A stretch of 47,716 bases of DNA from Kofleriaceae bacterium (GTDB lineage: Bacteria; Myxococcota_A; Polyangia; Haliangiales; Haliangiaceae), in NCBI GenBank assembly GCA_025357755.1, contig JANXOP010000286.1, forward strand, positions 1 to 47,716. The letters are read 5' to 3'. A program made the translations under genes and the position numbers. Positions 1 to 47,716 of this stretch are shown one piece after another (positions within the stretch are counted from its first letter, which is position 1; each line of letters starts with the position of its first letter). The notes beneath the pieces were generated by a model. It was given only the letters and a program-made list of their open reading frames with translations. It was not told the origin of the DNA and made no database searches.

Positions 1-270
1 CTCCGCGCGACCGGCGACGGCTTCTTCGCCAGCGATCGCTGGCGCGAGCACGAGTTCGTTCGCGAGCACTTCTCGATGACCATCCCGGCGAGTTGGAAAG
101 GAGCGATCGCGGTCGGCCTGGTCGCCAGCGACGGCACCGGCGCGAAGGCCCCAGCCACCGGAGCGGCCCCCGCGAACGACCCGAACCTGATGGTTCTCGG
201 TACCTTGCCGCTCGCCGAGGGCCCCTCCAACTCCCAAAGCTCGGGAAGCTCGGGTTCGTCGGGGCCGTAA
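1..270 (+). CDS. C-terminal end of an unidentified protein (5' truncated by window edge)
   Basis: The reading frame is open from base 1 to a TAA at 268-270, giving 89 residues with no start in view; an ATG at 76 is internal to coding-looking sequence. The visible part has a beta-rich stretch (FSMTIPASWKGAIAVGL, later LMVLGTLPL) and ends in a Ser/Gly-rich tail. The pattern W..HEFV...FSMTIP....G.I.VGL resembles the short soluble domain found at the C-terminus of some membrane glycosyltransferase-type proteins, but this is a weak resemblance and I do not assign a function. The next gene starts 24 bases downstream, so the two could be co-transcribed. Confidence 0.6.
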   Translation, partial: LRATGDGFFASDRWREHEFVREHFSMTIPASWKGAIAVGLVASDGTGAKAPATGAAPANDPNLMVLGTLPLAEGPSNSQSSGSSGSSGP

Positions 271-294
271 AACGAACTGAGGTAAGATCGACGT

Positions 295-1059
295 ATGAAC
301 CGGACCCGACCCGTCTACGGGCTCGAAAGCATGTTCTCCGAGCAGATTCAGACTGCCGGAGCGGAGTCGAGCAAGGTCTACGAGGCGTTGATCGGCGTGG
401 TCACCGACAACAAGGACCCTTCCAAGCTCGGGCGCGTGAAGGTCAAGTTGCCGATCCTGTCCGAGCAGGACGCCACCAACTGGGCTCCGATCGTGATGGT
501 CGGTGCCGGCAAGAACCGCGGCTGGTTCTTCATTCCCGAGCCCGATGACGAAGTCCTCGTGGTGTTCGAGCATGGAGATCTCAATCGCCCTCTCGTGATC
601 GGCTCGTTGTGGAATGGCAAGGACGGCCCGCCCGGCGACAACAAGAACGGCAAGAACGACGGCCGCATGATCAAGTCGCGCGCCGGTTCGAAGGTCTCGT
701 TCGACGACGGTCCGAACCCGAATATCGTGCTCGAGGATGGCAGCGGCAAGGGCCGGATCACGCTCGACACCAAGAACAACAAGATCACGATCGAGTCGCT
801 CGAAGGCGACGTGTGCTTTCAATCGCCGAAGGGCGACATGACGATCATCGCGAAGTCGATCGCGCTCGAAGCCAAGCAGAGCATCGAGATCCATGCCGGC
901 AGCACGATGTCGTGGGGCAGCGATCAGAGCGTGAAGATCAACGGTTCGCAGGGCGTGACCACGTCCGGCTCGACCTCGAATCCGAACTGCGGCAACGCCT
1001 CGAGCCCTGCGGCCCCGACGTCGGACCCGGCCGACATCGCCGATCCGTACGGCTGCTAG
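295..1059 (+). CDS. Phage baseplate assembly protein V / VgrG-like spike protein
   Basis: A 254-residue protein with an N-terminal gpV/gp5-type OB-fold: residues about 30-110 carry ALIGVVTDNKDPSKLGRVKV, then WAPIVMVGAGKNRGWFFIPE and DEVLVVFEHGDLNRPLVIGS, the standard spike signature. Residues about 125-215 form the repetitive beta-helix stalk (ITLDTKNNKITIES, MTIIAKSIALEAKQSIEIHA). The tail is Ser/Pro-rich and ends in a free Cys. In contractile injection systems (phage tails, T6SS, eCIS) this protein trimerises to form the puncturing tip and can carry effectors. It is much shorter than T6SS VgrG (over 600 aa) and lacks the gp27-like domain, so it fits a phage-tail or eCIS type. A GAGG sits about 12 bases before the ATG. 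No other tail genes are in the window; the rest would lie upstream if present. Confidence 0.85.
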   Translation: MNRTRPVYGLESMFSEQIQTAGAESSKVYEALIGVVTDNKDPSKLGRVKVKLPILSEQDATNWAPIVMVGAGKNRGWFFIPEPDDEVLVVFEHGDLNRPLVIGSLWNGKDGPPGDNKNGKNDGRMIKSRAGSKVSFDDGPNPNIVLEDGSGKGRITLDTKNNKITIESLEGDVCFQSPKGDMTIIAKSIALEAKQSIEIHAGSTMSWGSDQSVKINGSQGVTTSGSTSNPNCGNASSPAAPTSDPADIADPYGC

Positions 1060-1061
1060 AG

Positions 1062-2456
1062 CTACTGGCTGATCTCGAACTTGTCGCCGACCACGCCCGG
1101 CGGCTTCGGCCCGTGGAGCTCTTTGACCGGCGGCGCCTTCGCGTTCGGATCCTTGTTCGTGCCCCGGCGGACGTACTCGGTCACCGGCTTGTAGGTCACG
1201 GTCCACTTCTGCTCGCGGACCTGCTTACCGCCGACGTAGAACCGGCGGTAGCGCATCATCTTGTAACCATCGAAGCCGCCCTGATCGAGCGAGGTCAGGC
1301 CATCGGGCATCTCGTCGTCGATGCGCTCTTCGGTGTTGAACGGGGTCTCCTCGAGGATCTCGCGCGCGAACGTGATCTTGTCGAACGGGCGCTGCTTGCC
1401 GAGGACCTCGACGACCGCCTCACCATTCGCGACGCGATACGCGAGCGCGACCGGGAAGTCGTACGGGTTCTTGAGCACCAGGTCGGTGTCGGGCCACACG
1501 ACCGTCGCGTCGAAGCCGAGCGGCGTATAGGTGCTCGGGCGCGAGTGGTTCGTGGTCTTCGGAATATCGAGGCCCGCGAAGAAGGCGGCCCCGAACAGCG
1601 TCGTCGAGATCTGGCACGTGCCACCCGCGAGGCCGTCGACCATCTCGCCCGCGTTGATCACGTGGGCGATCTTGTAACCCTCTTTTTCAGAGCGCTCGCC
1701 GACGTGCTGGTTGAACGACCACTCCTCGTGTGGCTTCAACACGGTGCCGTTGACCTTCGAGGCTGCGAGCTTCAGGTTGAAGTTGCGATCGCGATCGCCG
1801 ACCGAGAAGTGAGTCACGTAGTGACCCATGACCTGCGAGATATCGTCGATGCCGATACCGGCCTTGGTCACGCGCGCCGGCACGCCAACGGTCGCGAGCT
1901 CGACGGCGGTGGAGCCTTCGCGCGCGGCAGCCTCGATGTGACCCATGGAAGCCCACAGATCGATCGCCTTGCCCGGGGTGTCGGCGTGGATCTCGTGCGC
2001 TTCGAGATCGAGGAAGGCGTCGAGCGCGGCCATGTCGAAGTGCTGCTTGAGATCGCCGAGCGCCTTCGCCGCCTTGTCGCGATCGATGCGGACCGGGATC
2101 GAGCCCTTCTTGGCGAGCACGACGATCTCGGCCGCGGTGTCGGCGGGACCGCCTCGCCCGACCTCCTCGGGATCGACCTCGACGCCGAGCTCGGCGAGGG
2201 TTCGAGTGGTGACCGCGGTCTTGCCCCCGAGGGTGATCGCGATCGGTGTGGCGAGATAGGCCGCGAGCGCCTTGCCGCCGGTCGTGACCTTGGCGCCTTC
2301 GGTCTGCGTCGCGGCAGGGAGCGTGGCTGCACCCGCGACGCTGCGGGTCGAGATCGCGTAGTACGCGGCGGCGAGCCCCCCCGCGGCGACGAGCATGCCA
2401 CCTGCGCAACCCATGAGGACGGTGCCGCGTTGCTTGACTCGAGTGCCTTGCGCCAT
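1062..2456 (-). CDS. VanW family protein with a PG_binding_4-like N-terminal region
   Basis: A 464-residue protein. An uncleaved signal anchor at residues about 12-35 (LMGCAGGMLVAAGGLAAAYY) predicts a periplasmic body. Residues about 65-190 look like the PG_binding_4 region usually found before VanW. The VanW domain spans about 212-340, with the core GGTCQISTTLF (278-288) and NPYDFPVAL (330-338). VanW proteins accompany vancomycin-resistance genes in Gram-positives but are widespread and of unknown biochemical role; a link to peptidoglycan is an inference. The frame is open further upstream to 2618, but the ATG at 2456 follows AAGAAGAGAACAG and begins a normal signal anchor, so it was chosen. 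It converges with the gpV gene with 2 bases between stops and diverges from the small membrane gene at 2516. Confidence 0.85.
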   Translation of the reverse strand: MAQGTRVKQRGTVLMGCAGGMLVAAGGLAAAYYAISTRSVAGAATLPAATQTEGAKVTTGGKALAAYLATPIAITLGGKTAVTTRTLAELGVEVDPEEVGRGGPADTAAEIVVLAKKGSIPVRIDRDKAAKALGDLKQHFDMAALDAFLDLEAHEIHADTPGKAIDLWASMGHIEAAAREGSTAVELATVGVPARVTKAGIGIDDISQVMGHYVTHFSVGDRDRNFNLKLAASKVNGTVLKPHEEWSFNQHVGERSEKEGYKIAHVINAGEMVDGLAGGTCQISTTLFGAAFFAGLDIPKTTNHSRPSTYTPLGFDATVVWPDTDLVLKNPYDFPVALAYRVANGEAVVEVLGKQRPFDKITFAREILEETPFNTEERIDDEMPDGLTSLDQGGFDGYKMMRYRRFYVGGKQVREQKWTVTYKPVTEYVRRGTNKDPNAKAPPVKELHGPKPPGVVGDKFEISQ

Positions 2457-2515
2457 CTGTTCTCTTCTTATCACGCTCAGGGGCCGGAGCTTATTTCCCG
2501 TGCTAGCCTCGCTGC

Positions 2516-2707
2516 GTGAGCTCGCTTGTTCAGCGGAACAAGGTCGTTTCCAAGCGGAAAGGTGCGATGGCAGCTGCCACCGGCGCCGTTGGAGCTGCCG
2601 TGATCGTCGCAGGGGCACCCGTCATCGGCGCGTTAGGCCTCGTCGGCGCGGCCTACCTGGCCTGGGACTGGTTCTCGTTCCGGATGAAGAACGGCATGCG
2701 CTTCTAG
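2516..2707 (+). CDS. Small membrane protein (63 aa)
   Basis: A GTG-started 63-residue protein. The first 16 residues are basic (KRK), followed by a long Gly/Ala/Val-rich hydrophobic stretch (residues about 17-50) that could form one long or two short membrane helices, then a short basic tail. It ends 16 bases before the kinase gene, so it is probably the first gene of that transcript. No family is recognised. It is real rather than chance mainly on the basis of the clean membrane-helix composition, basic flanks and tight spacing to the kinase. Confidence 0.55.
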   Translation: MSSLVQRNKVVSKRKGAMAAATGAVGAAVIVAGAPVIGALGLVGAAYLAWDWFSFRMKNGMRF

Positions 2708-2723
2708 CGATACTGTCGGCGAG

Positions 2724-4271
2724 GTGACGGAAAGTTTCGCAGCAGGCCTGGTCGGAGTCGTCCTCGACGGACGCTACCGGCTCGACGCCCTGCTCGGCGA
2801 AGGCGGCATGGGCGCGGTGTTTCGAGCCCACCACCTCGCGATGGATCGCAAGGTCGCGGTCAAGCTCCTCAAGCCGCACCTGACCCAGGATCACATGGCC
2901 CTCGAGCGGTTCGCCCGCGAAGCGCGCTCGACCATGAAGGTCGAGTCGGAGCACGCGGTCAAGGTGCTCGATTTCGGCGTCACGCCGCATGACGATTACT
3001 ACATGGTCCTCGAGTACCTCGACGGGCGGACCGTGCAGCGCGAGCTGGACATCGACGGGGCGTTCACGCCCGAGCGCGTGCTGCACATCGTGAAGCAGGC
3101 GCTGCACGCGCTCGGCGCCGCTCATCGCACGGGCTTGATCCATCGCGACATCAAGCCCGACAACTTGCTGCTGATGAAGGTCGGCGCCGACGCCGACTAC
3201 ACCAAGGTCCTCGATTTTGGCGTCGCGAAGTTGATGGAGGGTGCGGCCAAGTCGTCACGCTCCGCGTTGTCGCTGACGCAGGCCGGGATGGTGTTCGGGA
3301 CGCCGGAGTTCATGTCGCCCGAGCAGGCGTGTGGTCAGCCGCTCGATCCGCGCAGCGATATCTACTCGCTCGCCGCGACGATGTTCGCGATGCTCACCGG
3401 CTGCGGGATGTATCAGGCCGGCAGTGCGATCGAGTGGTTGACCGCGCACGCCCGCCAGCCGCCGCCGCATCTCAGCGATGGCAAACCGGAGCTCGCCACA
3501 CACGCCGAGCTCGACGCGTTACTGCAGCGTTGCTTCGCGAAGAAGCCGGAGCACCGCCCGCAGGATGCGGATGCCTTGATCCGTGAGATCGAAGCGATCG
3601 AGCGGGGGGAGGCAGTCGAGCCGCATCGAGTGACCACCGGGCTCGAAGCGCCACGGCCCGCGCCTGCAAAGCTCGCGGGCACGTTCTCTCCGTCGAGCTT
3701 TATCCCCGCGCTCGCGGCGCCCGCACCCGAACCGAGCACGACCGAGACCGACGAGCTCCCCGTGCCGGCCGGACGCGGACGGTGGCTCGTCGTCGGTGCA
3801 CTCGCGATCGCGGCCTCGATCATCGTCGTGATCGTGCTCGCGACGAACCGCTCGCCCTCCGCGCTTGGCGGCAAACCCGTGACCGATGCGGCGCAGATCG
3901 CGGTCCAGCAGCCCGAGCAGCCCGTGCAGCCGGTCGATGCGGGGATCGTCGTCGACGCCGCGGTCGCTGTCGCCGCCCAACGGCCGGTCGTCCTGCACGT
4001 GGCCAAGCCCAGGCCCGAAGTGAACCCCGAGATCGAGCAGCACATCACCGCCGCGCTCGCCGCCCAGAAGAAGGGCAACCACCTGACCCAGGTCACGCAG
4101 GCCCACGCGGCAGTCCTCCTCGATCCGAAGAACGTGCGGGCGGTCCTGCTCCTGGCCGACGGCCTGCTCGCCGAAGGCGATCTCGACCACGGATGCAAGT
4201 ACTTACGGGAGCTGGCGCGCAACCCGGTCGCGATTCAACGGATGCGTTCCGCGAGCTGCCCAGTCGATTGA
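2724..4271 (+). CDS. Membrane-anchored Hanks-type Ser/Thr protein kinase
   Basis: A 515-residue protein with a complete, apparently active kinase domain (about 17-290): glycine loop GEGGMGAV (25-32), ATP-binding Lys47 in VAVK, catalytic HRDIKPDN (140-147), DFG (164-166) and GTPEFMSPE (192-200). A Pro-rich linker (about 300-350) leads to one membrane helix (about 354-373) and an external segment ending in a TPR-like region (about 430-500), which may sense or bind something outside the membrane. This layout is standard for bacterial PknB-like kinases. The start is GTG at 2724, 16 bases after the small membrane gene. The next gene downstream encodes a pseudokinase, which suggests a signalling pair. 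A cognate phosphatase is not visible in the window. Confidence 0.93.
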   Translation: MTESFAAGLVGVVLDGRYRLDALLGEGGMGAVFRAHHLAMDRKVAVKLLKPHLTQDHMALERFAREARSTMKVESEHAVKVLDFGVTPHDDYYMVLEYLDGRTVQRELDIDGAFTPERVLHIVKQALHALGAAHRTGLIHRDIKPDNLLLMKVGADADYTKVLDFGVAKLMEGAAKSSRSALSLTQAGMVFGTPEFMSPEQACGQPLDPRSDIYSLAATMFAMLTGCGMYQAGSAIEWLTAHARQPPPHLSDGKPELATHAELDALLQRCFAKKPEHRPQDADALIREIEAIERGEAVEPHRVTTGLEAPRPAPAKLAGTFSPSSFIPALAAPAPEPSTTETDELPVPAGRGRWLVVGALAIAASIIVVIVLATNRSPSALGGKPVTDAAQIAVQQPEQPVQPVDAGIVVDAAVAVAAQRPVVLHVAKPRPEVNPEIEQHITAALAAQKKGNHLTQVTQAHAAVLLDPKNVRAVLLLADGLLAEGDLDHGCKYLRELARNPVAIQRMRSASCPVD

Positions 4272-4307
4272 ACTCGCGCGGATCGCCCCGTAAGCTAGCG
4301 GTCCAAC

Positions 4308-6128
4308 ATGACGGCCGCAGCCTCGGGAAATCAGGCGCAATTTGCGCCGCGGCTCAGCGCCGGTGTGCAACTCGGTGAGTACGTCCTCGGCCAGCCGTTG
4401 TGGCCGCTACGGATCGCCGATGCATATCGAGCCAACGGCCCCAAGGGGGCGTCGACCGTCTACGTGATCCACGCAGCGATCGCGGCCGATCCGGTGGTGC
4501 GTGATCAGATCATCGCCGGTACGCGCATCGCGGCGGCGCTGCCCGAGCACAAGCACCTCGTGCGCACGCTCGCGGCAGGTCTCACCGGCGATATCCTGTG
4601 GATCGCGACCGAGGAAGTCGACGGCTCGCTCGTGCGCGACATGCTCGTCAAGAAGCGCCAGGCCGGCACGGCGGGCTTCGGGGCGCGCGGCACGGGCAAC
4701 CTCGTGACCGGCGTGAGTCAGGCGCTCGGCGAGATCCAGCACGGGGCGCTGTCGTCGGAGAGCGTCGTGGTCAGCCGCAACGGTCGCGTGCGAGTCGCGG
4801 ATCTCGCGCTCGGTGCAGGCACGATCGCGGCGATGCGCGCGGGTCACGTGGCCTGGCAAAACTCCGTCGCGCCGGAGATCCAGGGTGGCGGGGCACTCGA
4901 TAGCTACGCCGATGTCTACGCGGTCGGCGCGCTGCTCTACGAAGCGCTCGTCGGCAGCTCGCTCGAACGTGGGGGGCCGCGCCCGAGCGATGTCGTACCC
5001 GGTACGAATACCCAGATCGACGAGATCGTGGCGCGCGCGTGCCACAAGGATCGCGACAAGCGGTTCGGTCGCGTCGACGTGCTCGGCGAGGTCGTGAGCG
5101 AAGCGCTTGGCAAAGGCGGCGCGATGCAGACCACCGCGGTGCCCACGCTCGAGCGCGGGCTCACGCTCGAACAACACGTCGCGCGCACGTCGTCGCTGGC
5201 CGATGGGCTCTCGCCGCTCGCGAGTGGCGCGATTCCGGTCGGCGCGCTCGCGGAAGCTGCCGGCGAGCCTGGACCCGCGGCCTCCGGCAACCTCGTCGTC
5301 GATCGCGCGCTCGCGGCCGCGCTCAGCGACACCGCCGAGAAGTGGCTGATCTCGAAGGGCCGCCTCGATTACGGGCCGTTCTCACTGGCCGAGGTCGTCA
5401 AGCAGATCGACAAGGGCGACATCGTCGCCGGCAACATCATCATGGACAAGGACACCGGCGCGCGCAGCGACGTCGGTTCGCACCCGCTGCTCGGCCCGAT
5501 GGTCGATGCGGCAAAGGCGCGGCTCGATGATCAGCGGCGCGCACAGGCCGAGGTTAAAGTTCAGGGCAAAGAGAAGACTCGCAGCGCGCTGCTCTACGCG
5601 ATCATCGCGGTCGGCGTGATCGGCGCCGGCGTCGCTGCCTACTTCATCTTCAATGCGATGCGCGGCGACGACAAGAGCAAGCTCGTCGCGGGCGTCTCGA
5701 AGCTCGATGGCGCCAAGCTCAACGTCACGGTCTCGATGCCCAAGGTACCGCCTGCGACGAAGCACAAGGCCGGCGGCGGTGGTCATCACGGCGGCGGCGG
5801 TGGACCAGGTGGCGCGAATGCCGGCGAGAACCTCGCGCTCGATCTCTCGGATGATTCGGACGAGACCGAGACGCTCGGCATGGACAAGGTCTACGCGGTG
5901 TACTCCTCGCATGGCGCGCAGCTCGGCGGATGCTTGCAGTCGACCGGATCCTCGGCGGCGAACATCGCGATCATCATCGATGGTCCCTCGGGACACGTCA
6001 CGTTCGTGAAGGTCAACAACCAGGCCTCTGGCGCGCTCTACAACTGCATCAGTCGCCAGATGCGAGGCATGAACTTCCCGACGATCCACGGCCCGCGCAC
6101 GCGCGCCGAGTTCGACATCAACCTGTGA
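4308..6128 (+). CDS. Pseudokinase with GYF_2-like domain, membrane helix and AgmX/TonB-like C-terminus
   Basis: A 606-residue multidomain protein. Residues about 20-265 follow a protein-kinase fold plan, but the catalytic residues are missing: the VAVK position reads VYVIH, the HRD loop reads QHGALSSESV (144-153), and DFG reads DLA (165-167). The C-lobe pattern DVYAVGALLYEALVG (202-216) is kept. Residues about 345-398 match a GYF_2-like module (WLISKGRLDYGPFS). A membrane helix spans about 427-449, a Gly/His-rich run 488-502, and the end (about 524-606) resembles the C-terminal domain of myxobacterial AgmX-type proteins, with conserved Cys542 and Cys580. It follows the active kinase by 36 bases and its stop overlaps the PgpH start, so it may relay or scaffold a kinase signal to that enzyme. 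The role is inferred. Confidence 0.85.
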   Translation: MTAAASGNQAQFAPRLSAGVQLGEYVLGQPLWPLRIADAYRANGPKGASTVYVIHAAIAADPVVRDQIIAGTRIAAALPEHKHLVRTLAAGLTGDILWIATEEVDGSLVRDMLVKKRQAGTAGFGARGTGNLVTGVSQALGEIQHGALSSESVVVSRNGRVRVADLALGAGTIAAMRAGHVAWQNSVAPEIQGGGALDSYADVYAVGALLYEALVGSSLERGGPRPSDVVPGTNTQIDEIVARACHKDRDKRFGRVDVLGEVVSEALGKGGAMQTTAVPTLERGLTLEQHVARTSSLADGLSPLASGAIPVGALAEAAGEPGPAASGNLVVDRALAAALSDTAEKWLISKGRLDYGPFSLAEVVKQIDKGDIVAGNIIMDKDTGARSDVGSHPLLGPMVDAAKARLDDQRRAQAEVKVQGKEKTRSALLYAIIAVGVIGAGVAAYFIFNAMRGDDKSKLVAGVSKLDGAKLNVTVSMPKVPPATKHKAGGGGHHGGGGGPGGANAGENLALDLSDDSDETETLGMDKVYAVYSSHGAQLGGCLQSTGSSAANIAIIIDGPSGHVTFVKVNNQASGALYNCISRQMRGMNFPTIHGPRTRAEFDINL

Positions 6129-8308
6129 GCGCGCCGGTCGCCTCCGGTGCTCCGCGAGCTGTGCTCGCCCACGTGATCGCACGGCGGCCGCACGTGGTGT
6201 GGTGGGCTTCGCTGCTCATGGCGGTCGGCTTCGCGCTCGTGACCTTGCCAGTGCTCACCGCCGACCGTTGGATCGCGGCGCTCGGCGGCGCCCGCATCTC
6301 GAAGGGCGAGCCGGCGCCGATCACCGTACGCGTGCCGCCATTCTTCGGCGGCGACGCCGAGGTTGGCGAGATCGCGCATCACGAGTGGCAACCGAGCAGC
6401 GTGCTGATCGCGCGTGGCGATGTCGCGCGCGGCGATGATGTCGCGCGCGCCGAGCAGCTCGCGGCGAGCACCCCTGGCGGTGCCCTGCCCTACGTCGCGT
6501 TGTTCCTCGTGATCGCGATATTCGCCGGCTTGTTCTCGCATCACGTTCGTCGCACCCCGCGCGGTCGGCTGCTGCGCGTCCAGATCGTGAACCTCGCGCT
6601 CGTCGCGATCCTCGTCGTGGTCGTGAAGATCGCGATGTTGGTAACCCCCTCGAACATCCTGGTCGTCCCGGTCGCGGTGCTCGCGCTGGTCCCGACCTTG
6701 GTCGTGGATCGGATCGTCGGGCTCGCGACGGGCACGCTCGCGGCGCTGCTCGTCGCGCTGTGCGTGCCGTTCGATGTCGGCGTCGCGCTGTTGTTGCTCG
6801 TCCAGGCCGCGATCGCAGGCTTGATGATCGCGGAGCGTCCGAAGCGTCGGCTGAAGTCCTTGCTCGTCGCCGGCGGTGCGGCAACCGTGCTCACCGCGCT
6901 GACCTATCCGGTGCTCCAGTACCTCACGTCCGGTCACGTGCCGTTCGGCGAGCTCGCGGAGCCGACGCGCTCGGCCTGGGTCGCCACGACGCTCGGGCCG
7001 GTGTTCGCGACCGTGCTCGCGGGCGTGCTCGTGCCCCTCTATCAGTTGCTCGTTGGCGAGATCACGGAGCGCAAGCTGATCGAGCTCGAGGATCTGTCGC
7101 AGCCGCTGCTCAAGCAGATCGCCGAGAAGGCCCCGGGCTCGTGGCAACACAGCCTGATGATGGCAAACATGGCGGAGCTCGCGGCGAACTCGATCGGCGC
7201 GAACGGTCGCCTCGTCCGCGTCGGCGCGTACTATCACGACCTCGGCAAGTCGCTCGCACCGAAGTACTTCTTCGAGAACCTCGAGCCCGGCGAGACCTCG
7301 CCACACGACAAGCTCGCGCCCGAGGCCTCGTGCGACGCGATCTTCGCGCACGTCACCGAAGGCATCGTGGCCGCGCGCAAGGCCGGCTTGCACGAGCGCG
7401 TGATCGACTTCATGCACATGCACCACGGCAACGGGGTGCTCGAATACTTTTGGGGCAAGTGCCAGGTCGAGGGCAATCCGAAGCGCCTCACGGTCGAGGC
7501 ATTCCGCTATCCCGGCGTACCGCCCCAGACCCGCGAGACTGCGATCCTCGCGATCTGCGATGCGGTCGAAGCGGCGTCGCGCACGATCAAGAAGGCGGAC
7601 CCGAACGCGCCGAGTGCGATCGATGTGCTCGTCCAGCGCATCGTGTACGGCAAGCTCGATCTCGGCCAGCTCGACGAATCGGGCCTGGCCATGGCTGATC
7701 TCCGCCAGATCACCGAGTCGCTCCGAGAGACCCTCAAGCACGCGAACCAGGGCCGAGGCGATGCGCCGGCGCAGTTCGCGACCGCGAGCTCGGCACCACC
7801 GCTCGACTCGCTCGATCGTTCGGGCACGCCCGATGCGATCCGATCTGCAAAGAGCGAAGCGAAGATCGTCGAAGAGATCGAAGCGACCGCAGACACCGGA
7901 GCGACCGGAGACACCGAGGGCCTCGGCGCGACGCCGAAGTTGCGTCGTATGCCGGCCGGCGAGCCTGCCAACGTCACCGGGCCGCAACCGCGGATCACCG
8001 GACCGCAGGCGACGCTGAACAACGAGCTCGCGAACAGCGCGACCTCACCCATCCCGCTGCTCGAGAAGAAACGAGACCACGTGACGGGGCGCGAATCGAC
8101 GCAGCCGCTCGATGCCGCAGCGCTTGTCGGGGGTGCGGCTCTGACGCGCGATTCGGCGCGGGAGATCGCCGCCACCGGCCGCGTGACGCGCGCGTCGCAG
8201 CCGGACCTCGGCGCGACGCTGGCAGCCGAAGGTGACGAGAGCCGGAGCTCGCGTGATTCGCGCCGCGAGGCGGATCGCTTGGCGATGGCGCAGCGCTACG
8301 CGATCTAG
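6125..8308 (+). CDS. 7TM-HD family phosphohydrolase, PgpH-like (predicted c-di-AMP phosphodiesterase)
   Basis: A 727-residue protein from a GTG that overlaps the preceding stop (GTGA). It has a first membrane helix (about 25-45), a short external segment (about 46-118) ending in LIARGDVARGDDVARAEQL, which resembles the end of the 7TMR-HDED domain, then about seven helices (121-310). The cytosolic HD domain (about 325-535) keeps the metal ligands: His342, His371-Asp372, His409, the HMHHG motif at 431-435 and Asp479. Known PgpH proteins hydrolyse c-di-AMP to pApA. Here the external domain is only about 75 residues, much shorter than usual. Residues 541-727 are a low-complexity Pro/Ser/Thr/Ala tail. 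The TAG stop at 8306-8308 is followed by open sequence in the same frame (see next gene). cdaA and cdaR in this window would make the substrate. Confidence 0.88.
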   Translation: MSAPVASGAPRAVLAHVIARRPHVVWWASLLMAVGFALVTLPVLTADRWIAALGGARISKGEPAPITVRVPPFFGGDAEVGEIAHHEWQPSSVLIARGDVARGDDVARAEQLAASTPGGALPYVALFLVIAIFAGLFSHHVRRTPRGRLLRVQIVNLALVAILVVVVKIAMLVTPSNILVVPVAVLALVPTLVVDRIVGLATGTLAALLVALCVPFDVGVALLLLVQAAIAGLMIAERPKRRLKSLLVAGGAATVLTALTYPVLQYLTSGHVPFGELAEPTRSAWVATTLGPVFATVLAGVLVPLYQLLVGEITERKLIELEDLSQPLLKQIAEKAPGSWQHSLMMANMAELAANSIGANGRLVRVGAYYHDLGKSLAPKYFFENLEPGETSPHDKLAPEASCDAIFAHVTEGIVAARKAGLHERVIDFMHMHHGNGVLEYFWGKCQVEGNPKRLTVEAFRYPGVPPQTRETAILAICDAVEAASRTIKKADPNAPSAIDVLVQRIVYGKLDLGQLDESGLAMADLRQITESLRETLKHANQGRGDAPAQFATASSAPPLDSLDRSGTPDAIRSAKSEAKIVEEIEATADTGATGDTEGLGATPKLRRMPAGEPANVTGPQPRITGPQATLNNELANSATSPIPLLEKKRDHVTGRESTQPLDAAALVGGAALTRDSAREIAATGRVTRASQPDLGATLAAEGDESRSSRDSRREADRLAMAQRYAI

Positions 8309-8407
8309 CCCGGTGCCTCGCGTGATTCGGGCAACCTCACCAAGCAGTTCGATCGCGATAATGCCGACAGTGATCCAGCGATCGAGCCGCCCACGCGATC
8401 GGATCCG

Positions 8408-9640
8408 ATGGCGTCGCGCGATGGCTCGGCACGTCCGCCGAAGGCGAAGCCGAGCGACGGCGATGAAGCGACGGGCGACACGCGGTCACGTGCGAACAAG
8501 CGCACGAACGAACCGAACAGCCGCCGCTCGTCGGGCGATTTCGTCGATCAGATGGTGATGCAGCCGCTCGGCTCCGAGGATACGGGCAGGCATCGCAAGG
8601 CTTCTCTCGCGTCGGACTCGAGCCAGGAATCGGATCAGTTCGCGGCCGAAGCGGTACGTGCGCTCGCGATCGCGGCGCCGGATCTCGACGTGCTCCCGCC
8701 CGTCCTCGCGCCGGAACGCGTGCGCACCGAGAGCTCGGCCCCAGCGATCCGCAAGCGCGCCGCGACGATTCCGCCGACCCCCGAGCTGCTGCGGCCGCCG
8801 AGCGTGCAGTCGCCGCGTCGCGCGCCGACCGCGCAGCCCTTGTCGCGGCCGCCGACTGCGCCACCTCCAGATCTCGAGCGGGCGCTCGGCAAGACGCTGT
8901 TCGGCGGCGCGCCCGAGCTGCGTGCTCCGGCAAAGCTCGCGCGCGACGACGATGCCGCGACGACGATGCCCTCGATGCCCGTGGTCGATCCCGCGAACCT
9001 CGCGGCCGTGAGCGACTTCAACCGCTCGCGCAGTGATGCCGCGGTGACGAAGCCGCATCCCAAGCAGCCGGCTCTCGAATTCGACAGCTCGACCACGCAG
9101 CCCGCGATGCCACACGCTGCCGAGCCCGAGTCCGGTGAAGATACGCGCCCCGCTCTCCAGCTCCCACTACCGGCGCCGTCGATGTCCGATCCGTCGATCG
9201 ATCTCGGCGACCTCATCACGCCACCGCCGTCGCGCCCCGATCAGCGGATCGATGTGCGAGCCGACAAGCGCCCCGAGCACGCGACGAGCGAAGGGCCGAC
9301 CACGTGGGCGCGCGGGCTCGCTGCGCGGATCGATGCGAGCGGCGACGAGTTCAGTCAGGACACGCCCGCGCGACCGCCGACCCGCGGCGAGCTTCAGGCG
9401 AGTAGCGACGTGGTCCCCGATGCGACGCGCCAGCAATCGATCGAAGAGATCGAGAAGCTGCAGCGCAGCCCGATTGCTCGGCGCTCGTCCGAGGAGCTCG
9501 AGTTCACGCGTCGCGGCCCCTACCCGACCTCCGAGATTCGCGAAGAGGACATCGAGGCCGCGATCGAGATCGCACCTTCGGCACGACGCACCGGCGCGAT
9601 TCCGATCGGTATCGCGAAGAAGAAGCCGCCGACCGAATGA
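8408..9640 (+). CDS. Disordered Pro/Ala/Arg-rich protein, possibly the severed tail of the PgpH-like protein
   Basis: From the first ATG (8408) the product is 410 residues, rich in Pro, Arg, Ser, Ala and Asp, with no recognisable domain, signal peptide or membrane helix; most of it is predicted by eye to be disordered. Short acidic segments such as QEIEKL-type helices near the end (IEEIEKLQRSP, EEDIEAAIEIA) are the only ordered candidates. The frame is the same as the PgpH-like gene and is open from base 8309, directly after its TAG, with no ATG, GTG or TTG until 8408 and no clear ribosome site there. The local repeats SSRDSR (before the stop), ASRDSG and ASRDGS (after it) hint at one original reading frame. 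The stop overlaps the next start (ATGA at 9637-9640). Confidence 0.65.
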   Translation: MASRDGSARPPKAKPSDGDEATGDTRSRANKRTNEPNSRRSSGDFVDQMVMQPLGSEDTGRHRKASLASDSSQESDQFAAEAVRALAIAAPDLDVLPPVLAPERVRTESSAPAIRKRAATIPPTPELLRPPSVQSPRRAPTAQPLSRPPTAPPPDLERALGKTLFGGAPELRAPAKLARDDDAATTMPSMPVVDPANLAAVSDFNRSRSDAAVTKPHPKQPALEFDSSTTQPAMPHAAEPESGEDTRPALQLPLPAPSMSDPSIDLGDLITPPPSRPDQRIDVRADKRPEHATSEGPTTWARGLAARIDASGDEFSQDTPARPPTRGELQASSDVVPDATRQQSIEEIEKLQRSPIARRSSEELEFTRRGPYPTSEIREEDIEAAIEIAPSARRTGAIPIGIAKKKPPTE

Positions 9641-10278
9641 GATCTTCCAGCTGGATCGTGGTCGCTTGCGTGGTCGCGAGCTGCGCGAGTACGCAGCATC
9701 CAGCGGAGCCCGCGCCAGACGTTCGTGGCGAAGTGCGCGATGCCGAGACCGCCGAGAAAGCGCGGCAGCACGACGTCGCCCGCACGAAGTACGAACGCGC
9801 CATCACCGATGCCAAGGATCCCGAGTCCGCGGGCTACGCACGAGGTCGCTACGGCGAGACGCTCGCGACCTGGGGCGATTACAAAGCCGCGCTCACGCAG
9901 CTCGAGGCCTCGGTCGCCGCCTACCCGAACGACCCCGCACCGTGGCACGACCTCGGCGTGGTCCGCGAGCACGAGGGCGACTCGCCCGGTGCGATCATCG
10001 CGCTCGATCACGCGGTCGCGCTCGCGAAGACCGATTGGCGCCCGCGGCTCGCGATCGCGGCGCTGCGCTGGAAGCTCGCCGGGCATTGTTTCAAGCAGCC
10101 GGGGCGCGATTGCTCGCACGAGGTCGCAGCGACGAAGGCCGAGTACGAGGCGATGCTCCAGCTCGACCTCCCGGAGCGGCTTCGCACCAAGGTCAGCTGG
10201 GCGCTCGATCAGCTCGCGCTCCCTCGCGCAGGCACCGCGCCCGCCCCCGAACCAGCGGCACCTCCGCTAACCCCGTGA
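9637..10278 (+). CDS. Lipoprotein with TPR repeats
   Basis: A 213-residue protein beginning with a lipoprotein signal (WIVVACVVASC, lipobox VASC at residues 13-16), so it is probably anchored in the outer or inner membrane. Residues about 35-150 contain TPR-like helical pairs (ARTKYERAITDAK, YKAALTQLEASVAAYPND, APWHDLGVVREHEGDSPGAI), a protein-interaction scaffold. The end is Pro/Ala-rich. The ATG overlaps the upstream stop by 4 bases, indicating translational coupling, and the HEAT-repeat gene follows 13 bases downstream. A scaffold role for an envelope assembly is plausible, but no specific partner can be named. Confidence 0.8.
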   Translation: MRSSSWIVVACVVASCASTQHPAEPAPDVRGEVRDAETAEKARQHDVARTKYERAITDAKDPESAGYARGRYGETLATWGDYKAALTQLEASVAAYPNDPAPWHDLGVVREHEGDSPGAIIALDHAVALAKTDWRPRLAIAALRWKLAGHCFKQPGRDCSHEVAATKAEYEAMLQLDLPERLRTKVSWALDQLALPRAGTAPAPEPAAPPLTP

Positions 10279-10291
10279 CATACTCGGCGCG

Positions 10292-12835
10292 ATGATCCGG
10301 TTGCGCGTCGCCCTCGGCCTCCTGCTGCTCGGCGGCACCGCCCACGCCGACAAGTTCAATTGGGAAGGCCAGGTCGAAGTCGACGCGGCCGACCTCTCGT
10401 CCGCCGACGACAAGAAACGGATCGATGCGGTTCGGCTGCTCGCGATGGACGACATCCATCTGAGCCAACCATTCCTGCTCGTGGCGCTCGCCGACAAAGA
10501 TCTCGCGGTGCGCAGCGAAGCTGCCAAGGCGCTCGGACTCGGTGCCGCGACCGCGGCCGTGCCCGCGATGATCGAGTGGCTCGCAGATTCCGACGCGCGC
10601 GTCCGTGCGATCGCGGCGGAGGCACTCGGTGAGATCGGCGGCCCGCAAGCGACCCAGGCCCTGACCCGGACGCTGGGCGACGCGGATCCCGCGGTCCGCC
10701 AGCGCGCCGTGAAGGCCCTCGGCAAGATCGGGATGCGCGGCAATGCCGCGGTCGTCGCGGCGCTGATCCCGCGCCTCGAGGACGACAAGGCCGATGTCCG
10801 GCGCGAGACCGTCGACCAACTCGAGCAACTCGGCGACAAGCGCGCGGTGATCCCACTGGTCTCGCGATTCAACGATACGTCGCGCGATGTCGTGAAGGCC
10901 GCGGTGCGTGCGGTCGGCAGGCTCGGCGATCGCTCGGCGGTGCCCGCGCTGATCCGGTTGATGAATGATACCGACGAGAATGTCCGCACGGGTGCGGTCG
11001 GATCGCTGGGTCAGCTCGGCGCGGTCGAGGCGATCGATGCGCTGACCGAACAGCTCGGCGCCGGCGTGATGGATACGTTCCGCGGCAAGGTCGCATACGC
11101 GCTCGGTCAGATCGCGGCGTCACCCGGGGCCGGCAAGCCCGGCGAAGATGCGATGCGCGTGCTGGTCGAGAGCCTCGCCTTCGCGCAGAGCCGCAACCAG
11201 GCCAAGGAAGCGCTGCGCGTCGCGGGCAAGGCGGCGGTGCCCGCGCTGGTCGCGCATCTCGGTGGGCGGATCAAAGGTGATCCGACCTCGGCGGTGATCC
11301 TGCTCGCCGACAATGGTGATGCCCGTGCGACCGCCGCGCTGACCGCAGAGCTCGAGCGCGGCCGCGTCGCAATGCCGCTCGTGTTGAAGGCGCTCGGTGC
11401 GACCCACGATCCGGACGCGCTCGTGCCCGTGCTCGGCGCGGTCTCGAACAAGGATGCCGCGATCCGGATCGCGGCGATGGAAGCGCTGCGCCCGTTGCTC
11501 GGCAACGATGCACGTGCCGGCGACGTGCTGATCGAGCGCCTCGGCGACGACGATCTCGAAGTGCGGATCCTCGCAGCTGAGTACCTCGGCACGCTGCAGA
11601 TCGCGACTGCGGCGCCGACGCTGATCGGCCTCGCCGGTCCCGGCAACCCCGCCCGCCTGAGGCTCGCTTCGATCGACGCGATCGGCGAGATCGGGGCGAC
11701 GCATCCCTCGCCCGCGGCAGCGAAGCTGCTGGTCGACGTGTTACGCGAAGGCCCGACCGAGCTCCACCTCGCGGCGTCCGCGGCGCTCGCGCGGAGCTCG
11801 GATCCGAGCGCGATCAGCGCGCTGATCAGCCTCGCCGAGACCGACCGCGGGCCGACGCGCCACGAAGTCGTGCGCGCACTCGGCGGTACGCTGCGCGGAC
11901 ATCCGGATCCGAACGGTCGCAAGACGCTGCGCATGCTCGCACAGGACGCGAACGCGAAGGTCGCGGGCGCCGCGATCGCCGGGCTCGCTGCTGCGGGTGA
12001 TATCAGCGATGCGCCGTTCTTACGCTCGCTGGTCGTCGAAGCGGCGGCCGATCGTAGGCGTGCGGCCGCCTGGGCACTCGGCGAGCTCCACGACACCGGC
12101 TCGATCGCGACGCTGCTCGACGTGCTCGGCATTCATGACGATCGCCTCGTCGGCGATGCTGCGTGGTCGCTCGGTGAGATCGCCGCGAATGCACCGACCA
12201 AGATCGAGGTTGCGAAGCTGTTCGAACGGTTCACGTTCCTCGCGAGCAAGGGCGGCTGGGCCACCGCGATCGACGGCAGTGCCGCCCTCGCACGGACGCT
12301 GTGGGCCGTGCCGCGCGAGGTGCGCACCAGCCAGCGCGCGAACCTCGTCAAGCTCGCATTCCACAAGTCCCGGCTCGTGCGGATCAATGTCGCGCTCGCG
12401 CTCTCGAGCCTGACCGGCGACGACGAAGCCGCCAGGACACTGATCCAGCTGCTCGACGATACGAGCCCGCACGTTCGCGCAGCGGCGGCCGATGGCCTCG
12501 CGCGCCTCGCGGCGGGCGCACCGAAGCCGGCGATCACCGCGGCCCTCGAGGCTGCGGCGAAGGCCGAAACCGATCCGGATCGGAAGGCGCGGGTTCAGGC
12601 GGACCTCGCGAAGGCGCCGGCGCCGGTCGCGCGCAGCGAGTGGCGCAACCTCTACGTCGTCGATGTCGGCGCCGACGATGCGCGCGTCCGCCAGGAGCCG
12701 TTCTTCGTGCACGGCGACGACGGTGTCGTGTGGGCGAGCTACACCGACGCGCGCGGCGAGCTCACGAGCGAGCACATGCCACCGAACATCGGCCCGGGCA
12801 ACGTGTGGTCGGCGAGCCGCGAGTCCGAGTATTGA
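10292..12835 (+). CDS. Secreted HEAT-repeat protein
   Basis: An 847-residue protein with a cleavable signal peptide (LGLLLLGGTAHA, residues about 8-20, cut before DKFNW). Almost the whole remainder is tandem HEAT/PBS-lyase-type repeats of about 31-37 residues with the pattern AVPALI..L.D.D..VR..A..ALG.IG, for example AVPALIRLMNDTDENVR and AAPTLIGLAGPGNPAR, forming an extended solenoid that binds protein partners. The last 60 residues (after about 780) are non-repetitive. It follows the TPR lipoprotein by 13 bases; two periplasmic scaffold proteins side by side suggests they act together. The transcript ends at the hairpin at 12845-12889. Confidence 0.87.
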   Translation: MIRLRVALGLLLLGGTAHADKFNWEGQVEVDAADLSSADDKKRIDAVRLLAMDDIHLSQPFLLVALADKDLAVRSEAAKALGLGAATAAVPAMIEWLADSDARVRAIAAEALGEIGGPQATQALTRTLGDADPAVRQRAVKALGKIGMRGNAAVVAALIPRLEDDKADVRRETVDQLEQLGDKRAVIPLVSRFNDTSRDVVKAAVRAVGRLGDRSAVPALIRLMNDTDENVRTGAVGSLGQLGAVEAIDALTEQLGAGVMDTFRGKVAYALGQIAASPGAGKPGEDAMRVLVESLAFAQSRNQAKEALRVAGKAAVPALVAHLGGRIKGDPTSAVILLADNGDARATAALTAELERGRVAMPLVLKALGATHDPDALVPVLGAVSNKDAAIRIAAMEALRPLLGNDARAGDVLIERLGDDDLEVRILAAEYLGTLQIATAAPTLIGLAGPGNPARLRLASIDAIGEIGATHPSPAAAKLLVDVLREGPTELHLAASAALARSSDPSAISALISLAETDRGPTRHEVVRALGGTLRGHPDPNGRKTLRMLAQDANAKVAGAAIAGLAAAGDISDAPFLRSLVVEAAADRRRAAAWALGELHDTGSIATLLDVLGIHDDRLVGDAAWSLGEIAANAPTKIEVAKLFERFTFLASKGGWATAIDGSAALARTLWAVPREVRTSQRANLVKLAFHKSRLVRINVALALSSLTGDDEAARTLIQLLDDTSPHVRAAAADGLARLAAGAPKPAITAALEAAAKAETDPDRKARVQADLAKAPAPVARSEWRNLYVVDVGADDARVRQEPFFVHGDDGVVWASYTDARGELTSEHMPPNIGPGNVWSASRESEY

Positions 12836-12844
12836 CCGTGAAGA

Positions 12845-12889
12845 ACCGTCCACGGCGGTAACAACATCCCGTCGGCTGGACGGTGTTTT
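12845..12889. terminator. Bidirectional intrinsic terminator
   Basis: ACCGTCCA (12845-12852) pairs perfectly with TGGACGGT (12877-12884) across a 24-base loop. On the plus strand it is followed by GTTTT; on the minus strand by TCTT. It lies between the convergent stops of the HEAT-repeat gene (12835) and the sigma factor gene (12893), so it can end both transcripts. The loop is long, which lowers confidence. Confidence 0.65.
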
Positions 12890-12892
12890 GAT

Positions 12893-13564
12893 TCACGCAG
12901 CGCGCTTGATGCCGTAGTCGCGCGCCGCAAACCCGGAGAGCTCGGTCTCGAGCACGCGACGCGCGCGGAACAGACGCGACATCACGGTACCGATCGGGAC
13001 GTGCAACGCATCGGCGATGTCCTTGTACTTCTCGCCCTTGAGATCCGCGCGCTCGACGACGTCGCGATAGTCGGCACCGAGGTGACCGAGGGCGTCGTGC
13101 ACTTCATCCGAGAGCGCGTCTTCGACGAGCGCCTCTTCGACATCGTCGGTACGATCTTGATCGCGACCGTAGAGAGCGATCAGCGCATCGCCCGGCCGCT
13201 CGATCGCGAACTTCTGATGACGACGGCGCTTGCGATAGCCATTGATGAACGAGTTGGTCAGGATGCGGAACAACCACGCCCGCAGGTTCGAGCCCGGCTC
13301 GAAGCTCGCCCACGCGCACATCGCACGCATCAGCGTCTCCTGCACGAGGTCCTTTGCCATGTCAGGGTCGCGGCAGATCCGCATCGCGACGCCGTAGAGC
13401 TCGGCCTGGTGCGGCATGCACGCGAGCGTGAATGCCGCGTGCGGGTCGGCCTTCATCACGGTCTTGCTCGAGCCTTCCGCGCGCACCGATCGCGGCGCAG
13501 TTACTTGCGAGCGAACGAGACGAGACGAAGTGGGGATGCTGGGCTTGGCCGAAGTGCGCGACAT
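12893..13564 (-). CDS. ECF-type RNA polymerase sigma factor
   Basis: A 223-residue sigma-70 family protein. Region 2 reads AKDLVQETLMRAMCAWASFE then GSNLRAWLFRILTNSFI and a basic YRKRRRHQK; region 4 has the helix-turn-helix GEKYKDIADALHVPIGTVMS followed by RLFRARRVLE. Two starts are possible: ATG at 13564 (given here), or ATG at 13456 (MKADPHAAF), which removes 36 poorly conserved residues and gives the usual ECF length of about 187; the latter has a GGAAGG about 15 bases upstream. Extracytoplasmic sigma factors are normally held by an anti-sigma factor, but none is next to this gene, so control may be through transcription or a distant partner. It ends at the shared terminator with the HEAT gene. 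Confidence 0.9.
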   Translation of the reverse strand: MSRTSAKPSIPTSSRLVRSQVTAPRSVRAEGSSKTVMKADPHAAFTLACMPHQAELYGVAMRICRDPDMAKDLVQETLMRAMCAWASFEPGSNLRAWLFRILTNSFINGYRKRRRHQKFAIERPGDALIALYGRDQDRTDDVEEALVEDALSDEVHDALGHLGADYRDVVERADLKGEKYKDIADALHVPIGTVMSRLFRARRVLETELSGFAARDYGIKRAA

Positions 13565-13594
13565 GCAAGCCTGTTAAGCAGGCGACGTGCCACG

Positions 13595-13630
13595 AGTAAG
13601 TACCTATAAACAATGGCGTTACGATCGATC
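13595..13630 (-). promoter_or_regulatory. AT-rich patch upstream of the sigma factor gene (candidate promoter)
   Basis: Reading on the minus strand, TTGTTTATAGG lies about 40 bases before the 13564 start, in the gap after the nnrD-like stop. It is a clear local drop in GC within a very GC-rich region and TTATAG could serve as a -10 box, but no convincing -35 box at the right distance was found. Low confidence. Confidence 0.2.
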
Positions 13631-13656
13631 GCGGGTGCCTGGACACGGCGTGTGTC

Positions 13657-15168
13657 TCAACCCAGACGCGGGATCTTCGCGAGTATTCCCGCAACCGCCA
13701 CGGGAAGGTCCGACGAGATCACGCCGCGGTCTCCATGTAGGACCGCCAGCACATCTCCAGCGCGGCCGTGTACGTACACGCCGGCACGCGCAGCGTCACT
13801 CGCCGAGAGGCCCTGCGCCAGCAGCGCACCGATCACCCCCGCGAGCACGTCGCCACTCCCCGCCGTGCCGAGCGCCGGACCGCCGCTCGAGTTGATCGAG
13901 CAGTAGTCGTCCGCCAGCGTGCCGTCGCATACGATCGTGCGCGCACCCTTGAGCACGACGACCGCACGAGTCTGCGTTGCCAGCGTGCGTGCCGCGGCCA
14001 GGCGATCGGCTTCGACCTCCCTGATCGTGCTGCCGAGCAAGCGGGCTGCTTCACCCGGGTGTGGCGTGATCACGATCGGTCCGTGCGCCTTCGCGAGGGC
14101 ACCGGTCACGCCCGCGATCAGGTTCAACGCATCGGCATCGAGCACCGCCGGCACGCCGACCGCGAGGACGTCGGCCACCCAGCGTGCCGCGCGCTCGCTC
14201 TTGCCGAGGCCCGGTCCGATCACTACCGCGGCTTTGCCCTCGAGCAGCTTCACGATCGAGTCCGAGCTCTCGGTGATCTGTCGCGTCATGATCGAATCGT
14301 CGGCCGTCAGCTCGCCCTCGGCGGCGAGCGTGACGAGCCCGGCGCCTGCACGTAGCGCCGCCATCGCCGAGAGCCTCCCGGCGCCGCGCATGCCGGGCGA
14401 ACCACCGACGACCAGGACGTGTCCGCGCGTGCCCTTGTGATCGAGCGGGGTGATCCGCGGCAACCAGCCCGAGATATCGCTCTCCTCGACGAGCCCTGCC
14501 CGGACGCCCTGCGTCGCGAGCAGGCCCGGCGGCACGCCGATATCGCACACGGTGACCTGTCCGCAGTACGCGAAGCCCGGCGAGGTCACGAGCGCGATCT
14601 TGTGCGCCGCCATCGTCACCGTACGGTCCGCCTTGACTGCCACGCCGAGGACCTTTCCTGTGTCCGCATGTAGCCCCGACGGGATGTCGAGGGCGAGCCG
14701 CTGCGCGCCCCGATTGATCACCTCGACGATGTCGGCATAATGGCCTTCGATCGGTCGCGCGAGCCCGACGCCGAACAGCGCATCGACCACGACCGCGGCA
14801 TGCATGATCTCGTCCGCGAGCTCGGCGAGCTCCGTGGCCGTATCGATCATCCGTACCACGCCACCTGCACGCTCGAGGATCGCGAGGTGCGCCGCCGCAT
14901 CGCCGATGATCTTCGAGCGCGGCACGGCGAGATAGACGACCGCTTCGAGGTGGTGTGCTCGCAAGACCCGCGCGACGACGAAGCCATCTCCGCCGTTGTT
15001 GCCCGGCCCGCAGACCACCGCGACCCTGCCGCCGTTCGTCATCTCTCGCGCCACGTTGGCGACCGCACGACCTGCGGTCTCCATCAAGGTCAGCGCCGGG
15101 ATGCCGACGTCCTCGATCGTCGCCTGATCCAAGGCACGCATCTCGTTCGCGGTGACGACGGGCATCAT
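13657..15168 (-). CDS. nnrD: Bifunctional NAD(P)HX epimerase / ADP-dependent NAD(P)HX dehydratase
   Basis: A 503-residue fusion enzyme that repairs hydrated NADH/NADPH. The N-terminal YjeF_N epimerase half (about 1-215) has the standard start TANEMRALDQATIEDVGIPA, LMETAGRAVA and the GPGNNGGDGF loop (54-62). The C-terminal kinase-like dehydratase half (about 225-500) has VVGGSPGMRGAGRLSA, VIGPGLGKSERA, TPHPGEAARLLG and the nucleotide motif GTAGSGDVLAGVIGALLAQG. Length and domain order match E. coli NnrD/YjeF. The start is ATGATG at 15168, either codon possible; no strong ribosome site is seen. It is divergent from the lipoprotein gene at 15226 and upstream of the sigma factor gene on the same strand, 92 bases apart. 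The symbol follows the E. coli fusion protein naming. Confidence 0.93.
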   Translation of the reverse strand: MMPVVTANEMRALDQATIEDVGIPALTLMETAGRAVANVAREMTNGGRVAVVCGPGNNGGDGFVVARVLRAHHLEAVVYLAVPRSKIIGDAAAHLAILERAGGVVRMIDTATELAELADEIMHAAVVVDALFGVGLARPIEGHYADIVEVINRGAQRLALDIPSGLHADTGKVLGVAVKADRTVTMAAHKIALVTSPGFAYCGQVTVCDIGVPPGLLATQGVRAGLVEESDISGWLPRITPLDHKGTRGHVLVVGGSPGMRGAGRLSAMAALRAGAGLVTLAAEGELTADDSIMTRQITESSDSIVKLLEGKAAVVIGPGLGKSERAARWVADVLAVGVPAVLDADALNLIAGVTGALAKAHGPIVITPHPGEAARLLGSTIREVEADRLAAARTLATQTRAVVVLKGARTIVCDGTLADDYCSINSSGGPALGTAGSGDVLAGVIGALLAQGLSASDAARAGVYVHGRAGDVLAVLHGDRGVISSDLPVAVAGILAKIPRLG

Positions 15169-15225
15169 GGAAACTGCAGCCTAGCAGAGCCGCAACCCTC
15201 GCCCTTCCAGGCTGTCCTGCCTTCG

Positions 15226-16455
15226 ATGCTCCGGTTACTCATCGCGTCTATCGCGCTCGCGGGCTGCGCCGTACCGGTCCAACGAGCTCGCGCGCCGGTT
15301 GACACGTGTTTGCTCGACGCGTCGATCGAGTACGACCCATTCGACGGCGAGTCGCGCGCAGCGATCGCGCAGGTCGCTCGTGGATCGTGTCCGATGGTAT
15401 CGTTCGACCACGCAGTTGGCGAATCGGCTGCAGCCCTCGCCGTGCGCGCCCAACTGCACGAGCTCAGGGGCGACGCCAGGGGTGCACTCGAGTTGTACCT
15501 GCGAGCCAGTCACCTGCCGGCTCACCAAACTACTGACTTTCGAGCTCGTATCTGGCTTGCGATCGGCCACCTCGATCGCGACGCGAACGACGTGGCTGCC
15601 GAGCAGTGGGCGTACCACCGGGCGCTCGCAGCCGCACCGCCTCCCGAGGCCGAGAACCATCGCTGGCAGGATTGTCACGACGAACGGTGGCTGAACTGCG
15701 TGGAGCTCTATCAGATCACGCATCGCTTGCTCGAGCTGAACCTCGGCGACATCGAAGCACTGCGTGCGGAGATCAAGCTTGCATCCGGCGTCGGCAACGA
15801 CCAGGCGATTCACCGTGTGCTGCTGCAGCTGGCAGCGATCGAGCCCGCGCTCGCCGACGAGCTCGAGCTCACGCTCGCTCGGAGCGGTGATCGCTCGCAT
15901 CGCGAGCGCATCCAGATCGATGCGATGGAGGAGACTCGAGACCCCGAACACGTGCTGGCTGATGGTGACGTTCACGAAAATGCACCGTCAGCGCACGATC
16001 GGGACGAGTCTCGGCGGCTATGGCAGGGCGGCCTGATGCTTGCCGGTGGCGCATCGTTGCAGGGCGAGTCGGTGTTCACGATCGGTGGCTTTCTCCGTCA
16101 CACGTTCGGACGTCGACGTCGATCTTGCCTGATCCCCGCAAGCGAGCCCCGGCTGACCTCGGTCGAATCCAGCGTCGCGCTCGAACGAAATGCAACCGCG
16201 ACCGTCGCTCTCGAGTCCTGGCGGCACGAGCGAGTGGGCCCCATGTTCATGCTCGGGATTGGCGGCGGGATCCGAGGTGGCGTGCGCTTCGCCACGTCCA
16301 CTCGTGACAGGGATCGCATCGTGCTCGGCGGCAGCCTCGGCGTCGCGGTTGGAACGCGTGCGTCGCCGATCGAGCTCGGCGCGAGACTCGAGCAATGGGC
16401 CGTCGGATCGTACGAGCTGCGCGCGCTCGCGACGCTCAGCGTTCGCGTCTACTAA
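15226..16455 (+). CDS. Lipoprotein with helical-repeat N-terminal half and beta-rich C-terminal half
   Basis: A 409-residue protein beginning with a lipoprotein signal (LLIASIALAGC, lipobox LAGC at 11-14). Residues about 60-250 are helical and TPR-like (ALAVRAQLHELRGDARGALE, WAYHRALAAAPPPEAE). Residues about 265-409 alternate hydrophobic and polar residues with many Gly and end in Tyr (GGLMLAGGASLQGESVFTI, GGGIRGGVRF, LATLSVRVY), the look of outer-membrane beta strands with the usual C-terminal aromatic residue. A lipidated protein with a barrel-like end is unusual, but eight or fewer strands could be accommodated. The frame is open upstream, but the ATG at 15226 directly begins the signal peptide. 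No family is recognised. Confidence 0.75.
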   Translation: MLRLLIASIALAGCAVPVQRARAPVDTCLLDASIEYDPFDGESRAAIAQVARGSCPMVSFDHAVGESAAALAVRAQLHELRGDARGALELYLRASHLPAHQTTDFRARIWLAIGHLDRDANDVAAEQWAYHRALAAAPPPEAENHRWQDCHDERWLNCVELYQITHRLLELNLGDIEALRAEIKLASGVGNDQAIHRVLLQLAAIEPALADELELTLARSGDRSHRERIQIDAMEETRDPEHVLADGDVHENAPSAHDRDESRRLWQGGLMLAGGASLQGESVFTIGGFLRHTFGRRRRSCLIPASEPRLTSVESSVALERNATATVALESWRHERVGPMFMLGIGGGIRGGVRFATSTRDRDRIVLGGSLGVAVGTRASPIELGARLEQWAVGSYELRALATLSVRVY

Positions 16456-16495
16456 ATTTAGCCCGGTTCGTTTGATCCTCGACCTGCGTTTGTGT

Positions 16496-17851
16496 TCAGG
16501 CCTTGGTCGAGGTCGCGAGCACGGCCGCGATCTCGTCGGCCCACGCCTTGATCAGGGTCTCGTCGCTACCTTCGATCATCACGCGCGCCTTGCTCTCGGT
16601 GCCGCTGTAGCGGACGAGCACGCGCCCATCGCCGGCGAGCTTTTGCTCGACATCGGTGATCGCCTTCATCACGGCCGGCAGCTGATCGAGCGGGACCTTG
16701 CGCTCGACCTGGAGGTTGACCAGGACCTGCGGCATCCGGGTCATGACCTTCGCGAGCTCCGAGAGTGGCTTCTGCTCGGCCTGCATGATCGCGAGCACGC
16801 GGAGCGCCGCGACGATGCCGTCGCCCGTGGTGGCGTGATCGAGGAACACGAGGTGGCCCGATTGCTCGCCTCCGAAGTTGTAGCCCTCGCGCCGCATCTC
16901 CTCGACGACGTAGCGATCGCCGACCTGCGTTCGTACGACGGTGCCGCCGTGCGCCTTGATCGCGCGCTCGAGGCCGATGTTCGACATCACGGTCGCGACC
17001 AGGGTGTTCCGCGCCAGCGTGCCCGCGGTGATCATCCGGGTCGCACACAGCGCCATCAACGCGTCGCCATCGATCACGTTGCCGTGCTCGTCGCACAATA
17101 CGCAGCGATCACCGTCACCATCGAGCGCGACCCCGAGGTGCGCATCGTGGACGCGCACGGCCTCGCACATCGCCTCGGGGTACAGCGCTCCGGCACGAGC
17201 ATTGATGTTCTTGCCGTTCGGGTTCGTATGGATCGCGATGACCTTCGCGCCGAGCTCCTCGAACACGGCGGGCGCCACGCGGTACGCGGCTCCGTGCGCT
17301 CCGTCGACGACGACCCGGAGACCATCGAGGGTGGCGGTCGCGGGGAACGTCGACTTGCAAAACACGACGTAGCGACCGCGTGCATCCTCGAGCCGGCGGT
17401 TGTAGCCGACGTCGCCGGGAGCGGCGCGCTGCCCGTCGAGCTCGGGCGAGCGCATCAGCGCCTCGATCTCGGCCTCGACGGTATCGGGGAGCTTGTAGCC
17501 ATCGCGCGCGAACACCTTGATGCCGTTGTCGGCGAACGGGTTGTGCGACGCCGAGATCACGACGCCGGCGTCGCACCGCATGGACGAGGTGATGAACGCG
17601 ATACCGGGTGTCGGGAGCGGGCCGGTCAGCCAGACATCGGCGCCCATCGAGACGATGCCCGCGGCGAGCGCCGACTCGAACATGTAGCCCGAGAGGCGGG
17701 TATCTTTTCCGATCGCGATGCGGGTGTGGCGGCCGGGCTGCTTGAGGCGCGCGGCGATGGCCATGCCGAGGCGCATCACGGTCTCGCCGGTCATCGGCTC
17801 GACGTTCGCGACGCCACGCATTCCGTCGGTGCCGAACAAGGTGCGTGTCAT
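16496..17851 (-). CDS. glmM: Phosphoglucosamine mutase
   Basis: A 451-residue enzyme converting glucosamine-6-phosphate to glucosamine-1-phosphate for peptidoglycan and LPS precursor UDP-GlcNAc. The family landmarks are complete: N-terminus [11 protein letters not shown], the phosphoserine loop [13 protein letters not shown] with catalytic Ser102, the Mg loop DGDGDR, the sugar loop GEQSGH and the phosphate loop [12 protein letters not shown]. The start at ATG 17851 matches the usual first residues; a GTG at 17869, one base after the upstream stop, would add six residues. It is the last gene of the tilS-to-glmM cluster, directly behind cdaA-cdaR as in Firmicutes, where CdaR/GlmM are known to modulate CdaA. 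Confidence 0.95.
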
Positions 17852-17870
17852 CGCTCGATGACGTATCACA

Positions 17871-18929
17871 CTACGGCGACGGCTGGGCCGGTCCAGGTTT
17901 CGCCGGCCTCACCTTGACGCGTTCTGGAGAGACCTTCACGCCGATGCCGGGCGGCAGGCCTTCCATCGAGAGATCGACCTCGCGCGGCTTGCCATCACCG
18001 CCGGTGATCTTCGCGACCGGCACGATCGCCGCCTTGGCCTTCTCGACCGCGAGCAGCGTACCGGTCAACGTGATTTCGACCTGGGCTGGGGTTGCCTGCC
18101 ACTTCGCGGGATCGATGCCGTCGCCTTTCACGCTGACCGTGAGCCCCGGGAGCCTGCGGGTGACGAGCTCTTCATCGACGGTGACGTGGACGACCACGCC
18201 GGGGCTGCCTTCGATCTCGACGCCATCGGGTGGCACGGCCTCGGTCTCGGCGACGAAGGTTTCGGCGCGCCCGTCGAACGAGAATTCGCGCGTGTGGATC
18301 GAGGAGAGCGCGCGCAACGTGCTCTCGGCGCCGCGAACCCTCATGGTGGCCGGCACGGGCTTGACCTCGCTCACGACGAAGCCATGCTCGGGGCGGCCCG
18401 CGACTTGCGGGCTCACCTCGACGACCTTCTCGATCCGCTTGTCGAACGCGACGTGCACGGTGCGCGGGCTGATCGAGGTGACGTTGAGGCCCGACGGCAG
18501 ATGGATCATGTCGGGCGTGATCACGACGTCGCCTGAGGGCGCGTGCCGGAGGTCGATGTTGATGCGCTCGACCTCGCGCTCGTCGAACTTGCGGAGCCGC
18601 TGCCAAGGCCCCTTGATCGTGACGCGAATCTCGTCGAGCCGCTCCGAGACCAGGACCTTGTCATCTGGCATCGCGTACGACACGCCGACGCGCGCGCTGA
18701 TCTCGCGATCCTTGTCGGTGTTGACCAACAGGAACACCGTCGCCGCGAGCACGAGCGAGAGAAACTTGAGCCCGATGTTGTCGAGGAACGCGCCGCGTAA
18801 CCACCGGCGGACCGAGCCGCGATCGTGCTGGGGCTCGCCGCTTGGCGGCGATGGCGCGTCGAGCGGTGCGCGCGAGGTTCGTGCGGGTGCGCGGCCGAGC
18901 GAGCCGAGGGTTTCACTCCGGGTGCGCAT
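17871..18929 (-). CDS. cdaR: YbbR-domain protein, CdaR-like regulator of diadenylate cyclase
   Basis: A 352-residue protein with a cytoplasmic, Pro-rich N-terminus (about 1-45), one membrane helix (about 52-70, [18 protein letters not shown]) and an external part with several YbbR repeats (patterns such as [60 protein letters not shown]). YbbR proteins encoded next to cdaA are CdaR, which binds CdaA and alters c-di-AMP production. The start ATG overlaps the cdaA stop (TAATG), a sign of coupling, and its stop lies 19 bases before glmM. The long basic/Pro-rich cytoplasmic N-terminus is an addition compared with typical CdaR. The symbol is assigned from gene order plus domain. Confidence 0.88.
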
Positions 18930-19855
18930 TACGGAGCCTCCACCGAGCCGGACATCGTGGTCGCGATCGCGGTGGCCGAGGGACCCGGACCACTATCGCC
19001 GATACCCATGCTCGCGATCGCCTTGCCCACTTCGGCCGCGGCGGCGGCTTCCTCGGCCATGGTCTCGGCCCGCCCACCTGCGAACAAACCGACGAGCGCA
19101 CGGCGCAGCATCACGGGCTCGAGGTCGCGAGCGATCGATCCTTTGAAGCAGAGCGAGATCTCGCCGCGCTCCTCGGAGACCACCACCACCACCGCATCCG
19201 TATCTTCGGTGATGCCGAGCGCGGCGCGGTGACGCGTCCCGAACTCTGGGCCGAGGTCGGTCGCGCGCGAGAGCGGCAACAGCGCGCGTGCAAGCTCGAT
19301 CCGATGGTTCTTGTTGATCACGACGGCGCCGTCGTGGAGCTCGTTGTCCTTCGCCGGTACGAACAGCGAGACCAACAGCTGGCGCGACAGCGCGGCATCG
19401 ATCCGCGTGGCGTCATCGACGAATTCTTCGAGCGCCGCGTCGCGCTCGAATACGACGATCGCGCCCATCCGCGCGCGTGCGAGCTGTGCACATGCGGCGA
19501 CGACCTCATCCACGGTGTGGGTCGCCTCCTGGCGTCGGCCGAACGGCAAGACGCCCGACCCGATCCGACCGAGCGCACGTCGGATGTCCTGCTGGAAGAC
19601 GACGATGATGAGGATGATGAAATAGCTGATGAAGTTGTCGAGCAACCACGACACGGTCGTGAGTTCGATCCGTTGCGCGACGAAGAACGCCGCGCCGATC
19701 AGCACGATACCGACGATCATCTGGGCGGCGCGCGTGCCGCGGATCGTGAGCAACAGGCGATAGATCAGGTAATAGACCAGCGCGACGTCGACCACCGTGG
19801 TGGCGACGGATGCGACGGTCAGACCGTCGAGGAAGCGTTGGATCGACGCAGCCAT
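18929..19855 (-). CDS. cdaA: Diadenylate cyclase
   Basis: A 308-residue membrane enzyme making c-di-AMP from two ATP. Three N-terminal helices (about 20-38, 45-62, 68-88) precede the DAC domain (about 110-265), which has both signature motifs: DGA at 175-177 (LHDGAVVI) and RHR within GTRHRAALG (206-214). This is the CdaA architecture. The C-terminus (about 265-308) is an Ala/Gly/Ser-rich extension not usual for the family. It lies between folP (36-base gap) and cdaR (overlap). In the same window, a PgpH-like HD protein at 6125-8308 could degrade the product. Confidence 0.95.
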   Translation of the reverse strand: MAASIQRFLDGLTVASVATTVVDVALVYYLIYRLLLTIRGTRAAQMIVGIVLIGAAFFVAQRIELTTVSWLLDNFISYFIILIIVVFQQDIRRALGRIGSGVLPFGRRQEATHTVDEVVAACAQLARARMGAIVVFERDAALEEFVDDATRIDAALSRQLLVSLFVPAKDNELHDGAVVINKNHRIELARALLPLSRATDLGPEFGTRHRAALGITEDTDAVVVVVSEERGEISLCFKGSIARDLEPVMLRRALVGLFAGGRAETMAEEAAAAAEVGKAIASMGIGDSGPGPSATAIATTMSGSVEAP

Positions 19856-19891
19856 ACCGACGAGGCACCCAGAACCTACGAAGCGTGCGCT

Positions 19892-20710
19892 CTAGCTATT
19901 GTTGTACGCGGTCAGTGCCGTGTTCAGCAAGGCAACGTTGTGGACCCGTAACATCTTCGCGCCCGAAGCAATAGCTTCGAAACACGCCTCGACCGTCGCC
20001 TGATCGAGCTCGGCTTCGTTCATCTCGCTGGCCCCACGCCAGCGTCGCAGAAAGCGCTTCCGACTTGGACCGACCATCACCGGTCGACCGACCACCACCT
20101 CGAGGTCACCGGTGTGGCGAAGTAGCTCGATGTTCGTCACCGCGTCTGCGCCCTTACCGAAACCAAGGCCAGGGTCGAGCCACGCGGTCGCTCTCACATG
20201 GGACGGGAACGCTGCGAGCCGCTCGACGAGCTCGTCCGCGACCTCGCGCCACGTGATCGTGCCCTGCTCGGAGGCGAACACCTCGGCCAGCGTTCGGCCG
20301 CGAAGGTGACCACAGATGTAGGTCACGCCTTGAGGGACCGACGCCGCCATCGCGGGATCGAAGAGGCCACCCGAGACATCGTTGATCCATCGCGCGCCCG
20401 CGGCGACCGCGGCGGTCGCGACCACCGCCTTCGTCGTATCGATCGAGACGTTCGCGCCTGCAGCGACGAGCTGCTCGATCACCGGGATGACCCGCGCGAG
20501 CTCGACCTCCGCGGTGATCGGACTGGCCTTGGGGTTCGTCGCCTCGCCGCCGACATCCAGGACATCTGCGCCGTCGCGGAGGAGCTGCAGCCCGTGCGTG
20601 ACAGCGGCCGCGCTGCCGAAGAACCGGCCCCCATCGGAGAAGGAATCGGGCGTGACATTCACCACGCCCATCACGAGCGTGTGTCCTGGTCGGTTCGCGG
20701 CTCCGTTCAC
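19892..20710 (-). CDS. folP: Dihydropteroate synthase
   Basis: A 272-residue TIM-barrel enzyme joining para-aminobenzoate to dihydropterin pyrophosphate in folate synthesis; the target of sulfonamides. Conserved loops are visible: VMGVVNVTPDSFSDGG (13-28), DVGGEATNP, SIDTTKA, INDVSGG, DPGLGFGKG, GPSRKRFL and LRVHNV near the end. The first motif begins 13 residues after the ATG, the usual spacing. It follows the small unknown gene by 9 bases and precedes cdaA. The ftsH-folP-glmM order is shared with E. coli. Another folate gene, folC, lies at 33627-34784. Confidence 0.95.
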   Translation of the reverse strand: MNGAANRPGHTLVMGVVNVTPDSFSDGGRFFGSAAAVTHGLQLLRDGADVLDVGGEATNPKASPITAEVELARVIPVIEQLVAAGANVSIDTTKAVVATAAVAAGARWINDVSGGLFDPAMAASVPQGVTYICGHLRGRTLAEVFASEQGTITWREVADELVERLAAFPSHVRATAWLDPGLGFGKGADAVTNIELLRHTGDLEVVVGRPVMVGPSRKRFLRRWRGASEMNEAELDQATVEACFEAIASGAKMLRVHNVALLNTALTAYNNS

Positions 20711-20719
20711 GTTCGGCTG

Positions 20720-21030
20720 TCAGCCGTACCCGGGCGTCCACGCCTCGGCTTCGAGCTCGGCGTAGCGCTGGTTCGCAAGCGCGATCAGCAGGCGCAGGAC
20801 GTGATCTCGATCAGCGCACCGCAGGTGCCGTGCGCCTGGGACATTGGTCTCGACATTCTGGAGCACGACCAGCTCGCTAGCGAACACGCTCAGCGCGAGC
20901 CCGGTATCATCGACGAGCGCGACCTCGGGGTGCTCTGGATCACCGTACGCCAGCTCGTCGAGCAGCGCCGGAAAGACCTCGACCGCGGGGTCGCGGTCCT
21001 GACCGCCGAAACGGTGCCGGATGAAGAAGC

Positions 21031-21034
<4 letters not shown>
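20720..21034 (-). CDS. Small acidic protein of unknown function between ftsH and folP
   Basis: A 104-residue soluble protein, GTG-started, overlapping the ftsH stop by 4 bases (GTGA) and ending 9 bases before folP, so it is co-translated with two essential genes. It contains two beta-rich hydrophobic stretches ([27 protein letters not shown]) and a helix ([21 protein letters not shown]). No signal peptide or membrane helix is seen. I recognise no family. Its place suggests a role tied to FtsH or to the folate/c-di-AMP genes, but that is only context. Composition matches its neighbours, so it does not look foreign. Confidence 0.75.
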
Positions 21035-22998
<1,964 letters not shown>

Positions 22999-23093
22999 GG
23001 TGATCCGTTTCGACGCTACAGAAGAGCTATCTGCTCCATAGCATGGGGCTTTGATCGTCGCTTGCAAAGGCGAATGTTGTCAAAAACTCCCGC

Positions 23094-24296
23094 CTATTCA
23101 GCCGGGTACGGCCCGAGATCCGGTGCCTCACCGTACGCACTTCCGACATGCTCCGCCCAGACGATCGCGTGATCGGTGGTCCTCACCATCACGTGTGCAC
23201 GCGCGCGGTTTTCGCGCGGGACCTTCAGATCGATGTAGAGGTCAGAGAGCTTGCGTGACCGACCCTTGAGCCGCGCGGGACGCATGCGGTCACCTGCCGC
23301 ATAGAGCCGGATCACGTAGGGCCCGGGCGGCGCGGTGAACGCGTCTCGGGGAGCCGCTGGCTCGTACCGGACATCGAGCCGAGCGTAGCTCCGCACGACT
23401 CGCGCGCCTGGAAGGTCGATCGCGACCTCCCCGTGGTCTGGCAGGAGCACGATCCGATCGATCGCCTCGAGGTGGGCCGCGTCGTAGCCGAGGCTGGCTC
23501 GCTCGAGCGCCAACGCGATCGCGCGCTTGCGCACGGCTGGCGGCTCCTTCGCGAGAGCAGTGCACACGATCGGGAACTGCCCGAACGGCGCGGCATAGGT
23601 GTCGATCACGTGCAGCCACTCGCGACTGGCAGACGCGAGCCGCACGAGCGCATCGTCGATCGCGGGGTTCTCGGCTCGGACCTGCGGTAGGAGACCATCC
23701 CGCACCCGTACCCGCGTGACCGCCGGATCGCGGTTCATCGGGTCGTCCCAGACCGGCAGGTGGCGCGCGCGGACATACGCCTCGGTCTCGGCGCGCGTGA
23801 CATCGAGCAGCGGTCGCACGAACGCGCCGCGCCGCACCGCCATGCCGGCGAGCCCCGCGGGCCCCGTACCTCGCACGATCCTCATCAGGACGGTCTCGGC
23901 TTGATCGCGATGCGTGTGCGCGAGCATCATCGCGGTGAGTCCGAGCTCCTCGATGACGGCCTCGAGCGCGCCATAGCGCGCGGTCCGTGCTGCGGCCTCG
24001 ACCGAAGCCCGGTCCTCGACGATCACCCGCCGGATCACGGGTGTGGCGCCCTGCTGCTTGGCCCAGGTCGCGACGCCATCTGCGACGAACGCGCTCGTCG
24101 GTTGCAGCCCGTGATCGACCGTTACCACGACGGTATGCATGGGACCCGCGACCGCGATCGCGGCATCGGCGAGGGCCATCGAATCGACGCCACCCGAGCA
24201 CGCGACGCCGTACAACCCCGGGCCGACCTCCCCGATCGCAGCGTTGACCGCTGCGCGCAGCGTGCCTACAGCATCACGCTGCCTCGTGGTACCCAT
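23094..24296 (-). CDS. tilS: tRNA(Ile)-lysidine synthetase
   Basis: A 400-residue ATP-dependent enzyme that changes C34 of the CAU-anticodon tRNA(Ile) to lysidine so that it reads AUA. The PP-loop SGGVDS is at 34-39, followed by VTVDHGLQP, the family motif LAHTHRDQAET (about 141-151), and RIVRGTGPAGLAGM. The C-terminal TilS_C-like part includes RLYAAGDRMRPARLKGRSRK and IVWAEHVG. The ATG at 24296 is well placed before the PP-loop. It is the first gene of the minus-strand cluster leading to ftsH, an order also seen in Firmicutes. The upstream neighbour (DUF6178 gene) is divergent, so the cluster promoter should lie in 24297-24345, overlapping the disturbed start of that gene. Confidence 0.95.
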   Translation of the reverse strand: MGTTRQRDAVGTLRAAVNAAIGEVGPGLYGVACSGGVDSMALADAAIAVAGPMHTVVVTVDHGLQPTSAFVADGVATWAKQQGATPVIRRVIVEDRASVEAAARTARYGALEAVIEELGLTAMMLAHTHRDQAETVLMRIVRGTGPAGLAGMAVRRGAFVRPLLDVTRAETEAYVRARHLPVWDDPMNRDPAVTRVRVRDGLLPQVRAENPAIDDALVRLASASREWLHVIDTYAAPFGQFPIVCTALAKEPPAVRKRAIALALERASLGYDAAHLEAIDRIVLLPDHGEVAIDLPGARVVRSYARLDVRYEPAAPRDAFTAPPGPYVIRLYAAGDRMRPARLKGRSRKLSDLYIDLKVPRENRARAHVMVRTTDHAIVWAEHVGSAYGEAPDLGPYPAE

Positions 24297-24342
24297 GGCC
24301 TCCCCGCTGTATATGCCATCTCGTGACGAACCACCGAGCTGA

Positions 24343-25968
24343 CCGCTCGGCCGCCTCCGCTCTCAGCTCGCCCAGCCCCGTGGCTACAAGCGCATCGATG
24401 CGCTGCTCGCGCTCGACGATGCCGCCGGTGCGATCGCCGCACTCGCGCCCAACGAGATCTTCGAGCGCGTCCACGAGGTCGGCTTCGAAGACGCACAGCC
24501 GCTGCTCGAGTACGCGACGCCCGAACAATTTCGCGGCTGCTTCGATCTCGATGTCTGGAATCGCGACGAACCCCAGCTCGCGGCGATGAAGCCGTGGCTC
24601 GCATCGCTGATGGAGACCGGCTTCGAGAAGGTGACCGAGGTGTGGGCCGAGCTCGATGCCGAGTTCCGCGCGCTCGTGCTCCAGAAGCAGACCGTGATCT
24701 GGGATACGACCCAGAACGAAGGTCCCGAGGACGATAACGACGAGCCGATCATGACGACGCCAGATGGCTTCTTCATGCTCCAGCTCAACGGCGACGACGA
24801 CACGTCGCGCATGATCCAGCACCTCGTCGAAGATCTGTATCGCGGCGACGCGGACCTCGCGCGCCACACGATCATGGCGGCGCGCAGCGAGCCCGAAGCG
24901 GATCTACAAGAGCAGAGCTACCGCTGGCGTTCGGGCCGGCTCGCGGATCTCGGCTACGTCGATTTCTACGAGGCACTCGAGCTGTTCCGCCCTCTCCTCC
25001 CCGAACAGGTCGCGATCGGCGAGGACTCGCAGGAGAAGATCGTCGGCAGCGATGATGTCACGCGGTTGCCCGTGGTCGTCGCCGAGGAGGTCCTCGGCCG
25101 CAGCTTCCTCGCGCGCGCGATCGCCGCGATCAGCGAAACGACCGAGGCCGAGCGGCTCGAGACAGCCGTGATGGTGCTCGTCAACAAGGTGCTCGCCGCC
25201 GGGCGCGCCAAGCCGGGGCAGACCGAGGTCGTGCGGCGCGGCGCGCTGTACGCGACCGCGACCCTGTCGCTTGGGCTCGAGACGATCGCGCGCGGTGATC
25301 TCGCGAAGGCAACGCAGGCACTGCAATCGGTCGCGCTCACCCGGCTGTTCCGGGTCGGCTACACGGTGACGCTGCGCCTCGCGAAGCTCGCGACCGCGCT
25401 CGCCCCACGCTCGCTGACCGCGGGTTCGCCCGCCAAGGAGCTGGTCGCCGCGCTGTGCTCGCCGCGCCCGTTGTTCGCGAACGCCGCAGATGTGCCGCCG
25501 ATGCCGGGCATGCGTCCGTTCGAGGCGCAGAGTGATCTGCGTCGCGCGGGCGAGCTTCTCACCGGGCTGACGATCCGGATCGCGCTCGTCGAGGGCTTCG
25601 GGGTCGACGTGCTCGCGATGGGGCAAGCGCCCGAGCCGCGCCCGGAGCTCGACGATCATCTGCGCACGGCGGTCGCGCGCGCGATCGCGGGTGGCGAGCT
25701 CACGAGCAGCGCTCTCTCGCAAGCCGACCTCGGCCGCCTGCGCGCGTGCTTCACCGAGGCCCGGCTCACCCCGGCCGCCCGCCAGCTCGGTCATTCCGCG
25801 ATCGCGACCCGCCTCGGTGCCGCACAGCTCGCCGCGTCTGGCGTGATCTTGGCGAAGCTCGTCGATGGCTGGCTCGACGATCTGGAGCGCATCCTCGGCG
25901 CGGTGCGCGACACCGAGATCGATCCGCGCTTCGTCGAGGGCCTCCTCGTCCAAGTGCAGCGCAGCTGA
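24343..25968 (+). CDS. DUF6178 family protein, start codon unresolved
   Basis: The product reads as DUF6178 over its whole length: N-terminal RGYKRIDALLALDDAAGAI, then EIFERVHEVGFEDAQPLLEY, the ATPEQFRGCFDLDVWNRD segment, RWRSGRLADLGYVDFYEALE, and long helical repeats to the end (about 540 residues). The family is common in Myxococcota and related deltaproteobacteria; its function is unknown and no catalytic site is apparent. Oddly, coding similarity begins at about 24364, but the frame after the TGA at 24340-24342 has no ATG, GTG or TTG until the ATG at 24586, which would remove about 75 conserved residues. An ATG at 24313 is in frame but separated by that TGA; a GTG at 24323 is in another frame. 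Either a CTG start (24403), a point mutation or a frameshift explains this. The coordinates give the open stretch. Confidence 0.75.
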   Translation, partial: PLGRLRSQLAQPRGYKRIDALLALDDAAGAIAALAPNEIFERVHEVGFEDAQPLLEYATPEQFRGCFDLDVWNRDEPQLAAMKPWLASLMETGFEKVTEVWAELDAEFRALVLQKQTVIWDTTQNEGPEDDNDEPIMTTPDGFFMLQLNGDDDTSRMIQHLVEDLYRGDADLARHTIMAARSEPEADLQEQSYRWRSGRLADLGYVDFYEALELFRPLLPEQVAIGEDSQEKIVGSDDVTRLPVVVAEEVLGRSFLARAIAAISETTEAERLETAVMVLVNKVLAAGRAKPGQTEVVRRGALYATATLSLGLETIARGDLAKATQALQSVALTRLFRVGYTVTLRLAKLATALAPRSLTAGSPAKELVAALCSPRPLFANAADVPPMPGMRPFEAQSDLRRAGELLTGLTIRIALVEGFGVDVLAMGQAPEPRPELDDHLRTAVARAIAGGELTSSALSQADLGRLRACFTEARLTPAARQLGHSAIATRLGAAQLAASGVILAKLVDGWLDDLERILGAVRDTEIDPRFVEGLLVQVQRS

Positions 25969-26047
25969 TTTTTAGCGCCGAAACGTGGCGAACAGCCAAG
26001 ATCCCTGACGTCGCGTTCGCACCTCCGGCGTGGTAACGACGTTCGGG

Positions 26048-28324
26048 ATGGCCGACGCGAATCCCCCTCCCTATCGCTCCGGGCTCGCGACTGGAATTGG
26101 CTTGTTCCTCGTCGCGGGAGCCATCCTCGCGATCGTCGATCGGGTGCATGCACACGGTGGCGGCATCGCGCTGTTCGGGCTGTGGGCCCTGCTCGCCTTG
26201 CCGATGGCGATCGGGACCGGACTCGTGCTCGCCGCCGGCAACGCGACGTGGGGCACCGGCTGGGTGCGCGGCCTGTTCGCGCGCCTGCGCGATGATCGCG
26301 ATCTCGACGTCGCCGTCTCCGCGATCCTGATCGCGGCGGTCGTGGTCGGAGCCGTACTCGCACTCGTGGTCGCGAAGGCCTCGGTCCTGCTCGTCGGTGA
26401 TGTCCAGCGCAAGGGCGTCGGCGGGTTGTTGCTAGGCGTGGTCGTCGTCGGCCTCGTGCCGGTGCTCGCGCTCGCCGCGCTGCCGATCTTTCGGGTGGCG
26501 CGCCAGCTCACCGCGATCGTGCCGGCGATCGGGCCGATTCCACGCGTCGTCGTGCTCGTCCTCGGGGCGGTCGTCGCGCTCGTGGCCGCGGGCTACTGGA
26601 TCGTCACCCACCGGCTCGATTACCGCGCCCTCGATCTCGGCATCGCGGTCGCGGTGCTCTTGCCCGTGATCGCACTCGTGCTCGCGATCGTGTTCTACGG
26701 TCCCGCGGCGTCCGTGCGCGAGCGCATCCCTCTGCGTGGCACCGCCGTACTCGTCGGGCTCGTCATCGCCACCGCGCTTCCGGTGGTTGGCCTGCGCGGC
26801 AAGCCGAGCGAAGCCACGGTCGATGCGGTGTACGAGCACTCGTATATCGGCAAGCGCTTGATCGACGTGATGCGGAAGTTCTCCGACGCCGATCACGATG
26901 GGTACTCGGCGTTCTTCGGGGGGCCGGACTGCAACGACCACGATGCGAACATCAATCCGCACGCGACCGACATTCCGGACAACGGCATCGACGAGAACTG
27001 CATGGATGGCGACGCGCACCTCCAGAAGGCGAAGGCGCTGCCGTCGGGTAACCCGCCGCCGGTCACGGCGCAGCCCGCGCAGCCCTCGGTCTCGGGTGGG
27101 CAGAATGTCATCGTGGTATTCGTCGATACGCTCCGCTACGACCACCTCGGCGTCTCCGGTTACAAGCGCGATGGCAAGTCGCTGACGCCGAAGCTCGACG
27201 AGCTCGCGAAGCAGTCCGTCGTGTTCACTCACGCGTACTCCCAAGCGCCGAACACGCCGCGCTCGGTGCCCTCCTTCCTGACGTCGCGCTACCCGTCGCA
27301 GATCAAGGTCGATGATCCGAAGAAGGACTACGCGACGATCGACGACGAAGCAGAGACACTGTTCGAGGTCTTGAAGCCCGCCGGGTTCACTACGATCGGC
27401 GAATCGAGCCACTTCTATTTCTGCGATCACGACAAGTATCCGGATACCTGCAGCGACGTGAAGAACATCGGCGGCAAGCTGATGCACACCAACGTCATCC
27501 AGGGCGCGGACCTCTGGGATAACTCCGAGGCCAAGACGATTCCCGACTCGAACCATGACTCGGCCGGGCCGCGGATCATCAAGAAGACGATCGCCAAGCT
27601 CGACGAGCTCGCGGCGAGCAAGCAGAAGTTCGCGATGATCGTGCACCTGTTCGAGCCGCACTCGACCTACATGGAGCACCCGGGGATGCCGCCGATCACC
27701 GAGCACGGGGATGGCGCGCTGATGCAGAAGTACGACTACGAGGTCGCGTTCGAGGACACCCAGATCGGTGACCTGCTCGCCGCGCTCGACAAGACCGGAC
27801 TCGACAAGACCACGACGATCGTCCTGATGTCGGATCACGGTGAAGCCTTCGGCGTGCACCCGGGCGAGGCGGGCTACTTCCACGGGATGTCGCTGTACAA
27901 CGAGCTGCTCCACATCCCGCTGATGTTCCGGATCCCGGGCACCAAGCCCGCGATGCGCGACGACGTGGTCGAGCTCGTCGACATGGCGCCGACGATCGCC
28001 GCGCTGTTCGGCGTCGCGCCGGGCAAGAGCTGGATGGGGCGCTCGCTGACGCCCGCACTCGCCGGCGAGGCCCTGCCGCCCCTGCCGGCATTCGCCGAGA
28101 TGCTCGAGGCCAACGAGTGGAAGCACGAGGCCAAGTCGATGATCACGGCCGATGCGAAGTCGCACGTGTTCAACAAGCTCAGCGAATCTCGCGTCGAGAT
28201 CTACGACTTGTCGACCGATGCGGACGAGCGCAAGAACCTCTCGGATGCCGCCACGGCCAAGGAGCTCAAGCACCAGCTCGCGCAATGGGTCGAAGGGCCG
28301 CTCGCGAACAAGATCGCGAAGTGA
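26048..28324 (+). CDS. Membrane sulfatase/phosphotransferase-fold enzyme with inserted MopE-type metal-binding motif
   Basis: A 758-residue protein. Six or seven membrane helices fill residues about 12-250. Residues 277-322 contain a MopE-type calcium motif (DADHDGYSAFFGGPDCND, then INPHATDIPDNGIDENC). A Pro-rich linker leads to an alkaline-phosphatase-superfamily sulfatase domain (about 352-745): metal ligands Asp360 (VVFVDTLRYDHLG) and Asp596-His597 (LMSDHGEAFG), His612 (YFHGMSLYNELLHIPL). The nucleophile site reads PNTPRSVPSFLTSRYP: there is no CxPSR or SxPSR, and Thr403 takes the place, as in LtaS/EptA-type phosphotransferases, so formylglycine sulfatase activity is unlikely. Start ATG 26048 was chosen; GTG 26030 is possible. 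It converges with the next gene with 3 bases between stops. Likely acts on an envelope polymer or lipid; substrate unknown. Confidence 0.85.
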   Translation: MADANPPPYRSGLATGIGLFLVAGAILAIVDRVHAHGGGIALFGLWALLALPMAIGTGLVLAAGNATWGTGWVRGLFARLRDDRDLDVAVSAILIAAVVVGAVLALVVAKASVLLVGDVQRKGVGGLLLGVVVVGLVPVLALAALPIFRVARQLTAIVPAIGPIPRVVVLVLGAVVALVAAGYWIVTHRLDYRALDLGIAVAVLLPVIALVLAIVFYGPAASVRERIPLRGTAVLVGLVIATALPVVGLRGKPSEATVDAVYEHSYIGKRLIDVMRKFSDADHDGYSAFFGGPDCNDHDANINPHATDIPDNGIDENCMDGDAHLQKAKALPSGNPPPVTAQPAQPSVSGGQNVIVVFVDTLRYDHLGVSGYKRDGKSLTPKLDELAKQSVVFTHAYSQAPNTPRSVPSFLTSRYPSQIKVDDPKKDYATIDDEAETLFEVLKPAGFTTIGESSHFYFCDHDKYPDTCSDVKNIGGKLMHTNVIQGADLWDNSEAKTIPDSNHDSAGPRIIKKTIAKLDELAASKQKFAMIVHLFEPHSTYMEHPGMPPITEHGDGALMQKYDYEVAFEDTQIGDLLAALDKTGLDKTTTIVLMSDHGEAFGVHPGEAGYFHGMSLYNELLHIPLMFRIPGTKPAMRDDVVELVDMAPTIAALFGVAPGKSWMGRSLTPALAGEALPPLPAFAEMLEANEWKHEAKSMITADAKSHVFNKLSESRVEIYDLSTDADERKNLSDAATAKELKHQLAQWVEGPLANKIAK

Positions 28325-28327
28325 GCG

Positions 28328-29968
28328 CTACGGCAGTGCGAGCACGGCGGTCAGCGCCCGCTCGGGATCGCGGTCGCCGGCGATCGCCGCGAGCTCGTCG
28401 AGGATCGTCTGGCGCCGCACATCCCCGCGCTCCAGAGCGCTGACGAGCGCCGCGCGCAACACGAGGTCCGCCGGATCGCTGCGGGTCGCGACCCAAGCGG
28501 CCGCGAGCACCGACGCATTCGGATCGTGGAGTGCGAGCTCCGCGAGCTCGACCCGCTGCACCTCGTGACCGACCGGTGGCGGCTGGAGCTGCGCGCGGAG
28601 GGCCGCGAACCCGTCGGCTTGCGCGTCGCGACCGGTGCGCCGGCTCGCTTCGATCGCGAGGTCGAGCGCCTCGGCGAGCGCGTTCGCGCCGGCGAGATCG
28701 AGCGCGCTGCGCATCGCGGTGATCACGTCGAGCGTGCGATTGCCGCGCATGAGCGCGTGGCCGATCGAGATCCACGTCACCGCCGGATCTCCAGAGGCGG
28801 CCGCAGCGGTCGCGCCGATCACGAGCGTCGCGTCGCCGTCGCCAGCGCGCGCCGCAGCACACGCGTAGCCCTCGACGAGGGCGGCATCATCGCTGTCTTC
28901 GCTCGCGCCGAGCCACATCATGCGCGCACGGCCGGGGTCCCCGAGCGCATCGAACAGCGCGCCGATCGCGGCCTGGCCGATCGCGCGATCGATCGACCGC
29001 CCGACTAGCTCGCCCGCGAGCCGCTCCGCGACCGCCGGATCGCGACGATAGGCCCGTGCGACGACCGCGAGCTCCGCTTCACTCGGCAATTCCGGCGCCA
29101 TCGCCATCGCCGATCCAGCGCCGTCGAGCCCTGCCCCGACGAGCGCTTCGAGGCGTGTATACGCGTAGAGCGCGGCCGCGGCCGCGCGTGGATCGTCGCC
29201 GGTCGCGAACGGCACGACGGTATCCGTTGCACGTGCCGGGCTGGCAGGAAGCTCGAGCGCTGCGAGCGCCGCGTCCGGAGACCACCACGCGAGCGCGAGC
29301 GCGAACGCGCGTTCGTACGCGAGGTCGTGCGCTCCGCTGTCGTGCCACCGCGCGAGCTGCTCGTACGCTTCGCGCTTGGCGCCTCGCTCCCACAGCCACG
29401 CGCCGAAGACCGCGTGTTGCGCCGCGGGGGCCTTCGCGTCGGCACCGGCCCACGCCGCGTTGCCGCCGAGCGCGACGAGCATCGCCCGTCCGCTCGCGCG
29501 GACCTCGGCATCGATGTGGCGTAGCTTCGCGATCGCGGCGACCTCCTTCGCGCGTGCGAAGCTCGCCGCCGGCACCGCCGCTCCGAGCCGCGTCGCGCGC
29601 TCGAGATCGTACAGTCCGTGGCCCGAGCCTCGCGCGACGCGCGCTTGCCCTCGCCGCACGAGGAGCGCCGCGAACCGCGCCTTGTCGGCATCGTGCCAGC
29701 GCGTGCCCAGGGGGCCGCCGAGCTTCTCGATCGCCTCGTAGTCGTCGATCGCGTCGCCGTCGCGGTGCAGCTCGCCATCGAGGGTGGCGGCCGCGAGCCG
29801 GGCCTGGACATCGCGCGGCTCGGCGAGGATCCGGATCTCGAGGTCGCGCCGCGCATCGACCGCGCCGCGCCGCGCGACGAGGGCCGCGACATCGATCGGA
29901 TCGGGCGCGCGCACGCCGCAGCTGGCTAGCGCCCAGATGGCGACGCCGGTGAGCTTCGCGAACCGCAC
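28328..29968 (-). CDS. Ala-rich lipoprotein with helical (TPR-like) repeats
   Basis: A 546-residue protein with a lipoprotein signal (FAKLTGVAIWALASC, lipobox LASC). The body is almost entirely Ala/Leu/Arg-rich helices with TPR-like spacing (for example RRGQARVARGSGHGLYDLER, AIGALFDALGDPGRARMMW, TLVIGATAAAASGDPAV), consistent with a periplasmic scaffold. No catalytic motif is evident. Two starts are open: TTG at 29986 and GTG at 29968; the GTG is preceded by GAAGAT and gives the usual basic signal start MRFAK, so it was chosen. It lies downstream of the gluzincin-like gene (27-base gap) and converges with the sulfatase-fold gene. No family is recognised. Confidence 0.72.
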   Translation of the reverse strand: MRFAKLTGVAIWALASCGVRAPDPIDVAALVARRGAVDARRDLEIRILAEPRDVQARLAAATLDGELHRDGDAIDDYEAIEKLGGPLGTRWHDADKARFAALLVRRGQARVARGSGHGLYDLERATRLGAAVPAASFARAKEVAAIAKLRHIDAEVRASGRAMLVALGGNAAWAGADAKAPAAQHAVFGAWLWERGAKREAYEQLARWHDSGAHDLAYERAFALALAWWSPDAALAALELPASPARATDTVVPFATGDDPRAAAAALYAYTRLEALVGAGLDGAGSAMAMAPELPSEAELAVVARAYRRDPAVAERLAGELVGRSIDRAIGQAAIGALFDALGDPGRARMMWLGASEDSDDAALVEGYACAAARAGDGDATLVIGATAAAASGDPAVTWISIGHALMRGNRTLDVITAMRSALDLAGANALAEALDLAIEASRRTGRDAQADGFAALRAQLQPPPVGHEVQRVELAELALHDPNASVLAAAWVATRSDPADLVLRAALVSALERGDVRRQTILDELAAIAGDRDPERALTAVLALP

Positions 29969-29995
29969 CCCGGCATCTTCACGCAAAACGCGGCG

Positions 29996-31015
29996 TCAGA
30001 ACACCGACCGGCCATCGATCCGATCGCGCTCCGCGGCGAGCGCTCGGGCAAATTGGCCGCGCGGCGGGTTCACGCCGAGCTCCTTGCGCAGCCGCTCCGC
30101 GATCGCCTCGGCCGCGACATACGAGGCCTGCGCGCCCGGATCGGTCCACAGCGCGGGTGGGGGAATGCGCCCGGGTAACTGCGGCAGCGCGGGCAACGAG
30201 CGCTCCACGTCGTCGAGCATCGCGGCCAACGCGAACCGTCGCAGGCGCGCCTCGACCGCGAGCTCGTTGACCCAGCGCGGTGGCAACCACGACGGTGGCT
30301 CGGCGAGCCGGGCGATATACGAGGCCGCGGCTTCGTCGAGCACCCGCGGAATTCCGGGCGGCTGGACGAGCGCGATCGCGGCGTGCCCGAGCTCGTGCAG
30401 CACGGTGTAGCGCGTCATTGGCGAATCGATCACCTGTGGTACGACGACGATGACCTCGCGAAGTGGCTCGATCACGAACGTCCGCGGCGAGGCGGTCGCG
30501 CTGCGATCGATGCGCACCGAACCGGTCAGCCCGAACCTCGTCGCGATCGCGTGCCAGACATCGTCGATCGCCACCGCGTCGATCGCGGGACCGCGATCCA
30601 TCCATCCCGCGATCAACGGGCCCGGAACATCGATCTCGACGACCGGATCCGGCGTGCCGTGCAGCCGATGGATCAGCGCGATCGCGTCCATTCCGAACCG
30701 GTCGCGGCTCACGGAGTTGCGTGCCGCGCTGAGCGCCGAGAGCCCGTCCCACGTCGCGGGCTGGGCGCGCACCGCGGCGACGGCCGGATCGCTCTCGATC
30801 GCGAGCGGGACCAGCAAGCGCAGCAGCGCGACCGCACGATCGGCGAGCCTCTCGTGTGGCAACGCGGCGAGCACGGTGTCGAGGCTCGACGACAACCGCG
30901 CGATCAGCGGCGCCGGCGGGGGCACACGACCTTCGGCATGCGCGCGTGCGAACGCTCGCATGTGCCCGGGCAGCTCGGCGGCGAGCTCTTGCTCGAGCAG
31001 GTCCAGCTCAGCCAC
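29996..31015 (-). CDS. Putative gluzincin-type zinc metallopeptidase domain protein
   Basis: A 339-residue protein, GTG-started, overlapping the uracil-DNA glycosylase stop by 8 bases. The key feature is HELGH (His207, Glu208, His211) followed by Glu228 in LDEAAASY, the HExxH-(16)-E layout of gluzincins such as M3/M32-type enzymes. The preceding beta strands ([11 protein letters not shown]) and the helix [10 protein letters not shown] fit the zinc-metallopeptidase fold. The N-terminal 100 residues are helical. No signal peptide is seen, so it is probably cytoplasmic. The family is not recognised; assignment rests on the motif spacing. Loss of the enzyme activity cannot be excluded. Confidence 0.7.
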
Positions 31016-31793
31016 GGGGCGTGCCGGGCGGCGCGATTCCCAAGCGCGCGAGCTCTTGCATCACCAGCTTGAGATCCGCCCATGCATCCCGCTTGCGATC
31101 GGGCTCGCGCAACAGGTACGCGGGGTGGAACGTCGGCATCACTCTGATTCCGTTGACGTCATGAAACTTGTTGCGGAGCGCGCTGATCGGCACGTCGCGA
31201 CCGAGCAGCTGGTTCGACGCGGGCCGGCCGAGCGCGACGATGATCCGCGGCGCGATCGATGCGATCTGGGCCTGGAGAAAGGGCATGCACTGCTCGAGCT
31301 CGTCGAGCTCGGGGTTGCGATTCCCGGGCGGCCGGCACTTCGTGGTGTTCGCGATGTAGACCGATCGCCGCGACCACCCCATCGCTTCGATCATCTTGTC
31401 GAGGAGCTCGCCGGCAGGACCGACGAAGGGTTCGCCGCGCTTGTCTTCCTGTTCGCCCGGCGCTTCACCGACGAACATCAACGGTGCGTTCGGATCACCG
31501 ATGCCGAAGACGATCGACGTGCGGGTCGTCGACAGCTTGCACCGCGTACATTCACCGAGCTCGTCGCGGATCTGCGCGAGCGACATGCGGCCGATCCGCG
31601 GAGCCCGGTCGTCGTAGACCTCGACCGGCGTACCGACCTCCGCATCGAATGGCAGGATCGCCGAACGCGTGGTGGCCTGGCCGGGGGCCGCCCACGTACC
31701 CGCGGCGACGTGCCGCGCGAGCTGCGACCGCAGCTGGCGGGTAAGCGCGACCAGCTCGTCTCGGTCGTTCGGGCCTCGATCCATCTCGGTCAT
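31008..31793 (-). CDS. Uracil-DNA glycosylase, family 4 (4Fe-4S type)
   Basis: A 261-residue protein that removes uracil from DNA. The catalytic domain (about 85-250) has the family-4 start [12 protein letters not shown], the catalytic loop [33 protein letters not shown] and the C-terminal HPAYLLREP loop. The four iron-sulfur cysteines are the CxxC of CTRC, the Cys of TKCRPP and the Cys of EQCMPF. Residues 1-80 are a linker with no domain, longer than usual. Start ATG 31793 was chosen so as not to overlap the divergent thioredoxin gene at 31808; ATG at 31814 and 31784 are also in frame. It precedes the gluzincin-like gene and overlaps it. Confidence 0.92.
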
Positions 31794-31807
31794 GCTATCA
31801 GGCGGGT

Positions 31808-32308
31808 ATGCCATTGCTCCGGTCCGTTCGGCTACGGGTGGGATTCCTGTTTGCGATCTCCATCGCGAGCGGCGCGAGCGGTGCGTGTCGGCGTGGCCCG
31901 TCGGTGCCGGAGGGTGATGTCCTGTCGACCCTGACCATCCCGTCGATCGCGGGCGATCAGCTCGATCTCCAGAGCCTGACCGGTAAACCGACGTTGCTCC
32001 TGTTCGTGTCCACGACGTGCGTTCACTGCCTCACCACCATCCCCAACGCGATGGGAGCGGCCCAGTACAAGGGAGCGAACCTCGTCGCGATCTTCGTCAG
32101 CGGCGACGCGAAGGCTGCCGAGCACGTCGTGGAGCAGACCAAGTTCTCGGGTCCGGTGTTGCTCGACGACGGCAGCCTGCGCAAGGCATTCGAGATCGAA
32201 TCGGTGCCGTACACGCTCGTGCTCGGCCGCGATGGTCACGCGACCGATGCTTTCACCGGCGAGCAAGACACCGCGACGCTGGCCAACGCGCTCGCGTCCG
32301 CGAAGTAG
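31808..32308 (+). CDS. Thioredoxin-fold protein, TlpA/ResA-like, probably exported
   Basis: A 166-residue protein with an N-terminal export signal ([19 protein letters not shown]); the Cys27 could be lipidated, though the lipobox SGAC is weak. Residues about 37-165 form an AhpC-TSA/redoxin domain with active-site CVHC (71-74), strand TLLLFVSTT and the cis-Pro loop [10 protein letters not shown]. Such proteins reduce disulfides in the periplasm, for instance during cytochrome c assembly, but no cytochrome genes are nearby. It is divergent from the uracil-DNA glycosylase and its stop is directly adjacent to the stop of the next gene (TAG then CTA), leaving no space for a terminator. Confidence 0.85.
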
Positions 32309-32965
32309 CTACTTCTCGGGGTCCGCGGTCTTCGGCACGGCGGTCGTGCCGGTGCCCGCGAACGACAGGTACTGGTAGTACATCCCGTCGGCTTCGCTCG
32401 CCGCGCGCAGCTGGCCTTGCTGGGCATCCTTGGGGTTCTTGAACGTGATGCGCACCTCGACCTCGGTCGGATGCGGATTCTTGCCGCGCGCGGCGCCGAC
32501 GCGCTTGGCCGTGATGCGGGCAAGAGGCTGCTCGAAGAAGCGCGTGTCGACATCGCGCCACGTGTTCTGACCGAGCTTGTCGAGCCCTCCCAGATCGACG
32601 ACGAGCGTCGAGCCTTCGACGTGCTGGACGACCTCGAACGCGGCGACCGACTGGAGAAATACCTCGGCCCCGCCACCCTTGGCTTCGAAGCCGATCCACG
32701 ACAGCGTGCCCTTCGAGGGCATCCGTTTCGGCTTCTTGCCATTGTCCGCGCGCGGCAGGACGCCCGGCTTCACGCCACCGTACTCGCCCTCGCCGTGCGG
32801 ACCGTTGGACATCGCGAGCGCCGCTGGATCCTCGGGTGAATCCGCCGCGGTTGGACGAGCCGTCGGAACGGCCGAAGCGGGTGAAGGCGTCGGTACCTTC
32901 TTCTTGTGGGGCGCCGCGATGGCAACCGGCCCAGTGAGCAGCACAGTCAGCAGTGCGAGGCGCAT
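32309..32965 (-). CDS. Secreted AMIN-like domain protein
   Basis: A 218-residue protein with a signal peptide (LALLTVLLTGPVAIAAP, cut about residue 19), a Pro/Thr/Ala linker (20-65) and a beta-rich domain (about 85-195). The domain has the AMIN pattern: GFEAKGGGAEVFLQS, VVQHVEGSTLVVDLGG and then RVGAARGKNPHPTEVEVRI. AMIN domains target N-acetylmuramidases and secretins such as PilQ to peptidoglycan. Here no enzymatic domain follows, so it may be an adaptor. The ATG at 32965 was preferred to the frame start at 33001 because it begins the signal peptide. The family call is moderate. Confidence 0.65.
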   Translation of the reverse strand: MRLALLTVLLTGPVAIAAPHKKKVPTPSPASAVPTARPTAADSPEDPAALAMSNGPHGEGEYGGVKPGVLPRADNGKKPKRMPSKGTLSWIGFEAKGGGAEVFLQSVAAFEVVQHVEGSTLVVDLGGLDKLGQNTWRDVDTRFFEQPLARITAKRVGAARGKNPHPTEVEVRITFKNPKDAQQGQLRAASEADGMYYQYLSFAGTGTTAVPKTADPEK

Positions 32966-33073
32966 GCGCGGGATCGTACAAACGCTGGACCACGGAGGCA
33001 AATTTCGACTCCGCTATCCGTTCGCTACCCCAGGCCGTTCCCGGCTGAGTGTGACTGGACACACGGGATCGCT

Positions 33074-33655
33074 ATGCTTCGCTCCGTGCCAAACCAGGTC
33101 AAGGGAATGCTCTTCCTGGACTACGTGCGGATGGTGCGAGCAAACAAGGCGGTCGAGTGGCACATCGTCCTCGATCCGGGTGACCTCCACTACTTCTTCG
33201 AGGACACGATCGACCCGGCGGCCTGGTATCCGATGGCCACGTTCGAGCGCGTCGGTAACGCGATACTCAAGTATGTCGGTAAGAGCGAGCTCGCCAGTGT
33301 CGAGCTCTGGGGTCGGCGCTCGGCGATCCAGCTCGTCGCCGCGTATCCGATGCTGCTCGCCGAGGGTGATCCGGTCGAATCGATCAATCGCTTTCGCGTC
33401 CTGCGCCAGACGTTCTTCGATTTCGACGCTCTCGACGTGCCGCTCCTCCACCCTGGTGCCGCGCAACTCGTGCCGCGCTTTCACATGAGTCGAGTCGCCG
33501 AGGAAGCCGCGTGTTTCCAGATGCTGGGCTTCTTCGCGGGGCTGATCGAGCAAGCCGGCGCTACCCAGATCGACGCGAAGTTTCGCCAGCGCTCGTGGGA
33601 TGGCGATCCGCAGACTCGGCTCGATCTCAGCTGGGCTTCGCCGGAGGATCGCTAG
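33074..33655 (+). CDS. DUF2378-like (TIGR02265-like) protein
   Basis: A 193-residue soluble protein. It has the layout of the Myxococcales-rich DUF2378 family: QVKGMLFLDYVR near the start, a DPxxWYPMATFERVG segment, a YPMLLAEG helix and a terminal strand RLDLSWA after a GLIEQAGA helix. Members are often found in large paralog sets in Myxococcus and are distantly similar to heme-NO-binding and V4R folds, but the function is unknown. The ATG at 33074 follows GGGATC; ATG 33107 is an alternative. The 3' end overlaps the convergent folC gene by 29 bases. Family assignment is tentative. Confidence 0.5.
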   Translation: MLRSVPNQVKGMLFLDYVRMVRANKAVEWHIVLDPGDLHYFFEDTIDPAAWYPMATFERVGNAILKYVGKSELASVELWGRRSAIQLVAAYPMLLAEGDPVESINRFRVLRQTFFDFDALDVPLLHPGAAQLVPRFHMSRVAEEAACFQMLGFFAGLIEQAGATQIDAKFRQRSWDGDPQTRLDLSWASPEDR

Positions 33656-34784
33656 TCGGAACCGGATCCGCGGGCGCGCCGAGGAAGGCGATGCGCGCTT
33701 CACCGACGAGGAACAGCGAGCCAGCGATCAGGATCGGCGAGCCGAGGGTGCGCGCGAGTGCGACGGCGCTTGGTAGTTCCGGTGCGTGATGTGGCGTGCC
33801 ACAGATCGCGGCGAGCGCCTCGGGCTCGAGCGATCGATCTTGCTGATAGCGCGTCGCGACGATCGCACTCACCTGCCCTGCGAGCTCGGTGATGATCGCG
33901 CCTACGTTCTTATCCGCGCTGATGGCGGTGACGAGCACGGGCTTCAGATCCAAGCTCTGCAACGTGGCTGCGAGCGCACGCGCACCATGAGGATTGTGGG
34001 CGCCGTCGAGGATCAGGTCCGCGAAGCGTTCGAACCGACCGGGGTGAACGACGCGCGCCAGCGCCGAGGTGTCGACCGGCAGGCCGATCGCTTGGACCGC
34101 GGCGATCGCGAGCGCGGCGTTGCGCCGCTGGTGCGTCCCGACGAGCGCGGAGACCGGGCCAAGCTCTTCGACGAGCCGGGCCGCGGGAGCAAAGTGCAGC
34201 AGCACGGGTTGGCCGACGATGATCTGCTGGTTCGGTTTGAAGATGCCGGCCTTCTCCGCCGCGATCTTTTCGATCGTGTCGCCGAGGATCGCCTCGTGAT
34301 CCATCGCGATGTTCGTGACCACGGCGACCTGCGCGTGGACCACGTTCGTCGCATCCAGCCGGCCGCCGAGCCCGACCTCGAGCACCGTGATCTCGACGTT
34401 CGCGGCAGCGATGATCACGAACGCCATGGCCGTGATCTGTTCGAAGAACGTGAGCTCGTCGCCGCCCGCGGCGGCGACCTGCGCGTAGGCCTCGACGATC
34501 TGAGGTTCTGAAACCATCACCCCATCGAGCTGCACGCGCTCCCGCAGCGTCGAGAGATGCGGCGACGTGTACGTCGCGACGCGCTTGCCCTGGCCTCGCA
34601 CCAGCGCGGCGATCATCGCGACGACCGAGCCCTTGCCGTTCGTGCCACCGACGTGGATCACGAGCCCCATCCGGCGTTCGGGGTTGCCGAGTCGCGCGAG
34701 CAACTCGGTCATCCGCTCGAGCCCGAGCTTGACGCCGAACCGGCGTGCCGAGACCAGGCGATCGAGTACCTCGCGATACTCCAT
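33627..34784 (-). CDS. folC: Folylpolyglutamate synthase / dihydrofolate synthase
   Basis: A 385-residue Mur-ligase-family enzyme adding glutamate to folates. Motifs: N-terminal LERMTELLARLGNPE, P-loop HVGGTNGKGS (44-53), YTSPHLSTLRER, the KAGIFK loop, DGAHNPHGA and ISADKNVGAI. It is shorter than typical FolC (about 420-430 aa), the C-terminus being reduced. The ATG at 34784 lies 4 bases after the accD stop (TGACCTGATG), so it is coupled to accD, a pairing common in bacteria. The last 29 bases overlap the convergent gene at 33074-33655. A second folate enzyme, folP, is at 19892-20710. Confidence 0.93.
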   Translation of the reverse strand: MEYREVLDRLVSARRFGVKLGLERMTELLARLGNPERRMGLVIHVGGTNGKGSVVAMIAALVRGQGKRVATYTSPHLSTLRERVQLDGVMVSEPQIVEAYAQVAAAGGDELTFFEQITAMAFVIIAAANVEITVLEVGLGGRLDATNVVHAQVAVVTNIAMDHEAILGDTIEKIAAEKAGIFKPNQQIIVGQPVLLHFAPAARLVEELGPVSALVGTHQRRNAALAIAAVQAIGLPVDTSALARVVHPGRFERFADLILDGAHNPHGARALAATLQSLDLKPVLVTAISADKNVGAIITELAGQVSAIVATRYQQDRSLEPEALAAICGTPHHAPELPSAVALARTLGSPILIAGSLFLVGEARIAFLGAPADPVPTSDPPAKPS

Positions 34785-34788
34785 CAGG

Positions 34789-35694
34789 TCAGTCGGTGTG
34801 CGGGATCTCGAGCTCGACGTCGCCGACGCTGCCGGTCCGACGATTCGCATCGCGACCGTGCTGGAACCAGCGCAGCGAACGCTCGAGTGTGCGCTTGAGA
34901 TCCTTGCGATGGACGACCATGTCGACCATGCCGTGCTCGAGCAGGAACTCGGAGCGCTGGAACCCGGGCGGCAGCTGCTGACGGATCGTCTGCTCGATCA
35001 CGCGTGGACCAGCAAAGCCGATCAGCGCCTCGGGCTCCGCGATGGTCAGATCACCGAGCATCGCGACCGAGGCGGCAACTCCACCGGTGGTCGGGTGCAA
35101 GAGCACCGCGATGTACGGCACGCGCGCCTCGCGCAACCGCGAGCGAGCGGCGGAGGTCTTCGCCATCTGCATCAGCGACAGCACGCCTTCCTGCATGCGC
35201 GCGCCTCCGGACGCCGAGAACAAGATCGCCGGGCGCTTGTGGGCGACCGCGCGCTCGAACTGGCGCGTGATCTTCTCGCCGACGACGGAGCCCATCGAAC
35301 CGCCCATGAACTCGAAGACGAAGAACCCGGCCTCGACCGGGATGCCGCCGACCGCGCCGGTGCCCGCGCGATATGCGTCACCGGGGCCGACCTTGCGCAT
35401 GCTGCTCTTGATCTGATCGACGTACTTCTTGCCGTCGACCCGGAACCCTAACGGGTCGGTACTCTCGAGCTGGAGGTCGTGCTCTTCCCACGAGCCTTCA
35501 TCGATCACCATCTCGATCCGGCCCTGGGTCGGCATCCGGAAGTGGTGGTTGCAGCTCGCGCAAACCCGCAAATTCGCGTCGAGATCGGCCTCGTAAAGCG
35601 TCGTATTGCAGCGCTCGCACTTGGTCCAAATCCCCTTCGGAACGGACTTTTTGGGCTGTTCGGCCAGCCCCTGCGTACGTGACCACCAGGCCAT
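34789..35694 (-). CDS. accD: Acetyl-CoA carboxylase carboxyltransferase subunit beta
   Basis: A 301-residue subunit making malonyl-CoA, the first committed step of fatty-acid synthesis, with AccA. The zinc ribbon is formed by Cys26, Cys29, Cys45 and Cys48 (CERC, CASC). The carboxyltransferase domain has ENSMRK-like RKVGPGDAYRAG, EFMGGSMGSVVGEK, the FSASGGARMQEG loop, HPTTGGVAAS and GFAGPRVIEQT. Length and ends match the family. The ATG at 35694 follows CAGGTGCATCCC. It forms an operon with folC and is divergent from the receiver-like gene at 35810. Confidence 0.96.
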   Translation of the reverse strand: MAWWSRTQGLAEQPKKSVPKGIWTKCERCNTTLYEADLDANLRVCASCNHHFRMPTQGRIEMVIDEGSWEEHDLQLESTDPLGFRVDGKKYVDQIKSSMRKVGPGDAYRAGTGAVGGIPVEAGFFVFEFMGGSMGSVVGEKITRQFERAVAHKRPAILFSASGGARMQEGVLSLMQMAKTSAARSRLREARVPYIAVLLHPTTGGVAASVAMLGDLTIAEPEALIGFAGPRVIEQTIRQQLPPGFQRSEFLLEHGMVDMVVHRKDLKRTLERSLRWFQHGRDANRRTGSVGDVELEIPHTD

Positions 35695-35809
35695 GGGATG
35701 CACCTGATAGCCTATTATCCCGTGCGTTTCCAGCGGCTTTCTCTCGCAGCAGCAGCAAGAACTTGGTAGACACTCGGGCGGTAAGCGTCCCCTGATACGT
35801 GAGGTCGCG

Positions 35810-36118
35810 ATGTCTTCGATCCTTGTCGTCAACGAGATCAGCACCGAGCGCGAGGAAACTGTCCGCGCTCTTCAGGCTGAAGGTTTCACAGTAGTCCAGG
35901 CCGGATCAGCGTCGGAAGCGACGCGAGAGATCTGGGGTGGCTCGTTCATCGTCGCCGTCGTCTCGTCGTTGCTGACTGGCACCACCGCGCAAGCGTTGGT
36001 CGGTCAGCTGCGACAGATGGCGCCCGAGATCGAGACCATCATCCAGGGCCGGAGCGACGAGCTCCCTGCGCTCGTGCGCAAGGTGATGGCGATTCGCGAC
36101 GGCTCGGTCGCCGCCTAG
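35810..36118 (+). CDS. Degenerate CheY-like receiver domain protein (pseudo-receiver)
   Basis: A 102-residue single-domain protein. Secondary structure follows a response-regulator receiver (ILVVNEISTEREETVRAL, then EGFTVVQAGSASEATREI, and a final helix), but the phosphorylation machinery is missing: the acidic pair reads Asn8-Glu9, the phosphoacceptor Asp is replaced by Ser52 (IVAVVSSLLTG), and the switch Thr and Lys are absent (IIQGRSDE). It probably works by protein binding rather than phosphorylation, possibly with its neighbour. The convergent CRP-like gene ends 2 bases away. Divergent from accD with a 115-base gap that holds no obvious regulatory motif. Confidence 0.65.
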   Translation: MSSILVVNEISTEREETVRALQAEGFTVVQAGSASEATREIWGGSFIVAVVSSLLTGTTAQALVGQLRQMAPEIETIIQGRSDELPALVRKVMAIRDGSVAA

Positions 36119-36120
36119 GG

Positions 36121-36795
36121 CTACGGCCCGAAGCGATCTTTCAGCGTCAGAAATTCCAAGAACTCGAGGAGCCGTCCGACCTCGGGGACGATGAAGCCGT
36201 GCCCATCGATCCCCGCGTCCTCGGCGAGGAGGACCAGGCGCGCGGCGCGTAGCCGATCGACGACCTCGATCACCTCGTGCACGGGCAGGCCGACGCGCGT
36301 CGCGATGTCCTCGACGCGCTTCGGGACGAGGATCGCGGTGCCGATATTGACCGGCGTGCCGGCGAGCAGGATCTGCTCTTCGGCCAGGTGGCGAAGGCAC
36401 TGCACGACACGATGGTTCGCGGTCGGCAACAGCAATAGCTCGACCTGCTGGTTCGCACTCTCGAGGCGCAGCGCGAGGGACTTGATGATCCGCAGCGCGA
36501 TTTCGGGACGAGCGCGCAGCATCGCCTCGAACGTCTTGCCCTCGATCACGAGCAGGCGCGAATCGATCCGGACCACCGCGGTGGCGCTGCGCGGGCGCGA
36601 GTTGAGGATCGACATCTCGCCGAAGAACTCGCCGGGCGGAATGATCGCGAGGACGCGCTCGTTCTCGCCGACCATCCGGCGGATCTCGACCTCGCCAGTC
36701 GTGACGACGTACATGAAGTCCCCCGGCTGGCCCTCTTCGAACAGCACGGTGCCGGCCGGAAAGTCCCGCGCAAACCTGTCCAACCCGTCGTTCAC
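36121..36795 (-). CDS. CRP/FNR-family cyclic-nucleotide-binding regulator
   Basis: A 224-residue protein. The N-terminal cyclic-nucleotide-binding domain (about 10-115) has the FPAGTVLFEEGQPGDFMYVV start and the phosphate-binding cassette FGEMSILNSRPRSATAVV. A long helix (about 115-140) leads to a winged-helix region (about 150-210: VEDIATRVGLPVHEVIEVVD), so it probably binds DNA. The ligand cannot be told from the sequence; the cassette contains the Arg-Ser-Ala-Thr typical of cAMP/cGMP binders. GTG start at 36795. It lies 7 bases downstream of the GT2 gene on the same strand, so they are co-transcribed. Confidence 0.85.
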   Translation of the reverse strand: MNDGLDRFARDFPAGTVLFEEGQPGDFMYVVTTGEVEIRRMVGENERVLAIIPPGEFFGEMSILNSRPRSATAVVRIDSRLLVIEGKTFEAMLRARPEIALRIIKSLALRLESANQQVELLLLPTANHRVVQCLRHLAEEQILLAGTPVNIGTAILVPKRVEDIATRVGLPVHEVIEVVDRLRAARLVLLAEDAGIDGHGFIVPEVGRLLEFLEFLTLKDRFGP

Positions 36796-36802
36796 CCGAG
36801 AA

Positions 36803-37435
36803 TCATCGCATGGTCGCGTGGCGCAGAATATGGAGCAACGCGCGCGAGCCGACCTTGGTGCGACCGATGCCCTCCTCGGCGGGTAGCGCTACCTCGTCGC
36901 TCGTGAGGCCGAGCTTGGTCGCGCGGACCAGCATCTCGACATCCCAGCCAGCGCCACGGTCGCGCATGCCGAGCGCGACGAGCGCGGGGAACTTGAGGGC
37001 GCGGACCGGGCCCACGCCGGACCAGCGATGGCGATACACGGTGTCGATCAGGCCGATCACCACGCGCTCGCCGATCGCGTGCTTGGTCGCATCGGTGCCG
37101 AGCACGAGCTCGAGGCCGCGGGTCTCGATCGGTGCGACGAGCGCGGGCAGCAGCGCGGCCGCCGCGGGGCGATCACCAGGGATGAACACCACCAGATCGG
37201 GGACCCGCGGGAGCGACGAGAAGTGTGCCTGCGCCCGCTGGCAGGCCGCACCGTAACCACCGGTGTACTCGCGGAGCACGAGCGCTCCGGCGTCGCGCGC
37301 GATCTCGGCGGTGCGGTCGCGCGAGGCCCGATCGACGACGACGACCGAGCGCACGGTCCGCGCGGGAAGAGCTCGCAAGACGGCGGCCAGCGTGGCCGCG
37401 TGATCGCGAGCCGGTACGACAACATCGATGACCAA
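36803..37435 (-). CDS. Family 2 glycosyltransferase
   Basis: A 210-residue enzyme with the GT2 start (VVVPARDHAATLAAVLRALP, 5-24), nucleotide-sugar motif VDRASRDRTAEIARDAGALV and GYGAACQRAQ loop. The usual Asp-x-Asp site appears as FIPGDRP (about 88-94). GT-A enzymes of this length are cytosolic or peripheral and often make polyprenyl-linked or cell-wall glycans; substrate is unknown. No C-terminal membrane helices. It is divergent from purM (55-base intergenic region) and precedes the CRP-like gene. The ATG at 37435 opens the conserved first strand. Confidence 0.85.
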   Translation of the reverse strand: MVIDVVVPARDHAATLAAVLRALPARTVRSVVVVDRASRDRTAEIARDAGALVLREYTGGYGAACQRAQAHFSSLPRVPDLVVFIPGDRPAAAALLPALVAPIETRGLELVLGTDATKHAIGERVVIGLIDTVYRHRWSGVGPVRALKFPALVALGMRDRGAGWDVEMLVRATKLGLTSDEVALPAEEGIGRTKVGSRALLHILRHATMR

Positions 37436-37490
37436 TCACCCCGAGCATACGACCTCTTTGGGCGCTTGGCGTGTGGTACACGAGCGTTCG

Positions 37491-38525
37491 ATGGCGCTCA
37501 CCTACAAGGACGCAGGGGTCGACATCGACGCCGGCAACGCCCTGGTCGATCGAATCAAGCCGCTCGCGAAATCGACGATGCGCCCCGAGGTGCTCGGCGG
37601 TATCGGCGGCTTTGCCGCACTGTGTCGGATTCCGACCGGCTACGAAGAGCCGATCCTGGTCAGCGGCACCGATGGCGTCGGCACCAAGCTCAAGACCGCC
37701 TTCGCAGCGAACCGCCACGACACGATCGGCGTCGACCTCGTCGCGATGTGTATCAACGACGTGCTCGTGACCGGTGCCGAGCCGCTGTTCTTTCTCGACT
37801 ACTTCGCGACCGGCGCGCTCTCGGTCGACACCGCCGCGACCGTGATCGCGGGCATCGCCGATGGCTGTCGTCAGGCGGGCTGCGCGCTCGTCGGTGGCGA
37901 GACCGCGGAGCTGCCGGGCCTGTATCACGGCAGCGACTACGACCTCGCCGGGTTCTGCGTCGGCGTCGTCGACAAGAAGAAGATCCGGCCGACCCGTGAC
38001 CTCGTCGCTGGCGATATCGTGATCGGCCTCCCCTCGGCGGGCCTGCACTCGAACGGTCACTCGCTCGCGCGCAAGGTCGTGCTCGAGGAGCTGAAGCTGC
38101 CGCTCGAGGCCACGCCCGCGCTGCTCGGTGGTGATTCGGTCGCCGATGCGCTGCTGCGCCCCACGATCATCTACGCCTCGGCATTTCGCCAGCTCGCGGA
38201 GGCCGGCATCGCCTGGAAGGCCGGCGCGCACATCACCGGCGGTGGCTTGATCGAGAACCCGCCGCGGATCTTCGCCGACGACACGCTCGCGGTCGAGCTC
38301 GATCGCTCCACCTGGGAGGTCCCGGGCATCTTCAAGCTGATCGCGAGCGCGGGCATCGCCGAGGCCGAGATGGATCGCACGTTCAACATGGGGCTCGGCA
38401 TGCTGATCATCGTGCCGGTCGGCGAAGCGGAGCGCACCGTCGAGCTGCTCGCTGGAGTCTCCGCGCGCGTGGTCGGCAAGCTCGTCCCGCGCGACGGCGG
38501 CGACGCCTCTCGCTTCGTCTCGTAG
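37491..38525 (+). CDS. purM: Phosphoribosylformylglycinamidine cyclo-ligase
   Basis: A 344-residue AIR synthetase, the fifth step of purine synthesis. Characteristic stretches: TYKDAGVDIDAGNALV at the start, GGIGGFAALCRIP, SGTDGVGTKLK, FLDYFATG, GGETAELPGLY, GLPSAGLHSNGHSLARK and AHITGGGLIENPPR. Full length. Although the frame is open to 37428, the ATG at 37491 gives the standard MALTYKDAG beginning. The purN gene follows after 4 bases, the usual purMN pair. Confidence 0.97.
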   Translation: MALTYKDAGVDIDAGNALVDRIKPLAKSTMRPEVLGGIGGFAALCRIPTGYEEPILVSGTDGVGTKLKTAFAANRHDTIGVDLVAMCINDVLVTGAEPLFFLDYFATGALSVDTAATVIAGIADGCRQAGCALVGGETAELPGLYHGSDYDLAGFCVGVVDKKKIRPTRDLVAGDIVIGLPSAGLHSNGHSLARKVVLEELKLPLEATPALLGGDSVADALLRPTIIYASAFRQLAEAGIAWKAGAHITGGGLIENPPRIFADDTLAVELDRSTWEVPGIFKLIASAGIAEAEMDRTFNMGLGMLIIVPVGEAERTVELLAGVSARVVGKLVPRDGGDASRFVS

Positions 38526-38529
38526 CGCC

Positions 38530-39126
38530 ATGAACCTCGGCGTTCTGGTTTCGGGGACGGGGACGAATCTGCAAGCGCTGCTCGACGCCGAGGCGCGCGG
38601 CGAGCTCGGCGCTGCGCGGATCGCGATCGTGATCTCCAATAATCCCGGTGCGGCCGCGCTCGCGCGCGCGACCGCGGCCGGCAAGCCCGCGCTCGCGATC
38701 GATCACCGCGGCCTCGCGCGGATGGCATTCGAGGATCTGCTGATCGCCGGCTTACGCGAGGTCGAGCTCGTCGTGCTCGCGGGCTTCATGCGCGTGCTGA
38801 CGCCACACTTTCTCGATCGGTTCGCGGGCCGCGTGATCAATACGCACCCGTCGCTCCTGCCCGCGTTCCCGGGCATGGATGCACCGGGTCAGGCGATCGC
38901 GGCCGGGGCGAAGGAGAGTGGCGTCACCGTGCACGTCGTCGATGCGAGCGTCGATGGGGGGCCCGTGCTCGCGCAGGTCGCGGTGCCCGTCGTGGCGGGC
39001 GACACCGCGGAGACACTCCACCTGCGGATCCAGGCGGCCGAGCACGTGCTGCTGCCGCGCATCGTTCGCGAAATTGCCGACGGTCGGATCGTGCTAGCTT
39101 CGCCGGGCCCGCCTCGTGCCGAGTAA
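38530..39126 (+). CDS. purN: Phosphoribosylglycinamide formyltransferase
   Basis: A 198-residue GAR transformylase using 10-formyl-tetrahydrofolate. Motifs: VLVSGTGTNLQALLDA (5-20), ISNNPGAAAL, LAGFMRVLTPHFL, the catalytic INTHPSLLPAFPG with Asn-His, and the final Asp in VVDASVDGGPVLAQ. Full length. Its 3' end overlaps the FAD-dependent oxidoreductase gene by 11 bases, indicating coupled translation. Confidence 0.96.
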   Translation: MNLGVLVSGTGTNLQALLDAEARGELGAARIAIVISNNPGAAALARATAAGKPALAIDHRGLARMAFEDLLIAGLREVELVVLAGFMRVLTPHFLDRFAGRVINTHPSLLPAFPGMDAPGQAIAAGAKESGVTVHVVDASVDGGPVLAQVAVPVVAGDTAETLHLRIQAAEHVLLPRIVREIADGRIVLASPGPPRAE

Positions 39127-40612
39127 TTCCTACGACCTCGTCGTCCTCGGTGATGACCTCGCCGCGCTCGTGTGCGCCACGTTGTGCGCACGCCGTGGCA
39201 TGCGCACCCTGATCCTCGGCGACGATCGCCCTGCCCGCTACCAGCTCGGCCCGCACAAGCTGCCGATCGAGCCCGTGGTGTGGCCGACCGTCGCCGGCTC
39301 CGCCGCCGAGCGCGTGCTCAAGGAGCTCCACGGCGAGCTCGCGCTGCGTCGCAAGTTTCGCGAGCCGCGGATCGCGGCGCAGATCGTCGCCCCGGATTTC
39401 CGCGTCGACCTCGGTGGCGATCGGATCGCCGCGGAGCTCGCGCGCGAACTGGGCGCGACCAGCGAAGCCTCGCTCGCGCGCTGGCAAAAAGGCTCCGAGG
39501 TCGCGCGCCAGTTCGATCCGTTGCTCGGTAGCGAGCACGCGTTCCCGGGCGTCGGCTTCTTCGAACGGCGCGAAGTCGCGAAGCTCGCCGAGCACCTCGG
39601 GGCGACCGCCGCGACCTGGTGGAAGGATGTCGAGACCGATCCGAGCGTGGCGCTGTGGCGCGGCCTCGCCGCGATCGCGCTGCGCCATCCCGATGCCCCA
39701 CCCGCCGCGATCGCACGCGCGCTCGATGCCTGGTACGCCGGGCCGCCCGCGCTGCGCGGCGACGGCGATGCGATCCGCGAGCTGCTCGTCGAGAAGCTCA
39801 CGACCGCCGGCGGTGAAGTTCGCAGCGGCACGGTCGCCGAGGTGAACATCTCGTGGTCCAAGATCTCGAGCATCATCCTCGCGAATGGTGACGAGATCGG
39901 GTGCGGTCAGGTCGTCGCGAGCCGCTCGCCGCAGGCACTCGTCGATCTGCTCGGCAAGAAGGCGCCCAAGCAGCTACCTCAGCTCGCCGCGACGATGTCG
40001 ATCGTCGGCTATCGCTACACGCTGAACATCGTGCTCGACGAGGCCGGCTTGCCGGAGCACATGGCGCCGACCGTCGCCGTGATCTCCAGCCTCGACAAGG
40101 CGCCGGTCGGTGATGTCGCCTTCTCCGTGCACCTCGGCGAGGCCGACGATGCCGGTCGCGTGGTTGCGACGATCGCGGCGGTGCTGCCGACCGAGGGCGT
40201 GATCGAGCCCGATCGCCTGGTCGCCAAGTGCATGGCGCTGCGCACCGGCTTGTGGCGCCGGCTCGGCGATGTTATGCCATTCTTCGAGAAGCACCTCGTG
40301 CTCGCACACTCGCCATTCGAAGCAACGCCGCCGCACGTGCCGGGTGGCCGCGGTAGCTACGACGTGCCGCGGAACCTGCCGTTGCCGATGATGCCGGTGT
40401 GGAAGGGCTCGCTCGCGGCGACCGCCGAGACCGGTGCACTTCCGTACGTCACCGGGCTCAAGAACCTCACGCTCACCGGCGATCAGGTCTTGCCCGTGCT
40501 CGGCACCGAAGGCGCCCTCGCCTCGGGATGGAGCGCGGCGAAGGTCGCCTGCGCGCTCGCCGGCAAGAAGAAAGACTACCTGCGCGACGAAGTCGTCGGC
40601 GCGGCTAGCTGA
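39116..40612 (+). CDS. Phytoene-desaturase-like FAD-dependent oxidoreductase
   Basis: A 498-residue protein whose first 40 residues form an FAD-binding Rossmann unit with a degenerate glycine motif (YDLVVLGDDLAALVCATLCA instead of GxGxxG). The C-terminal end has the matching FAD loop (TGDQVLPVLGTEGALASGWS), as in amine oxidases and carotenoid desaturases. The middle part is Ala-rich and not recognisable. Start GTG 39116, overlapping purN by 11 bases. The altered glycine motif leaves it open whether it still binds FAD. Substrate unknown; link to purine synthesis probably only operonic. Its end overlaps the next convergent gene by 8 bases. Confidence 0.75.
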   Translation: MPSNSYDLVVLGDDLAALVCATLCARRGMRTLILGDDRPARYQLGPHKLPIEPVVWPTVAGSAAERVLKELHGELALRRKFREPRIAAQIVAPDFRVDLGGDRIAAELARELGATSEASLARWQKGSEVARQFDPLLGSEHAFPGVGFFERREVAKLAEHLGATAATWWKDVETDPSVALWRGLAAIALRHPDAPPAAIARALDAWYAGPPALRGDGDAIRELLVEKLTTAGGEVRSGTVAEVNISWSKISSIILANGDEIGCGQVVASRSPQALVDLLGKKAPKQLPQLAATMSIVGYRYTLNIVLDEAGLPEHMAPTVAVISSLDKAPVGDVAFSVHLGEADDAGRVVATIAAVLPTEGVIEPDRLVAKCMALRTGLWRRLGDVMPFFEKHLVLAHSPFEATPPHVPGGRGSYDVPRNLPLPMMPVWKGSLAATAETGALPYVTGLKNLTLTGDQVLPVLGTEGALASGWSAAKVACALAGKKKDYLRDEVVGAAS

Positions 40613-42482
40613 GTCGCGGCAGCTCGAGCTGATCGGCGCGCGCTTCGTCCGAAACGACGAGGATGATCGTGGTGTCGGTGGTCGTCGCGCCGCGGACCAT
40701 CGCGACCGCACCGTGCGCGCGCGCTTCGAGCACGAGCTCGCGTGGATCGACGTTCGGATCGGCCGCGAGGATCGCACCGCCGACCAGCGGCAGCATCGCC
40801 TCGGCGACGAGCCCGAGTGGCTGATCTTCGGGCGCGACGACCACGCACGCGCTGAGCAGCTCGATCGGCCCCGGCGTGCCGACGATCGTGCCCGTCGCGG
40901 GATGCAGCTGATCGAGCATGCGCTGCGCGAAGGTCGCGAGGCGGATGCGTGAATCGCGGAACGTGGCGACCTCGGAGCTCGCGAGCTGGCCGCGACCGAG
41001 CGCTTCGTCCCAGTTCTGCGCGAGCACCCGCGCGAGGTCGACCGGAGCAACGCCGGGTTCACCGCACAGGTGGGCACCGTAGAGGAACGCGAGCCCGGCG
41101 TGGAGCGGCGCGGCGATCGCGAGCCGCTGCGCGAGCAGCTCGATCGCGAGGACGTTGGGAGGCAGCCGCGTTGTCGTGCCGACGATCACCGAGCGGGTCC
41201 AGATCGCGAGCTCGTCGCGCCAGTGGATCGAGGGCGGCGCGGGAGGCGGTGCGACCGGCTCGATCGCGCGAGGCACCGCGGCGGCGAGTGACGACGTGCT
41301 CGCGCGCCAGGAGCTGAAGCGATCAGCGAGCGAGACGGCGACCGACTTCATCGGCGCGCGCGGCCCGGGATCGACGGGCGGCCGCGCGATCACCATGGCT
41401 GGCGCCATTCCAGGAGGCGCTTGCATGACCGGTGATGGTGAAAGCACCGCAGGTGGCGCGACCGGCTCGGGCAACGCGTCGCCGTACAGCGTCGAGGTCC
41501 GAACAGGAGCCTCGGCAAATCCTGGATCTTGCACGTCAGCTTGGTCGTGCCGTTCGGCTCGGCGCGGTTCCGGCGCGAACGACGCTGGCACCGAGACCGA
41601 GGCCTCGAGCTCGCGGCCATCGAGCGCGACCAATACGACCGGTCGGCGCGCCTGTGCCGCGAGCACCGCGCTCGTCCGCGTGATGACGAGCCCGGCGGCC
41701 TCGACTCGATCGATGCCTTCGAGATCGATCGCGCGGATCGCGGCTTTGCGATCGAGGTCGACACCGTACAGCCGTCCCGTATCGGTGCCGATGCACGCGA
41801 GTACGTCGCTGCGCGGATGCGACGCCACATAACCGATCGGCTCCGGCAGCTCGTGGAACTTCGGCTGGCCACGATTCACGAGCGCGAACACGTCGAGCCG
41901 CGTGGGATCCTGCTGGGTGGTCATCCACACCACGCGATCGCTACCGCCGAGTGCGGTGATGACCCCAGGCTTCGGCAGCTTCAAGCGCCGCTTCGGCATC
42001 CGCGACTGCGGATCCCACTCCTCGATCGCTCCGGGCACCGCGACGACGAACAGCGGTCCCGCCGCCCCGCCCTTCGTCGGCACCGCGCGCGCGGGAAACT
42101 GATAGGGTGTGAGGTGCGTCTCGGTCGCGGTCAGCACCGCGGCCCCGAGTGCGCCGAGCGCGAGCGCGTGGATGCCGACCGACGCCATCAACCGCATCGG
42201 TGATTCGAGCCGGATCTCCGCGATCGTCCGCGGCCCGCGCGGATCGAGGAGGTGCACCGTGCTGTGCGCGGCGAAGCGCGAGAGGACCGCGAGCCGTGGC
42301 GGCGAGCCGAGCCACACCACTTCGCTGGCCCCCGCCTCTGGATCGACGCCGACCTCCGCGATCGCCGTACAGCTCGGCAGCGCGAGCACCGTGATCCGCG
42401 ACGGTTCGTGGATCGCGGCCAGGGTGCCGTCGCTCGCGACCGAGATGCGCGGAGCCTGCGCCGGCACGAAGCCCATGACCAC
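40605..42482 (-). CDS. Large unknown protein: beta-propeller-like N-terminus, Pro-rich linker, helical C-terminus
   Basis: A 625-residue protein, GTG at 42482 or ATG at 42476. Residues about 10-300 show repeating short beta strands (RISVASDGTLAAIHEPSRIT, VVWLGSPPRLAVLSRFA, DVLACIGTDTGRLYGVDLDR) like WD40/quinoprotein propeller blades. Residues about 310-410 are a Pro/Ala-rich linker, presumably disordered. The rest (about 430-610) is mixed alpha/beta and ends DTTIILVVSDEARADQLELP. No signal peptide or membrane helix. No family is recognised; the layout suggests a scaffold or sensor. Convergent overlap of 8 bases with the FAD gene. Confidence 0.7.
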   Translation of the reverse strand: MVMGFVPAQAPRISVASDGTLAAIHEPSRITVLALPSCTAIAEVGVDPEAGASEVVWLGSPPRLAVLSRFAAHSTVHLLDPRGPRTIAEIRLESPMRLMASVGIHALALGALGAAVLTATETHLTPYQFPARAVPTKGGAAGPLFVVAVPGAIEEWDPQSRMPKRRLKLPKPGVITALGGSDRVVWMTTQQDPTRLDVFALVNRGQPKFHELPEPIGYVASHPRSDVLACIGTDTGRLYGVDLDRKAAIRAIDLEGIDRVEAAGLVITRTSAVLAAQARRPVVLVALDGRELEASVSVPASFAPEPRRAERHDQADVQDPGFAEAPVRTSTLYGDALPEPVAPPAVLSPSPVMQAPPGMAPAMVIARPPVDPGPRAPMKSVAVSLADRFSSWRASTSSLAAAVPRAIEPVAPPPAPPSIHWRDELAIWTRSVIVGTTTRLPPNVLAIELLAQRLAIAAPLHAGLAFLYGAHLCGEPGVAPVDLARVLAQNWDEALGRGQLASSEVATFRDSRIRLATFAQRMLDQLHPATGTIVGTPGPIELLSACVVVAPEDQPLGLVAEAMLPLVGGAILAADPNVDPRELVLEARAHGAVAMVRGATTTDTTIILVVSDEARADQLELPRLS

Positions 42483-42548
42483 GGGTGAATTCTATCAGTC
42501 CCCGCGCAACTTCGCCCAGCACCGCACCGATGAGAGGCGGGAATGGAC

Positions 42549-42797
42549 TCAATCGTACTGACCCAACAGGTCGATCAGATCGATCAGGTCCTGATTGGTT
42601 CGATAGCTCGGGTGGTCGACGTAATAGAGATCTTCCAACTTCAGGGCGAGTTCGTCCTCGCTCATGCGGCCAAGAGCGCCGGTGCGTGACGCTCGTTTGA
42701 CGCGGTTAATATCGAGCGGCTCCTTGTCGCTCGGCGCGGCCGCCTTCGCACGTGCGATGCGTTCGACTCGCGTTTGCCGGTCCGCGGACCCGCTCAT
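42549..42797 (-). CDS. 82-aa protein carrying a domain also found at the C-terminus of the SUMF1-fold protein
   Basis: Residues about 9-82 match the last 75 residues of the protein at 45337-46404: R.E..ARAKA, KEPxD, GRM, a shared LE..YYVD.P stretch and a T before the final helix. In this protein these read RVERIARAKAA (10-20), DKEPLDI (24-30), GRMSEDEL (43-50) and KLEDLYYVDHP (53-63). It has no other domain. It is charged and helical, with an Asp/Leu-rich tail (LIDLIDLLG). The ATG overlaps the stop of the upstream two-helix membrane gene (ATGA), so the pair is co-translated. Function unknown; the shared unit may be a protein-protein or targeting module. It is not a shadow, since the two copies support each other. 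Confidence 0.75.
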   Translation of the reverse strand: MSGSADRQTRVERIARAKAAAPSDKEPLDINRVKRASRTGALGRMSEDELALKLEDLYYVDHPSYRTNQDLIDLIDLLGQYD

Positions 42798-43063
42798 TTG
42801 TCGAGAGGTGACACGACCGTTGCTCGTGGCGGTCCATTCAGCGCGTCGAGGACCGGGTGTGAAACGTTCGCGCGGCGCAGCCGGAGCAGGACCGCGTAGC
42901 CGCGCCGCCAGTACATGACCGTCGCCGTCGCGAAGCAGATCGGCGCGACCCAGAATGGCCCAAAGATCACGAACGCGACGCCGGTGCCGGCGACCACGAC
43001 GATGCGAGCCAGCTCTCGTCGATAAGCCGCGCGCAGGGCATGTGCGAGCGCCACGTCCGGCAT
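42794..43063 (-). CDS. Small membrane protein with two helices
   Basis: An 89-residue protein with two closely spaced hydrophobic helices (about 18-36 ARIVVVAGTGVAFVIFGPF and 38-50 APICFATATVMYW), forming a hairpin, then a basic cytoplasmic-type tail (RRGYAVLLRLRR). The ATG at 43063 was used; a GTG at 43087 would add eight residues. Its stop overlaps the start of the 82-aa gene by 4 bases, so they form a pair, perhaps a membrane anchor and its soluble partner. No family is recognised. Confidence 0.6.
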   Translation of the reverse strand: MPDVALAHALRAAYRRELARIVVVAGTGVAFVIFGPFWVAPICFATATVMYWRRGYAVLLRLRRANVSHPVLDALNGPPRATVVSPLDK

Positions 43064-43108
43064 GATTTCAGAATGCGGCGGAAGCACGAAAGGCGCAATC
43101 GCGATCGT

Positions 43109-43825
43109 TCACGGCGTGAACGCATGGATCGCGGTCGCGAGGCGTTGCGTCTCGACCGGATCGAGCACGCCTAGCTCTCGCTCGATGCCCGTACCCACCA
43201 GATAGGCGTCGACGTACGGCAGGTACTCGCCGATATTCGCGGTCGTCACCCCAGATGCGAGGGCAAGCGCGACGTTCGCGCCTTCACGCATGGCGCGCGG
43301 CTTCGCCGGGTCCGCCGCGTAGCCGGTCCCCGGGCCGCTCGTGCAGACGACATCGACGAAACTCTCGGCGGTCGCGGCGGCGAGCCCGAGGTCTTCGCGC
43401 GCGACCTCGCGCTGGTACTTGAAAGCGACGCCGCCGAAGTACAGGCCGGTCCAGCCGAGCTTCGCGCGCGCTTCGATGAACCGATGCGCGACCGGCTGCT
43501 CGGTGGCGCGTTCGTCGACGCCAGCATTATCCGACCAGATGCCGTCGATCCGACCGCAACCCGCGAGCGCGTACGCGAGTGCGTCGGCGGGCGAGCGTGA
43601 CAGGAGGTTCACGCCAACCCACAGCGATGGATGGCGGCGATAGATTTCGTTGATCAGATCGACGACACCAGCTTCGTCGAGGCCCTGATTGATCGTGAAG
43701 ATCCCATCGGCACCGGCATCGACCGCCACCTCGACAGCGACGAGTGCGCGTTCCCGATCGACCGGATGGACGACAGGGAGAAGCACGCGACGTTTGCCGA
43801 ACACGTCGGCGATCCGATTGGGCAT
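43109..43825 (-). CDS. BtpA/SgcQ-like TIM-barrel family protein
   Basis: A 238-residue protein with a TIM-barrel pattern: LLPVVHPVDRERALVAVE near the start, DGIFTINQGLDE, GVNLLSRSPADALAYA, then FGGVAFKYQ, VDVVCTSGPGTGYAADP and DAYLVGTGIERE. The FGGVAFK-(xx)-VDVVCTSGPGTG arrangement resembles the BtpA family, a putative phosphate-binding barrel of unclear activity (named for a photosystem I biogenesis protein, also in sugar operons). The frame is open to 43978, but the ATG at 43825 follows GAAGGTCGAG and starts the conserved strand. It lies amid small unknown genes and may be the only broadly conserved gene of that stretch. Confidence 0.7.
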   Translation of the reverse strand: MPNRIADVFGKRRVLLPVVHPVDRERALVAVEVAVDAGADGIFTINQGLDEAGVVDLINEIYRRHPSLWVGVNLLSRSPADALAYALAGCGRIDGIWSDNAGVDERATEQPVAHRFIEARAKLGWTGLYFGGVAFKYQREVAREDLGLAAATAESFVDVVCTSGPGTGYAADPAKPRAMREGANVALALASGVTTANIGEYLPYVDAYLVGTGIERELGVLDPVETQRLATAIHAFTP

Positions 43826-43938
43826 TTTGCGCTCGACCTTCGAGCGATAGTAACGCGAAAGCGTCACGCTCCCCGCTGACCTCAGCGCCCGAGGAGCAGA
43901 TCGAATACGACCCCGGTCAGTCGAAGCCGATTCGATGG

Positions 43939-44367
43939 TCACGGGTCCGATTTGACCACCGATGCGTCCGCACTGCACCTGGGAGGATCAATCCCGAGCT
44001 CTACTGCACGTGCCGTGATCAGCGCGTCGGCGTCGTGATCGCGTTCGTCATCGAACACGGATTCTGCGGCTGTGCCTCGGTACAGCTCGTACGCGAGCTC
44101 GAGCTGCGAGCGACGCGACACAGCACCGACGAGCGCGTCTTCCCCCCCGAAATTAACGGCGCGGAAGATTCGCGCTGCCCACGGCTCGAACCAGTTCGCG
44201 ACGTTGCGAGCGTCGGCAAGCACCGGGGCTGTGCGCGTGACAAAGTCGTTATGGTCAGCGATTTCGGCGCAAAGTCTTGGAATCAACGCCATGAAGTCCC
44301 CGAAGCCGTCACCATCGACGGGTATCGCGAGCAGTAATCGTTCCGCCGCTTGTTCGAGCTCGGTCAT
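43939..44367 (-). CDS. Acidic helical protein of unknown function (142 aa)
   Basis: A soluble acidic protein with helices EQAAERLLLAIPVDG, FMALIPRLCAEIADHNDFVT and RSQLELAYELYRG, and a paired WF..W motif (NWFEPWAARIFRAVNF). The ATG at 44367 overlaps the stop of the upstream small gene by 4 bases (ATGA), so the genes of 43939-45171 are translated together. No family, signal peptide or membrane helix is recognised. Small acidic proteins in such strings are often immunity proteins, but there is no toxin identified here, so this is only a possibility. Confidence 0.6.
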   Translation of the reverse strand: MTELEQAAERLLLAIPVDGDGFGDFMALIPRLCAEIADHNDFVTRTAPVLADARNVANWFEPWAARIFRAVNFGGEDALVGAVSRRSQLELAYELYRGTAAESVFDDERDHDADALITARAVELGIDPPRCSADASVVKSDP

Positions 44368-44572
44368 GGTTCCTCGACTGTACGTGGCGCTCGCGGACCG
44401 TGCGCGTCCTCGCTCGAGAGCTGCGAAATCAAGAAGGCGCGATCTTCAAAGGGCTTCGTCACCGCGCAGTCCTCGAACATGAGCGTGCATGTTGCCGCGA
44501 ACCCGCGCGGCATGCCACGCCGGCGCCGCCGAGCGGACGAATCAGGATCGGGTCGAAGACGGATTCGGTCAT
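44364..44572 (-). pseudogene. Small gene, probably frameshifted
   Basis: An ATG at 44572 overlaps the stop of the upstream gene (ATGA) and begins MTESVFDPILIRPLGG, but that frame ends at 44459 with an unlikely Arg/Ser-rich tail. A different frame, with ATG at 44513, reads MPRGFAATCTLMFEDC then AVTKPFEDRAFLISQL and ends at 44364, exactly overlapping the next start. Joined by a -1 shift near 44513-44530, the two pieces give one plausible protein of about 69 residues linking both neighbours. Alternatively the 49-residue product from 44513 is a gene by itself. A sequencing error or a real frameshift cannot be told apart here. Confidence 0.4.
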
Positions 44573-45171
44573 AGCTTCGGCGGCAAGTCGCGCACGTCCG
44601 CAAAGCCAGCGTCCGTGATTGCGAATGGATAATGACGCGACGTTCCGCCACCCGCGCCAAGCGCCGCGATGACTCGCTCGAGGCGTGGCCGATTCGCCGC
44701 GGCCGCCCCGTTCAGTCGTGCGTGTCCGTGCGCGTCGTATGTTGCCGATAGCCACACGTCAATTGCCGTCGAGTAGCTCACGTAGACCGACGACACGCTC
44801 GTCTCGGGCGGCGCGATACTCCACTGGAGCGTGCCTGCGTCTGGGATCCAGCCACGATCGATGACGTCCGTGTCTAGATTCACGAAGACGGCACTCACCG
44901 CCACCGAAGGCCCGAGGCTTCGCAACGCATCCGTCACGTCATTCCACGAGAGCGCCGGTAACTCGTTCAAGTCGTGGAACGCGATCTCTGTTCCGGCATC
45001 ATTGAATTCGCCCCAACTCACCTGCAAACCATGTGGTTGGTGCAGGGTTACCAATGCTCGCTCGATCGTCGAGACCACCCAGAGCGACGCCTGGAGCGCC
45101 GACAAACCGGTCGGAACCTGCAACTCGCGGTGCCATTCACCAACCTCACCTGAAAAGCCCCAGCTATTCAT
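44569..45171 (-). CDS. Unknown protein (200 aa), first of a coupled trio
   Basis: A 200-residue protein from ATG 45171; a TTG at 45207 would extend it by 12 residues. It is Trp-rich near the N-terminus (NSWGFSGEVGEWHRELQVP), with an alternating beta pattern in the middle (PSVAVSAVFVNLDTDVIDRG, SSVYVSYSTAIDVWLS) and a Gly/Thr loop near the end. No signal peptide. No family is recognised; the fold looks like a mixed alpha/beta single domain. Its stop overlaps the following ATG. Codon use is less GC-extreme than in the housekeeping genes. Confidence 0.6.
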   Translation of the reverse strand: MNSWGFSGEVGEWHRELQVPTGLSALQASLWVVSTIERALVTLHQPHGLQVSWGEFNDAGTEIAFHDLNELPALSWNDVTDALRSLGPSVAVSAVFVNLDTDVIDRGWIPDAGTLQWSIAPPETSVSSVYVSYSTAIDVWLSATYDAHGHARLNGAAAANRPRLERVIAALGAGGGTSRHYPFAITDAGFADVRDLPPKL

Positions 45172-45297
45172 CGCGTGAAGTCGAACTCGCGATGGGACGT
45201 GTTGCAACCCACGAGCAGCTCTCCATAAAGTTTGGTGTCATCGAGCACGCTGCTAACGCTCGTTCGGTCATGGTTTCGCCGGGATCGCGGTAACGGC

Positions 45298-45317
45298 CCG
45301 CGCCGCTGACGGCGCGG
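45298..45317 (-). terminator. Strong GC hairpin after the SUMF1-fold gene
   Basis: CCGCGCCG (45298-45305) and CGGCGCGG (45310-45317) form a perfect 8-bp stem with a 4-base loop, in the 165-base gap (45172-45336) between the SUMF1-fold gene and the next gene downstream. No U-run follows, so it may be a weak terminator or an RNA-stability hairpin. The rest of the gap shows no gene. Confidence 0.35.
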
Positions 45318-45336
45318 CGCTCGACTCTCCGGGATT

Positions 45337-46404
45337 TCAGGACCACGAGTTGAGGACCTTCATCTGTTCGGCACACTCGGCAAGCGTCTTCACGTGCGGA
45401 TAGTCGACGTAGTACTTCTCCTCGAGACGCGCGTGGCGCACGGCTTCGGAATCCATCCGCCCTTCGCTGCTCGTATCGACGAGCTTTTCGAGCTTCGCGA
45501 GGTCGAACGGCTCCTTCCCGTACAACGCACCTCTGGCCTTGGCACGAGCGAGCGACTCGGCGCGCGTCTTGATGTTCAGCGCGCGGATCTCTTCGAAGAA
45601 GTCTTCGGCTGCCTTGCCGGTGAGCGGACCGGTCGATTTCGTCAGTGATGCGGCGGACGTGCGGCGCAGCACCCGAAACTTCATGTGTTCACGACGCTCG
45701 GTTTCGGGCACTCCGCGCCGAGATACGGTCGTCGCGTCCTGGCGGATGTCGTATCCGCCACGCTGCACGCGCTGGCCAGCCCAGTTCGGCCACAGCGTTT
45801 CAAAGGCGGCGACGTTCGCGCCCGGATACGGCCCGAACTTGCTCGCCGTGTACTCGCCAAAGGTGCCGAGCAGATCGTGGATCCCTCGCGGATTCGCCGC
45901 GGGGCGCGAGCCGACCTGGTAAGTCTCGAGAGTTGGCGGCGTGAACGCTACGTCGCCCTGGGGGAAGTACGCATCCCCCCACGTGAACAGCCGGCGATCG
46001 ACACGCGCCGCACACTCCCACTCGGCCTCGGTCGGCAACTCGCCGCCATCATCCAGCGCGTACTGCATCGCTTCCTGCCACGAGATACCGGTGACGAAGT
46101 CTTCCGGAGGGCCGCGACGCGCCGCTGGCCGCGCACCGTACACATCGACGTACGCCGACCACTGCGCATTCGTGACCGGATACACGTCGATCTCGAACTC
46201 CGCGATATCGACAGCGTGTGATGGCATTGCCGTTTCGATCCACGCTCGACGATCGGCGCGAACCTCCTCGAGGTCCGGCCGGCCCATTTTTGGAGTCGAG
46301 ACGGCAAGCTCCATCTTCGCCAGTTCGAGCGCGAGCCGATCCGCCTCCTCGGGCCGCAGTCCGATCTCGAACAGTTGTCCGGGGACTTTGATGCGCGCTA
46401 CCAC
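45337..46404 (-). CDS. SUMF1/FGE-fold protein lacking the catalytic Cys, with a shared C-terminal domain
   Basis: A 355-residue protein, GTG start at 46404. Residues about 60-248 match the formylglycine-generating-enzyme/SUMF1 fold: DIAEFEIDVYPVTNAQWSAY, VTGISWQEAMQYA, GELPTEAEWECAAR (121-134), FTWGDAYFPQGDVAF, NPRGIHDLLGTFGEYT, QRVQRGGYDI and KFRVLRR. The usual Cys near the end (R..C R.a.R) is missing; the stretch reads TTVSRRGVPE, so it cannot make formylglycine by the known mechanism. Such folds also serve as ligand-binding C-type-lectin-like modules. Residues about 280-355 (RAESLARAKA, KEPFDL, GRMDSE, EEKYYVDYPHVKT) form the domain shared with the 82-aa protein at 42549. Residues 1-55 are an unrecognised helix-rich part. 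Role unknown. Confidence 0.8.
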   Translation of the reverse strand: MVARIKVPGQLFEIGLRPEEADRLALELAKMELAVSTPKMGRPDLEEVRADRRAWIETAMPSHAVDIAEFEIDVYPVTNAQWSAYVDVYGARPAARRGPPEDFVTGISWQEAMQYALDDGGELPTEAEWECAARVDRRLFTWGDAYFPQGDVAFTPPTLETYQVGSRPAANPRGIHDLLGTFGEYTASKFGPYPGANVAAFETLWPNWAGQRVQRGGYDIRQDATTVSRRGVPETERREHMKFRVLRRTSAASLTKSTGPLTGKAAEDFFEEIRALNIKTRAESLARAKARGALYGKEPFDLAKLEKLVDTSSEGRMDSEAVRHARLEEKYYVDYPHVKTLAECAEQMKVLNSWS

Positions 46405-46858
46405 GATCTCTGCGCCTCGGCGTGTACGGCGAATGAGGTAAGCATCATGTCGTTCGTCTAGTTGAAGAGTACATCCCGGTGCTGGTCTTGAGGGTCCGGC
46501 CTGTCAGACCCCGCCATCCGCCATTCGCGTTGCTCAGCTGCGGGCATCGGCGCGATGTGAGACCGAGGCGTTCGGTCGTAACGTCGATGAGCGACGCAGG
46601 CTACGCCGGTTCGAGGGCGCGCCCAGCAGCAATTCGTCGAGCCGACGGTTCATGCGATCTGCACGCGGAATCATGTCGGCGAGGTAGTCAAATGGCTGAT
46701 CTAGAATGCCTCCCATCTACGTGATCGATTCGCGGGTGACGGACGCGACCGTCGCCCGCACGACGACGTGCCGTCCGTTTCGCAAGCCAGACCCGACGTC
46801 GCGAACTTCGGCACGACGATGAAGGATCTGGCACCGTTCGCGGTTGCTGGTCGTGTGC
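46405..46858. other. 454-base stretch without a confident gene
   Basis: GC is clearly lower than in the housekeeping part. Only short frames are seen: a minus-strand ORF (46534-46716) and plus-strand fragments (46706-46881), both listed with low confidence. The stretch separates the SUMF1-fold gene from the zinc-ribbon gene, and probably holds the promoter of the former; no clear -10/-35 boxes are identified. Confidence 0.6.
46534..46716 (-). CDS. Possible 60-aa protein or gene fragment
   Basis: An ATG at 46716, immediately after a TAG in the same frame, begins GGILDQPFDYLADMIPRADR and continues MNRRLDELLLG, which has plausible helical coding character; the rest (from about residue 34) is Arg/Ser-rich and unconvincing. 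It may be the front of a gene broken by a frameshift near 46615. No ribosome site is clear. Confidence 0.25.
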   Translation of the reverse strand: MGGILDQPFDYLADMIPRADRMNRRLDELLLGAPSNRRSLRRSSTLRPNASVSHRADARS

Positions 46859-46881
46859 TCAAGACCGCAGCAGCGTACTAA
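46706..46881 (+). pseudogene. Possible remnant of a small gene, split over two frames
   Basis: An ATG at 46706 starts PPIYVIDSRVTDATVARTT, and a second frame of the same strand reads DVANFGTTMKDLAPFAVAG followed by RVLKTAAAY to a TAA at 46879-46881. Joining them by one frameshift near 46790-46800 gives a protein-like sequence of about 58 residues. The end overlaps the stop of the convergent zinc-ribbon gene. Speculative. Confidence 0.2.
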
Positions 46882-47665
46882 CCGCTTCGCGGTATGTCGC
46901 TAACACTGCCGCGATCCGCGATCCCCGGAATCGTCCCGGCTCACCCGCGCGAAGTGCGCGGCCTTCGTGCGAAAAAAGCGCTACCTCAGGAACCGCGTCG
47001 GTATCCGCCGCGACAAACTTGAGTGCTTCCTCAAGAGCGACTACCGCTCGTTCTAGAAAACGCGCTCCTGCCCGTCGTTCATCGGCGTTGAGCGTTGCCA
47101 GGTCAGCAGGCACCTGCCGTGCCATTTGCTCAGCGGCAAGTAGCCACTGGCCTGCGTCAACCACCGTTGACGCTGCGTGGTCGTCGCCGCCGATCACGAA
47201 CTCCACCTGTCTCATGCGGCCGCAGACGGCACATACACCTTCGTAGATCGCAAGAACGTGCCCGTTCCGTGCCGAAATTCGGACGTTTTGAATCGTGGCA
47301 TCACCGCACACACATGGGTGAAACATCAGATAGACGATGCACTCGTAGTCAAACCGAACAATCAACTTCTCGTCTGCGGATGGCATGAGCTGCTTCAGCA
47401 GGGGCTCGTTGTTCGGCGTCACCCGGGACCGAACCGCTTCGCCATAGTTGTTGATCAGCTCGTTGAGGTCTCCGCTGAGCGCGTTCGGAACGACCGCCTG
47501 CAAATACAGCAGTGCGGCAAGTCGCTGGCGACGTGAGAGCACCTGCAAAACCGCGAGGTGCGTCGACGACAGCTCGCCGATAGTCTCTACGACCCGGAGC
47601 TCATCTTGAGTCACGGTTCTCCCGAGAGCGTTTTCGACTTGGCCACGCCCTTTGAACTCGCTCAT
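46859..47665 (-). CDS. Unknown protein with a zinc-ribbon-like Cys cluster
   Basis: A 268-residue protein from ATG 47665. Residues about 115-158 contain HPCVCG and, after about 25 residues, CAVCGRMRQVEFVIG: four or five cysteines with knuckle spacing, suggesting a zinc ribbon that binds nucleic acid or protein. The N-terminal 90 residues are helical (RRQRLAALLYLQAVVP), and the C-terminal 100 are helical and Ala-rich (RFLERAVVALEEALKFV). No family is recognised. Codon use and GC are less extreme than in the rest of the window. The remaining 51 bases to the window end show no feature. Confidence 0.6.
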   Translation of the reverse strand: MSEFKGRGQVENALGRTVTQDELRVVETIGELSSTHLAVLQVLSRRQRLAALLYLQAVVPNALSGDLNELINNYGEAVRSRVTPNNEPLLKQLMPSADEKLIVRFDYECIVYLMFHPCVCGDATIQNVRISARNGHVLAIYEGVCAVCGRMRQVEFVIGGDDHAASTVVDAGQWLLAAEQMARQVPADLATLNADERRAGARFLERAVVALEEALKFVAADTDAVPEVALFSHEGRALRAGEPGRFRGSRIAAVLATYREAVSTLLRS

Positions 47666-47716
47666 TTTGTGTCTGCCGCCTCTGCTACGGTCTTCGATGA
47701 TTGCGTGCTGCTCCAG

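What the first reader, a model, noticed from the sequence alone, without database searches (positions are those of the whole stretch)
42549..46404. Two unrelated proteins 2.5 kb apart end in the same unnamed 70-75 residue domain
The 82-aa protein (42549-42797) and the C-terminus of the SUMF1-fold protein (45337-46404) share, in order, R.E..ARAKA, KEPxD, GRM, LE..YYVD.P and a T before a final helix, all the way to their last residues. One copy is nearly free-standing and coupled to a two-helix membrane protein; the other is fused to a catalytically dead FGE fold. A mobile C-terminal module of this kind could be a recruitment, export or loading signal, or an adaptor, linking otherwise unrelated cargo. 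This is the best candidate for an undescribed system in the window.
Basis: seen in the sequence. Interest (0 to 1): 0.72.

Follow-up and report, generated by a model that had tools for sequence, protein, structure and literature searches.

The report
Orphan Arc1-type antitoxin genes in array
Two neighbouring genes of an uncultured myxobacterium carry the same small antidote domain, known from the plant-pathogen pair AvrRxo1/Arc1, and they look like leftover immunity genes against a family of NAD-modifying toxins that sister species carry on giant weapon proteins.

Summary
The 82-aa protein and the last ~95 residues of the FGE-fold protein are homologous (E 1.2e-7 in the whole genome). The domain is not undescribed: it is Arc1 (AvrRxo1-ORF2), antitoxin of the kinase AvrRxo1, which makes 3'-NADP from NAD. 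A family profile built without Arc1 has the solved Arc1 as its only PDB hit (2.9e-21); the FGE-fused copy alone gives 1.3e-14; the 82-aa model matches the same chain (TM 0.77).

In seven sister genomes, 6 of 9 Arc1-like genes directly follow a gene, often giant, with an AvrRxo1-like kinase domain. In the order, 8 of 35 genomes have Arc1 and 7 of those 8 the kinase; the exception is the window's own, with three copies and no kinase found. The window most likely holds orphan immunity genes at a toxin locus. New, as far as I searched: Arc1 fused to a dead FGE fold; two copies of that fusion in which the FGE part differs mostly silently (15 silent, 9 replacement codons) and the Arc1 part only by replacements (0, 10; p 0.0007); AvrRxo1-type kinases inside two eCIS_core giants. 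Immunity is inferred, not tested.

The parts
42552..42797 (-). free-standing Arc1-like protein, 82 aa (P0001); first helix shortened
45340..45627 (-). Arc1-like domain, last 96 residues of the 355-aa protein; fits the published motif KExFD(x25-27)(Y/L)ExxYY
45628..46404 (-). FGE/SUMF1-fold part of the 355-aa protein (PF03781, 6.2e-24), without a Cys pair
45329..46835 (.). unit present a second time in the genome (93-96% DNA identity): FGE-Arc1 gene plus ~430 bp upstream. The second copy is split over contigs C21 and C89 at the equivalent of 46271/46272, where both flanks run into the same 20 bp in inverted orientation; C89 then holds a transposase-like ORF (by eye)
42797..43087 (-). 97-aa protein with a long hydrophobic stretch; its ORF overlaps that of the 82-aa protein by 4 bp
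43112..43978 (-). BtpA-like protein (PF03437, 6.3e-10) in the same-strand array
43942..44367 (-). 142-aa protein of the array, no Pfam family
44572..45207 (-). 212-aa protein of the array, no Pfam family
46862..47665 (-). 268-aa protein with two Cys pairs, distantly like the genes directly downstream of kinase-Arc1 in L077 and L081 (28% over 142, 27% over 132 columns)
40608..42482 (-). conserved 625-aa anchor gene (15 of 16 genus genomes); just upstream of its orthologue three sisters carry a giant protein (directly in one, behind a 115-119-aa ORF in two)

Best explanation
Both copies are Arc1-family immunity (antitoxin) domains. Each is expected to bind an AvrRxo1-type kinase domain and stop it from phosphorylating NAD to 3'-NADP. 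In this bacterial family the kinase is a domain of giant, in some cases eCIS_core-bearing, proteins, with an Arc1-like gene as cognate immunity. In the window's genome the kinase is gone (or never was there) and the Arc1 genes remain as orphan immunity genes in a same-strand array next to a toxin hot spot, protecting against relatives or neighbours that still carry the kinase. The FGE fold is a catalytically dead partner domain of unknown role (perhaps a second immunity module or a scaffold). Shown: homology, fold match of the 82-aa copy, kinase-Arc1 adjacency in sisters, co-occurrence, no kinase found in the own genome, domain-specific replacement bias. Inferred: binding, neutralisation, protection, and that C21, C89 and the window form one locus.
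For: PDB: profile A2 hits only AvrRxo1-ORF2, 2.9e-21; FGE-fused copy alone 1.3e-14; 82-aa model (pLDDT 84.3) best match 4z8q_B, TM 0.77, probability 1.00, Foldseek E 0.005, all 17 other hits at E above 4. Neighbours: of 9 Arc1-like genes in the 7 kinase-bearing sister genomes, 6 directly follow the kinase gene (L073, L075, L077, L079, L080, L081), one after one more ORF (L076), one about 8 kb further on (L074/L150), one is cut by a contig end (L072); outside the order L083 and the Acidovorax locus L061 also have the kinase upstream. The kinase profile hits AvrRxo1-ORF1 at 7e-90. Co-occurrence in the order: Arc1 in 8 of 35 genomes, kinase in 7, all within the 8 (hypergeometric 1.2e-6). Own genome: no kinase by two searches (the 8 loci returned for zeta-toxin hits rechecked). 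Selection: FGE part 15 silent/9 replacement codons (215 codons, dN/dS 0.16), Arc1 part 0/10 (95 codons), Fisher p 0.0007. Locus: the own-genome relative of the sister giants on C21 carries eCIS_core (8.9e-11), is followed with a 4-bp overlap by a 165-aa ORF and some 1.4 kb further by the second FGE-Arc1 copy, and shares 32% over 616 columns with the kinase-bearing giant L151 of a sister. Published: Arc1 neutralises AvrRxo1 in E. coli; in the authors' dataset avrRxo1 was inactivated with arc1 left intact; a strain with such an arc1 takes up the avrRxo1:arc1 module without growth cost (passages).
Against: No kinase lies by the window copies, so their target is inferred. The genome is a MAG, 89.9% complete with 5.7% contamination: a kinase may be in the missing part, and the second FGE-Arc1 copy may come from another strain. 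In one search only 14 of 42 first-look candidates of the own genome were scored. Taken alone, 0 silent of 10 in the Arc1 part is borderline against neutrality (0.035 to 0.07; counted as 1 of 11, 0.13 to 0.23). Of 37 distinct Arc1 places, 27 have no kinase on the stretch fetched and for 25 none is known elsewhere in the genome either, among them all 16 Nocardia places; G059 (L078), searched whole, also has Arc1 without kinase. Arc1-like genes can thus live without the kinase and may have another role there. The Arc1 of Cystobacter fuscus did not relieve X. oryzae AvrRxo1 (passage), so cross-protection is not automatic. The 82-aa copy alone hits the solved Arc1 only at E 0.4. The tree has few supported branches (3 of 21), and the nearest rows to both window copies are mostly ones without a kinase in view.
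Confidence: 0.72

Rival explanations
1. Partner swap: the 82-aa Arc1-like protein is the antitoxin of the coupled 97-aa membrane protein (toxin first, antitoxin second, as in avrRxo1-arc1), a new two-gene toxin-antitoxin system.
For: 4-bp overlap, same gene order as kinase-Arc1 pairs, small hydrophobic protein.
Against: The 97-aa protein matches only itself among 406 predicted ORFs within 6 kb of Arc1-like genes, the window's included; the gene sits in a longer same-strand run; it does not explain the FGE-fused copy.
Confidence: 0.1
2. The domain is a recruitment, loading or chaperone module: Arc1 tethers a toxin or effector, and the FGE fusion brings it to an injection machine.
For: Arc1 was named AvrRxo1 required chaperone; kinases sit in eCIS_core giants L150 and L151; the domain is shared by unrelated proteins.
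Against: Fused forms L079 and L083 stand in the immunity position behind a kinase gene; no fused partner but the FGE fold has a Pfam match; of six kinase giants scanned, four gave no eCIS_core hit (L073, L076, L158 = L075 in full, L159 = L077 extended; L076 and L159 are cut at a contig end).
Confidence: 0.07
3. Decaying relics: the window copies are leftover immunity genes without function.
For: 82-aa copy has a shortened first helix and KEPLD; the second FGE-Arc1 copy is interrupted by an insertion.
Against: Both window ORFs are intact with coding-like third positions; the FGE part is under purifying selection between copies; the 82-aa model still matches Arc1.
Confidence: 0.1
4. Chance similarity between unrelated proteins.
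For: Short, helical, charged sequences can look alike.
Against: E 1.2e-7, hits of the family profile and of the fused copy alone to one solved chain, fold match.
Confidence: 0.01

Closest known systems
AvrRxo1:Arc1 (AvrRxo1-ORF1:ORF2) toxin-antitoxin / effector-chaperone pair (PMC4938570, abstract and passages; PDB 4z8q)
   Same: Same domain family by sequence and fold; same gene order (kinase first, Arc1 second) in sister genomes; Arc1-like genes without avrRxo1 in Nocardia, Corallococcus and Leptospira were already reported there.
   Different: Window copies have no kinase neighbour; one is fused to an FGE fold; in this family the kinase is mostly a domain of giant proteins, not a type III effector; the 82-aa copy departs slightly from the motif.
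Orphan immunity gene arrays of type VI systems (Vibrio cholerae, PMC5361080, abstract seen)
   Same: Same-strand run of immunity-like genes next to a toxin locus; immunity kept where the effector is absent.
   Different: Polymorphic-toxin setting in a myxobacterium; immunity function of the array genes is not shown; linkage to the C21 giant is inferred.
eCIS-associated DUF4157/eCIS_core toxins (PMC8213781, passages seen)
   Same: Giants with eCIS_core in the own genome (C21) and in two sisters (L150, L151), the latter two with AvrRxo1-like kinase domains.
   Different: The main text of that paper holds neither 'AvrRxo1' nor 'zeta toxin' (word search); whether particles are made here was not tested.
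Formylglycine-generating enzyme family (PF03781)
   Same: Fold and part of the sequence.
   Different: Single Cys in the FGE part, C-terminal Arc1 domain; no enzyme function expected.

Membership tests
Arc1 / AvrRxo1-ORF2 | sequence homology to Arc1 | tested here: met
   A2 profile 2.9e-21; FGE-fused copy alone 1.3e-14. The 82-aa copy alone gives only E 0.4; its membership rests on its match to the fused copy (1.2e-7), to a G012 member (1.0e-5) and on the fold
Arc1 / AvrRxo1-ORF2 | motif KExFD(x25-27)(Y/L)ExxYY | tested here: inconclusive
   met by the FGE-fused copy; the 82-aa copy has KEPLD and spacing one short; of 24 rows of A5, 5 fit the strict form
Arc1 / AvrRxo1-ORF2 | fold of 4z8q_B | tested here: met
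   82-aa model TM 0.77 to 4z8q_B; fused copy: same helix order at high confidence, not superposed
Arc1 / AvrRxo1-ORF2 | gene directly downstream of an AvrRxo1-type kinase | tested here: not met
   no kinase in the window or found in its genome; met in sister genomes. Published Arc1 homologues also include ones without avrRxo1
Arc1 / AvrRxo1-ORF2 | binds and neutralises the kinase | not testable with these tools
   needs co-expression
Orphan immunity gene | immunity homologue not linked to its toxin, toxin linked to homologues in relatives | tested here: met
Orphan immunity gene | cognate toxin absent from the whole genome | tested here: inconclusive
   none found, but the MAG is 89.9% complete and not all candidates were scored
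Formylglycine-generating enzyme | catalytic Cys pair | tested here: not met
   only Cys131 in the FGE part

The most novel reading that the evidence does not exclude
The FGE-Arc1 protein is a composite immunity protein in which a conserved dead-FGE scaffold (itself binding another toxin or a shared part of the toxin) presents a fast-diversifying Arc1 domain to new kinase variants; the cassette duplicates and re-specifies as the toxins change. AvrRxo1, known as a plant effector, would then belong to a wider bacterial-warfare family with its own orphan-immunity arms race.
Probability: 0.25. Interest if true: 0.75.

Novelty: new variant of a known kind. Interest (0 to 1): 0.55.

Why it matters
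It links a plant-pathogen effector known for making 3'-NADP to giant toxin-like proteins of soil myxobacteria, with Arc1 as immunity, and gives a testable source for the effector pair. It also offers a fused immunity protein whose immunity half differs between copies by replacements alone while the other half is conserved, a direct handle on how immunity specificity evolves. Toxins associated with extracellular contractile injection systems were reported mostly without immunity genes (passage); these loci give candidates.

Tried and rejected
Chance similarity: rejected. Known families: for 13 domain members the best matches are E 0.019 (PHROGs), 0.044 (NCBIfam) and 0.022 (Pfam), each family in one member only; PADLOC nothing at E 0.01 for 9 proteins. 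Of 30 matches, I kept 13 (3 own, 10 others) and dropped 17: 10 after looking at them (no motif), 7 on their weak scores without a look (L019, L020, L022, L025-L027, L029). One search's C209 hit (E 1.1) lies antisense to a long ORF that I recognise from memory as glycyl-tRNA synthetase and was dropped; so was G026 (E 0.007, one stop). Viral contigs: 47 pattern matches, none a relative; plasmids and phages: no match with the fused copy. Zeta-toxin Pfam model in the own genome: 52 matches, 3 at or over the cut-off, best 29.3 bits; I take them for generic P-loops, but only the 8 loci returned were checked and had no kinase-profile hit. I first took the giants next to the anchor gene in sisters for kinase toxins; BLAST shows no kinase in them. 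Arc1 tree: too few supported branches to date losses. Foldseek of the FGE-Arc1 model listed FGE-type folds in the 50 rows shown, so the two window copies were not superposed on each other. Rows dropped: of 40 Arc1 instances, 3 are duplicates (L049, L053, L070); of the 37 distinct, 24 went into alignment A5 and the tree, 13 were left out (12 Nocardia and L069).
Full report
Observation. The two ORFs and the shared motifs are real. Searching the whole genome with the 82-aa protein finds the FGE-fused copy at E 1.2e-7 and a third copy, in a near-identical FGE fusion on another contig, at 6.6e-7. A profile of these three against 144 relatives gave 30 matches, of which I accepted 13: 3 own and 10 in eight other genomes, the best at 2.4e-16 and 8e-14. 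The 13-row profile A2 found 12 places in 8 of 35 genomes of the order (these are its own rows) and members in 7 of 377 genomes sampled from the phylum with 13 candidates scored per genome; four of these seven genomes are new, at 5.5e-26 to 1.1e-10.

Identity. Profile A2 has one hit in all solved chains: AvrRxo1-ORF2, E 2.9e-21. The FGE-fused copy alone gives 1.3e-14 over residues 2-96 of 96; the 82-aa copy alone only 0.4. The predicted structure of the 82-aa copy (pLDDT 84.3, pTM 0.72) has four helices, and its one meaningful PDB match is the same chain (TM 0.77 by query length, probability 1.00, E 0.005). The FGE-Arc1 model (pLDDT 73, pTM 0.56) shows the same helix order at its C-terminus with high confidence, and an FGE fold before it. 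AvrRxo1-ORF2 was renamed Arc1; it neutralises AvrRxo1 in E. coli, and its homologues share the motif KExFD(x25-27)(Y/L)ExxYY (passages of PMC4938570). The FGE-fused copy fits the motif; the 82-aa copy misses it by one residue and one spacing. AvrRxo1 makes 3'-NADP from NAD (abstract start and passages of PMC5491322).

Distribution. A scan of GTDB genomes gave 23 loci: Nocardia, Streptomyces, Acidovorax, Paracidovorax, a planctomycete and myxobacteria. None in viral contigs, plasmids or phages at the sensitivity used. Of 37 distinct Arc1 places, 10 have a kinase-profile match on the fetched stretch (L069 is partial) and 27 do not; of the 27, L074 has the kinase about 8 kb upstream on the same contig (L150) and L072 on other contigs of the same genome (L081, L151), which leaves 25 with none in view, including all 16 Nocardia places. 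Triplett and colleagues had already noted Arc1 homologues without avrRxo1 in Nocardia, Corallococcus and Leptospira.

The toxins. In the window's own genus and family the kinase-bearing ORFs next to Arc1-like genes measure 2258 aa (L073) and 2162 aa (L080); 3288 aa (L075, in full as L158); at least 4245 aa (L077, extended as L159), at least 1256 aa (L076) and at least 577 aa (L081), these three cut at a contig end; and 443 aa (L079). The six compared (L073, L075-L077, L079, L080) share a ~330-aa kinase region (pairwise BLAST E about 1e-24 to 1e-107), at the C-terminus in five and internal in L076. Its profile hits AvrRxo1-ORF1 at 7e-90. Spacing is tight: 4-bp overlap in L073, 3-bp gap in L079. 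Two further kinase giants, L150 (3871 aa) and L151, carry eCIS_core domains; L073, L076, L158 and L159 gave no such hit. L080 has a second, partial kinase piece downstream of its Arc1 gene, as expected if toxin domains are displaced.

The missing toxin. With the kinase profile, 7 of 144 relatives match, and all 7 also have Arc1-like genes; Arc1 without kinase is seen in the window's genome and in G059 of another family. Within the order: Arc1 in 8 of 35, kinase in 7, overlap 7 (hypergeometric 1.2e-6; related genomes are not independent). The absence in the own genome is provisional: the MAG is 89.9% complete, 14 of 42 candidates were scored, and a zeta-toxin model finds only weak matches.

The locus. 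The anchor gene at 40608-42482 is found in 15 of 16 genus genomes. Eight sister loci were fetched; the neighbour at 39116-40609 is beside it in 5 of 8, and none of the 8 shows the window's array genes upstream of it, with 1.1 to 8.2 kb in view. In three (L141, L142, L146) a giant protein, homologous among them, lies just upstream, directly in one and behind a 115-119-aa ORF in two. A search of the genus with a piece of that giant matches these three genomes and the own genome; the own match closest by identity is on contig C21 (77% over the 43 residues present there, against 35-36% for two longer matches on other contigs). The C21 protein carries eCIS_core, shares 32% over 616 columns with the kinase-bearing L151, and is followed by a 165-aa ORF (4-bp overlap) and, some 1.4 kb on, by the second FGE-Arc1 copy. 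That copy is split between C21 and C89: their homology to the window abuts at 46271/46272, and the two flanks run into the same 20 bp in inverted orientation, as the ends of an insertion element would. That C21, C89 and the window are one locus is inferred from synteny and not shown. The window's 268-aa array gene is distantly like the genes directly downstream of kinase-Arc1 in L077 and L081 (28% over 142 columns, 27% over 132; E 0.001 to L077 among 406 neighbours).

Selection. Between the two FGE-Arc1 copies, 215 codons of the FGE part differ by 15 silent and 9 replacement codons (dN/dS 0.16), and 95 codons of the Arc1 part by 0 and 10. Fisher's exact test for the contrast gives 0.0007; the Arc1 part alone is borderline. 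Residues 1-45 were not compared. If the copies come from two strains in a mixed MAG the contrast still holds, but they would be alleles rather than paralogues.

Fusions. Four fused forms were seen: FGE-Arc1 (window), ~235 aa-Arc1 (L083), ~245 aa-Arc1 (L056) and Arc1-~340 aa (L079); only the FGE part has a Pfam match. L079 follows a kinase gene directly and L083 lies about 0.6 kb after a kinase frame, so fused forms can hold the immunity position. The FGE part keeps one Cys only, so formylglycine chemistry is not expected.

Verdict. The domain is a known antitoxin family in an unusual setting. The most likely role is orphan immunity against AvrRxo1-type kinases. The novel points are the FGE fusion with its contrast in selection, and the kinase in giant, partly eCIS_core, proteins. 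I found no paper in the held library with AvrRxo1 together with polymorphic toxins, eCIS or contractile injection. One search listed 30 of 88 AvrRxo1 papers; I looked into three of them (PMC4938570, PMC5491322 and PMC10989847, passages; the last uses AvrRxo1 as a toxic control in E. coli) and saw only the listing for the rest; two searches listed 4 and 1 papers that I did not open. This library lacks most subscription journals, and the Arc1 structure paper was not held.

Noticed in passing
L153 (G000:C21) 1621-7334: Own-genome eCIS_core protein of at least 1739 aa with a HELGH stretch near its C-terminus, followed with a 4-bp overlap by a 165-aa ORF: a likely second toxin-immunity pair.
   Followed up: partly
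L080 6543-6923: Partial kinase piece downstream of an intact kinase-Arc1 pair: a possible displaced toxin tip.
   Followed up: no
L074 7392-8252, L076 92-679, L056 8230-9219: Genes directly downstream of Arc1 in two myxobacteria and a Streptomyces share a ~135-aa C-terminal region without a Pfam family.
   Followed up: partly
L077 5471-6703, L081 1992-2843, window 46862-47665: Cys-pair proteins recurring next to Arc1 genes, in L077 fused to pentapeptide repeats.
   Followed up: partly
L149 6041-7486: A second FGE fold without Arc1 but with a ~240-aa N-terminal extension, 38% identical to the window FGE part.
   Followed up: no
L084, L085: Arc1-like genes right after a response-regulator-like gene (by eye) in another myxobacterial family, no kinase in view.
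   Followed up: no
L159 344-13078: Kinase giant with an Annexin match (2.5e-18) in its middle.
   Followed up: no
window 46859-47716: The frame of the 268-aa ORF stays open to the contig end, so the array may continue beyond the window.
   Followed up: no
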